A DNA stretch of 41,828 nt from positions 1 to 41,828 of the forward strand of contig JAGBNF010000002.1 in the NCBI GenBank assembly GCA_017634555.1. The letters are read 5' to 3'. Within the stretch, counting starts at the first letter, position 1; every line of letters begins with the position of its first letter. This DNA comes from Eubacterium sp. (GTDB taxonomy: Bacteria; Bacillota; Clostridia; Lachnospirales; Lachnospiraceae). Below the pieces are notes generated by a model. It made no database searches and was not told where the DNA came from. It saw only the letters and a list, made by a program, of their open reading frames with translations. This document shows, in pieces, positions 1 through 41,828 of this stretch. Made by a program: the position numbers and the translations under genes.

Positions 1-63
1 AGCCAAGTGGTAAGGCGTGGGACTGCAACTCCCTGATCATCGGTTCGAATCCGTTAGTCGCCT
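1..63 (+). tRNA. tRNA-Cys (anticodon GCA), 5' end cut by the window
   Basis: The anticodon loop C-T-GCA-A-C lies at 23-29 inside a stem made by 18-22 and 30-34. The T-loop TTCGAAT lies at 44-50. The 3' acceptor strand AGTCGCC (56-62) is followed by T63, the U discriminator typical of tRNA-Cys. CCA is not encoded. The 5' acceptor strand and the first D-arm bases lie before the window. Confidence 0.9.
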
Positions 64-70
64 CTCATGA

Positions 71-106
71 ACGCCAAAACAGAGAAATCTGTTTTGGCGT
101 ATTTTT
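71..106 (+). terminator. intrinsic terminator after tRNA-Cys
   Basis: A perfect 12-bp inverted repeat (71-82 with 89-100, arm ACGCCAAAACAG) has a 6-nt loop and is followed by ATTTTTC. It would end the tRNA transcript before the next gene. Confidence 0.9.
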
Positions 107-142
107 CAATTAAAAACTTTTTCTACGAAGGGCAGGGGGAAG

Positions 143-1078
143 ATGAAAGCAGGGAAGGTTTTGAAGAGCACATTTCTTAAACTGACGGTTATTTCGATAA
201 TCGCATTTGCGTTGATGTCGGGAAAGACTGCGCAGGCGGCGGGAACCATTCAGGTCGAATCATTAGATGAATTCTTTGACAAGCTGTCGGAGCAGATATA
301 CGACAGAGATGCCTACAGATATTACTCAACAAGTAATACGGACGTATCCAGCGAGTTCGTTAATTTCAAAATGCTGGATTATCAGATGCATTATCGGGAG
401 GACAAGCCGTTCCTCAGCGGATGCTATCTGTCTTATTACGTAAAGACACTTCATTTATCAATCTCAAAGCAGGGAACAAAGGTACTCATAGAGCTTCCTT
501 ATACAAAAGAAGAGATGGACGCACATTTCGCAAAGCTTGACAGACTGGCTGAGGAGCTGAAGGGAAAGGATGATTACGAGACAGTGCTAAACGTCCATGA
601 TTATCTGATCGAGAATTTCGAATACGATTCACGTATGGAAATGGGAAATCATACGGATATCGACGGCTTCAGAGATGGAGTTATGGTCTGCTCGGGATAT
701 GCGCTGGCGGCATATTATATTCTGAACAGTGATGGCATCAAGACTATGACGATTATGGGAAGCTCGGGAGACAATACTTCCGGGGAAATAGATCATATGT
801 GGAACATGGTCAAGCTGGACGATAGATGGTATAACCTCGACATTACCTGGGATGATATGGGCGGGGAGAAGAAGAGCTATGACTACTTCCTGAAGAGCGA
901 TGAAGATTTCGTAATGCATACAAGAGCTAAGGAGTATAACGGCGATAATTTCAGAATTCTTATCGCAGATGAGTCCTACAAGAATCCGGAAAGCTTCAGA
1001 AAACCACTCATCATATTGGTCATTGCTGCGGCTGCTGCATTTATTATTATTTTCTTAAGAAGAGATAACCGTTTGTGA
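143..1078 (+). CDS. membrane-anchored transglutaminase-like protein
   Basis: This 311-residue protein probably acts outside the membrane as a cysteine peptidase or transglutaminase-fold enzyme; the substrate is unknown. Residues 11-33 form a hydrophobic signal or anchor segment ending near A-Q-A-A. A second hydrophobic segment (about 287-304) followed by RRDNRL suggests a C-terminal membrane anchor; no LPXTG sorting signal is visible. The catalytic triad of the transglutaminase-like core is recognisable: Cys183 (MVCSGYA), His218 (DHMWNMV) and Asp233 (NLDITWDD). The start is supported by a GGGCAGGGGGA ribosome site just before ATG 143. It lies alone after the tRNA terminator, and a promoter for the next gene overlaps its stop codon, so it is probably monocistronic. 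The fold assignment is firm; the biological role is not. Confidence 0.85.
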   Translation: MKAGKVLKSTFLKLTVISIIAFALMSGKTAQAAGTIQVESLDEFFDKLSEQIYDRDAYRYYSTSNTDVSSEFVNFKMLDYQMHYREDKPFLSGCYLSYYVKTLHLSISKQGTKVLIELPYTKEEMDAHFAKLDRLAEELKGKDDYETVLNVHDYLIENFEYDSRMEMGNHTDIDGFRDGVMVCSGYALAAYYILNSDGIKTMTIMGSSGDNTSGEIDHMWNMVKLDDRWYNLDITWDDMGGEKKSYDYFLKSDEDFVMHTRAKEYNGDNFRILIADESYKNPESFRKPLIILVIAAAAAFIIIFLRRDNRL

Positions 1079-1101
1079 TTATAGAAACATTGTGATAAAA
1101 T
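1073..1101 (+). promoter_or_regulatory. predicted sigma-A promoter for the acyl-CoA synthetase gene
   Basis: -35 TTGTGA (1073-1078) is separated by exactly 17 bp from -10 TAAAAT (1096-1101), with a TGA just before the -10 (extended -10 type). The -35 overlaps the stop codon of the transglutaminase-like gene. Confidence 0.5.
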
Positions 1102-1152
1102 AGCGTGTGGTAATACTTAAAAAATTGAAAATAATTTTTCTGAGGGGGCAAT

Positions 1153-2823
1153 ATGGCAGTCATTAAGAATAAACAATATCCATATGAAGAAGTATATGAA
1201 TTAGTAAACCTGAAGGATATGCTTATCCAGAAGGCTTTACTTCAGCCGAGACTTACGGCTTTTGTTTATCCTTGCAGTACAGGAGAAATGCGCAAGACTT
1301 ATTTCGATGTAAAGGAAGATGTTGAGGCTTTCGGCACATGGATGTATTCAAAGAAGATACGTGGCGGAAAGCACGTTGTTATAACAGGTGAAAACTCATA
1401 TGAGTGGCTGGTTACATTTTTTGCTACAGTTAACGGTGGAAATGTAGCAGTAGCCATCGATAAAGGTCTCCCTGAAAAGGAAGTAGTCGATCTTGCACGT
1501 ATGGCTGATGCCGATGTTGCATTTGGTACAAAGGCATATGTAGAGAAGCTGGGAAAAAAGGCTGCAAGAAAGATTTATGACCTTTCTGAGTTCGATGAGA
1601 TTCTTGCAGAGGGAAGAGAGCTTCTGAAGAACGGACATACTGAATATCTGGATTATGAGGTTGAGCCGGATGATGTGGCTATGATCCTCTTTACTTCAGG
1701 TACATCGGGTGTAAGCAAGGGAGTTCAGCTTACTAACAGAAATATAGCATTTGAGATTACACATACAAGTATGCTCTATAAGCCTGAGGGTGGTGTAGTT
1801 GCAGCGCTTCCGTTCCATCATGCATTCGGTCTCGTGGTTGGTGTAATCATGGTATACAACTACGGCTATCCAATCTATATCAATAAGAGTCTTAAGTATG
1901 TTAAGAAGAACATGCAGGACTTCGGACCTCAGACTATGTTCCTTGTTCCGATGTTTGTCGAGTTCTTCCACAGACAGATCTGGGCTGAGATTGATAAGAT
2001 GGGTAAGACCACAGCATTTAAGGGACTTATGAAGTCAACAAATCTTCTGCTTAAGGCAGGTATTGATGTAAGAAAGAAAACCTACGAATCAATCTTAAAG
2101 GCATTCGGTGGAAATCTTGAATATATCATCTGCGGTGGTGCAGCACTTGATCCTATGTATGTTAAGGAATTCCGTACATGGGGTATCGAGATTCTCAACG
2201 GATACGGTGCTACAGAGTGTTCACCGGTTACTGCCGTTAACAGAGCACATTATCATAGAGACGGGTCTGTAGGACAGCTTGTTCCGGGAATCGAAGCAAA
2301 GACTACAGAGGAAGGTGAGCTTGCATTCCGTGGAGATCTCGTTATGAAGGGTTATTACAAGAATCCTAAGGCTACTGACGAGGCACTTCAGGACAGATGG
2401 TATATGACCGGAGATCTCGGTTATGTAGATGAGGATAATTTCGTATTCCTTACAGGACGTAAGAAGAATCTTATCATCCTCAGCAATGGCGAGAATATAT
2501 CTCCTGAAGAGATTGAAATGGATTTCACAAGAGATGATGCGGTTAACGAGTGTCTCGTATATGATGAGGGCGGAAAGATCATCGCTGAAATCTTCCCTAT
2601 GGAAGGATACATGGGCGATGCCACATATTTCGAGAAGCTGAAGAATAAGGTAAACAAGGGCAGACCTGCATATAAGCAGGTTGTAAGGATCAAGCTTCGT
2701 GAGAAGGAATTCATCAAGAATGCTACAATGAAGATTGTCAGATACCTTAATATACCTGGTGAAGCTGAGAAGGCTGAGGCTGCAGTAAAGGCAGCAAAGG
2801 AAGCCGGAGAGAAGAATAAGTAG
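1153..2823 (+). CDS. AMP-dependent acyl-CoA synthetase/ligase
   Basis: ANL-superfamily adenylate-forming enzyme (556 residues), expected to activate a carboxylic acid with ATP to an acyl-adenylate and then a thioester (CoA or a carrier protein). The phosphate-binding loop is TSGTSGVSKG (181-190). The A5 motif is GYGATECSP (350-358). The YMTGDLG motif (417-423) and the hinge TGRKKNLI (434-441) are present. The catalytic lysine of the C-terminal lid is Lys527 (NATMKIVR). The last 20 residues are an Ala/Lys/Glu tail not needed by the family. The start has GAGGGGG seven bases upstream. It has its own promoter and terminator, so it is probably a single-gene unit. The chain length of the substrate cannot be read from the sequence; long-chain fatty acid ligases are the nearest general match. 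Confidence 0.88.
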   Translation: MAVIKNKQYPYEEVYELVNLKDMLIQKALLQPRLTAFVYPCSTGEMRKTYFDVKEDVEAFGTWMYSKKIRGGKHVVITGENSYEWLVTFFATVNGGNVAVAIDKGLPEKEVVDLARMADADVAFGTKAYVEKLGKKAARKIYDLSEFDEILAEGRELLKNGHTEYLDYEVEPDDVAMILFTSGTSGVSKGVQLTNRNIAFEITHTSMLYKPEGGVVAALPFHHAFGLVVGVIMVYNYGYPIYINKSLKYVKKNMQDFGPQTMFLVPMFVEFFHRQIWAEIDKMGKTTAFKGLMKSTNLLLKAGIDVRKKTYESILKAFGGNLEYIICGGAALDPMYVKEFRTWGIEILNGYGATECSPVTAVNRAHYHRDGSVGQLVPGIEAKTTEEGELAFRGDLVMKGYYKNPKATDEALQDRWYMTGDLGYVDEDNFVFLTGRKKNLIILSNGENISPEEIEMDFTRDDAVNECLVYDEGGKIIAEIFPMEGYMGDATYFEKLKNKVNKGRPAYKQVVRIKLREKEFIKNATMKIVRYLNIPGEAEKAEAAVKAAKEAGEKNK

Positions 2824-2849
2824 GTAATTGAATATTTTATAGATATCGT

Positions 2850-2881
2850 AAAAGGCAGAGATCAAATCCCTGCCTTTTTTT
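2850..2881 (+). terminator. intrinsic terminator
   Basis: Arm AAAGGCAG (2851-2858) pairs with CTGCCTTT (2870-2877) and runs into a T7 tract. It ends the acyl-CoA synthetase transcript. Confidence 0.85.
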
Positions 2882-2885
2882 CGAT

Positions 2886-2901
2886 TATGACATTTGTCAT
2901 A
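2886..2901. promoter_or_regulatory. perfect 16-bp palindrome, possible operator
   Basis: TATGACA-TT-TGTCATA is a perfect inverted repeat in the 220-bp gap before the ABC-2 operon. It has no T-run and is short for a terminator, so a dimeric regulator site is more likely. No family was assigned. No convincing -35/-10 pair was found near it, only an AT-rich TAATAT at about 2948. Confidence 0.4.
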
Positions 2902-3041
2902 TTGCTCTTCTTACATTCATCACTACAAGACAAATCATGCATCTGATAATATAGCATCAATAAGATAACAAATCGGCACAAATACATATGTCGATAAGCA
3001 AGTAAAAGATATAGGCAAACAAGCAAGTGGGAGGAATATCC

Positions 3042-3989
3042 ATGAGTGAAACAGTTGTAAAGATCAATAATCTGGTTAAGCGTTATAAGGAGCTCATAGC
3101 GCTGGATAATTTCAGCCTTGAGATTAAGAAGGGAGAGGTTTTCGGATTGCTGGGACCGAACGGTTCAGGTAAGACAACGACTATCAACTGTATCCTGTCG
3201 CTGCTTTCATATGATAAAGGAAGTGTGGAAGTATTTGGAGAGAAGATGGGACCTTCGAAGAATAATCTGAAGAAACGTATCGGTGTTGTATGCCAGAACG
3301 TTGCAGTATTCGAAGAGCTGACAGTTCAGGAGAACATCGAATACTTCTGCGGATTATATATAAAGGATAAGGAAACAAGAAAACGTTATGTTGATGAAGC
3401 AATCAAGTTTGTTGATCTTGATGATTTCAGAAAATTCTACCCAAGCAAGCTTTCGGGAGGACTTCTGAGACGACTCAATATCGCCTGTGGAATCGCACAT
3501 AAGCCGGAGCTGATAATCCTTGATGAGCCGACAGTTGCAGTTGACCCACAGTCAAGAAACAAGATCCTTGAGGGAATCACAGAACTGAACGAGGCAGGAG
3601 CAACCATCATCTATACATCACATTACATGGAAGAGGTTGAGCAGATCTGTTCAAGAATCCTCATCATGGATAAGGGAAAGGAAGTTGCTTCCGGAACCGC
3701 AGAGGAGCTTAAGGGCAAGATCAAGAATACGGAAAATGTGATCGTCGACGTTAAGAAGCTTGCAAGAGAGTATGTTGATGGAATCGGAAAGCTCAGTCAT
3801 GTATATGATGTTACATACCAGAATGGCAAGCTTACAGTAAAATGCAGCGGCGGTAGACACAACATTACACATGTTATAGATTACTTTGCAGACAACAATC
3901 TTGAGTATGACAGAATCTATTCAGAGCTGCCGACATTAAACGATGTATTCCTTGAAATAACAGGTAAGGAACTCAGAGACAGCGAATAG
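3042..3989 (+). CDS. ABC-2 transporter ATP-binding protein
   Basis: Energising subunit of an export-type ABC transporter of the DrrA/NodI kind (315 residues). Walker A is GPNGSGKTT (38-46), Walker B is LIILDEP (157-163), and the switch histidine is H194 (YTSHYMEE). The signature motif reads LSGGLLRR (137-144) rather than LSGGQxxR, a variation seen in this subfamily. Residues beyond about 230 form the C-terminal domain common in drug and antimicrobial exporters. An upstream in-frame GTG at 3027 sits inside the ribosome site GTGGGAGGA, so ATG 3042 is the likely start. Two permeases follow (46-bp gap, then an overlap), making a complete one-ATPase, two-permease exporter. The substrate is unknown. 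Confidence 0.9.
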   Translation: MSETVVKINNLVKRYKELIALDNFSLEIKKGEVFGLLGPNGSGKTTTINCILSLLSYDKGSVEVFGEKMGPSKNNLKKRIGVVCQNVAVFEELTVQENIEYFCGLYIKDKETRKRYVDEAIKFVDLDDFRKFYPSKLSGGLLRRLNIACGIAHKPELIILDEPTVAVDPQSRNKILEGITELNEAGATIIYTSHYMEEVEQICSRILIMDKGKEVASGTAEELKGKIKNTENVIVDVKKLAREYVDGIGKLSHVYDVTYQNGKLTVKCSGGRHNITHVIDYFADNNLEYDRIYSELPTLNDVFLEITGKELRDSE

Positions 3990-4035
3990 TAAAGCATAAG
4001 AAACTCGAATTCAGCGAATAAGCGAGGATAAGGAA

Positions 4036-5448
4036 ATGTTTGGACAAGTATTATTAATGCAGTTTAAGCAGGGACTGAGAAGTAAACAGTATGTGTTCTG
4101 GACAGTGTTCTTCCCGATAGCACTGGGAACACTCTTCAGCTTTGCATTTAAATCAATATACAATAACGAGCAGTCACAGGTTATTCCGGTTGCGGTCATA
4201 GTTGAGGATTCGGCAATCGAGGAGTACAAGGTTATGGAAGCCTTTTCCGGACTGGGTGAAAGCTCAATGGAGGATGACATTGCGGCATATCAGGAAGCTA
4301 TGGCAGTTGCGGCAGCTAAAGGCGAAGAGTGCGATATGGAAAATCCGATAAGTGATGAGCTGACGGAAGCACTTGATTCGGTGGAAAGCTTTGATGACCT
4401 GAGAAAGGTAAGCTTCGATGTATTCCCTGAGAAGTATGTCAGTGACGAGGTTAATAACATAACGGAAGCTGAGCTGCCGTTCATTGAAGTCATAAACAGT
4501 GTTGAATATGAAGACGGAACTCATATGATAGACAGAAAAGCTGTAGGAAGTATGGAAGAAGCAGAGCACCTTCTTAAAGACGGAGAGATTACCGGAATCA
4601 TAGTTGTTTCAAGTCTCACGGATATTTCGCTGAAGGTGTATGATAACGGAACAAGTGAGAGCATTCTTACAAGCATTATCAGTACATATAAAAGACAGAT
4701 GGATATGGTCATTGCTGTAATGAATGATGATGAGCTGTCTGCTGAGTATGACAGCATGGAAAGCATACTTGATGAAAAGCTTAGCAACGTAGACTTCGTT
4801 GAAGCTTCAGGTGTTGCAGGTGATAACAAGGATCCGTTCGTAGCATATTTTTATAACCTGATCGCAATGATCTGCCTTATGGGTTCGATGTCATCACTCA
4901 GTGCCATAGTTCATAATCAGGCAAATCAGTCAACCGAAGGAATGAGAATAGATGTGTCCCCTGTAAATAAAACAGTCTATGAGCTGGCACAGTATGCAGC
5001 AATAACTATTATGCAGGTGATCATCCTGCTGGGTGCACTTACCTACTACATGTATGTACTTAAGATCCGATATGGTGGTGATGTGGGAATGATCTACCTC
5101 ACTGCAGCAGCTTCATCATTTCTTGGTACATCACTTGGATTTATGGTCGGTCATATAGGAACCGCAAAAGAAGATTTCAAAAGTATGATCCTGCTTGTAA
5201 TAACAGTAGGCGGTGGTTTCATGTCAGGCCTTATGTATCCGGATATGAAGGCAATCATAGAAGAAAACTTCCCGCTCTTTAACAGGATAAATCCTTCGGC
5301 GGTACTCACCGATGCATTTCTTACACTTAATCTTTACGGTGTGGGAGCGAGATATTACAGATCAATGGCGTATGTTGGAATTTTGACGTTTGTATTTATG
5401 ACAGTCGGAATTGTATTTTCGAGGAGGAAGCAGTATGCAAGTTTATAA
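4036..5448 (+). CDS. ABC-2 type permease, first subunit
   Basis: Membrane subunit of 470 residues. It has one N-terminal membrane helix (about 20-45), a large acidic outward-facing loop (about 50-270), and a block of five or so helices from about 275 to the end, the usual ABC-2 permease plan. The N-terminus (MFGQVLLMQFKQGLRSKQY) is typical of the family. The start follows an AAGGA ribosome site. The stop lies 14 bp inside the next permease gene, which implies translational coupling and a heterodimeric channel. Confidence 0.85.
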   Translation: MFGQVLLMQFKQGLRSKQYVFWTVFFPIALGTLFSFAFKSIYNNEQSQVIPVAVIVEDSAIEEYKVMEAFSGLGESSMEDDIAAYQEAMAVAAAKGEECDMENPISDELTEALDSVESFDDLRKVSFDVFPEKYVSDEVNNITEAELPFIEVINSVEYEDGTHMIDRKAVGSMEEAEHLLKDGEITGIIVVSSLTDISLKVYDNGTSESILTSIISTYKRQMDMVIAVMNDDELSAEYDSMESILDEKLSNVDFVEASGVAGDNKDPFVAYFYNLIAMICLMGSMSSLSAIVHNQANQSTEGMRIDVSPVNKTVYELAQYAAITIMQVIILLGALTYYMYVLKIRYGGDVGMIYLTAAASSFLGTSLGFMVGHIGTAKEDFKSMILLVITVGGGFMSGLMYPDMKAIIEENFPLFNRINPSAVLTDAFLTLNLYGVGARYYRSMAYVGILTFVFMTVGIVFSRRKQYASL

Positions 5449-6613
5449 GTCATTTTTTAAAGTACTCAGACATTATAAAGTAAGCATTATAATATATACT
5501 GCAATAACACTCGTAATGTTAATTGCACTGGTAATGTCGGATTCTTCGGAATCTAAAGAAGTAACACTGAGCAAATATCCGATCGTAGTTGTAGATAACG
5601 ATCATTCGGAGGTTTCCGAAGCGCTGTATGCATATCTGGACAGTGCACATAATGTAGAAAAGAAAGAACTTACAGAAGACCAGATAAAGGACCTCATGTA
5701 TTACTGGCATATAGCTGAGTATATAGAAATACCGGAAGGCTTCGGTGAGAATTTTAAAGAGCTCGTAGAAAATAAGAATGAGGTTGAAGCAGGGGCTCTT
5801 CTGAAATGTGTATATGACGAAGCCCTCCCTAGAGGAATCTTCATAAATATGCAGATGAATGAATACCTGAATGGTATCAGAGGATATATGAGTTCGGGAT
5901 TCAGTATTAAAGAAGCAGATGAGAGAACCAGAGCATCACTTGACAGTACACAGTATGTTGAAATGCTTCAGAAGGAAGTTCAGCCTGCAAAGAAGTCTTA
6001 TACAGCTTTTCTGTTCCTTCCTTACGGAATCCTCTCAATCCTCTTTTCACAGCTGATCCCTGTGATCACAAGCTTTAATGACAAAGAAAAGAGAAACAGA
6101 ACAGCAATATCCGCAACAAGTATGGTAAAGAGAAATGTAGCCCTCGTTGCCGGAACAATAACAATCGCTATGATAGTTATAGTACTGCTTATCGCAGTTG
6201 CAACATACTCAGAGGGAACAAAATATCTGTTTACAGATAAATGGTGGCTGTCAGTGATCAATGTGGTGATATATGCTGTAACGATAACAATGCTGCTTTC
6301 AATGGTAACAAGCCTTCCGCTTGGAATTAATAAGAAGGGTTCGGTAAATACGGCAGCCTTTATAACAAATATAATCGGACTTACCTTCAGTTTTCTTGGC
6401 GGTACCTTCGTAGATCTTGAAATCATGGGTGACAAGGTTGCAAGGATCGGTCAGTTCCTTCCGAACTATTGGTATTCAATAGCAACAAAACGTATATGGT
6501 ATGAAGGTGCAGGTATAGGTGATGTACTCGGATGCTACGGTATCCAGCTGGTATTCGGAATCACATGCCTCGCTATCGGACTTGCCTTTACAAGATTCAA
6601 AAAAGAATTATAG
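5435..6613 (+). CDS. ABC-2 type permease, second subunit
   Basis: A 392-residue permease with the same plan as its upstream partner: one helix at about 18-38, an extracellular region to about 200, and then five or six helices with a Lys/Arg end. ATG 5435 is preferred because GAGGAGG lies directly before it; the ORF opens at an upstream TTG (5411) that has no ribosome site. It overlaps the first permease by 14 bp at the start. At its end the TAG stop (6611-6613) abuts the stop of the convergent response regulator gene, giving a 6-bp tail-to-tail overlap with no terminator between them. Confidence 0.85.
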   Translation: MQVYKSFFKVLRHYKVSIIIYTAITLVMLIALVMSDSSESKEVTLSKYPIVVVDNDHSEVSEALYAYLDSAHNVEKKELTEDQIKDLMYYWHIAEYIEIPEGFGENFKELVENKNEVEAGALLKCVYDEALPRGIFINMQMNEYLNGIRGYMSSGFSIKEADERTRASLDSTQYVEMLQKEVQPAKKSYTAFLFLPYGILSILFSQLIPVITSFNDKEKRNRTAISATSMVKRNVALVAGTITIAMIVIVLLIAVATYSEGTKYLFTDKWWLSVINVVIYAVTITMLLSMVTSLPLGINKKGSVNTAAFITNIIGLTFSFLGGTFVDLEIMGDKVARIGQFLPNYWYSIATKRIWYEGAGIGDVLGCYGIQLVFGITCLAIGLAFTRFKKEL

Positions 6614-7243
6614 GTTTTTATAATAGAATATTGCAAGATTGGTCCTGTCGCGGAGACCGAGCTTGCTGAGAACAGTGCTGATATAATTGCGGACGGTTCC
6701 TTCCGAGAGGAAGAGCTTGTCCGCGATTTCTTTGTTTGAAAGACCGTCAGCCACACATTTTACAATCTCTGATTCCTGATCGGTGAGGCCGAAGCCTTCA
6801 TAGTCGAAGCCTGCTGCAGCACCTGTGGAGGCCTGCTCCGTGCGGGAGAGTATCTTCTCTGTAACTTCGCTTCCGAAGACGGTCTGTCCGCCGTAGACGG
6901 CCTTCAGAGAAGGCACGATGGAGTCGAAGTCCTGCTTTATGATGTAGCCCTTTGCACCCATGGAAAGAGCCTTGATTATATATTCATCGTCGTTGAAGGT
7001 AGTGAGATAGAGAATCTTCGCATCCGGGAACTCAGAAAGGATTGCCTCGCCTGCTGCAAGACCTGTCATGCCTTCCATTCTGATGTCGGTGAGAAGAATG
7101 TCGGGACGAAGCTCCCTGTAAAGGCTGACCGCTTCTTCGCCGCTGCCGGCAACAGCCAGAACCTCCATGCCTTCTTCACTTTCTATGATTGTTTTGAGCG
7201 AAACCGCTACAAGGCGGTCATCATCGACTACGATTATCTTCAT
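6608..7243 (-). CDS. NarL/LuxR-family response regulator
   Basis: Two-component regulator of 211 residues. The receiver domain (1-120) has acidic pocket residues DDD at 7-9, phospho-acceptor Asp53 (LLTDIRM) and a conserved Lys near 105. A LuxR-type helix-turn-helix follows at about 150-205 (GLTDQESEIVKCVADG ... SNKEIA). The ribosome site AAAGGT precedes the start. It is the second gene after the histidine kinase on the minus strand (113-bp gap) and almost certainly its partner. Facing the ABC-2 exporter suggests it senses and controls export or envelope stress, like LiaSR- or DesKR-type pairs. That link is inferred from position. Confidence 0.92.
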   Translation of the reverse strand: MKIIVVDDDRLVAVSLKTIIESEEGMEVLAVAGSGEEAVSLYRELRPDILLTDIRMEGMTGLAAGEAILSEFPDAKILYLTTFNDDEYIIKALSMGAKGYIIKQDFDSIVPSLKAVYGGQTVFGSEVTEKILSRTEQASTGAAAGFDYEGFGLTDQESEIVKCVADGLSNKEIADKLFLSEGTVRNYISTVLSKLGLRDRTNLAIFYYKNL

Positions 7244-7356
7244 GTCTCGTTACCTTTCGTATATTATCTGTAAATATATTTGTCAATCCTGCATAGCGTA
7301 TCGATACTATATCTGTATATTAGATACGGATTGATCCGTTCCCGAAGGGATTCTTT

Positions 7357-8508
7357 CTAAGAAATCGGAATCGTGATAAACACACGGAATCCGTCGTCTG
7401 TTGTTATGCTGAGCTTACCGTTCAGGGATTCAACTCTCGAACGGATATTTGAAAGGCCGATGCCCTCTGAAGAAAACTCGGGAGCGGACTTGCCTTGTTT
7501 TTCCTTGTACGAAGAACTGTCGCTGTTCGGGTTATAATCGTGCACTACCATCTGATACATGGACGGATGCTCTATCACCTTGATATCAACCATGGGATTG
7601 GAGCTGTGCTTATGTATGTTGGTTATGCATTCCCTGGCAATGCCGAGGATTGCGTACTTGGTGTTGTGCGGCATGTCGTTTTCGATATCTATTTCAACAT
7701 TCACATTGAAGCGTCCGCTGTCACGCAGAAGATTTGCCATCTGATTTATACCGGCAGGAAGGTCTATGGACTCATCGTGCAGGTCATGAACGCTGCTTCT
7801 GATATTGTTCATTGCCGTATCCAGAGTTGAACGCAGGTCTGCAAGCTCGGTATGTACCGGCTCTTCCTTGTGGATCGCCAGCATGGCTCCGGTCTGCAGA
7901 AGAGCACGAGATAGCATGTGTCCCACGTTGTCGTGAATCTCACGTGCGATACGGTTACGCTCGGAAAGCTGCGCAGTATAGATCTCGTCGTCCTTTGCCT
8001 TTTCCAGCTTCAGATTCTGACTGAGAAGACGTTCGCTTTTCTCGGAGCTGTCGTCCCTGAGACGGTGAAAGCTTGTCGACATGACAGAGGCCATTTCACT
8101 TCTTATACAGAGATATATCGAAAGCACGGATATAAGCAGTATGAGAAGAAACATGGTGAGCGGCAGGCTTGAAAATCCGAGGATGAGGCCCATCACAGCC
8201 AGCGCGAGAGCTATATAATTACGGCTCTTTGTTATATCATACAGAAGATTCGGGATAGCCACTGCTGCCTGCGGAAAGATTATAATTGCGATCGCACCGA
8301 TTATCGTGATGACGAAGGAAAGCTTTTCGAGTAAGCCCTCCGGCTTCATGGAATAGTCTGATCGATTGCGTGTCAGAAGGTAATAATTTACCGCAGCAAG
8401 CGCAAGGGTAATATACATCACAATGATGAATTCCGTTCCCGAAAGCGTCTGATACATGACATAAAGCGTCAGCAAATATATTAAAATTTTATCTATTATC
8501 TTGCTCAT
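7357..8508 (-). CDS. NarL-type sensor histidine kinase
   Basis: Membrane kinase of 383 residues. About five hydrophobic helices fill residues 8-135, with very little extracellular sequence, so it is an intramembrane or transporter-coupled sensor rather than a ligand-binding ectodomain kinase. A dimerisation helix follows (about 145-185), then HisKA_3 with phospho-accepting His192 (REIHDNVGH). The HATPase domain has an N-box (IARECITNIHKHS) and a G-box (GIGLSNIRSRV). The family phosphorylates LuxR-type regulators, and the next gene is one. The start lacks a clear Shine-Dalgarno sequence: the GGGGAGG upstream is on the opposite strand. Confidence 0.9.
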   Translation of the reverse strand: MSKIIDKILIYLLTLYVMYQTLSGTEFIIVMYITLALAAVNYYLLTRNRSDYSMKPEGLLEKLSFVITIIGAIAIIIFPQAAVAIPNLLYDITKSRNYIALALAVMGLILGFSSLPLTMFLLILLISVLSIYLCIRSEMASVMSTSFHRLRDDSSEKSERLLSQNLKLEKAKDDEIYTAQLSERNRIAREIHDNVGHMLSRALLQTGAMLAIHKEEPVHTELADLRSTLDTAMNNIRSSVHDLHDESIDLPAGINQMANLLRDSGRFNVNVEIDIENDMPHNTKYAILGIARECITNIHKHSSNPMVDIKVIEHPSMYQMVVHDYNPNSDSSSYKEKQGKSAPEFSSEGIGLSNIRSRVESLNGKLSITTDDGFRVFITIPIS

Positions 8509-8566
8509 GAATATATATTAAGACTTTGGGGAGGTTTAATCAATGATGCATTTAAGGCGGAGATAG

Positions 8567-8595
8567 AGTATAATGAGTTGCGTGTTTTGTGGAAA
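8567..8595 (-). promoter_or_regulatory. predicted promoter of the kinase-regulator pair
   Basis: On the minus strand, -35 TTTCCA (complement at 8590-8595) and -10 TATACT (complement at 8567-8572) are separated by 17 bp, leaving a leader of about 50-60 nt. The plus-strand complement of this -10 overlaps a TATAAT (8569-8574), which could serve the divergent acyltransferase gene, but that one lacks a good -35. Confidence 0.4.
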
Positions 8596-8658
8596 TTCAG
8601 GATAAATCGTAATTTGGTAAAAACGTAATTTGAAAAGCATAATTGATTGGTAAGAGTC

Positions 8659-9717
8659 ATGAATAAGAAAAGAAATGTATCATTTGAATTATTAAGGATA
8701 ATAATGATGATGCAGGTGATCTTCCTGCACATCTCACTATACGGCGGATATACCGACTGCGCGAAGAGCCTCGGCTTTTCGGGAAAGTTCCTCTACTGGG
8801 TGCTCTGGCTGATGAGTCGCTGTCCGGTATACATGTTCATCATTCTCATGGGTTACTTCTCATGTGAATCGGGAACGAAGCTGAAGATTGACAGGATACT
8901 GAAGATCTACATTTCCATGTTTTTCTACTCCATCCTGATAACGGTAATCTACAGTATCTTCAGACCGGGCGAAGTGAACCTCAAGTTCTTCATCAGGTCT
9001 CTGATTCCGTTCTCATCGGCAATATGGTACTTTATGACGCTGTACGTTCTGATGATGGTGCTCACACCGTACATCAACAGAATGCTTGACGGCATAGAGA
9101 AGAGAGAGTTTACGATACTTATCGGCTTATGCACATTTATCTTCTGCATCTGGCAGCACCTCGCCATGATCGCACCGTTCAAGGATTTCTTCAGTGTGGA
9201 AAATGTGATCGAGACGGGCAGCGGAAAGAGCCTCTATGACTTTATCTTCATGTATCTGCTGGGCGCGTATATGAGAAGATATAAGGGAATGCAGATGAAG
9301 AAGATAATTTATCTCATCGGATTTTTTGCATTTGGTATGATAAATGTAGCCCTGATCCTTCTGTATCCTGACGGCGCCATAAATCATGTTGTTACCAACA
9401 ACGACAATCTTTTCGTAGTACTGCAGTGCGTATGCCTGTTCAGATTCTTTGAAGGACTTAACCTGAAGAAGTCAGGAAAGGCAGGGGCTATGATAAGCTA
9501 TATCAGTGCAGGAAATCTGGGTGTATATATGATCCATGAGCATCCCATTATCAGAAAGCTGCTTTGGACGAAGATAGTTAAGATACATGACGCAGCATTT
9601 TTCAGAAGTCCGCTGCTGATATTTAAACTGATTATCATAATAGTCCTTGTGTATGCGGTCTGCTGGTGTATCGATTTGCTGAGAAGACTGGTGGTCAGAC
9701 TGATCGTATCGAAATAA
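8659..9717 (+). CDS. acyltransferase-3 family membrane protein
   Basis: Integral membrane protein of 352 residues with about ten hydrophobic helices. It resembles the acyltransferase-3 family (OafA-type), which transfers acetyl or other acyl groups onto extracytoplasmic sugars or cell-wall polymers. The N-terminal RNVSFELLRIIMMMQVIFLH places a His in the first helix, as expected for the catalytic histidine of the family. A second conserved region is MIHEHPI near residue 300. ATG 8659 is chosen over an upstream TTG (8647); the ribosome site is weak (GGTAAGA). It stands alone between a divergent kinase gene and a strong terminator. The acceptor molecule is unknown. Confidence 0.85.
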   Translation: MNKKRNVSFELLRIIMMMQVIFLHISLYGGYTDCAKSLGFSGKFLYWVLWLMSRCPVYMFIILMGYFSCESGTKLKIDRILKIYISMFFYSILITVIYSIFRPGEVNLKFFIRSLIPFSSAIWYFMTLYVLMMVLTPYINRMLDGIEKREFTILIGLCTFIFCIWQHLAMIAPFKDFFSVENVIETGSGKSLYDFIFMYLLGAYMRRYKGMQMKKIIYLIGFFAFGMINVALILLYPDGAINHVVTNNDNLFVVLQCVCLFRFFEGLNLKKSGKAGAMISYISAGNLGVYMIHEHPIIRKLLWTKIVKIHDAAFFRSPLLIFKLIIIIVLVYAVCWCIDLLRRLVVRLIVSK

Positions 9718-9720
9718 ATG

Positions 9721-9779
9721 TAAAGACTTACTGTGGAATTTGAGATGATTCAAATCAAATTTCAAAGTAAGTCTTTTTT
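9721..9779 (+). terminator. intrinsic terminator, long bipartite hairpin
   Basis: Outer stem AAGACTTAC (9723-9731) pairs with GTAAGTCTT (9767-9775), and an inner stem GAATTTGA (9736-9743) pairs with 9755-9763. The hairpin is followed by a run of T. It ends the acyltransferase transcript. Confidence 0.85.
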
Positions 9780-9824
9780 GTACGATTCACTATTTGGGAC
9801 GATGTATAGTTGATTTTTAGTAGT

Positions 9825-9830
9825 TATAAT
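9825..9830 (+). promoter_or_regulatory. -10 element upstream of the lipoprotein gene
   Basis: A consensus TATAAT, with no recognisable -35 at 16-18 bp. Transcription from it would start near 9837. That disfavours the in-frame ATG at 9836 and supports ATG 9878 as the lipoprotein start. Confidence 0.4.
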
Positions 9831-9877
9831 TATGCATGACAGTGTTATTAGTTGATCGATTCAGGGGAAATTTGATT

Positions 9878-11428
9878 ATGAGGAAAATAAAAACATTCTT
9901 AACGGTATTCCTGTCATGCGCAATGCTTGCAGGATGTGGCAAAAAACCGGAACCAACTACCGAGGCCACAACAGTTGCAACAACAGTTGCAACAACTGAA
10001 GCAACTACAGAAGCAACAACGGAGGCAACAACAGAAGCTGCCACTGAAGCTCCTAAGCAGGTCAAAAGCGGAAAGTCTCCGATATGGAACAAGAACGGAA
10101 AGAAGGAAGAGGTTAAGGCCTTTCCAAAGCCTGAAGGAGAAGTGCCTCCGGGAGATAATTACTATATATCAAAGGATATGATGAAGTATTATCTGGATGG
10201 ATCATGGATCCTTATACCGGGCGGAGAGCCGATAATGAATTCTGAAGAAACACCGGACATACTCTCATTTGATTCTACAAACGAGAAGATGATCTTCGTC
10301 AGAGGAAACAACAACGAGTATGCGGAATTCAGTTTCACATTGGATGATCTGTTCGAAGAGTTTTACGGAACAAGTAATCTTATGAAGATAGAGGGTACAG
10401 ATGTATCGGCAGGTTTCTGTGAATCATCGAACATGCTTGTGGGAATGACAGATCATTTCCAGATAATTCTGGCAAGCGTACAGGGGAATGACAGACTCAT
10501 GCTCAGACCTATCGGTAACGGAGACTCTATGTTCTCAATGGAAGGTTTTGGGAAAGATAATTCCAAGAACGGATTCTGGGTATTCAGCAGATATGCCGGA
10601 GAAAATACTGAGCCGGAGCATAAACTGGATGATACAAACAAAGTTAATGATCAGCTGAGAGAGAAGGATGGACATTTCTTTGCTGTTCAGTGGCTGGATA
10701 TGGGTGGTGCCGTATATCTTCAGCCTGTAAACGGATGCGAAATTACAAAGAATCTTTATGGTGAAGATGTACCTTGTTTGTGTTACAATTACACAGATTT
10801 GGAGTATCCGCTCGGCGCGATCGAATACAGATATCCAAATGCCGATCAAACGATGCATTCGGGTTATTACAATCCTGCACTTGTAGTTGTTGATACCGAT
10901 TCGGAAGGAAATCTCGAGTCGATAGATTACCTTAAGTATTATATTTACGGCTATTATCATGCGCTTACAAATGTTGCTGATAATAACGACAATACTGATA
11001 AAACAGATAATACAGACAACACAGACAATAAACCTGAAGGAGACGATACTCCGGAAATTATTGATAATGTTGACGGAAGAGGCTGGGAAGAATACGACGA
11101 GAGAGATCCTGAAGTATACTCAGGCTGGGATCAGGCATTCTGTGGTATATGGACAGGCGGCGGAAATTCTGTAACTATCAATCCTGCATCACCTGAGGTC
11201 GGCGGATTTTATTTTTACTTTTATATAAACGGAAACGTAGCGACAGCCTTTGGATACGGTGATGAAATGGGCGGTCTGGTTGTATATAACGGATCATCAG
11301 AGACTGACGGAGGAGACTTCTTAGGTTATATGGAACAGAGCGGCGGTGTACTGAGTTTCTACGTTACATCATCCGGAACCGATCTGCTGAACGATGGAGA
11401 GAGTTGGGTATTCCAGCGTTCAGAGTAA
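9878..11428 (+). CDS. secreted lipoprotein with Thr-Glu-Ala stalk
   Basis: Surface lipoprotein of 516 residues with no recognised enzymatic family. The signal peptide ends in lipobox LAGC, with Cys20 as the lipidation site. Residues 27-58 are a low-complexity stalk of T-T-E-A and T-T-V-A repeats encoded by a purine-rich repeated tract (about 9956-10051). A second flexible Asp/Asn/Thr linker at about 365-395 separates two globular regions. The C-terminal domain (about 395-516) is rich in Gly, Trp and Tyr (SGWDQAFCGIWTGGG) and looks like a compact beta domain. ATG 9878 follows AGGGGAAA; an in-frame ATG at 9836 would put non-signal residues in front of the signal peptide. It heads a closely spaced run of four genes. 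Confidence 0.8.
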   Translation: MRKIKTFLTVFLSCAMLAGCGKKPEPTTEATTVATTVATTEATTEATTEATTEAATEAPKQVKSGKSPIWNKNGKKEEVKAFPKPEGEVPPGDNYYISKDMMKYYLDGSWILIPGGEPIMNSEETPDILSFDSTNEKMIFVRGNNNEYAEFSFTLDDLFEEFYGTSNLMKIEGTDVSAGFCESSNMLVGMTDHFQIILASVQGNDRLMLRPIGNGDSMFSMEGFGKDNSKNGFWVFSRYAGENTEPEHKLDDTNKVNDQLREKDGHFFAVQWLDMGGAVYLQPVNGCEITKNLYGEDVPCLCYNYTDLEYPLGAIEYRYPNADQTMHSGYYNPALVVVDTDSEGNLESIDYLKYYIYGYYHALTNVADNNDNTDKTDNTDNTDNKPEGDDTPEIIDNVDGRGWEEYDERDPEVYSGWDQAFCGIWTGGGNSVTINPASPEVGGFYFYFYINGNVATAFGYGDEMGGLVVYNGSSETDGGDFLGYMEQSGGVLSFYVTSSGTDLLNDGESWVFQRSE

Positions 11429-11460
11429 TTGGGATTACCGCATAAGCTTTAGGCGGCAGA

Positions 11461-12297
11461 ATGGAGAAATTAATGAATTGTAATAAGTATCTGTTTGTAA
11501 CAGATCTTGACGGAACACTTCTCACGACAGACAAGAGAGTGACACCTGCAGTGTCAGAGGCACTAAGCGAGTTTGTCGGAGAAGAAAATCACTTTGCTAT
11601 ATGTACGGGGCGGGACATTAATAGTGCCCGCTCCGTTTATTGTGAGCTCGGACTTGAGCTTCCGGGAAGTTATGTGGTTGCATATAACGGCGGTCAGATA
11701 TATGATGTCGATAAGGGCGAGACCATATACCGAACGGGAATTGATAAGGAGACAATAAGGGAAATATACCGCCTTGCGGATGAGTATGGCGTATATGTTC
11801 ATACCTACAACGATGACTATATCCTTGCCAGGGAAGAACATGAATGCCTTACATATTATCAGAGAGTCATCAAGACTCCCGTAAAGCTTCTGGGCGACGG
11901 ACTCTTCGACTTCATCGAGGTTCCGCCCTGCAAGGTTATATGTATCGAGCTGCATGATCATGAGAAGCAGGAACGCTTCCGCCATGCGGCAGAGGAGAGG
12001 TTCGCAGATAAGCTTGATATCATGTATTCGAACCCTTATTACCTTGAGCTGATACCGAAGGAATCCGGCAAGGGCGAAGCACTGAAGAGACTTTGCGAAT
12101 TCCTGGATATTCCGGTAGAGAACAGTATCGCAGCCGGTGACGGTGACAATGACATTTCAATGATCGAGGCCGCAGGAGTCGGAGTTGCAATGTTAAATGC
12201 ACCGGAGACCGTAAGGGCTGTGGCTGACGTGGTCACAAGACATGACAACGACCACGACGGACTTGCAGAGATAATACGGAAGAAAGGCAGAATCTGA
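11461..12297 (+). CDS. Cof-type HAD-superfamily phosphatase
   Basis: Cytosolic haloacid-dehalogenase-fold hydrolase of 278 residues, class IIB (Cof/YbjI/YidA type), expected to remove phosphate from small sugar or nucleotide phosphates. Motif I is DLDGT with nucleophile Asp15 and acid/base Asp17. The conserved Lys lies in ELIPKESGKGEAL. Motif IV is GDGDNDISM. The cap domain occupies roughly residues 85-195. ATG 11473 is an alternative start with a well-spaced GGAGA; ATG 11461 has only AGGCGG. It lies 32 bp after the lipoprotein and 4 bp before the kinase-like gene, so it is probably co-transcribed. The substrate is unknown. Confidence 0.9.
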   Translation: MEKLMNCNKYLFVTDLDGTLLTTDKRVTPAVSEALSEFVGEENHFAICTGRDINSARSVYCELGLELPGSYVVAYNGGQIYDVDKGETIYRTGIDKETIREIYRLADEYGVYVHTYNDDYILAREEHECLTYYQRVIKTPVKLLGDGLFDFIEVPPCKVICIELHDHEKQERFRHAAEERFADKLDIMYSNPYYLELIPKESGKGEALKRLCEFLDIPVENSIAAGDGDNDISMIEAAGVGVAMLNAPETVRAVADVVTRHDNDHDGLAEIIRKKGRI

Positions 12298-12301
12298 AAG
12301 A

Positions 12302-12811
12302 GTGAACAGTGATAATAAAAAAACAAATATAGTTTTGATCGGTATGCCGACATCGGGAAAAAGCACTGTCGGCGTAATACTTGCAAAGCTCCTCGGAATG
12401 GACTTTGTGGATACGGATCTTATCATACAGAAGAGGGCAGATCGTAAGCTTGCCGAGATTATAGAGAAGGAAGGACTCGATGGCTTCCTCAGGATAGAGG
12501 AAGAGGCCTGCTGCAGTGTAGATACGGAGAATACCGTTATCGCAACAGGCGGAAGCGTAGTCTACGGAGAAAAAGCGATGAAGCATCTGCAGGAGATAAG
12601 CCGTGTGGTATATCTTGAGATAGATTATGAGACACTGGAGCAGAGACTCCATCATGCGAAGCAGCGCGGTGTAGTTCTGAAACCGGGACAGACCAAGAAG
12701 GAGCTCTATGATGAAAGAATAGTGCTCTACAAGAAGTATGCCGATGTGGTAGTTTCGGAAGAAGGAATGGATATAGAGGAGACAGTACATAAGATAGTCG
12801 ATTTGTTGTAA
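12302..12811 (+). CDS. shikimate kinase-like P-loop kinase
   Basis: A 169-residue protein with the shikimate kinase fold: Walker A GMPTSGKST near residues 14-22, the Asp pair DTD near 38-40, the FLRIEEEA segment with the substrate-binding Arg, and a C-terminal LYDERIVLYKKYAD like the family's ER...YxxxAD. Two family features are altered. The usual GGG before the core strand reads GGS (ATGGSVV). The lid, normally R-x-R-P-L-L, reads QRGVVLKPGQ. The start is GTG, 4 bp after the HAD stop, with a weak GAAAG; the next ATG lies inside the P-loop. No other shikimate-pathway gene is nearby, so an aroK role is possible but not supported by context. Confidence 0.7.
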   Translation: MNSDNKKTNIVLIGMPTSGKSTVGVILAKLLGMDFVDTDLIIQKRADRKLAEIIEKEGLDGFLRIEEEACCSVDTENTVIATGGSVVYGEKAMKHLQEISRVVYLEIDYETLEQRLHHAKQRGVVLKPGQTKKELYDERIVLYKKYADVVVSEEGMDIEETVHKIVDLL

Positions 12812-12828
12812 TATCCGGAGGGAATGCT

Positions 12829-14151
12829 ATGGCAAATGTATTCGAGTATTTAGATTGGAGAGGCGATGTACCTTTTTCGGTGGATCCCTTTAATTCAGTC
12901 GATAATCTGATATTATCGTGGATAGCATATACTGACTTTGAAGGCATCCTGTCAGAGGATGAGGGCGTCTTTATAGAAGACGTTGCGAAGAAATACTTCG
13001 AGCTTCATACTGAAGAAGAAGTAATGAGCAGGAACACATTTTTCAAAACAGCGGCTTTCGTATTAAGAAGAGCAGCGGCGGTTGACAGGTTTAAAAATGT
13101 GCTGCTTGAGAACTATGTAAATATCGTAAATGCCGACAAGGACGAACAGTATTCCGCGGTGACCTTCAGGTTTCCGAGCGGAATGAGATATACGGCATTC
13201 AGAGGAACCGACAATACGCTGGTGGGTTGGAAGGAAGATTTCAATCTGACATTTATGGAAGAGACAGCCAGCCAGAGGCGAGCGGTCAAATACGTGAATA
13301 AATACCTGAAGGGCACGGACGAGCTGATTCTCGGAGGACACTCGAAGGGCGGAAATCTGGCCGTGTATGCCGGTGCATTTTGCGACAAGAGCATTCAGGA
13401 CAGGATAAAAACCGTGTACTCGAACGACGGTCCGGGCTTCAGACAGGAGGTTCTGGATAAGCAGGGCTATAAGGATATCCTGCCGAGGATCGTGAGCATC
13501 ATCCCGGAGGAAAGTATAGTGGGTGTGCTCCTCTCAAATGAGTACAACAATCAGATCATCAAGAGCAGCGCTAAGTTTGTGGCGCAGCATGATCCGATGA
13601 CGTGGCTGGTGTACGGACGCGATTTTGTCTGTGCGGACAAGATGGGACTTAACAGCCGACTTATAGATAAGACCATGGTGACGTGGCTCTCGACAATGAG
13701 TGATGAAGACAGACGTTCCTTCACGGATTCCCTGTTCTCGTCCATTGATTCCACAGGAGTTACAACTCTTAGTGAGATCAGTGAAGGCGGAGTGAAGATA
13801 ATCTCGGAGCTCATCAAATCCTTCAAGAGCATGGATTCCGAGAAGCAGAAGGAATTCTCAGAGCTGGTTAAAAGGCTTATCAAGATTGGAAATGAGATCA
13901 TATTCAGTAACGTGAAGGGCAGGATAAAGCCGGTCACAAGGATTGCAATGACTCCAATATACAAGATAACCAAGGCGGCTGAGCAGATAACAAATAAGGA
14001 ACAGAATGCCGCCGAGGGAGAGGCTGAAGATACAGAGAAGACTGAGAATGCAGATAAGACTGAAGCTGCTGCGAAAACTGATGGCGGCGAGAAGACCGGA
14101 GAAGAGTCAGGTTCGGAGTCGGATAAAGAGGAGAAGAACAGATACAGGTAG
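12829..14151 (+). CDS. Mbeg1-like (DUF2974) alpha/beta-hydrolase
   Basis: A 440-residue protein. Its N-terminus (VFEYLDWRGDVPF) and the lipase-like elbow GGHSKGGNLAVY, with nucleophile Ser172, match the Mbeg1/DUF2974 family of putative serine hydrolases. An oxyanion-region motif AFRGTDNTLVGWKEDF (123-138) is as in class 3 lipases. The last 60 residues are an acidic, Lys- and Ala-rich tail of low complexity, probably disordered. There is no signal peptide. The start follows GGAGGG. It is the last gene of the run beginning with the lipoprotein; a weak 5-bp AT-rich hairpin with T5 follows at 14173-14192. The substrate is unknown. Confidence 0.82.
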   Translation: MANVFEYLDWRGDVPFSVDPFNSVDNLILSWIAYTDFEGILSEDEGVFIEDVAKKYFELHTEEEVMSRNTFFKTAAFVLRRAAAVDRFKNVLLENYVNIVNADKDEQYSAVTFRFPSGMRYTAFRGTDNTLVGWKEDFNLTFMEETASQRRAVKYVNKYLKGTDELILGGHSKGGNLAVYAGAFCDKSIQDRIKTVYSNDGPGFRQEVLDKQGYKDILPRIVSIIPEESIVGVLLSNEYNNQIIKSSAKFVAQHDPMTWLVYGRDFVCADKMGLNSRLIDKTMVTWLSTMSDEDRRSFTDSLFSSIDSTGVTTLSEISEGGVKIISELIKSFKSMDSEKQKEFSELVKRLIKIGNEIIFSNVKGRIKPVTRIAMTPIYKITKAAEQITNKEQNAAEGEAEDTEKTENADKTEAAAKTDGGEKTGEESGSESDKEEKNRYR

Positions 14152-14204
14152 ACTTCGATATCGTGTAAAAGATATACCTGTAGTATAGTTTTTAAGGTTT
14201 ATAC

Positions 14205-14233
14205 TTGACGAATAAAAAATCAGATGTTATTCT
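14205..14233 (+). promoter_or_regulatory. predicted sigma-A promoter of hisD
   Basis: -35 TTGACG (14205-14210), a 17-bp spacer, and -10 TATTCT (14228-14233). Transcription would begin near 14240, about 130 nt before the hisD start codon. Confidence 0.6.
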
Positions 14234-14245
14234 GACCATGATAGT

Positions 14246-14310
14246 AAGCGAAAACGCTTGATCCACGCCTGTTAGGGAAAATTAAATTCCCTAACAGGCG
14301 TTCTTTATTT
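14246..14310 (+). promoter_or_regulatory. leader hairpin plus strong terminator (attenuator or short ncRNA) upstream of hisD
   Basis: Just after the predicted start of transcription lies a small hairpin AAGCG-aaaa-CGCTT (14246-14259). A perfect 15-bp stem follows: ACGCCTGTTAGGGAA (14265-14279) with 14287-14301, a 7-nt loop, and then TTCTTTATTTT. As read, most transcripts would stop here after about 70 nt. Either this is an attenuator of hisD or it is a separate short RNA. It lacks the T-box sequence and an obvious His-rich leader peptide. Confidence 0.65.
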
Positions 14311-14333
14311 TGCATGTAAGAATTACATGCAAA
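14309..14333 (+). promoter_or_regulatory. second leader hairpin with an alternative pairing to the hisD start region
   Basis: TTTGCATGTA (14309-14318) pairs with TACATGCAAA (14324-14333). The same TTGCATG (14310-14316) can also pair with CATGCAA (14363-14369), which includes the first base of the hisD start codon and lies next to its AGGAGGA ribosome site (14356-14362). Confidence 0.45.
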
Positions 14334-14368
14334 ATATCATATTAATTATTATATAGGAGGAGCATGCA

Positions 14369-15654
14369 ATGGTAACAATCAGCAAATTCAGTTTTGAAAA
14401 CCCAAGGTATCAGAACCTTCTTTCCAGAAGAAGCAGCATACCGGAGACAGTTGAGATCACTGTCAAAGACGTACTTAAGAATGTAAAAGAAAAAGGAGAT
14501 GCGGCACTGCATGCTTACATGCAGAAGTTCGACGGAGTTGATATCAACGAGATCGGTCTCATGGTATCGGATACAGAGTTTGAAGCTGCAAAGGAGAGAG
14601 TATCGGATGAGTTTAAGGAGGCTGTAAAGCTTGCCTGTGATAATCTCTTCAGATTCCACAGAAGACAGCTGCCGACAGGCTTCACAGAGAAGTTTGAGAA
14701 CGGCACAGTACTTGAACGTAAATATACACCGCTTAACAGTGTAGCTGTAACGGTTCCGGGAGATATGGCACCTCTCATCTCAACTCTCTGCATGAACCTT
14801 GTTCCTGCAGTGGTAGGGGGGTTCCGAACATTTACATTCTTACAAAGCCGAAGAAGGACGGAACAGTAGACGACAGACTTCTCTACGTAGCAGATTATCT
14901 AGGAGTAAGGAATTACTATAAGATATCGGGTTCTCAGGGACTTGCGGCAGTAGCCTACGGAACAGAGACAGTAAAGAAGGTAGATGCAATAACAGGACCG
15001 GGAAATAACTATACACAGATGGCTAAGAAGCTTCTCTTCGGAGAGGTTAAGATCGATTCCATCGCAGGCCCTTCCGAGATTGCGATTATCGCAGATGAAA
15101 AGGCAAATCCGACATTTATAGCCGCAGACATGATGTCTCAGGCAGAACACGGAACAGGCTTCGAGGCCAGCACCGCATTTGTATTATCGGAGGCTCAGGC
15201 TGAGGAGATAAGAGCTGAGATCAACCGTCTCACAAAGGAGAATGATCTTATCACAGCAACAGAGAAAACATTTACAAACTATGGAGATATCTTCGTAGTT
15301 GATTCGATTGAAGATGCAGTTAAGGCAGTAAACGCTATAGCACCTGAACACGTTGAAATACTCCTTGATGATTATGAGGAGGTTCTTCCGAAGATTACCA
15401 ACGCAGGAGCGGTATTCGTAGGTGAATACAGCACCGAGCCGGTGGGAGATTATTTCTGCGGAACGAATCACATCCTTCCGACCTGCGGAACCGCAAGATT
15501 CTCATCAGGTATGTCAGTCAACGAATTCATGAGAGGCTACAGCGTAATCAAGTATCCGGAAAATGCATTAAAGGAAAATGCGGACTATATCATAGAGCTT
15601 GCGGAAGCAGAGGGCATGAGAGCTCACGCACTTGCAGTTAAGGTGAGAAAATAA
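14369..15654 (+). pseudogene. hisD: histidinol dehydrogenase, frameshifted in a G6 run
   Basis: HisD oxidises L-histidinol to L-histidine in two NAD-dependent steps, the end of histidine synthesis. The reading frame breaks after ...NLVPAVVGG at a run of six G (14816-14821). A minus-one shift there continues without a stop as VPNIYILTKPKKDG to 15654, giving a normal 428-residue length. All family residues are present downstream: zinc ligands Gln and His in SQAEHG, Asp in VGDYFCG, and His in EGMRAHAL, with catalytic Glu-His in APEHVEIL. The rest of the gene is undamaged, so the break is recent, a read error, or recoded. The start follows AGGAGGA. No other his gene is in the window. As written, only a 166-residue fragment is made without recoding. 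Confidence 0.93.
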
Positions 15655-15672
15655 AACATAATAGATATTCGA

Positions 15673-15709
15673 GAAGCAGTAAGCAGATGATCTGTTTACT
15701 GCTTTTTTT
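15673..15709 (+). terminator. intrinsic terminator of hisD
   Basis: AGCAGTAA...CAGA (15675-15687) pairs with TCTG..TTACTGCT (15691-15702), followed by T7. Confidence 0.85.
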
Positions 15710-15719
15710 ATTGCTGCCA

Positions 15720-15763
15720 ATCTTTAGGTTATCTTTAGGCTGACTTTAATATGTCTTTGGCTT
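15720..15763 (+). promoter_or_regulatory. four tandem 11-bp operator-like repeats
   Basis: Four head-to-tail 11-mers: ATCTTTAGGTT (15720), ATCTTTAGGCT (15731), GACTTTAATAT (15742) and GTCTTTGGCTT (15753), sharing CTTT at the same place. An 11-bp direct-repeat spacing is what tandem dimers of OmpR/PhoB-type regulators bind. The fourth gene downstream encodes such a regulator, so autoregulation is the simplest reading. Confidence 0.6.
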
Positions 15764-15770
15764 ACAGCGT

Positions 15771-15776
15771 TAATAT
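15771..15776 (+). promoter_or_regulatory. -10 element of the ABC/two-component operon
   Basis: TAATAT begins 7 bp after the last 11-bp repeat, with no independent -35, as expected for an activator-dependent promoter. Transcription would start near 15783. That excludes the in-frame ATG at 15777 and leaves a very short leader with the AAGGAGGAG ribosome site. Confidence 0.45.
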
Positions 15777-15800
15777 ATGACCTGTAAGGAGGAGAGAGAT

Positions 15801-16481
15801 ATGAATGCACTACTCAAGTTAGAAAATGTAACAAAGAAATATAACGGCAAAACAGTGGTTGATGAGCTGTCACTGAGCATAGAAAAGGGTGAGGTATTTG
15901 CATTACTCGGTGCTAATGGTGCAGGAAAGACAACTACGATAAAGATGATTCTCGGACTTGCCAAGGTGAGCAGCGGGGAAATCGTAATAGAAGAAGGAAC
16001 GAAGATAGGCTATTCACCGGAGACCCCGTACTTTCCGCCATATCTTACGGCGATGGAGGTTATGAGCTACTATGCCGGTATAGAGGGAGACAAGTCAAAG
16101 AAGGACAAGAAATATCTGAAGAGTCTTCTGGATATAACCGGTCTCGAAGACACAAAGGTAAAGGTTAGAGATTATTCAAAGGGAATGGTACAGAGACTTG
16201 CACTTGCACAGGCGCTTATCTCGGATCCGGATATTCTGATCCTTGATGAGCCTACAGCAGGCCTTGATGCCGTGGGAAGAAAGCATAACCTTGAACTTCT
16301 GAAAAGCCTTAAGGATAAAGGTAAGACAGTAATAATCAACTCCCACATACTTCATGATATCGAAGCTATCTGTGACAGAGGCGTCATAATGAAAAAGGGA
16401 GAGATTATCGATACATGGACAAACGGAGTAAGCCACGAGAGTCTTGAAGACAAATTCATAAGACTTGTGGGTGAAGAATAA
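15801..16481 (+). CDS. ABC transporter ATP-binding protein
   Basis: Short ABC ATPase of 226 residues. Walker A is GANGAGKT (37-44), the signature is YSKGMVQRL (about 125-133), and Walker B is ILILDEP (about 145-151). The switch histidine lies in INSHILHDIE. The short form without a C-terminal extension is typical of ATPases pairing with small ABC-2 permeases in bacteriocin or lantibiotic immunity and envelope-stress exporters. The start is ATG 15801, preceded by AAGGAGGAG. The permease follows after 16 bp. Confidence 0.9.
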   Translation: MNALLKLENVTKKYNGKTVVDELSLSIEKGEVFALLGANGAGKTTTIKMILGLAKVSSGEIVIEEGTKIGYSPETPYFPPYLTAMEVMSYYAGIEGDKSKKDKKYLKSLLDITGLEDTKVKVRDYSKGMVQRLALAQALISDPDILILDEPTAGLDAVGRKHNLELLKSLKDKGKTVIINSHILHDIEAICDRGVIMKKGEIIDTWTNGVSHESLEDKFIRLVGEE

Positions 16482-16497
16482 AGAAAGAGGAAAAGCT

Positions 16498-17253
16498 ATG
16501 GAAATCACATTAAATGTAATCAGAGAGAAAATTCGTAAGAAGATGCTCTATATAACAACAATACTCGGAATTGTCGTAGTAATGATATTTTCAACAGACA
16601 TGGGAAGTCTTACCATCGGCGGAAAAAATATCAAAGATTATTACGTGCTGATACCGATACTCATAAATATAGTAAACTTCCTTGCCGGGGCCATCGCACT
16701 TGCAATGTCGATCTCAACAGTTCCGAATGAATATGAGAGACGCACCAGCCATCTGATATGGTCAAGGGGAGTAAGCCAGAGCAGATATCACATGGGTCTG
16801 GCAATGGGAAATGTGCTGGTGTCATGGATTTCAGGAATCATTCTTTACCTGACACTCGGAGTTTTCGCAATAGTAAACAGCTACACAAATATAATCGGAA
16901 TGATAATCGCAGCATCAATCTTCATGCTGATCTACACAGCTATCATCTGCATGCTGACCACTGCATTATCCATCAAGCTTCCGACAGTTGTAACGGGAGT
17001 GGTCATGATAGTACTTTTCGCAGGAGGAGCCTTCAGAAGCATACTTAAGCTTCTCACCGCAGCACTTACGGGAACAGGCGGAACAGTGTTAAAGAAGCTG
17101 ATAAGCTTTATCCCTGATCTTTCAGGAATCAGTAAGCAGGGAGGAAATCTGATTCAGGGAAAGCCGGTAAATGTGCACGTTATCGTTATGGGACTGCTGT
17201 TCATATGGATAGCAGGATTGGGAATACTTGTATTTAGAAGAAAGGAAGCATAA
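16498..17253 (+). CDS. ABC-2 type permease
   Basis: A 251-residue membrane protein with six hydrophobic segments and a positively charged N-terminus (VIREKIRKKM). It is the membrane partner of the preceding ATPase. The segment PNEYERRTSHLIWSRGVSQS between helices 2 and 3 is the cytoplasmic coupling region usual in ABC-2 permeases. ATG 16498 follows AGAGGAAAAG; an in-frame ATG at 16465 lies inside the ATPase gene and has no ribosome site. The next gene begins 4 bp after its stop. Confidence 0.85.
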   Translation: MEITLNVIREKIRKKMLYITTILGIVVVMIFSTDMGSLTIGGKNIKDYYVLIPILINIVNFLAGAIALAMSISTVPNEYERRTSHLIWSRGVSQSRYHMGLAMGNVLVSWISGIILYLTLGVFAIVNSYTNIIGMIIAASIFMLIYTAIICMLTTALSIKLPTVVTGVVMIVLFAGGAFRSILKLLTAALTGTGGTVLKKLISFIPDLSGISKQGGNLIQGKPVNVHVIVMGLLFIWIAGLGILVFRRKEA

Positions 17254-17257
17254 GAAA

Positions 17258-18154
17258 ATGAAGAAGCTTGGATATATAATTTACAGTCTGTTTGGAGCAG
17301 GACTTGTTCTTACAGGATTCATGACAACAGAGAAGGGATTTAAGGAAAACGACAGAACAGAATTGGACAGAGTTGCCGAGGATTATAAAGAGCTCGGAGA
17401 TATGGGCTTTAAGGGATTTTGTCCGACTGACTATAAAGTTGCTTTTTCAAGCGGAGAGAAGGATATCGTCGTAGATTATAACGACGGCGACTATAAGGTT
17501 TCTGAGAGAGATGCCGTATATGAAGGACTTGTGGGAAGTATCTATCAGAATGGTGATGAATTCGAAGTTGTTGTACCGGAGTACGATACATGGATTTCAA
17601 TTCAGGCAGGAAGCGGTGAACAGCTTTCGTCAGTAATCTGGCATGAAAGCTTCCATGCTTATCAGAATGAATACTGCAAGCTTTATGATAAGGTTGACAG
17701 TGCAATGTTAGGCGAGACAGAGCTTTCATCAGAGGTTGATAACAATGCTGAAGCAAAGAGGCTTTACGAGAAGGAACTTCAGATCCTCGGACAGCTTGCA
17801 GATGAAGAGAATTCTTGTGATATACATGAAATTGCATTAGAATATATCAGTGTGGCAGAGGAGAGAGATAACCTCCTCACAGACGAGATAAACAGATCCG
17901 AAGCATTTTATGAGATGATGGAGGGTTCTGCTTACTACGTAGAATCACACGCAGTCCGTTATGAGAATGGAGAGCAGGTTTACAGAAATAACTATCTTGA
18001 GAGTGCTGCAGAGTATAAGAACGGAAACTCAAAGTATTATAGCCATGGAATGCTTGAATGTATGCTGCTTGATGAGCTTAATCCGGAGTGGAAGGACTCC
18101 TACAGCTTTGACAGAACACTTGATGAAGTTATCGAGGAATATGCAGTAAAATAA
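17258..18154 (+). CDS. membrane-anchored putative zinc metallopeptidase (HExxH)
   Basis: A 299-residue protein with one N-terminal membrane segment (about 5-22), so the rest probably lies outside the cell. It contains HESFH (129-133), a match to the HExxH zinc motif, in VIWHESFHAYQNEY. About 90 residues later comes MEGSAYYVESHAV, whose Glu222 resembles the third ligand of gluzincin peptidases (E-G-x-A-x-Y-x-E pattern). I do not recognise a named family. It lies between the ABC permease (4 bp upstream) and the two-component pair, so it is an operon member. It may process or destroy the peptide the system senses or exports. The function is inferred from motif and position. Confidence 0.7.
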   Translation: MKKLGYIIYSLFGAGLVLTGFMTTEKGFKENDRTELDRVAEDYKELGDMGFKGFCPTDYKVAFSSGEKDIVVDYNDGDYKVSERDAVYEGLVGSIYQNGDEFEVVVPEYDTWISIQAGSGEQLSSVIWHESFHAYQNEYCKLYDKVDSAMLGETELSSEVDNNAEAKRLYEKELQILGQLADEENSCDIHEIALEYISVAEERDNLLTDEINRSEAFYEMMEGSAYYVESHAVRYENGEQVYRNNYLESAAEYKNGNSKYYSHGMLECMLLDELNPEWKDSYSFDRTLDEVIEEYAVK

Positions 18155-18163
18155 AATTATATG

Positions 18164-18188
18164 AAATGTACCGGTCAGCGGTACATTT
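18164..18188 (+). promoter_or_regulatory. intercistronic hairpin before the response regulator
   Basis: A perfect 9-bp stem AAATGTACC (18164-18172) pairs with GGTACATTT (18180-18188) over a 7-nt loop. It sits 2 bp before the AAAGGAGA ribosome site. There is no T-run, so it is not a terminator; mRNA processing or stability is more likely. Confidence 0.5.
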
Positions 18189-18202
18189 ATAAAGGAGACA
18201 GT

Positions 18203-18892
18203 ATGGAATATACAATTCTTGGCGCAGATGACGAGGTGGAAATACTCGACTCTCTCGAGCTGTTTTTGAATAAAGAAGGAATAAGACTTATTAAGGCCGA
18301 TAATGGAATATCGGCCTTAGAGTTGTTTAAGACGGAGAATCCTCACATGGTTCTTCTGGACGTTATGATGCCGGGACTGGACGGATTCTCGGTGCTCAGG
18401 AAGATACGTGAAGTGAGTCACGTACCTGCAATAATGATCACTGCGAAGAGCGAGGACTATGATAAGATACTGGGCCTTGAGCTGGGAGCAGACGACTATG
18501 TATCCAAGCCATTCAACCCTATGGAGGTTGTTGCGAGAGTGAAGGCTCAGCTGAGAAGGAATTACGACTATCATGAGGAGACTTCCTCAAAGGTTTATAA
18601 GGCCTTCGGCATAGAGCTTGATACGGATGCGAAGTCAGTCATGAAGGACGGAGAAAATCTGGCACTTACGAGCACGGAGTATAAGATCCTCGAGCTGCTG
18701 ATGCCAAATCCGGGAAGGATTTACACCAAGCAGCAGATATTCGAATATGTCTGGGAGGGCGACTATATAGCAGATGACAGCACGATCATGGTGCATATAA
18801 GCAACCTCAGAAACAAGCTGAAGAAGGACGACGATACAGTTATCATCAGGACAGTTAAGGGACTGGGATATAAGTTTGAGAAGGAAGCGTAG
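18203..18892 (+). CDS. OmpR-family response regulator
   Basis: Regulator of 229 residues. The receiver has Asp9/Asp10, phospho-acceptor Asp53 (LLDVMMPG) and a Lys in SKPFNP. The C-terminal winged helix (about 130-229) ends in IRTVKGLGYKFE, the family hallmark. ATG 18203 follows AAAGGAGA; an in-frame ATG at 18161 lies before the hairpin and has no ribosome site. The kinase gene starts one base after its stop. It is the best candidate to bind the 11-bp repeats at 15720-15763. Confidence 0.93.
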   Translation: MEYTILGADDEVEILDSLELFLNKEGIRLIKADNGISALELFKTENPHMVLLDVMMPGLDGFSVLRKIREVSHVPAIMITAKSEDYDKILGLELGADDYVSKPFNPMEVVARVKAQLRRNYDYHEETSSKVYKAFGIELDTDAKSVMKDGENLALTSTEYKILELLMPNPGRIYTKQQIFEYVWEGDYIADDSTIMVHISNLRNKLKKDDDTVIIRTVKGLGYKFEKEA

Positions 18893-20314
18893 ATGAAAAA
18901 GAATAAACATCAAAAGAGCATATTTTCCAGACTTGTAAAAAGCTATGTGCTTTTTCTGGCGGGATCTCTGGTCATATATCTGATCGCGGTGGTCCTTATA
19001 CTTTCATATCTCGGAAACGGTAAGATAAGTAATGTTTCGCCGCAGACCGTCGTGAAGAATGACGGAACAATCAATGACCTGGAGGTTCTCTCGCGCATAG
19101 GCGGATGGGTGGAAGAACTGGATAGCGAAGGAAATGTGGTCGAGGTATTCGGTGAAAGGAAAACCGACAGGAACAGCTACAGTCTGTCCGATATGGCCGA
19201 ACTTCTGGATATGGGTTATGTGAGATACGGGAAAAACGGTATTATCATCAATGAGCATGATCCAGCAAAGGACATAGAGTATTCGGGAATCGTCAGATAT
19301 GTGGGTGAGCCGAAGAGAATCTTTCTCGTATGTTATCCATACGATATGATAAGCTACAACATGACTTATAACATTACAAACGAGGGAAATAATAATGCAC
19401 TCGTTTTTCTCGGGGTATTGGGAGTGCTCTTCCTTATAGAGGTGCTGCTGATCAGTCTTTATCTGAAGAAGCATATAGAGAAACCGCTGAAGCTCCTTAT
19501 GGATGGAATGGATGAGGTGAGTAAGGGCGAGAGGGATGTTGTTCTTGAATATAATACCGATAAGGAATTTGAGGACATCAGAGATAAGTTTAACGGTATG
19601 GCACAGAAGCTGAAGGAAAGTGAGGATGAGAAGCATAAGATCGAGCAGAATCGTAATCAGATGCTGCTTGAACTGGCACATGATATAAAGAATCCGATAG
19701 CATCCATTACGAGCAGCATATGTGCGCTTGAGGAAGGACTTGTGGCAGAGGATAAGAAGGCCGACTACTACAAGAAGATAGAAATGAAGGCTACGCGTAT
19801 CCGTACCCTTACAGAGGATATGAATACCAGCCTCAAGATGGAAAGCGACGACTATAAGCTGAACCTTGAGAAAGCGGATGTATGTGAGATCGTTCGAAGG
19901 ATATGTGTTGAGTTCTATGAGGACATAACCGAAACGGGCAAGGATTTCGATATAGATATTCCGGATGAGGCACTTACAGCTGAAATTGATGTACAGCTCT
20001 TTGGAAGAGTTATAAATAATCTTCTCGCAAATGCAAATAAGTATAACAGTACAGGAAAGAATATCGCGGTTAAGGTTTATAAGGATGGGAATCAGATCGT
20101 AACCGAGGTGATGGATGACGGTGAGGCTATCGCGGAAGAGTTTGTACCGAGACTTTTCGAAGCCTTCTCCAGAGGCGATTCAACAAGGAAGACCGACGGC
20201 GGAACAGGTCTCGGCCTTGCAATATCACATAAGATAATTAAGAAGCATCAGGGAACACTGAAGTATATCAGAGTGGAAGATAAGAACTGCTTTGTTATAA
20301 GGATTAAGGGATAG
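18893..20314 (+). CDS. HAMP-containing sensor histidine kinase
   Basis: Kinase of 473 residues with classical layout: membrane helix 1 (about 17-40), an extracellular sensor region of about 125 residues (41-167), helix 2 (168-190), HAMP (191-243), and HisKA with phospho-accepting His263 (ELAHDIKNPIAS). The HATPase domain has N-box NNLLANANKYN and G-box GGTGLGLAIS. The acidic sensor region suggests binding of a cationic ligand such as an antimicrobial peptide, which is inference. The gene begins directly after the regulator stop. A nucleotidyltransferase gene follows after 3 bp, so the transcript may continue. Confidence 0.93.
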   Translation: MKKNKHQKSIFSRLVKSYVLFLAGSLVIYLIAVVLILSYLGNGKISNVSPQTVVKNDGTINDLEVLSRIGGWVEELDSEGNVVEVFGERKTDRNSYSLSDMAELLDMGYVRYGKNGIIINEHDPAKDIEYSGIVRYVGEPKRIFLVCYPYDMISYNMTYNITNEGNNNALVFLGVLGVLFLIEVLLISLYLKKHIEKPLKLLMDGMDEVSKGERDVVLEYNTDKEFEDIRDKFNGMAQKLKESEDEKHKIEQNRNQMLLELAHDIKNPIASITSSICALEEGLVAEDKKADYYKKIEMKATRIRTLTEDMNTSLKMESDDYKLNLEKADVCEIVRRICVEFYEDITETGKDFDIDIPDEALTAEIDVQLFGRVINNLLANANKYNSTGKNIAVKVYKDGNQIVTEVMDDGEAIAEEFVPRLFEAFSRGDSTRKTDGGTGLGLAISHKIIKKHQGTLKYIRVEDKNCFVIRIKG

Positions 20315-20317
20315 AAG

Positions 20318-21334
20318 ATGGATTTTAAAGAACTTGCGAAGACAAAGGAATATGATTTTCTGCGCACGGATCCGAGGCTCGGAGACAGGATAATACTGCT
20401 GGGAGTTACGGGCAGTTACGGCTATGGTACAAATCGTGAGGGTAGTGATGTGGATTTCCGAGGAATTACACTTGATCTTCCGTCGGATATTATTGGATTT
20501 ACTGAGTTCGAGCAGTTTGAGGATAGAATTACAGATACGGTGATATATTCATTTAACAAGATAATCAGGCTGCTTATGAGCTGCAATCCTAATACGATTG
20601 AGATCCTTGGAATAGATGAGAAGGAATATATCGTAAAGAATGAAATCGGTCAGGAGCTGCTTGATAATAAGGACATGTTTCTTTCTAAAAGAGCCGCAGC
20701 TTCCTTCGGTCATTATGCGGATGCACAGCTGAGACGTCTGCAGAATGCGATTGCCAGAGATTCTATGACACAGCCGGACAGAGAAGAACATATCTTGAGA
20801 TCTGTCATGCATGCTCTTGAAGACTACAATCGCAGACAGACACTGGGCGGAATGGGAGATACAAGGCTCTATATAGATGATGCTGTCACCGAAGGACTTG
20901 AAAAGGAAATATTCGTAGACGGAGTGGTGAAGCATCTTCCGCTTCGTGCATATAATGATATGATGAACAGCATGAATACCGTTATCAGAGAGTATGACAA
21001 GATCGGAAAGCGTAATAAGAAAAAGGACGACAACCATCTGAACAAGCATGCCATGCATCTTGTAAGACTCTTTATGATGGGAACAGATATACTGAAAAAT
21101 GGCATTATCAGAACCAGAAGAACAGATGAAGAGCTGGTACTTCTCAGAAGTATAAGAGACGGAAAGTATATGAAGGACGGAAAGCTCTCAGACGAGTTCT
21201 ACAGTATCGTTAGTTCATATGAAAAGGAATATGAGGAAGCAGAGCATATCAGCAGGCTTCCGGAAAATCCGGATATGGACAGGATCGAGAAGTTTGTAGA
21301 AAGCGTAAACAGAAGGATAGTGTTGGAGGCATAG
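20318..21334 (+). CDS. RlaP/YcgL-like nucleotidyltransferase 1
   Basis: A 338-residue protein of the DNA-polymerase-beta nucleotidyltransferase fold. The active-site signature GSYGYGTNREGSDVDFRG (about 32-49) has the G-S pair and metal-binding Asp44 and Asp46. It matches the family called RlaP (RNA-repair-associated polymerase-beta fold) or YcgL. Family members are proposed to add nucleotides to RNA ends; the actual substrate here is unknown. It begins 3 bp after the kinase and ends 3 bp before a second, divergent family member. The C-terminal half is helical and charged. Confidence 0.8.
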   Translation: MDFKELAKTKEYDFLRTDPRLGDRIILLGVTGSYGYGTNREGSDVDFRGITLDLPSDIIGFTEFEQFEDRITDTVIYSFNKIIRLLMSCNPNTIEILGIDEKEYIVKNEIGQELLDNKDMFLSKRAAASFGHYADAQLRRLQNAIARDSMTQPDREEHILRSVMHALEDYNRRQTLGGMGDTRLYIDDAVTEGLEKEIFVDGVVKHLPLRAYNDMMNSMNTVIREYDKIGKRNKKKDDNHLNKHAMHLVRLFMMGTDILKNGIIRTRRTDEELVLLRSIRDGKYMKDGKLSDEFYSIVSSYEKEYEEAEHISRLPENPDMDRIEKFVESVNRRIVLEA

Positions 21335-21337
21335 ACC

Positions 21338-22123
21338 ATGGATACAACATTACAGGACATTCAGACAGCGCTGGATGAAGTTGAGAAATTTGAAAATGTA
21401 GAGATCCTTCTTGCGGTTGAATCGGGAAGCCGTGCATGGGGCTTTGCGTCGCCTGACAGTGATTATGATGTAAGATTCATATATCTCAGAAAGAAGGAAG
21501 AGTACCTCAGAGTTGACGAGACCAAGGAATATATAGACTGGGCATTGGATGAGGTGCTGGATATAAACGGATGGGATCTGAAGAAGGCACTTCTTGCTTT
21601 CGGAAAGGGAAATCCTAATCTCATAGAGTGGATGGGCTCACCGATAGTATATCGTAAGTCTGATAAGTGGGACAGGATAGCGGCTGTTGCGAGAGAATGC
21701 TTCTCGGAGAAGGCTTCGCTGAATCATTATTACGGAACAGCAAGAAGTACATATCAGAAGTTCCTTACAGGCGAGAAGGTTAAGTATAAGAAATACTTCT
21801 ATGCCTTAAGACCACTGCTCTGCTGCAGGTGGATCGAAAGATATCATGAGATCCCACCGATGGAATTTGATGATCTTCTGAAGCTTTTCGACGGAACCGA
21901 CAGAGACCTTTCGGATGAGCTGCTTTCTGCCATAAAGGGATTGGTTGAAAAGAAGGTCGTGACCGTAGAGGGTGAGCTTAATGACAGGATACCGATGATA
22001 CACAGCTTTATCGAAACAGAGCTTCTGAGACAGCATGACAACGCAGAAATGGCTGAGGATGACAGGATAAAGGATTATTCAAAGGTAAATGAAATCTTCA
22101 GAGAAATAATACAAGGAGAGTAA
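21338..22123 (+). CDS. RlaP/YcgL-like nucleotidyltransferase 2
   Basis: A 261-residue protein with active site ESGSRAWGFASPDSDYDVRF (about 28-47), with metal-binding Asp42 and Asp44. This is the textbook motif of the RlaP/YcgL group. It is clearly a different subgroup from its upstream neighbour, not a recent duplicate: it is shorter and only the active-site region is similar. The conserved ALRPLLCCRWI segment near residue 155 is also typical. It ends 2 bp before the next gene, so the three are translated as a unit. Confidence 0.88.
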   Translation: MDTTLQDIQTALDEVEKFENVEILLAVESGSRAWGFASPDSDYDVRFIYLRKKEEYLRVDETKEYIDWALDEVLDINGWDLKKALLAFGKGNPNLIEWMGSPIVYRKSDKWDRIAAVARECFSEKASLNHYYGTARSTYQKFLTGEKVKYKKYFYALRPLLCCRWIERYHEIPPMEFDDLLKLFDGTDRDLSDELLSAIKGLVEKKVVTVEGELNDRIPMIHSFIETELLRQHDNAEMAEDDRIKDYSKVNEIFREIIQGE

Positions 22124-22125
22124 AT

Positions 22126-23304
22126 ATGGCAAACGATAATATAGATTTTAAGAATCCGGATGAGGTGGCAGAATTCATTCTCACCGAAGGAATCCCGGGA
22201 GGAATAGCATTTAAGTCCGAGAGACGTGATGACAGTCTGTATATTCCGGAAATCGACATGATCCTTACACCTGTGGTTCATCAGCTGCAGGACAGAAGTG
22301 CGGGAATCGCCTTCTACATGCGTTCCGAGAAATATGATAAGCAGTTATTTGAATACAGTATGGGAATGGGCAGCGACGGAAGGACAGCTGTGGGAATGGC
22401 ACTGGCATCATTCCTGTTCTCATTCATGGAAGGCTTCCATAAGATGACGGCTAAGGAGGACCCGACAGAAATTAAGACTGAGTTTGCGGGAAAGAGCCAT
22501 GAGTGGAATGTATATCTCAGCAACGTTACAGGTATGGGCCTGAAGGAGAAGACAGAGGAAAATGCATCGGCTTATGCGTACTGGGATCTCCTGAAGGATG
22601 AAATAATGAAGCGTCTCGGAAATCAGAAACTGGCACTGGTAAAGGTATATGCTTCAAAGAGTCCTAAGGATGTTATCTGCGAAGTAAGAATAGATGATGT
22701 TTCATTCCCAGAGCTTGGAGAGATGGTAAAGACTATTGCAGAGAAATGGAATGTGGAGCAGTTTATATCCGAAAAGCAGTTCTTCTTTATCGAGCAGAAA
22801 GAAGAGACCTATATTCCGTCGGAATATGACGGAAACGAGGGCTGGCAGAAGCTTCGCGGTATGGTGCTTGATTATCTCAAGATGTTCCGTATGGCTTCAA
22901 CTCAGGAGCTTTATGAGAGACTCCCTTATGCCGCAGCAAACAGTATTGAAGACCCTGTGATCGCAGCAGAGTGCTACAGCTTTCTGCCGGAGATGGCAGC
23001 TATGCATGCCTGGGGTGACAGAATGAAGATTTCGGATATGGCTATAATGGGCCTTCCTGACGGTACTGAAACAAAGCTCAGTGTTTATCAGCTTTCCGAC
23101 TTCCTGAAGCTGGACAATGTACTGGGTGACATCATAAGCAAGGGCGATTTCGGTGATGAGACAGATACACTCCTGAAGGAGCTTATAGGCTGCAGCTCAA
23201 TCTACAGTGCAGTCAATAAAGCATTAGAAGCAGGAAGTGAATTGGGAGATCTTATAATTTCGAATATGTATTACAACATGGGCGAAGGCTTTGTGCTCAG
23301 ATAG
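22126..23304 (+). CDS. protein of unknown function, linked to the nucleotidyltransferases
   Basis: A 392-residue, acidic, cytosolic protein with no signal or membrane segment. I do not recognise the family. The first half contains a hydrophobic stretch AVGMALASFLFSFMEGF (about 85-101) and looks alpha/beta. The second half, after about residue 245, is mostly helical. The start follows CAAGGAGAG. Its 2-bp distance from the second nucleotidyltransferase means they are almost certainly expressed together and perhaps work together. No terminator follows, but the next gene has its own upstream AT-rich region. Confidence 0.6.
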   Translation: MANDNIDFKNPDEVAEFILTEGIPGGIAFKSERRDDSLYIPEIDMILTPVVHQLQDRSAGIAFYMRSEKYDKQLFEYSMGMGSDGRTAVGMALASFLFSFMEGFHKMTAKEDPTEIKTEFAGKSHEWNVYLSNVTGMGLKEKTEENASAYAYWDLLKDEIMKRLGNQKLALVKVYASKSPKDVICEVRIDDVSFPELGEMVKTIAEKWNVEQFISEKQFFFIEQKEETYIPSEYDGNEGWQKLRGMVLDYLKMFRMASTQELYERLPYAAANSIEDPVIAAECYSFLPEMAAMHAWGDRMKISDMAIMGLPDGTETKLSVYQLSDFLKLDNVLGDIISKGDFGDETDTLLKELIGCSSIYSAVNKALEAGSELGDLIISNMYYNMGEGFVLR

Positions 23305-23398
23305 TGGTAGTTCTTTCTTTTTTATGATACAATATAGGTTACGACGTAGTATAATATTAAATGTGCCATACTATAAAAAGACCGACAAGGAGTCAGAC

Positions 23399-24505
23399 AT
23401 GGGAAAGTCACTAAAAGATATATATAACGAGCAAAAAGATCTGAGAGATAAGATGCTTCTGTTTTCACTGCTTGCATGTATAATTCTGGTAATTGCATGT
23501 GCAGCGATAATGGTATTGGAAGGCAGTGAGATCTGGACGGTAATCTTCAACGTAGCAGCTGCAGTATTCATGCTGTTCCTCTTTAATCTTGCATTCAAGA
23601 AGGATATGAAGAGTCTGGTACGTGCCGTATTCGTATATTTCATGAATATAGTAGTGCTCACCTATCTTTTCTTTGTAAACGGCGGAATCAATTCCGGTAT
23701 GCCGATATATCTTGTGGCAGGACTTATCCTTATAATCCTGTCAGAGTACGGAGTAAGAAGATACGTTGCACTCGGTATCTGCAGTGTATTTCATGTAGTA
23801 TCAATCTTTGCCTCATATCTTTTCATGAGCGGACAGGCTGAGAGCCGCGGACTTCCGGTATTCGTAACAGAGCTTAGTCAGTTCGAGGAAGTATATGACA
23901 CAGCAATATCACTTGTAATCGTAGGACTCTGGATGGGTATCACACTTATACTTGTATTCAGCGCTTACGAAAAGGAAAAGAATTACAACGAAGACCTTAT
24001 GAACAAACTCGCTGATATGGCGGTAACAGACGAACTTACAGGTATCAACAACAGAAGATATATGTTCAATTATCTCGAGACACATGAGGATCTTTTCGGT
24101 TCTGATAAGAGATACCTTGCAATGTTCGATATAGATTTCTTCAAGAAGATAAACGATACCTACGGACATCTGTTCGGTGATGAAGTATTAAGCAGATTCG
24201 GTGATGTACTTCTCGCTCAGAACGAGGATGAAGAGGTTGAGCTCACAGCAAGATACGGCGGTGAGGAATTCGTACTTCTCTACAATGCCGACAGCAGAGA
24301 TGATGCAAAGATCAGAATCGACAGAATCAGAGAAGAGATGAAGAGAATAAAGATCGAGAATTATCCTGATGTAAATCTGACACTCAGCGCAGGCCTTGTA
24401 TTATGCAAGAAGCATAACACTATCACAGAGCTTCTCAAGGAAGCAGATGACTGCCTGTATGAGGCAAAGAGCGAGGGCAGAGACCGCGTAGTAGCTGCTC
24501 TGTAA
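23399..24505 (+). CDS. membrane diguanylate cyclase (GGDEF family)
   Basis: A 368-residue enzyme that would make the second messenger cyclic di-GMP from GTP. About six membrane helices fill residues 20-190, like the MASE-type sensor regions of the family. The GGDEF domain follows (about 205-368), with an intact GGEEF (287-291) and metal-binding Asp in MFDIDFFKKIND. The RxxD inhibitory site expected five residues before GGEEF is absent (the region reads VELTARY), so product feedback through that site is not expected. ATG 23399 is chosen for its AAGGAG site; the upstream in-frame stretch from 23291 overlaps the previous gene. A TATAAT at 23350 might be its -10, with no good -35. Confidence 0.92.
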   Translation: MGKSLKDIYNEQKDLRDKMLLFSLLACIILVIACAAIMVLEGSEIWTVIFNVAAAVFMLFLFNLAFKKDMKSLVRAVFVYFMNIVVLTYLFFVNGGINSGMPIYLVAGLILIILSEYGVRRYVALGICSVFHVVSIFASYLFMSGQAESRGLPVFVTELSQFEEVYDTAISLVIVGLWMGITLILVFSAYEKEKNYNEDLMNKLADMAVTDELTGINNRRYMFNYLETHEDLFGSDKRYLAMFDIDFFKKINDTYGHLFGDEVLSRFGDVLLAQNEDEEVELTARYGGEEFVLLYNADSRDDAKIRIDRIREEMKRIKIENYPDVNLTLSAGLVLCKKHNTITELLKEADDCLYEAKSEGRDRVVAAL

Positions 24506-24516
24506 GGAGAATTATA

Positions 24517-25785
24517 ATGAGTAAAGAATATGCCAGAGTATTATTAAGTCTTATCGACAAGTCGCCAACGGCATATCATGTAGTTGATAATGTAAAATGT
24601 ATCCTTGACGCAGCAGGCTTTAAGGGACTCAAGGAATCCGAAGTATGGAAGCTTGAGACCGGCGGAAAGTACTATGTGACAAGGAATGATTCATCAGTTA
24701 TAGCATTTACGATACCAAAGCCGGATTATAAAGGCTTTAAGATAATCGCAAGCCATTCGGATTCACCATGTCCGAAGCTTAAAGAAAACGATGAGATGAA
24801 GAGCGATGATTATGTCCGCCTTAATGTTGAGAAATATGGCGGAATGCTTCTGGCTCCGTGGTTTGACCGTCCGCTTTCTGTAGCGGGAAGAATCCTTGTA
24901 AAGGATGGAGACGGAATCAAGTCGATCCTTGTAAATCTTGATAAGGATGTAGCTGTAATCCCGTCAATGGCAATCCATATGAATAAAGAGGCGAACACAG
25001 GTTACACATACCGTGTTCAGCAGGACATGCTTCCTATCGTAAGTACGGGAGATGCGAAAAAATCTGTAATGTCACTCATTGCAGAAGCAGCCGGAGTAGA
25101 TGAGGACAGCATACTCGGTAAGGACCTTTTCATGTATATACGTGATAAGGGCGTTATCTGGGGATGTGATGATGAGTTTATCGGTTCCGCAAGACTGGAT
25201 GATCAGGAATGTGTATGGTGTACACTTTCAGGATTTACCGAAGCCGATAACAGCGAATATGTAAAGATGTTCTGCGTATTCGATAATGAGGAAGTAGGTT
25301 CGAGAACAAAGCAGGGAGCGGATTCAAACTTCCTTGCCAACCTGATCGACAGGATAAACGAAAACCTCGGCAGGAGCCGCGAAGAGTATTATACAGCATA
25401 TGCGAACAGCTTTATGATCTCAGCTGATAATGCGCATGCGATCCATCCTGCTCACAGGGATAAGTATGATCCTGTACAGAGCCCAAGAATGAATGAGGGA
25501 ATAGTACTTAAGTTCAGTGCAAGACAGAGCTATACAACAGATGGAATATCGTCCGCAGCAGTCAGAAAGATATGTGAGGATGGAAATATACCGTACCAGA
25601 TATTCGTGAATCATTCGGATGAACCGGGAGGAAGCACTCTGGGAAATATCTCGAATTCACACGTATCCATCAACACAGCGGATATAGGTCTGGCACAGCT
25701 CGCAATGCATTCTTCATTTGAGGTTGCAGGCATTAAGGATATTGATGCTCTGAGAGATTTTGCAAAAGAATTTTATAACTCATGA
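24517..25785 (+). CDS. M18-family aminopeptidase
   Basis: A 422-residue zinc aminopeptidase of family M18 (aspartyl aminopeptidase type, like ApeB), which removes N-terminal acidic or other residues from peptides in the cytosol. Metal-binding motifs are visible: ASHSDSPCPKLK near 88-99, SARLDDQECV near 225, FDNEEVGS near 250, and HSSFEVAG near the C-terminus. Length is as usual. It starts 11 bp after the diguanylate cyclase, with TAAGGAG overlapping that gene's stop region, so they may be co-transcribed. Confidence 0.92.
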   Translation: MSKEYARVLLSLIDKSPTAYHVVDNVKCILDAAGFKGLKESEVWKLETGGKYYVTRNDSSVIAFTIPKPDYKGFKIIASHSDSPCPKLKENDEMKSDDYVRLNVEKYGGMLLAPWFDRPLSVAGRILVKDGDGIKSILVNLDKDVAVIPSMAIHMNKEANTGYTYRVQQDMLPIVSTGDAKKSVMSLIAEAAGVDEDSILGKDLFMYIRDKGVIWGCDDEFIGSARLDDQECVWCTLSGFTEADNSEYVKMFCVFDNEEVGSRTKQGADSNFLANLIDRINENLGRSREEYYTAYANSFMISADNAHAIHPAHRDKYDPVQSPRMNEGIVLKFSARQSYTTDGISSAAVRKICEDGNIPYQIFVNHSDEPGGSTLGNISNSHVSINTADIGLAQLAMHSSFEVAGIKDIDALRDFAKEFYNS

Positions 25786-25791
25786 TAATCA

Positions 25792-25827
25792 GGTCGGAAG
25801 AGAAAATATGATTTTCCTTCCGGCCCT
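25792..25827 (+). terminator. terminator-like hairpin after the aminopeptidase
   Basis: A stem of about 14 bp (25792-25807 with 25811-25825, one bulged A) follows the stop by 6 bp. Only a short T-run follows (CCCTTTG), so termination may be partial. Confidence 0.55.
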
Positions 25828-25856
25828 TTGACTATATAGCAAAGGGGGGATATGAC
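25828..25856 (+). promoter_or_regulatory. predicted promoter of the ArsC/Spx-like gene
   Basis: -35 TTGACT (25828-25833), a 17-bp spacer, and -10 TATGAC (25851-25856). The transcript would begin near 25863 with a leader of about 65 nt. That leader holds a 10-bp hairpin with a 2-nt bulge (25887-25913, arms CTAGG..GTATTT and AAATACCTAG), immediately before the GAAGGGAG ribosome site. Confidence 0.5.
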
Positions 25857-25928
25857 ATGCATGCGTACATTGTTTCCAAAAGCGTACTAGGAGTATTTGA
25901 AAGAAATACCTAGAAGGGAGAATGAGAG

Positions 25929-26288
25929 ATGAATCAGATTACCGTATATTGTTATTCAAGATGTACTACATGTAAGAAAGCCCTGAAGTGGCTTGATGAC
26001 AACAAGATAGAATATAAGCTGATCGACATAAAGGAAGATCACCCGGACGAGAAGAAGCTGCGTCAGTTCCATAAGAAGAGCGGCCTTCCGCTGAAGAGAT
26101 TCTTCAATACCAGCGGACAGCTTTACAGAGAGCTTGAATTATCTAAGAAGCTGCCTGAAATGAGCGAGGATGAAATGTTCAAGCTTCTTGCATCAGATGG
26201 CATGCTTGTAAAAAGACCGATGCTTATAACAAAGGATACAGTCCTTACAGGCTTTAAGGAAGAAGAGTGGAAGGAAGCATGTAAGTAG
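25929..26288 (+). CDS. ArsC/Spx-family thioredoxin-fold protein
   Basis: A 119-residue protein of the ArsC/Spx/YffB group. The N-terminal CxxC is Cys12-Thr-Thr-Cys15 (SRCTTCKKA), as in Spx and MgsR-type regulators and unlike the single-Cys arsenate reductases. The conserved Arg-Pro (KRPMLI near 96-101) is present. Family members are either redox-sensing RNA-polymerase partners or glutathione/thioredoxin-linked reductases; the sequence alone does not decide. It has its own promoter and leader hairpin. It is convergent with the XRE gene at an 8-bp distance, with no terminator between. Confidence 0.88.
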   Translation: MNQITVYCYSRCTTCKKALKWLDDNKIEYKLIDIKEDHPDEKKLRQFHKKSGLPLKRFFNTSGQLYRELELSKKLPEMSEDEMFKLLASDGMLVKRPMLITKDTVLTGFKEEEWKEACK

Positions 26289-26296
26289 AGGATATA

Positions 26297-26971
26297 CTAC
26301 CTATATACTTCCCGATATAACTCGCATCCATACTCGATTACATCTGCATATTGGCTTTTTTGCTCATTTGTAATCTTTGCAGAATTAGCCTGAATGCTGT
26401 CAACAGTTCCATCATATGCTGCCCAACATAAAATCAATTGATTGTCATCTGATTCGATACAACAATCGACATCCTTTACACGAAAATCGGTTGCAAAACT
26501 AAGATAAGATGGCATCGATTGGTCGGGCAGTGTGAAATATGTATTCTCATCATATGGAATCTTATAGATATTGCCGTCAGTAACGGTATTGACTACCTCA
26601 TAGGAATACTTAGAGAGTCCCGCAGAAAACTTACCTTCTGATTTCGACTTATTATATCCCCATATACATAACCGGCTTAATGAAACAGCGGCAATTACAG
26701 CAGCTGCAGAAAGAAGAATCTTCTTGCTCCACTTTCCCCATTTGATAGCTTTGTTCATCTGTTTGGTGACCTTCGTATCACCCTTCAGCATGGTATCAAG
26801 AGATATGTCGAATTTATCACTGATATTTACAAGGGTAATAAGATCGGGATAACTCTTTTCATTTTCCCAATTAGACACAGTCTGTCTTGTCACATGAAAG
26901 AGCTCGGCAAAGTCATTCTGTGTAAGATTTTTTTCTTTTCTGATATCCTTGATAGTCTGACCTAATTCCAT
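26297..26971 (-). CDS. membrane-bound XRE-family transcriptional regulator
   Basis: A 224-residue protein. Residues 5-60 form an XRE helix-turn-helix (TQNDFAELFHVTRQTVSNWE). A single membrane helix follows at about 84-104, and then a roughly 110-residue outward-facing domain with several Cys and Tyr residues. This is the plan of a one-component membrane regulator. It lies 63 bp after the MacB-like permease on the same strand, so it may sense the transporter state or substrate and control this operon. A TACAAT -10-like element in the gap hints at an extra promoter. The ribosome site is weak. Confidence 0.85.
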   Translation of the reverse strand: MELGQTIKDIRKEKNLTQNDFAELFHVTRQTVSNWENEKSYPDLITLVNISDKFDISLDTMLKGDTKVTKQMNKAIKWGKWSKKILLSAAAVIAAVSLSRLCIWGYNKSKSEGKFSAGLSKYSYEVVNTVTDGNIYKIPYDENTYFTLPDQSMPSYLSFATDFRVKDVDCCIESDDNQLILCWAAYDGTVDSIQANSAKITNEQKSQYADVIEYGCELYREVYR

Positions 26972-27034
26972 ATAACATCTTATCCAATCTGATTTTTTTG
27001 CCCACCTATTGTATCATATCAGCGGTAATCAATT

Positions 27035-29554
27035 CTATATCTGCGCACAAACATTTTCCCTGATGATCTTTCGAGCCGGTATATATACTGCTATCAGAGC
27101 AATCAATATATTCAGTGCCCCAATTCCAATAACAAAAGAAGAAGGTACTGTTGCGGTAAAATGCAGGAACTTCACCACATGTGCCATATAGTAATCCATA
27201 AATCGTCTTAGCAGAAGATTATAAATCAAAAATATGCAGATATCCGAAAGCACACCATATATAAGCCCCATCTTAAGAATGGTGATAAAATATGCCCTAT
27301 CGGTAATGCCTATGGCGCGCAGGATTCCATACTCTCTCTTACGGGACAAGATAGTGTAATTCATGCTGTTCATGATATGAAATAAACTGATTGCCAGTAA
27401 TATAACAGATATTGCCGAGAAGAAAATCTGCTGCTGATGTAAATAGTTTTTCTGAGTCTCGATGGCGGTAGTGTAATCATGAAGCACAGCTTTAGGTGTG
27501 TCTTGGATAATACTAAGAATATTCTTTACCGTTGTATCCGAGTCTGCACCATCTGAGAGGGATGCATTTATAAAACTATAATCCGTAATTCCAAACTCAC
27601 GCTCCATCCGATCATTGGTAAATATAACGCTCTGCATATTGCGCCAGGCTCCGTCGTTTAGGAAGCCACTCTCCTGAGACAAGGCACGGCTGACTATTGC
27701 GGCAATCTCATATTCCTTTTCCTCGGAGTGTTCATCCAGAGTTTTCAGTCTGATCTTATCCCCCGGATGTTTTCCGTATGAGTTGTAATTTCCCTGCCCA
27801 TCCATAAGAGCGACAAGGACTATCTTTCCTTCCGAGAGTTCTTCAGCATCAATACTGCCCTCCAGTACATAATCCTTCAAAATTTCCAGCTCTTTATCGT
27901 CATATCCATAGATATCATATTTTATGGAATAAGTCCGGTCCTCGTTCTTAGTTAAGATGCCACCGAATCTTTGATTGAAATATTCATGTTTATTCTGTTC
28001 ATCAAAGAATTCTTTCCATTTAAGTTCCGATTCATTTATCCTGATTTCTCCGACAGTAAACCTTACAGCATAGACATCCTCCAATTCCTTGATCGCCTTT
28101 ATATCCTCTACAACTTCAGGGGATATAGTATCGCTCAGATCATTTGATATAAGCGATATCTTATAGGTGGAGTTAAGCCCATCATCGGACTTCATAGACA
28201 TCTCAGCATGGATCTTCAGATTTTCCGTCAGATATGATGTACATAAAAAAAGACATCCACCAATAGATAGAGACAGCAGTATTCCAAAGGTTCTTCTTTT
28301 ACCTGAAAAGATAAACCGTCTGTTGATTATCGAAAGAAGGTTAGCTCGTCCTCTGCTATAAATTCTTCGAATATGTGATGTGTGGGAGTTATCGCCACTC
28401 ATTATCTGTCTTAAGGTAAGCCCTCTCATTCCTCTTATAGCTGAAAAAGAAATATATATAAGTGCCGTCATTAGAAAGATAAACCCGATAATCACGGCTT
28501 TACAGGAAATAAATAGTCCGGAAGAGTTCTGTGTATACCGATACCAGTATCTTAATGCTGCAGCCGCCGACAGAGTTCCCGCAGGATAACCGATGACATA
28601 AAGTATCAGAAGCTCTATATACATTAGGCATGCAACGGTTCCTTCGCTGATTCCCAGAGTCTGCATCACCGCATATTCAGCCCTTCTGCGGGAGATAGAA
28701 ATATTAAAAACACTGTATATTACCATCGTTCCGAATAAACTGAGAAGAATGATCATCGAATAGAATGACAGGTTATATTCATTTTGCAGTGTAAGTATTA
28801 TATATGTGAGATTTCCGTATTCGTTTGTTAATCCAAATCTGATGATATCGGTAATTCTTTCAGGTTTTTCTCCATTCAGATATTTGACCACTTCTTCATT
28901 TGGAGTAATGGCATCACTGTTGATTTTGTAGTCCCACTGAAATGAATCCAGCTGCTTATATAGCGCTTCTGTTTCATCAAACTTAATATATAGCAGTGGA
29001 TGACTCTCACTTCCGACATAATTCCTGCCTACAAAGATGTCCATCTTATCGGTATTTTCTGACCAAGAGCTCTTTAAGATTCCGGTGAGAATGTAGCTTT
29101 TACCATTTAATTGCAAAGTATCACCAATATCTCCGGTAAAGCCGAGATTATTTAGAGTATATATATCTGCAGCTATTTCATTTGATGCTGTAGGATAAGA
29201 ACCCTTCTTCAGATCTCGATGAGTCATACGAAGATATTCATCATCTGCATCCAGGAGACATATCTTATAATGGGTTGTGAGATAGCCCTTTATTTCCGCT
29301 TTTCCGAGAGCAGAAACAGCGTATCCATTTCCTTGAATTCCGGCTGTTATATCTTCATAGGTTTTCTCATTGACGGAAATGCAGTAATGCCAATCCCCAT
29401 ACATGGTTCTTTTATTTTCCAGATCATTCATCGCGCTGCTATACATCAAAGAGCCGATTCCTGTGATAAGAGCGGAAGTCAGGAATACACTTGCAAGAAT
29501 GGCAAAGGTCTGCTTTTTATAATATCTTATATACTGAAAAACCAGCTTTAACAT
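27035..29554 (-). CDS. FtsX/MacB-like ABC transporter permease
   Basis: An 839-residue permease with a duplicated FtsX plan: N-terminal helix (about 15-37), an extracellular domain (about 38-255), and three to four helices (about 260-390). A second helix follows (about 425-445), then a second extracellular domain (about 446-720) and a last block of three helices ending in PARKIIRENV. Members work as mechanotransmission exporters or peptide-sensing and detoxifying transporters (BceB, MacB, VexA types). Its start overlaps the ATPase gene end by 7 bp, so the two are translationally coupled. Confidence 0.9.
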   Translation of the reverse strand: MLKLVFQYIRYYKKQTFAILASVFLTSALITGIGSLMYSSAMNDLENKRTMYGDWHYCISVNEKTYEDITAGIQGNGYAVSALGKAEIKGYLTTHYKICLLDADDEYLRMTHRDLKKGSYPTASNEIAADIYTLNNLGFTGDIGDTLQLNGKSYILTGILKSSWSENTDKMDIFVGRNYVGSESHPLLYIKFDETEALYKQLDSFQWDYKINSDAITPNEEVVKYLNGEKPERITDIIRFGLTNEYGNLTYIILTLQNEYNLSFYSMIILLSLFGTMVIYSVFNISISRRRAEYAVMQTLGISEGTVACLMYIELLILYVIGYPAGTLSAAAALRYWYRYTQNSSGLFISCKAVIIGFIFLMTALIYISFSAIRGMRGLTLRQIMSGDNSHTSHIRRIYSRGRANLLSIINRRFIFSGKRRTFGILLSLSIGGCLFLCTSYLTENLKIHAEMSMKSDDGLNSTYKISLISNDLSDTISPEVVEDIKAIKELEDVYAVRFTVGEIRINESELKWKEFFDEQNKHEYFNQRFGGILTKNEDRTYSIKYDIYGYDDKELEILKDYVLEGSIDAEELSEGKIVLVALMDGQGNYNSYGKHPGDKIRLKTLDEHSEEKEYEIAAIVSRALSQESGFLNDGAWRNMQSVIFTNDRMEREFGITDYSFINASLSDGADSDTTVKNILSIIQDTPKAVLHDYTTAIETQKNYLHQQQIFFSAISVILLAISLFHIMNSMNYTILSRKREYGILRAIGITDRAYFITILKMGLIYGVLSDICIFLIYNLLLRRFMDYYMAHVVKFLHFTATVPSSFVIGIGALNILIALIAVYIPARKIIRENVCAQI

Positions 29555-30234
29555 AACTCATCCTCCATCTGAACCTGTCCGTCTTCGATACGGATCACTC
29601 TGTCGCATACCTTCGCCAAGGCATCATTATGAGTGACCATCAGAATCGTCTGATTAAATCTACGGTTGCTTTCCCTTAGCATATTCATTACTTCGTTTGT
29701 AGTGTTAGAATCCAGATTTCCGGTAGGTTCATCTGCCAGCAGGATTGCAGGTTTATTGACCAGGGCTCTTGCAATGGCTACCCTTTGCATCTGTCCGCCG
29801 GACAGCTCGCAGGGATAATTCTTTCTTTTATCCCATATTCCCAGTTCAGTCAGTAATTCTTTTATGTATCCATGGTTAATCTTCATTTTCCTGTCAAATG
29901 TGATCGGAAGTGCGACATTATCATAAACATTCAGGACAGGCATAAGACTATAGTTTTGAAATACGAAGCCAATATTTCTTCTTCTGTATTTTGTTAATTC
30001 TCTGTTCTTTAAAAGACTGATATCCTCATCCCTGACAAGTATCTGTCCCTTGGTAGGGGTATCAAGTCCCCCGATCAGATTAAGGAGTGTACTTTTTCCG
30101 GAACCACTGGTTCCTACAATTGCGACAAATTCTCCCTCATTCACATCAAGATTTATGTCCTTAAGTGCCGTTACTTTGTTTTCTTTTTGACCATATTCCT
30201 TTTCCAGATGATCAAGTTTTAAAATAGTTTTCAT
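29548..30234 (-). CDS. MacB/LolD-type ABC transporter ATP-binding protein
   Basis: A 228-residue ATPase. Walker A is GTSGSGKS (41-48), the Q-loop Gln is near 93 (VFQNYSL), the signature is LSGGQMQRV (144-152), Walker B is ILLADEP (about 164-170), and the switch His lies in MVTHND. The LolD-type N-terminus (ILKLDHLEKEYG) and the DEPTGNLD sequence put it with ATPases serving FtsX-like permeases. ATG 30234 has a perfect AAGGAGG; the open frame extends to 30333, but that stretch crosses the upstream repeats and has no ribosome site. Confidence 0.93.
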   Translation of the reverse strand: MKTILKLDHLEKEYGQKENKVTALKDINLDVNEGEFVAIVGTSGSGKSTLLNLIGGLDTPTKGQILVRDEDISLLKNRELTKYRRRNIGFVFQNYSLMPVLNVYDNVALPITFDRKMKINHGYIKELLTELGIWDKRKNYPCELSGGQMQRVAIARALVNKPAILLADEPTGNLDSNTTNEVMNMLRESNRRFNQTILMVTHNDALAKVCDRVIRIEDGQVQMEDELC

Positions 30235-30293
30235 GTTCGAATCCTCCTTGCCAACATCATGACAAGAGGTGGTGAGTACATCAAGCAATAGGG

Positions 30294-30344
30294 CTTTGCA
30301 CCGCCTAAAATACCGCGCAAATATTCTTTGCACCCCGTAAAATA
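30294..30344. repeat. two 19-bp direct repeats upstream of the MacB-like operon
   Basis: CTTTGCACCGCCTAAAATA (30294-30312) and CTTTGCACCCCGTAAAATA (30326-30344) differ at two positions. They are spaced 32 bp start to start, about three helical turns, so a bound protein would sit on the same face. They lie 60-110 bp upstream of the ATPase start, where an operator would be expected. Confidence 0.55.
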
Positions 30345-30408
30345 AGGGGTTTTCTCAAATTATCTGCTTCAGTTTTTAATCTGCATCTTACGGGAAAAAT
30401 AAAAGTGC

Positions 30409-30438
30409 TTGACAGTCGATATTGGATTGTGGTAACTT
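30409..30438 (+). promoter_or_regulatory. predicted promoter of the T-box operon
   Basis: A consensus -35 TTGACA (30409-30414), an 18-bp spacer, and a weaker -10 TAACTT (30433-30438). Transcription would start near 30445, just before the T-box leader. Confidence 0.55.
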
Positions 30439-30469
30439 ATTTTCACGATTAATTTTATAAACATCAAAT

Positions 30470-30768
30470 GCGTTGATGGGGAATAGTAAGTGTAGAGGAT
30501 GCCTGCTGCAAACATGGTGATGCAGCGAAGAGAACTGTCGGGTGGTGCAAGACAGAGGATAGTCACACCGAACTCGCCCTTGAGCAGATCGGGTGAAATA
30601 ACAGTAGTCCGATTCGGAGCCCTACCGTTACAGAGGGAAGATATGAGTACTGTATGATCAGTTCCGTGTCGATGAGTGCGTGTGATGATAATTCACACGA
30701 AGTAGAGTGGTACCGCGTGATTCACGTCTCTACAAACCGTTGGTTTGTGGAGACGTTTTATTTTTTCC
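30470..30768 (+). promoter_or_regulatory. T-box riboswitch, leucine-specific (specifier CUC)
   Basis: The leader ends in AGAGTGGTACCGCG (30704-30717), one base from the T-box consensus; its UGGU bulge can pair with ACCA of an uncharged tRNA with A73, as in tRNA-Leu. Stem I shows AGTA (30485-30488) facing GAA before the specifier, and GTGT/ACAC pairing above it. Alignment with the glyQS T-box (GGTG.AAG...GGAT..G.CAC..C.GAA then the codon, then TTGAGCA) puts the specifier at 30573-30575, CTC, a leucine codon, followed by a purine. GTAGAG (30702-30707) can pair with CTCTAC (30728-30733) as antiterminator. An extra hairpin (GCTGC...GCAGC) lies in the distal part of stem I. Uncharged tRNA-Leu(GAG) should allow read-through. 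Confidence 0.92.
30724..30768 (+). terminator. T-box-controlled terminator
   Basis: A 15-bp stem (30724-30738 with 30742-30756; arm GTCTCTACAAACC) with a 3-nt loop runs into TTTATTTTTT. Its 5' arm contains the CTCTAC that the antiterminator uses, so the two forms exclude each other. Confidence 0.9.
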
Positions 30769-30803
30769 TATTGTGTTATAATATTTTTTAGAGGAGAAGC
30801 CAA

Positions 30804-32198
30804 ATGAGAAAAATTGATTATTCAGACAAGACGTTGAAGAATTCACGTATCGGGCTTAGCTTTCGTGAGAAAGTTGAGACTGCAAGGTATCTTGATCGTC
30901 TAGAAATCGAAGCTATTGAGTTACCGGTGATAGAAAATCTACAGGTTGACAGTCTGTTGGTTAAGTCCATTGCAGCAGCTCTCTCTAATGCTGTACTTAC
31001 CATAGATGTCGGTTGGACAGAAGAAGGAATAGATATAGCGTGGGCTGCAATAGAGAATGCACTGAAGAAGCGCCTGCAGGTCGTTATTCCTGTAAGTGTT
31101 GTACAGATGGAATATAAGGTTCATAAGAAGCCGCCTGTAGTTCTTACATTAATAGATACGCTTGTAAAGAAATGTAAGACTCTGTGTGATGATGTGGAAT
31201 TTGTAGCAGAAGATGCCACAAGAGCCGAAAGAGAATATCTTAAGGAAGCAATAGAGACAGCAATCAATGCCGGAGCAACCAAGATTACAGTAAATGATGA
31301 TGCGGGAACTATGATGCCTCCTGAATCTGCTGAATTTATCGGATATGTTAAGGAAATCGTAAACGGAAGAGCTGCTCTCGGAGCGGGAACATCCAATTCA
31401 CTTGGTATGGCTGATATATGTGCTGTTGAATCTGTAATTGCAGGAGCTGACAGACTTAGTGTTGCGGTTTACGGAGATTCGGCAGATATTCAGGGAGTTA
31501 CAAGGATACTTCTTGGATGTTCTGAAAAATGCGGAGCAGAACCAAATGTAAAGAATACGGAACTGCAGCGTAATTGTGATTTTATCTGCCGCATGAATGA
31601 TACTGATTATGATAAAAGAACTCCGTTTGATGCGGGAGTAAGAGCCAAGGATGAGTTTAATATCGGAGAGCTTGGAGTAGGTGATGACATCAGCGTTGTG
31701 GCTGAAGCGGTGAATAAGCTTGGTTATGACCTGTCCGAGGAAGATATGAAAAATGTTTATGAGAAGGTAAACAGAGAGGCTGCAAAGAAGAATATAACAG
31801 CAAGAGATCTGGATGCTATAGTTGCCAGTACAGCACTTCAGGTTCCGCCGACATATGAACTTGCAAGCTATGTAATTAATTCGGGAAATATAATATCTGC
31901 AACAGCTAATATTTCACTGAAGTATAATGGTGAAGTTTTATCGGGAGTGAGCATAGGAGACGGACCGATAGATGCTGCATTTCTCGCAATGGAAGGAATC
32001 ATAGGACATCATTATGAACTGGATGATTTTCAGATAGATGCTGTAACTGAAGGCAGAGAAGCATTAGGTGAAGCGCTGATACGTCTTCGCGCCGATAACG
32101 GAAGATTATATTCGGGAAGAGGAATATCAACGGATATAATCGGAGCAAGTATCAGAGGTTATATCAATGCGCTCAACAAGATCGTATATGAACAGTAA
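30804..32198 (+). CDS. LeuA-like protein with an intact regulatory domain but altered catalytic motifs
   Basis: A 464-residue protein related to 2-isopropylmalate synthase. The N-terminal HMGL-like TIM barrel (1-280) aligns along its length (DKTLK..., VEFVAEDATRAEREYL, INAGATKITVNDDAG). Where LeuA has T-L-R-D-G-E-Q, this protein has TLKNSRI (10-16). Where LeuA has the metal-binding H-T-H-D-D-L-G, it has GTSNSLG (195-201). Metal ligands and catalytic Arg thus appear missing. The C-terminal part (about 345-464) is a good LeuA allosteric domain (GDGPIDAAFLAMEG, AVTEGREALGEA, GRGISTDIIGAS, YINALN), which binds leucine in LeuA. RBS AGAGGAGA. First gene after a leucine T-box. It may be a leucine-sensing regulatory subunit or an enzyme with different chemistry; leuA function is doubtful. 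Confidence 0.82.
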   Translation: MRKIDYSDKTLKNSRIGLSFREKVETARYLDRLEIEAIELPVIENLQVDSLLVKSIAAALSNAVLTIDVGWTEEGIDIAWAAIENALKKRLQVVIPVSVVQMEYKVHKKPPVVLTLIDTLVKKCKTLCDDVEFVAEDATRAEREYLKEAIETAINAGATKITVNDDAGTMMPPESAEFIGYVKEIVNGRAALGAGTSNSLGMADICAVESVIAGADRLSVAVYGDSADIQGVTRILLGCSEKCGAEPNVKNTELQRNCDFICRMNDTDYDKRTPFDAGVRAKDEFNIGELGVGDDISVVAEAVNKLGYDLSEEDMKNVYEKVNREAAKKNITARDLDAIVASTALQVPPTYELASYVINSGNIISATANISLKYNGEVLSGVSIGDGPIDAAFLAMEGIIGHHYELDDFQIDAVTEGREALGEALIRLRADNGRLYSGRGISTDIIGASIRGYINALNKIVYEQ

Positions 32199-32217
32199 TA
32201 AGATTCGGAGGTAATAT

Positions 32218-34704
32218 ATGAGACTTTCATTTTCTACGCACGGCTGGTGCGATAAAGAGTGGGATTTTCTGGTTGAGTCAGCTGCAATCAACGGTATTTC
32301 AGGTATTGAAATAGCAAGTGAACAATGTGACGTATATTCACAAGACGGAGGTCCATTCCATAAATATAATATTACAGCGACTATCAGAGATTTAAGAGAA
32401 AAGGGTATTGCTGTGGCAGTGCTTAACTCGGGATGCGATATGGCATCCGCTGCCCTTTCCGTAAAGGCTGAGGAGGAAATCATTTCCAGAATAAAGCTTG
32501 CACAGTCCCTTTCTGTAAAGTATGTAATTTTATTCGGTGCTAAGGGTGGAAGCGTTGATATTTCCAGAAACGTGATAAGTAAGGTTCTTCCCGAAGCAAG
32601 AAAAAGGGGTATAACCCTTCTGGTAAAGACCAGCGGAATGTATTCAAATACAGCACTTCTGAAGGAACTGCTTGATGGATTTGCATGTGATGATCTTGGA
32701 GCAAGCTGGAATATATATGCTCCGTATCGTGAGTTTAATGAAGATCCGCAGACAACTATCCAGAATCTGGGTGCATATGTAAGACATGTACATGTATGTG
32801 ATTCCAAGGAATCCCATGGTGACTTAAAGCATGCACTTGTAGGTGAGGGAGATCTGCCTATACCTGAGATGATGACAGCTCTTGCTTCAATAAACTATGA
32901 TGGTTTCATGTCACTCAGATGGGATCCTTTATGGATTCCGGGACTTGATGATCTTGATGTTATTCTGACACATTATGCTGCAACAATGAGCAGATACGGA
33001 AATACAGCCAGAAAGAAATCACATCTTTATGATAACAGAAGTCATACAGGAAATTATATATGGAAGCACGATGACCTTATAGACCTGACCTTCGGTCAGC
33101 TGCTTGATAAGGTAGTTGAAGAGTTTCCGGATCAGCTGGCATTTAAGTATACAACATTGGATTATACAAAGACCTATAAGCAGTTCAGGGATGATGTTGA
33201 TAAATTTGCCAAGACTCTTCTTTCACTTGGAGTAAGACCGGGAAAGCAGGTTGCCATATGGGCAACGAACGTGCCTCAGTGGTTTATTACCTTCTGGGCA
33301 GTAACCAAGATAGGCGCTGTACTTGTTTCTGTAAATACAGCATATAAGATACATGAGATAGAATATCTGTTAAAGCAGAGTGATACCCATACACTGGTAA
33401 TGATAGACGGTTGGAGAGATTCGGACTACCTTGCGACCATGAAGGAGCTTTGTCCTGAGATGAATGATCTTAAACCGGGTGAACAGCTTCATTCCAAGAG
33501 ACTGCCTTTCCTTCGTAATATCATTACAGTAGACTGCAGACTTCCTGGATGTTTGACATGGGAGGAGTCGCTGCTTAGAGCAGACAGTGTTCCAAATGAG
33601 GAACTTCAGAGGTATGCCGCGTCCGTTGATAAAAATGATGTCTGCAACATGCAGTACACCAGCGGCACCACCGGATTTCCAAAGGGTGTAATGCTTACCC
33701 ATTATAATGTAGTAAATAACGGTAAATATATCGGAGATCATATGGATCTGTCTACAGCTGACCGTATGATGATACAGGTTCCTATGTTCCATTGCTTCGG
33801 AATGGTTCTTTCAATGACAGCGGGCATGACCCACGGAACAACTATATATCCGCTTCCGTATTTTTCACCAAAGCCTGCCCTTGAGTGTGTTCATAAGGAG
33901 AGAATTACGACCTTTAACGGTGTTCCGACCATGTTTATAGCAATGAGCCAGCATCCTGATTTTGAAAAGACTGATTTTTCATCTGTCAGAACCGGTATCA
34001 TGGCCGGATCCAACTGCCCTGCAGAACTTATGAAGAAGGTTTCCGAGATAATGAATATGAAGGAAATAGTAAGTGTTTATGGTCAGACCGAGTCAAGTCC
34101 GGGAGATACCATGAGCAGCTACTATGATCCGCTTGATGTTCGTACTGATACGGTAGGTTCGGCATTTGCAAATGTGGAATGCAAGATCGTAGATCCTGAA
34201 ACAGGAGAGGATTGTCCTGTAGGTGTTGACGGAGAATTCGTAGCAAGAGGTTATAATATCATGAAGGGATATTATAAGATGCCGAAAGCAACGGCAGAAA
34301 CCATTGATAAGGACGGATGGCTTCATACCGGAGATCTTGCTAAGATGGACGAGAACGGAAATTACTATATCACAGGACGTCTTAAGGATATGATAATCCG
34401 AGGCGGTGAAAATATCTATCCTAAGGAAATAGAAGAATTCATTTATACTCATCCGGGTGTAAAGGATGTACAGGTTATCGGAGTTCCGGACAAGAGAATG
34501 GGTGAGGAGATAATGGCCTGCATAATCTTAAAAGAGGATGCGACCGTTACCGTTGAGGAAATGAAGGAATTCATAACAGCCTCTATTGCTCGTCACAAGG
34601 TTCCGAGATATATTGAGTTCATGGATGAATTCCCAATGAATGCAGCAGGAAAGATTCTTAAATATAAAATGAGAGAAGATGCAGCAAAGCGCTTAGGCCT
34701 TTGA
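32218..34704 (+). CDS. TIM-barrel (xylose-isomerase-like) domain fused to an acyl-CoA synthetase
   Basis: An 828-residue two-domain protein. Residues 1 to about 260 resemble the sugar phosphate isomerase/epimerase or AP-endonuclease-2 TIM barrel (GISGIEIASE, HVHVCDS at 190-196, GEGDLPIPEM). Several expected metal ligands look replaced: LLVKTSG where an L-x-E-N is usual, and SWNIY where a catalytic Asp-x-GH is usual. From about 280 it is a full AMP-dependent acyl-CoA synthetase with P-loop YTSGTTGFPKG (480-490), YGQTESSPG, WLHTGDLA, GRLKDMIIRGGENIYPKEIE and catalytic Lys812 (NAAGKILKYK). The synthetase half is complete and probably active; the substrate is unknown. RBS CGGAGG; 19 bp after the LeuA-like gene, 36 bp before the oxidoreductase, no terminators between. 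Confidence 0.88.
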   Translation: MRLSFSTHGWCDKEWDFLVESAAINGISGIEIASEQCDVYSQDGGPFHKYNITATIRDLREKGIAVAVLNSGCDMASAALSVKAEEEIISRIKLAQSLSVKYVILFGAKGGSVDISRNVISKVLPEARKRGITLLVKTSGMYSNTALLKELLDGFACDDLGASWNIYAPYREFNEDPQTTIQNLGAYVRHVHVCDSKESHGDLKHALVGEGDLPIPEMMTALASINYDGFMSLRWDPLWIPGLDDLDVILTHYAATMSRYGNTARKKSHLYDNRSHTGNYIWKHDDLIDLTFGQLLDKVVEEFPDQLAFKYTTLDYTKTYKQFRDDVDKFAKTLLSLGVRPGKQVAIWATNVPQWFITFWAVTKIGAVLVSVNTAYKIHEIEYLLKQSDTHTLVMIDGWRDSDYLATMKELCPEMNDLKPGEQLHSKRLPFLRNIITVDCRLPGCLTWEESLLRADSVPNEELQRYAASVDKNDVCNMQYTSGTTGFPKGVMLTHYNVVNNGKYIGDHMDLSTADRMMIQVPMFHCFGMVLSMTAGMTHGTTIYPLPYFSPKPALECVHKERITTFNGVPTMFIAMSQHPDFEKTDFSSVRTGIMAGSNCPAELMKKVSEIMNMKEIVSVYGQTESSPGDTMSSYYDPLDVRTDTVGSAFANVECKIVDPETGEDCPVGVDGEFVARGYNIMKGYYKMPKATAETIDKDGWLHTGDLAKMDENGNYYITGRLKDMIIRGGENIYPKEIEEFIYTHPGVKDVQVIGVPDKRMGEEIMACIILKEDATVTVEEMKEFITASIARHKVPRYIEFMDEFPMNAAGKILKYKMREDAAKRLGL

Positions 34705-34740
34705 TGTAAAGTATTCGGAATAGAAAGAAGGGAAATATAA

Positions 34741-37700
34741 ATGTCTTTTAATGAATTTAAACCGGGTGAGATGGTTACAATGGATGGAAATGAGGCAGCA
34801 GCTTTTGTTGCATATCATTTCTCAGAGATAGCAGCAATATATCCGATAACTCCGTCGAGCCCTATGGCAGAATATACAGATGAGTGGTCCGCTAAAGGAA
34901 AACTGAACCGCTACGGACAGACTGTAAGTCTTGTTGAAATGCAGTCTGAAGCAGGTGCCATCGGTGCTGTTCACGGAGCAGTAACATCAGGTGCATTTGC
35001 TACAAGCTTTACAAGTTCACAGGGTCTTATGCTTATGATACCTGTGCTTCACAGAATTTCAGGAGAGAGACTCCCTGCAGTACTTCATGTTGCTGCCAGA
35101 ACAGTAGGAACTCACGGAATGAGTATATTCGGAGATCATTCCGATGTAATGAACTGTCGTCAGACCGGATTTGCTCAGCTCTGCTCATCTTCTGTTCAGG
35201 AGGTTATGGACATAGCAGCTGTTGCACATCTCGCTGCAGTGAAGTCTAGCATTCCGTTTATGCATTTCTTTGATGGATTCCGTACCAGTCATGAGCTGGC
35301 AAAGGTTGAAGTTATAGATTATGCTAAGCTTGACAGCTTGGTTGATGAGGATGCTGTAAGACGTTTCAGAGAGAATGCTCTTAATCCGGAGCATCCTATG
35401 CTTAGAAATACAGTACAGAACGGAGATGTATATTTCCAGACAAGAGAAGCAAATAATACGGATTATGCAAATCTTCCGGATGTTGTTGAATCTTATCTTG
35501 AAGGTATCTCAAAGATAACAGGAAGAGAGTATCACACATTTAATTATTACGGAGCACCTGACGCAGACAGAGTTATAGTGGCTATGGGTTCGGTTGCAGG
35601 CGCAATATGCGAGACTGTTGATGCTCTTAATGCGGCAGGAGAAAAGGTCGGATTCGTAAATGTACATCTGTATCGTCCGTTCTCAATTGAGCATTTCCTT
35701 AATGCAATGCCTAAGACTGTTAAGAAGATTGCAGTACTCGATCGTTGTAAGGAAATGGGAAGTGCAGGAGAGCCTCTTTACCAGGATGTCTGCACAGCAT
35801 ATACAAATAAAGAGTCTGATGTTGTAATTGTAGGTGGTAGATACGGTCTTTCATCCAAGGATACAAGACCTGACCATATAGCTGCTGTATATACAAATCT
35901 CAATCAGGATGAGCCAAAGAATTCATTTACAATCGGTATTGAGGATGATGTAACTCATCTCAGCCTTCCTATCGTGAAGGGCGCTGTAAAGAGACCAAAG
36001 CATATTACAGCATGTAAATTCTGGGGACTGGGAAGTGACGGAACAGTAGGTGCCAACAAGAACTCGGTTGACATCATTAATTCAGCAACAAATAAATATG
36101 CTCAGGCATATTTTGAATATGATGCAAAGAAATCTTTCGGTGTTACAAAGTCACATCTTAAGTTTTCGGATAAGCCTATTAAGGGAAGTTATCTTGTTCA
36201 CTCAGCAGATTTCGTTGCATGCTCAACTCAGCAGTTCATACTTGATTATGACATAGTAGATGATATCAAGGAGGGAGGAAGCTTCCTTCTTAATACAGGA
36301 TGGACTCCTGAAGAGCTGAATGTGATGCTTCCTGCTAAGGTTCGTCGTATTCTCGCTGAAAAGAATATAAACTTTTATACTATAGATGCTACAGCTATAG
36401 CTCTTGAGCTTGAGCTGGGCCAGCATACAAATGTCATACTTCAGGCAGCATTCTTTGCTATAGCCGATATAATACCGACTCAGGAAGCTGCTGAGTATAT
36501 GAAGGATGCCGTTAAGAAAACATATTTCAAAAAGGGTGAAACAATAGTAGGAAGAAATATCGCTGCTATTGAAAAAGGACTTAGCGGATTCACTAAGGTG
36601 GAAATTCCTGAAGACTGGAAAAATGCAGCAGATGAGGAGACTGATGCAGTTGATGACCGTCCGGATGTTGTTAAAAATATTCTGGAACCGCTTAACAAGC
36701 AGAAGGGTGATGAACTTCCGGTATCCGCATTTATCGACAGACAGAATGGTGCCATTGAAATGGGACTTACAGCATATGAGAAAAGAAATATTGCTGTTCA
36801 GGTTCCTGTATGGGATGCAACTAAATGTGTACAGTGTAACAGATGTTCCATGGTATGCTCACATGCAGTTTTAAGACCGTACCTTTTAAATGAGGAGGAA
36901 GCCAAGGCTGCTCCTGAAGAAGTTGTTATGGTCGATGCAAAGGGTAAGGGCGTTGAAGATATGAAATATACACTTCAGTGCAGTACCGCAGACTGTACCG
37001 GCTGCCAGAGCTGTGTAAACAACTGTCCTACCGGTGCACTTACTATGCAGCCTGTTCCTGAGGTTGATCTTACATCATGGAATTACTGTCTTGGTCTTGA
37101 TGATAAGCCGGACTTCTTTGATCCGTATTCAGTTAAGGGAAGCCAGTTCAGACGTCCGTTATTAGAGTTCTCGGCTGCATGTGCAGGTTGTGGTGAGACA
37201 GTATATGCAAAACTCATGACACAGCTTTTCGGAGATCGTTGTTACTGGGCAAACGGAACCGGATGTTCACAGGCATGGGGAGCACCAATGCCGGGAATTC
37301 CGTATACAGTTAATAAAAAGGGCCATGGCGTTGCATGGGGCAACAGCTTGTTTGAGAATAATGCCGAGTATAGTCTTGGTATGTATCTTGCTATAAAGCA
37401 GCAGAGAGAAACAGAGAAGCTTCGTACTGAAAAACTTCTTGAAGTAACAGAAAATGAAGCGCTTAAAGCAGCTGCTAATAACTGGATCAGTCTCTATGAT
37501 GATTTTGATGCTTCCGTAAAGGCAAGCGAGGACTATCTGGCTGCTTTGGAGGATGCTCTTAAGCAGGGATGCTCTAAAGAAGAATCAGATATCATTAATG
37601 AGATTCTTAAGGCAAAGGATCAGCTTACCAAGAAAACATTCTGGATGTATGGTGGAGATGGCTGGGCATATGATATCGGCTTCGGAGGTCTTGATCATGT

Positions 37701-38271
37701 AATAGCATCGGGTGAGGATATAAATGTATTCGTTATTGATACAGAAGTTTATTCCAATACCGGAGGACAGTCCAGTAAGGCTACACCTCTGGGCGCAGTT
37801 GCAAAGTTCGCATCCAGCGGTAAGAAATCACCAAAGAAGGATCTTGGATCGATGCTTATGACCTACGGAAATGTATATGTAGCACAGGTTGCCATGGGTG
37901 CAAGTCCGGAGCAGCTCCTTAAGGCATTTAAAGAGGCAATGGCTCACAAGGGACCATCTGTAATCGTTGCCTACACACCATGTACTGCACATGGAATGAA
38001 GTGTGGTATGGGCGGAGCTCAGCAGGAGATGAAGAGAGCGGTTCAGGCAGGCTACTGGCTGCTTTGGAGATACAATCCGGAAACAGGTGAAATGCATCTT
38101 GATTCTAAGGAACCGGATACACCGCTTGAGGAATTTCTTGACGGTGAAGTTCGTTATAATCTTCTTAAGAGAACATTCCCGGAGAATGCAAAAGAACTTT
38201 TCGAAAAGAGTACAGATAGAGCAAAAGAGAGATACGAGAAATTCCTTGGAATGTCCACGGACCATAAATAA
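34741..38271 (+). CDS. nifJ: pyruvate:ferredoxin (2-oxoacid) oxidoreductase, single chain
   Basis: A 1176-residue thiamine-diphosphate and iron-sulfur enzyme that interconverts a 2-oxoacid plus CoA with acyl-CoA, CO2 and reduced ferredoxin. Domain order is standard: domain I with YPITPSSPMAEY, domain II with AARTVGTHGMSIFGDHSD (the Arg that binds the pyruvate carboxylate in known structures is kept), and domain III/IV. Two 4Fe-4S sites follow (Cys696/699/702/706 and Cys752/755/758/762). The C-terminal ThDP domain has SAACAGCGETVYAK and GDGWAYDIGFGGLDH, and the proximal-cluster cysteine pattern continues in CTAHGMKCGMGG. It reads like pyruvate enzyme, but activity on branched 2-oxoacids cannot be excluded. 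It follows two genes behind a leucine T-box and ends at a terminator. AAGGGAAA ribosome site. Confidence 0.92.
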   Translation: MSFNEFKPGEMVTMDGNEAAAFVAYHFSEIAAIYPITPSSPMAEYTDEWSAKGKLNRYGQTVSLVEMQSEAGAIGAVHGAVTSGAFATSFTSSQGLMLMIPVLHRISGERLPAVLHVAARTVGTHGMSIFGDHSDVMNCRQTGFAQLCSSSVQEVMDIAAVAHLAAVKSSIPFMHFFDGFRTSHELAKVEVIDYAKLDSLVDEDAVRRFRENALNPEHPMLRNTVQNGDVYFQTREANNTDYANLPDVVESYLEGISKITGREYHTFNYYGAPDADRVIVAMGSVAGAICETVDALNAAGEKVGFVNVHLYRPFSIEHFLNAMPKTVKKIAVLDRCKEMGSAGEPLYQDVCTAYTNKESDVVIVGGRYGLSSKDTRPDHIAAVYTNLNQDEPKNSFTIGIEDDVTHLSLPIVKGAVKRPKHITACKFWGLGSDGTVGANKNSVDIINSATNKYAQAYFEYDAKKSFGVTKSHLKFSDKPIKGSYLVHSADFVACSTQQFILDYDIVDDIKEGGSFLLNTGWTPEELNVMLPAKVRRILAEKNINFYTIDATAIALELELGQHTNVILQAAFFAIADIIPTQEAAEYMKDAVKKTYFKKGETIVGRNIAAIEKGLSGFTKVEIPEDWKNAADEETDAVDDRPDVVKNILEPLNKQKGDELPVSAFIDRQNGAIEMGLTAYEKRNIAVQVPVWDATKCVQCNRCSMVCSHAVLRPYLLNEEEAKAAPEEVVMVDAKGKGVEDMKYTLQCSTADCTGCQSCVNNCPTGALTMQPVPEVDLTSWNYCLGLDDKPDFFDPYSVKGSQFRRPLLEFSAACAGCGETVYAKLMTQLFGDRCYWANGTGCSQAWGAPMPGIPYTVNKKGHGVAWGNSLFENNAEYSLGMYLAIKQQRETEKLRTEKLLEVTENEALKAAANNWISLYDDFDASVKASEDYLAALEDALKQGCSKEESDIINEILKAKDQLTKKTFWMYGGDGWAYDIGFGGLDHVIASGEDINVFVIDTEVYSNTGGQSSKATPLGAVAKFASSGKKSPKKDLGSMLMTYGNVYVAQVAMGASPEQLLKAFKEAMAHKGPSVIVAYTPCTAHGMKCGMGGAQQEMKRAVQAGYWLLWRYNPETGEMHLDSKEPDTPLEEFLDGEVRYNLLKRTFPENAKELFEKSTDRAKERYEKFLGMSTDHK

Positions 38272-38318
38272 AAAGAAAAGACCCGGCGGAGCATTGGTTT
38301 TGATTCGTTGATAGTATA

Positions 38319-38351
38319 GAACAGCCTGAAATATGGCTGTTCTTTTCTTTT
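38319..38351 (+). terminator. intrinsic terminator of the T-box operon
   Basis: GAACAGCC (38319-38326) pairs with GGCTGTTC (38335-38342), followed by TTTTCTTTT. Confidence 0.85.
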
Positions 38352-38414
38352 ATGAATAAGTGATATGTGGTATATTGTAAACATATGAAAAAGCTGAAGA
38401 GGTAACCATTCTAT

Positions 38415-38655
38415 ATGAGTAATCATATCGAAAAAATAAGATCCGGAGCAGAGATTGCCTTTATTACGCTTGGAGGATTACTCCGCTTCTTCAAACTCTT
38501 CAGGAGATGGAGAAGAAGGGGATTCAGGGACGTATTCTTACAACAGACTATAATAACTTTACAGATCCGAAGGCACTTGAAAAGCTTGCCGAATTTACGA
38601 ATATAGAACTTCGTATATATCAGGTGAAGACAGGAGAGAATATAGGTTTCCATAT
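38415..38655 (+). pseudogene. broken N-terminus of a PLD-like/DUF3427-type helicase, copy 1
   Basis: The frame opens MSNHIEKIRSGAE, continues as IAFITLGG, then loses one base (where copy 2 reads GGIEPLL) and continues from about 38489 as PLLQTLQEMEKKG, then GRILTTDYNNFTDPKALEKL and ELRIYQ, ending at NIGFH. These are the landmarks of the phospholipase-D-like N-terminal domain of DUF3427-type DEAD/DEAH helicases. Compared with copy 2 (40896-41716) it has lost about 50 codons between MSxxxEKIxSGA and AFITLGG, apparently by joining two similar AFI-coding stretches. It is not functional as a helicase: no ATPase motifs follow. Confidence 0.75.
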
Positions 38656-39148
38656 AATAATGAAAAGACTATATTATTGTCTTCTGGCTTGTAAAGAAAT
38701 TAGGAATGCGGCTGCACATAGCAATTGTATTTTAAATGATTTGCATCTTTCTAGTTCTGTACATAATGTTAGTTATGATGTAATGAATGCACTTGCTAAG
38801 ATTCCAACTTTATCTGCAACTTCTCGTAGAAAAAAGATGACTAATGATAGAATAAGAGAAATTATTACTTTAATGTATACACATAAGGAATTGGTTAGTA
38901 GTGAAGGGGTTCATAATAAAACATCAGTGAAATTGCATGAGTTTATTAGTAGAATGAACAAGAATAAAGATTATTATAAAGATAATAGTTTAATATTTAC
39001 ATCCTTCGATTTTATCGAGAAAGTGATTGACTTTTGGTTCTCAGAGGGGGAACATAGATTTACACGAAAAAACGGAAACGTTTTGCAAGAGCGATGTGTG
39101 ATTTTCATACATGGCTCTATTTTTTTATTATTATGTAGATCCGCTTGA
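38507..39148 (+). pseudogene. chimeric ORF: PLD-like fragment joined to the C-terminal half of an Abi-family (HEPN) protein
   Basis: An open frame of 213 codons. Codons 1-49 belong to the helicase fragment. From about 38653 the sequence turns AT-rich and encodes YYCLLACKEIRNAAAHSN, then SRRKKMTNDRIREIITLMYT and FISRMNKNKDYY. This resembles the C-terminal half of Abi_2 (AbiD/AbiF-type) phage-abortive-infection proteins, including the R-x4-H motif (RNAAAH) of HEPN ribonucleases. The N-terminal half of Abi is missing. The frame reads through a terminator hairpin (39088-39127), so the native stop is lost as well. There is no ribosome site at the right distance (AGGAG touches the ATG). A relic is most likely. 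Confidence 0.65.
39088..39127 (+). terminator. intrinsic terminator inside the chimeric ORF
   Basis: AGAGC.ATGTGTG (39088-39100) pairs with CATACAT.GCTCT (39106-39118) with one mismatch, followed by a T-run. It is probably the original terminator of the abi gene. Confidence 0.65.
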
Positions 39149-39243
39149 TGATTTAACAGCTTGTATAGTGTGAATATATAAAAACATATTTTATCAAAAA
39201 GAAACTATGAAATCTATTGACATCTTCCTCATATCATAACAAA

Positions 39244-39342
39244 ATGGCGATAATGGCACCTACCGCTCTTAACCAGCAGAAGTTTTATATTATGGTCACA
39301 AAGTATTATAAGAAGCACCGTTTCTGTGTGGATTATTTATAA
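39244..39342 (+). pseudogene. short relic resembling the C-terminal part of a nitroreductase
   Basis: A 32-codon frame reads MAIMAPTALNQQKFYIMV before diverging. APTAxNQQKF is a familiar stretch near the C-terminus of TM1586-type nitroreductases. Nothing else of that family is present and there is no ribosome site. The rest of the 240-bp gap (39149-39391) is AT-rich and holds nothing else I can name. Confidence 0.35.
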
Positions 39343-39391
39343 GTTGAGAAATCATAAATTGAACGAAAGGAATGAAACCTGATAAAAAAAG

Positions 39392-40648
39392 ATGATACTT
39401 ATAATTGCGATGGTCATATTAGTGATCATTATTATTTCTTTAATAATTAGATATGTGTATGTACAGGCTAATATTTTAAGTTCAAAGGAATTCAGAAAGA
39501 CTGCTGAAAAGAAGTCTGCTAAGATGCGGATCAAAAGTCCGCAAATAACCTGTGATTACTGCGGATGTATCATAAATACAGACAAAGAGAAAAAATGTCC
39601 TAACTGTGGTGCCGTCTACGGAGATGATAAGGAACTAAAACATCGTTACAAAGTAGATGAGGCTGCTGTTGAAAAAATGGCAGATGCCGCTGCGAAGGAT
39701 GCTGTCTCAAGAGCACACAAGGAAGGCCTTGAGACTTTGAAACATATACGGATCGCAATCATAGCCTTGTTGGTTGTATTTGTATTAATGGTAGTTTATT
39801 CCGCGATTATGGATAGAAGGACATCTACTTATACAAATACATCTACATATCGCGGTAATGAAGCTGTTAAGGACTACAATTACAAGGAATACACTCTTAT
39901 TGACAGCCCTGATGTAACGGTTTTTGATCAGGATGGCGTAACAGTAAGAATAGTGAGCATATATGCCGATACAACCAATGGAGAATATAATGATCAAGAT
40001 TATTCTTATCGAGTAGGCTTTACGCTGAAAAACAAAAGAAAGGAACCAGTTCGTTTTACTTTAAAATGTGTCGGTATCAATGGTCGGTGTAAATATAGAG
40101 ATTATATCTACACGAGCAGTGAATTTAGAGGAAATTCAGAAGTAACATATTATGAAAGTGTTTATGGTGAATGGTTTGACTCAATAGATGAAATGGTTAT
40201 AGGTGAAGTCGGTCTTAGAAATGAGGAAGGCGATATCTATGAAAAAACCAGTATGGAAACGTTCAAGCTTAATGATGAGGGTTATACTGTCATAACTAAA
40301 GATAAGGACAAGGGTAGTGTTATCTTTGAAAATGATAAGATACGCATCAGATCTATTGAGAAAGAAAATAGTGAATACGGATATGAATTATGGATTGATA
40401 ATATCTCAGAGAATAATTATTACATCGATGATACAAATATGAAGATAGATGGAGAAGCTTGCAACTCGTATGTCCTTTATAATTCCGGGCTTCCCGCAGG
40501 CTATACTCTTCATCATGACTCAGTTAATGGCCCGGGAGATGAATTTAGAAAACGCTCGGCCGATTCAAAAGTCGAAGTGTCCTTTAGCCTTTCGGATCCG
40601 GTAGACCCAAGTAATGATTTCTCGACCGGATATATTGAACTTAAATAG
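39392..40648 (+). CDS. zinc-ribbon membrane protein with a large extracellular domain
   Basis: A 418-residue protein. It has an N-terminal membrane helix (1-25), a cytosolic zinc ribbon with Cys54/Cys57 and Cys69/Cys72 (CDYCG...CPNCG), an Ala/Lys/Glu helix (about 88-118), a second membrane helix (about 119-140) and an extracellular C-terminal region (about 150-418) of beta-rich, acidic sequence. No enzyme motif was found. ATG 39392 has no ribosome site. An ATG at 39372 with AAAGGA touching it would be in frame (adding MKPDKKK) if the A7 run at 39384-39390 had one more A; as written it gives only a 7-codon ORF whose TGA overlaps ATG 39392. The family is not recognised; the layout resembles zinc-ribbon membrane proteins of Lachnospiraceae. 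Confidence 0.7.
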   Translation: MILIIAMVILVIIIISLIIRYVYVQANILSSKEFRKTAEKKSAKMRIKSPQITCDYCGCIINTDKEKKCPNCGAVYGDDKELKHRYKVDEAAVEKMADAAAKDAVSRAHKEGLETLKHIRIAIIALLVVFVLMVVYSAIMDRRTSTYTNTSTYRGNEAVKDYNYKEYTLIDSPDVTVFDQDGVTVRIVSIYADTTNGEYNDQDYSYRVGFTLKNKRKEPVRFTLKCVGINGRCKYRDYIYTSSEFRGNSEVTYYESVYGEWFDSIDEMVIGEVGLRNEEGDIYEKTSMETFKLNDEGYTVITKDKDKGSVIFENDKIRIRSIEKENSEYGYELWIDNISENNYYIDDTNMKIDGEACNSYVLYNSGLPAGYTLHHDSVNGPGDEFRKRSADSKVEVSFSLSDPVDPSNDFSTGYIELK

Positions 40649-40895
40649 ATATCAGAAATCTTGGGAAGAATACTGCGGAAGAGATTCTTATTGGTCTCGT
40701 ACAGAAAGATAAATCGGTAGAAGACTTTATACATGATTTCAGAAAATACGACACAGAAGAAAAACCTTCAATAAAATCTTAGAAGATATCCAAAGGGAAG
40801 CCTGCAGGGCGGAAGAGTAAAGGCTGGTACGAGATCTATACATGCATTCGGTGGACGAAGGGTGAAGGATTGATATAGAAGAGGTAAATGATTTA
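40649..40895 (+). other. gene-scrap region with remnants of open frames
   Basis: About 250 bp with no intact gene. One frame reads AEEILIGLVQKDKSVEDFIH to a stop at about 40780; another carries RLVRDLYMHSVDEG then a stop. Both look like protein-coding remains, but I cannot name the families. Confidence 0.4.
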
Positions 40896-41716
40896 ATGAG
40901 TAAGAATGGTGAAAAAATCTTATCTGGTGCAACCACTGCATTTATTGATTCTGCAAATAAATCCAGTGCGGCGTATAAACCGGATTTTATATCAAATGAT
41001 CATACAAAGGGAGTAAAGGTTAAAGGTACTCACATCGATAGAGGAAGAACTTAAGAGATGTGACTCCTTTACTTTTAGTGTTGCCTTTATAACTCTCGGT
41101 GGAATAGAGCCACTGCTTCTTACATTTAAGGAACTTGAAGAGAGAGGTGTTCCAGGAAAAGTTCTTACAACTGATTACAACATGTTTACTGATCCTAAAG
41201 CATTAGATAAACTTGCAGGGTTTAAGAATATAGAGCTTCGCATGTATCATGAGGATGCTGTTTTATCAGAAATGTCTGATGGAGAGTTTATAGGTGGCAT
41301 AGGTGGTAAAAATTCAGTATTAGAAGATGGGGCTACTCCGACTCCTGAAACTGAAAGAATCGGTTTCCATACAAAGGGTTATATTTAAGCGTGACGAGAC
41401 TTATACATTTATCATTGGAAGCTCTAACATGACCGGCAAAGCTCTTTCTGTAAATAAAGAATGGAATACCAAAATGGTATCAACAGCTGAAGGTGAAATG
41501 TATAAGAACATCCAGTCAGCTTTTGATGCACTGTGGGAAGATAAGAATCATACAAGAAAGTATGAGGATTTCATTGAAGAATATAGAACTAAGTATCAGA
41601 CTATAAAGAAACAGAGAAAACTTGCGGCAGAGAATAGCCCTGTTGTTTCTTTGGAACAGTATAGACTCGCACCAAATTCAATGCAGGTGGATTTTATAAA
41701 TAATCTAAAAAAATAA
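40896..41716 (+). pseudogene. broken N-terminus of a PLD-like/DUF3427-type helicase, copy 2
   Basis: The frame opens MSKNGEKILSGATTAFID and runs to GVKV. A perfect 7-bp tandem duplication (41014-41027) then shifts it. With one unit removed it continues SIEEELKRCDSFTFSVAFIT, then GGIEPLLLTFKELEERG, VLTTDYNMFTDPKAL, GFHTKGYI. A T-run at 41384-41386 lacks two T and shifts the frame again. It resumes as FKRDETYTFIIGSSNMTGKA, KEWNTKMVST, ... EQYRLAPNSMQVDFINNLKK and stops. The PLD-like part (HTK...GSSN) and linker of a DUF3427-type helicase are thus present, but the gene ends just where the Walker A region would follow. Three separate lesions make it a pseudogene. Confidence 0.8.
41014..41027 (+). 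repeat. 7-bp perfect tandem duplication causing a frameshift
   Basis: TAAAGGT occurs twice in a row. Removing one copy restores the helicase reading frame (GVKVLTSIEEEL). Confidence 0.85.
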
Positions 41717-41720
41717 TAGG

Positions 41721-41812
41721 TAATTGCGAAACTCGTTCCGAGTTCCGCAATCTCGATTAAAAACAGGGAAGTCATCTTGCTATGGCAAGATGACTAAGAT
41801 TTGAAGCAATTA
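41721..41812 (+). other. two strong hairpins enclosed by an outer inverted repeat
   Basis: Hairpin A: 12-bp stem with one mismatch (41723-41734 with 41740-41751). Hairpin B: perfect 10-bp stem GTCATCTTGC with its complement (41771-41780 with 41785-41794) and a TATG loop. Outside them TAATTGC (41721-41727) matches GCAATTA (41806-41812), which competes with the base of hairpin A. No T-run follows either hairpin. It could be a structured RNA, or the end of a mobile element that truncated the helicase; the window ends too soon to tell. Confidence 0.45.
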
Positions 41813-41828
41813 TAGGCACACTAAAAGC

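Follow-up and report, generated by a model that had tools for sequence, protein, structure and literature searches.

A leucine T-box operon of Eubacterium sp. that probably encodes the leucine arm of isovalerate carboxylation

The operon and its leucine T-box leader

The window analysed here, that is, the whole stretch of 41,828 nucleotides of contig JAGBNF010000002.1, belongs to a genome that is 72% complete and carries on its plus strand three open reading frames separated by gaps of 19 and 36 bp. The first one, leuX (30804-32198), encodes a LeuA-like protein of 464 aa in which Pfam recognised an HMGL-like domain followed by a LeuA_dimer domain (PF08502, 107.6 bits). The second (32218-34704) encodes a fusion protein of 828 aa, composed of an AP_endonuc_2 TIM barrel (residues ~1-270) and an AMP-forming acyl-CoA synthetase (~271-828; Pfam), and the third, nifJ (34741-38271), a NifJ-type 2-oxoacid:ferredoxin oxidoreductase of 1176 aa that has the NifJ domain set and scored 1671 bits against TIGR02176 (cut-off 911). 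A branched-chain aminotransferase (BCAT) gene is absent from the operon in the window. A 9-pair stem followed by a T run (38318-38343, plus strand) lies 3' of nifJ; in the scan of the window it was the second-strongest plus-strand terminator site, after that of the leader, and weaker terminator-like sites of 7 and 5 pairs were detected inside nifJ. An earlier, sequence-only reading had described these three genes, their gaps and the end terminator, and the open reading frames and the terminator scan confirmed this arrangement.

Upstream of leuX, positions 30464-30734 of the plus strand, comprising stem I, the specifier loop and the T-box core, matched the covariance model RF00230 in full (model positions 1-219) with 114.7 bits (gathering score 93, E 8.3e-25). 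From the covariance alignment and the sequence, the T-box core AGAGUGGUACCGCG was placed at 30704-30717 on the plus strand, and its UGGU would pair with the ACCA end of the tRNA, its first A being A73 of tRNA-Leu. The codon that aligns to the RF00230 specifier position is CUC (30573-30575, plus strand), a leucine codon directly followed on its 3' side by a purine. Core, specifier and terminator/antiterminator pair had all been noted from the letters alone, and the leucine specifier was borne out not only by this alignment but also by the relatives, whose 62 readable specifiers were CUC (37) or CUG (25) and nothing else, one further leader being truncated. Because related leaders exchange CUC and CUG at the same position, the leucine assignment relies on more than one triplet. 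The leader terminator (30724-30756, plus strand), with a 15-pair stem and a T run, competes with the antiterminator; its hairpin is present in the minimum-energy fold of the leader, whose folding energy was 2.5 sd better than that of 100 shuffles. T-box leaders activate downstream genes when the cognate tRNA is uncharged, and from the leader we infer that antitermination by uncharged tRNA-Leu would switch the three genes on together.

By eye, a probable promoter was found on the plus strand at 30409-30438, consisting of TTGACA (30409-30414), an 18-nt spacer and an extended -10, TGgTAACTT (30433-30438), compatible with a transcription start near 30445; the -10 box scores under the promoter-scan threshold, and this promoter call is weak evidence. 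The scan of both strands of the window returned 17 promoter-like sites against 20.8 expected. The 36 bp that separate the fusion gene from nifJ contained none of them, and the two plus-strand sites closest by (34369 and 34487) are weak and lie within the fusion gene. There is, therefore, no convincing indication that nifJ has a promoter of its own, and the operon is apparently a single unit under the leucine T-box, as had been proposed.

Related loci, operon proteins and classical leucine genes

When the same gene order was sought elsewhere, other members of the family, and bacteria outside it, proved to have the LeuX-fusion pair behind leucine T-boxes, in many cases together with NifJ or VOR. 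The leader was present in 63 of 80 related loci, and in 9 of the 14 family loci that include the LeuX start. Among the 17 loci without a leader at LeuX, eight have VOR and BCAT genes directly upstream of LeuX, one (L089) has only 290 bases upstream and another (L103) has a T-box ~1.6 kb upstream; in L060, L083, L106, L109, L112, L121 and L132 no T-box was found upstream at the Rfam gathering score. The fusion gene adjoins LeuX in 76 of the 80 loci, frequently with a 4-nt overlap, and in the remaining four the contig stops no more than 1.8 kb from where LeuX starts. Genes for 2-oxoacid:ferredoxin oxidoreductases (OFOR) occur at 33 loci (11 NifJ, 22 VOR) and BCAT at 21; in the range searched, OFOR was not found at 22 of the 49 loci having at least 9 kb downstream. 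The four BCAT and the one VorB tested passed their NCBIfam cut-offs, and VorA and VorC matched their families with scores under the cut-off. Synthetase, OFOR and BCAT are found together in L063, L069, L074, L076, L086, L104, L114 and others, in the order fusion-BCAT-OFOR in L074, L104, L076 and L114, while the window has the first two only. Judging by record titles, many LeuX loci come from ruminant rumen and hind-gut MAGs. A counterpart in a named strain, LC2019 (locus L057), encodes all three operon proteins with 98-99% identity to those of the window (99% for LeuX).

LeuX shares with the 2-isopropylmalate synthase LeuA the domain order HMGL plus LeuA_dimer, but it has lost the metal ligands and motifs of that enzyme throughout the 52 sequences compared. 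We take the LeuA metal ligands to be an Asp and the HxH, and the Arg to be catalytic. At the metal-ligand positions of LeuX (13, 195 and 197) there was no Asp or His: the Asp position had 0/51 Asp, one row having no residue there, and the two His positions 0/52 each. The Arg of the first LeuA motif was kept in 14 of the 52, and Asp8 and Thr10 are nearly invariant. The motifs GERxG[ND], HxHN and H[ES]xGIH, present in 4/4 real LeuA, appeared in 0/52 LeuX, and the window LeuX remained below the NCBIfam 2-isopropylmalate synthase cut-offs (best 260.9 bits versus 532), as did five relatives. Identity to eight relatives was 60.5-73.6% in the dimer domain versus 33.2-43.6% in the HMGL part, and the regulatory-domain motifs GDGP and SGxGxS[TS]D sit within the best-conserved part. 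As for the "LeuA-like" label given previously, a working isopropylmalate synthase is very unlikely with the metal-binding residues gone. LeuX is probably a homologue without catalysis, its LeuA_dimer domain intact, that would serve as a leucine-sensing partner; we lean slightly towards its being a leucine feedback sensor.

Thirteen operon NifJ proteins and two unlinked copies formed one clade (support 100/100). In this clade, Q844 occupies a position that is Ser in 12/12 other NifJ, and A845 one that is Ile in 10/12 and also Ala in 2/12. The changed residues, equivalent to Ser842 and Ile843, lie next to the active-site Cys; the equivalents of Thr31 and Arg114, which presumably bind pyruvate in NifJ, are retained. 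Compared with the NifJ pyruvate:ferredoxin oxidoreductase (PDB 6cin, 1b0p), the operon form is the same multidomain enzyme by its TIGR02176 match, but it differs in its separate clade, in Gln/Ala at Ser842/Ile843 and in the leucine T-box upstream. In the sequence-only reading it remained a catabolic enzyme of the pyruvate type whose control was unusual, and the operon as a whole was given no function. The evidence instead favours an anabolic branch of the NifJ family, because of the separate clade, the changed residues, the BCAT in some relatives' operons and the genomes mostly without leuA, leuC and leuB, and the operon NifJ is probably a reductive carboxylase of isovaleryl-CoA. The fusion protein is a probable isovaleryl-CoA synthetase, isovaleryl-CoA being what the leucine T-box, OFOR and BCAT would point to; positions of its TIM barrel at which catalytic residues would be expected vary, by eye, among relatives.

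For the classical genes, leuA was scored by NF002991, since TIGR00973 is passed by only 3 of 250 family genomes and is matched by LeuX (in G092, G096 and G120 the TIGR00973 match is LeuX itself), which makes it a poor leuA test on its own. As controls we used 48 LeuX- genomes, every fifth handle from G002 with LeuX+ excluded, chosen after the TIGR00973 results were known. We found leuA in 3/14 LeuX+ versus 47/48 LeuX- genomes (Fisher p 8e-9), leuC in 2/14 versus 47/48, 39 of them above cut-off (p 5e-10), and leuB above cut-off in 2/14 versus 45/48 (p 2e-8), p values that overstate independence because the genomes are related. Three genomes have leuA alongside LeuX (G175, G211, G226), two of them also with leuC and leuB and G211 with leuA only. 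A leuB above cut-off was present in 2/32 further LeuX genomes, LC2019 being among the 30 that failed; G256 and G275 are the exceptions by leuB among LeuX genomes. Below-cut-off leuB-like matches were seen in the LeuX+ genomes G234 (250 and 199 bits) and G115 (140 bits); several of the 32 also had such matches, the highest scoring 257 bits in G267. One control, G167, has neither LeuX nor the classical route. Judged by leuA, leuB and leuC, most LeuX carriers no longer possess the classical route to leucine, and the isovalerate pathway standing in for the isopropylmalate pathway was observed as a strong association.

A further HMGL protein of ~460-480 aa, which passes no LeuA cut-off, was noticed in G092, G096, G115, G120, G229 and the control G012, near isocitrate-dehydrogenase-like genes in most of them; we presume it to be a Re-citrate synthase.

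Proposed route from isovalerate to leucine

We consider it likely that this gut or rumen bacterium makes leucine from isovalerate, an acid that other microbes release as waste, by the route isovalerate, isovaleryl-CoA, 2-oxoisocaproate, leucine, and about equally likely that, as a whole, the operon constitutes the leucine arm of isovalerate carboxylation, with LeuX as sensor, replacing leuABCD. Uncharged tRNA-Leu would, through the T-box, activate the three genes jointly. In the fusion, the synthetase half would convert isovalerate and ATP into isovaleryl-CoA, the NifJ-type enzyme, working in reverse, would yield 2-oxoisocaproate from isovaleryl-CoA, CO2 and reduced ferredoxin, and a BCAT encoded elsewhere than in the window operon would transform it into leucine. 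LeuX would be a dead isopropylmalate synthase retained for its leucine-binding domain which, bound to or beside the synthetase, would stop the route at high leucine and so make up for the feedback that went when LeuA disappeared. In LeuX carriers, the pathway would substitute for leuABCD.

The same enzymes could be imagined to work in the catabolic direction, fermenting leucine to isovalerate: 2-oxoisocaproate would be oxidised by the oxidoreductase, and energy would be regained at the synthetase step. Amino-acid fermenters use these families in that direction, and NifJ is usually catabolic. However, the T-box turns the genes on at uncharged tRNA-Leu, the wrong moment to burn leucine, AMP-forming synthetases generally run towards the CoA ester, and the carriers mostly lack leuA, leuB and leuC; we regard this reading as highly improbable, and the direction of the T-box led us to set it aside. 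Only a little less improbable is that isovaleryl-CoA is made for FabH, priming branched-chain membrane lipids when leucine, the usual source of isovaleryl-CoA, is scarce. PMC10026030 offers a precedent in MbcS of Staphylococcus aureus, which activates 2-methylbutyrate and isobutyrate for lipids; it is an AMP-forming enzyme that acts on branched short acids taken from outside, as proposed for the fusion. Unlike the role proposed for the fusion, MbcS is described there as feeding membrane lipids, as poor on isovalerate and as close to acetyl-CoA synthetases. Lipid priming accounts for the synthetase but not for the oxidoreductase or BCAT at the same loci, for which it was set aside, and leaves the loss of leuA, leuB and leuC unexplained.

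Two other alternatives concern LeuX. It might be catalytically active through residues other than those of LeuA, either as an isopropylmalate synthase or as a related acyltransferase, the operon feeding the normal leucine pathway, and the kept HMGL fold and LeuA_dimer, the near invariance of Asp8 and Thr10 and the Arg in 14/52 would agree with that; but the metal positions without Asp or His, the absence of LeuA motifs in 52/52 and the lack of the partner genes leuC and leuB in 12/14 genomes make it a most improbable reading, and an active LeuA was discarded. Alternatively, LeuX and the TIM barrel may be scaffolds or act on a metabolite other than leucine, so that the pathway would stand and the feedback model fail. 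The variable TIM-barrel positions are in its favour and the location of GDGP and SGxGxS[TS]D within LeuX against it, and we hold it to be possible though rather unlikely.

Returning to isovalerate carboxylation, the studies of Allison and others from 1962 and 1966 are said to be tracer biochemistry of leucine synthesis from isovalerate; here, by difference, genes, tRNA control, a LeuA homologue lacking the catalytic residues and the loss of leuA, leuB and leuC are tied to the route. The overall reaction proposed, in which isovalerate, CO2 and an amino group give leucine, is that of rumen bacteria (Allison, Bryant, Doetsch 1962; Allison and others 1966; cited in PMC7356843), and a 1962 title cited there names branched volatile acids as growth factors of ruminococci. 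Literature searches, with most subscription journals outside their reach, found no earlier gene assignment for isovalerate carboxylation nor, in the literature searched, for the use of branched volatile acids in amino acid synthesis; the chemistry itself has long been known. The Bacillus subtilis ilv-leu operon encodes the classical leucine route. It too has a leucine T-box with CUC over leucine-making genes (Marta and others 1996; cited in PMC2494555), whereas the window operon appears to replace that route.

If the proposed route is true, genomes scored as leucine auxotrophs for missing leuABCD need re-scoring, a catabolic-type NifJ has been recruited to biosynthesis, and a biosynthetic enzyme without catalysis has been kept as feedback sensor for another route to the same product. 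With its nearly identical proteins, LC2019 is a named strain where this reading can be tested.

Sister synthetases behind isoleucine and valine T-boxes

Sister synthetases (XRE-synthetases) were found behind T-boxes with Ile (31) or Val (14) specifiers, 17 of the 62 leaders being unreadable; it should be considered that other triplets also match the loose specifier pattern, and that those counted precede a conserved spacer motif, a rule set post hoc. The nhmmer model was built from eight leucine leaders and is biased to similar leaders, and Ile and Val leaders were found nonetheless. The XRE-synthetases long enough for a tree (29 Ile, 14 Val) formed two groups. Among 46 LeuX+ genomes, ilvC was present in 3/34 with a full-length XRE-synthetase versus 6/12 without (p 0.005), or 8/12 if two fragments are counted (p 0.0002); ten LeuX- controls had ilvC in 9/10 and a full-length XRE-synthetase in 0/10.

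Read jointly, these data could mean that gut and rumen Clostridia and Erysipelotrichaceae make leucine, isoleucine and valine through three tRNA-gated arms from isovalerate, 2-methylbutyrate and isobutyrate, a reading that we find evenly balanced. Each arm would have its own synthetase and matching T-box, with oxidoreductase and aminotransferase shared; with the same even balance, the isopropylmalate route and in many cases that through IlvC would have been replaced, and a dead LeuA would sense leucine for the isovalerate synthetase. The window species, on equally balanced grounds, would keep the leucine arm alone, with NifJ as dedicated carboxylase. If true, the dependence of microbes on these three acids would be predictable from genomes, with relevance for isoacid feeding of ruminants and gut cross-feeding.

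Three genomes (G253, G256, G275) have both ilvC and a full-length XRE-synthetase and four (G000, G251, G267, G278) have neither. Synthetases without the XRE part occur in G000 and G251, and also in G250, and second XRE-synthetase copies in G092, G252 and G258 contain stops.

The leucine T-box leader and its operon

The sequence-only reading had placed a LeuA-like protein, an acyl-CoA synthetase fusion and a 2-oxoacid:ferredoxin oxidoreductase behind a leucine T-box, and this observation was confirmed. A T-box leader (30464-30734; RF00230, 114.7 bits) with the leucine specifier CUC at 30573-30575, the T-box core at 30704-30717 and a strong terminator at 30724-30756 precedes three genes, which are separated by gaps of 19 and 36 bp and followed by an operon terminator at 38318-38343. 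Pfam and NCBIfam identified their products as a protein with HMGL-like and LeuA_dimer domains (LeuX, 30804-32198), a xylose-isomerase-like TIM barrel joined to an AMP-binding synthetase (the fusion, 32218-34704) and a full NifJ-type oxidoreductase (34741-38271). Four other T-boxes in this genome precede apparent thrS, trpE, pheS and aspS genes (N-termini judged by eye), and a fifth is also present. Divergently from the operon, on the minus strand, lie genes for an ABC transporter ATPase and an FtsX-like permease (27035-30333), with an XRE-type regulator nearby (26297-26971). Elsewhere in the window, an AMP-binding protein (1153-2823) fell below the cut-offs of the 25 NCBIfam families listed, and a tRNA gene (1-63, 40.7 bits) is 5'-truncated by the contig edge.

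For comparison, 80 named loci encoding LeuX were searched, the best 80 of at least 581 found. A leader model made from eight seed leaders and run on these 80 loci detected a leader upstream of LeuX in 63, and the bare core motif was present at 61, against 0.07 per 600 bases across the same loci. The 62 readable specifiers were CUC (37) or CUG (25), one further leader being truncated. Because CUC and CUG exchange at the same position among relatives, the leucine identity of the T-box is strongly supported, and we regard this reading as solid. Within the window's family, 9 of the 14 loci having a LeuX start carried the leader. Six loci (L096, L134, L098, L135, L102 and L099) showed a UGGA (five) or UGGC (one) core rather than UGGU, still with a CUG specifier, a combination that would require an unusual discriminator base in tRNA-Leu. 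The nearest named genomes were MAGs and Lachnospiraceae bacterium strain LC2019 (locus L057; LeuX 99% identical), which is not marked as a MAG and which we take to be of rumen origin.

LeuX and the loss of the usual leucine route

Compared to four real LeuA proteins of the same family, the window LeuX is missing the Asp and both His that bind metal, as well as the GERxGN loop and the AHExGIHQxG segment; the residue roles are those known from the LeuA family. Across 52 LeuX sequences, neither Asp nor His was found at the metal positions, and the motifs GERxG[ND], HxHN and H[ES]xGIH, present in all four real LeuA, were absent. Judged by these residues, LeuX is very probably a dead enzyme. Its best conserved part is LeuA_dimer, the domain that binds leucine in LeuA: in eight relatives this domain was 60.5-73.6% identical to that of the window LeuX, versus 33.2-43.6% for the HMGL part, and the mean majority fraction over the 52 sequences was 0.78 versus 0.60.

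Of 250 genomes from the window's family, 14 had LeuX, the window's own included; 48 genomes without it, picked by index, served as controls. The classical genes were scarce in carriers: leuA was present in 3/14 versus 47/48 controls, leuC in 2/14 versus 47/48 (39 over the cut-off and 8 long matches below it) and leuB, over the cut-off, in 2/14 versus 45/48, contrasts evaluated by Fisher tests, also on genomes at least 90% complete, that ignore kinship among genomes. Of 32 further LeuX genomes reached via the named loci, only 2 had leuB above the cut-off; the other 30 include LC2019, Neobittarella massiliensis and Erysipelotrichaceae NK3D112, three genomes that are not marked as MAGs. LeuX carriers thus mostly lack the usual leucine route. 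Genome G160, a congener of the window's, gave no LeuX match and a LeuA-family match of usual strength. Strong TIGR00973 matches in three genomes (G092, G096 and G120) were rejected as leuA, since LeuX itself accounts for them, as was a further HMGL protein that passes no LeuA cut-off and occurs with and without LeuX.

Candidate genes for leucine synthesis from isovalerate

The fusion gene lies directly behind LeuX in 76 of the 80 loci, and the remaining four contigs end less than 1.8 kb from the LeuX start. Across the family loci its synthetase half, whose core motifs appear intact by eye, is 67-74% identical and its TIM half 29-41%. On the same strand, up to 12 kb downstream or 3 kb upstream, 33 of the 80 loci encode an oxidoreductase (11 NifJ type and 22 VOR type, which did not occur together at any locus) and 21 a branched-chain aminotransferase (BCAT); for the 49 loci that have 9 kb or more downstream, these numbers were 27 and 15. 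Four BCAT scored 464-486 bits (cut-off 307) and the VorB of locus L069 scored 549 (cut-off 399), its VorA and VorC matching 2-oxoacid oxidoreductase families below the cut-off. The gene order LeuX, fusion, BCAT, NifJ is seen in loci L074 and L104. Family membership, context and gene loss suggest that synthetase, carboxylating oxidoreductase and BCAT catalyse the three reactions that lead from isovalerate to leucine.

A tree of 27 NifJ proteins has a branch, supported at 100/100, that sets 13 operon and 2 unlinked copies apart from the other 12, which come from genomes of the same family. All 15 clade members carry Gln844-Ala845, where the others have Ser (12/12) and Ile (10/12; Ala in 2). By alignment they correspond to 842-843 of the Desulfovibrio enzyme, in its usual numbering, and come after the Cys of the active site; the equivalents of Thr31 and Arg114 are kept. 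The smaller side chain at the altered site could leave room for a branched substrate.

The leader is established from the sequence; on leucine shortage, uncharged tRNA-Leu would bind it and the operon be transcribed. Isovalerate from protein-fermenting neighbours would be activated, carboxylated with reduced ferredoxin and then aminated, a chemistry we infer from family, context and gene loss. With ample leucine the leader would terminate, and LeuX, probably leucine-bound, may restrain the synthetase, as its domain conservation and pairing suggest.

PMC7356843 states, with citation of Allison's papers, that leucine can be obtained by isovalerate carboxylation. Among titles and abstract openings of the open-licence literature we found no gene assignment for this route, and the main text of a T-box survey (PMC2494555) mentions neither acyl-CoA nor ferredoxin. 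MbcS, a synthetase for branched short acids, differs in serving lipids and using isovalerate poorly (PMC10026030). We rate the pathway and the switch as known, and the genes, the regulator type and the replaced pathway as new.

Probable isoleucine and valine arms and other neighbours

Acyl-CoA synthetases with an XRE-cupin front (XRE-synthetases) adjoin many LeuX loci, with T-boxes of their own. Specifiers were read for 45 of 62 (examples among the 62: L069 15121-17391, L085 14350, L092 463 and 3139), giving 31 AUC (Ile), 11 GUA and 3 GUC (Val), and Rfam confirmed the leaders in L123, L085 and L095. In a FastTree tree, the long enough synthetases, 29 Ile and 14 Val, formed two groups without exception. 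Among 46 LeuX genomes, ilvC was present in 3/34 with an XRE-synthetase versus 6/12 without. The specifier groups and the ilvC pattern fit conversion of 2-methylbutyrate into isoleucine and of isobutyrate into valine, and the XRE-synthetases probably represent further arms of this system, one for isoleucine and one for valine. Both conversions have been described in anaerobes of the rumen (Robinson and Allison 1969; Allison and Peel 1971; cited in PMC7356843).

Six loci (L075, L081, L092, L094, L110 and L125) share the order XRE-synthetase, XRE-synthetase, vorBAC, BCAT, LeuX, fusion; where readable, the leader of the first synthetase specifies Ile and that of the second Val, and no T-box was found directly before LeuX. 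Genome G229 (contigs C52 and C46) combines VOR genes behind its LeuX-fusion pair with an unlinked NifJ that belongs to the operon clade. A protein of ~220-250 aa with a GHxGSGKT-like loop often stands just before vorB (L069 17453-18115; L042 oriented 7061-7816), that of L069 matching no Pfam family at 1e-6. In several operons the fusion gene is immediately followed by one for an amidohydrolase, identified by PF04909 in L069 (13923-14762) and by similarity or N-terminus in L108 (13897-14730), L103 (6662-7456) and L037 (4410-5240); in L108 and L127, apparent metY and metA (by eye) follow it. In L102 (14077-18747) the fusion gene is followed by an ETF alpha gene, an ETF-beta-like neighbour and a probable flavin dehydrogenase (the latter two by eye), perhaps an electron-bifurcating supply of reduced ferredoxin. 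In locus L033 two XRE-synthetases come immediately after the fusion gene, and L085 carries another T-box as well as a THF riboswitch (38-263 minus strand; 7597-7697).
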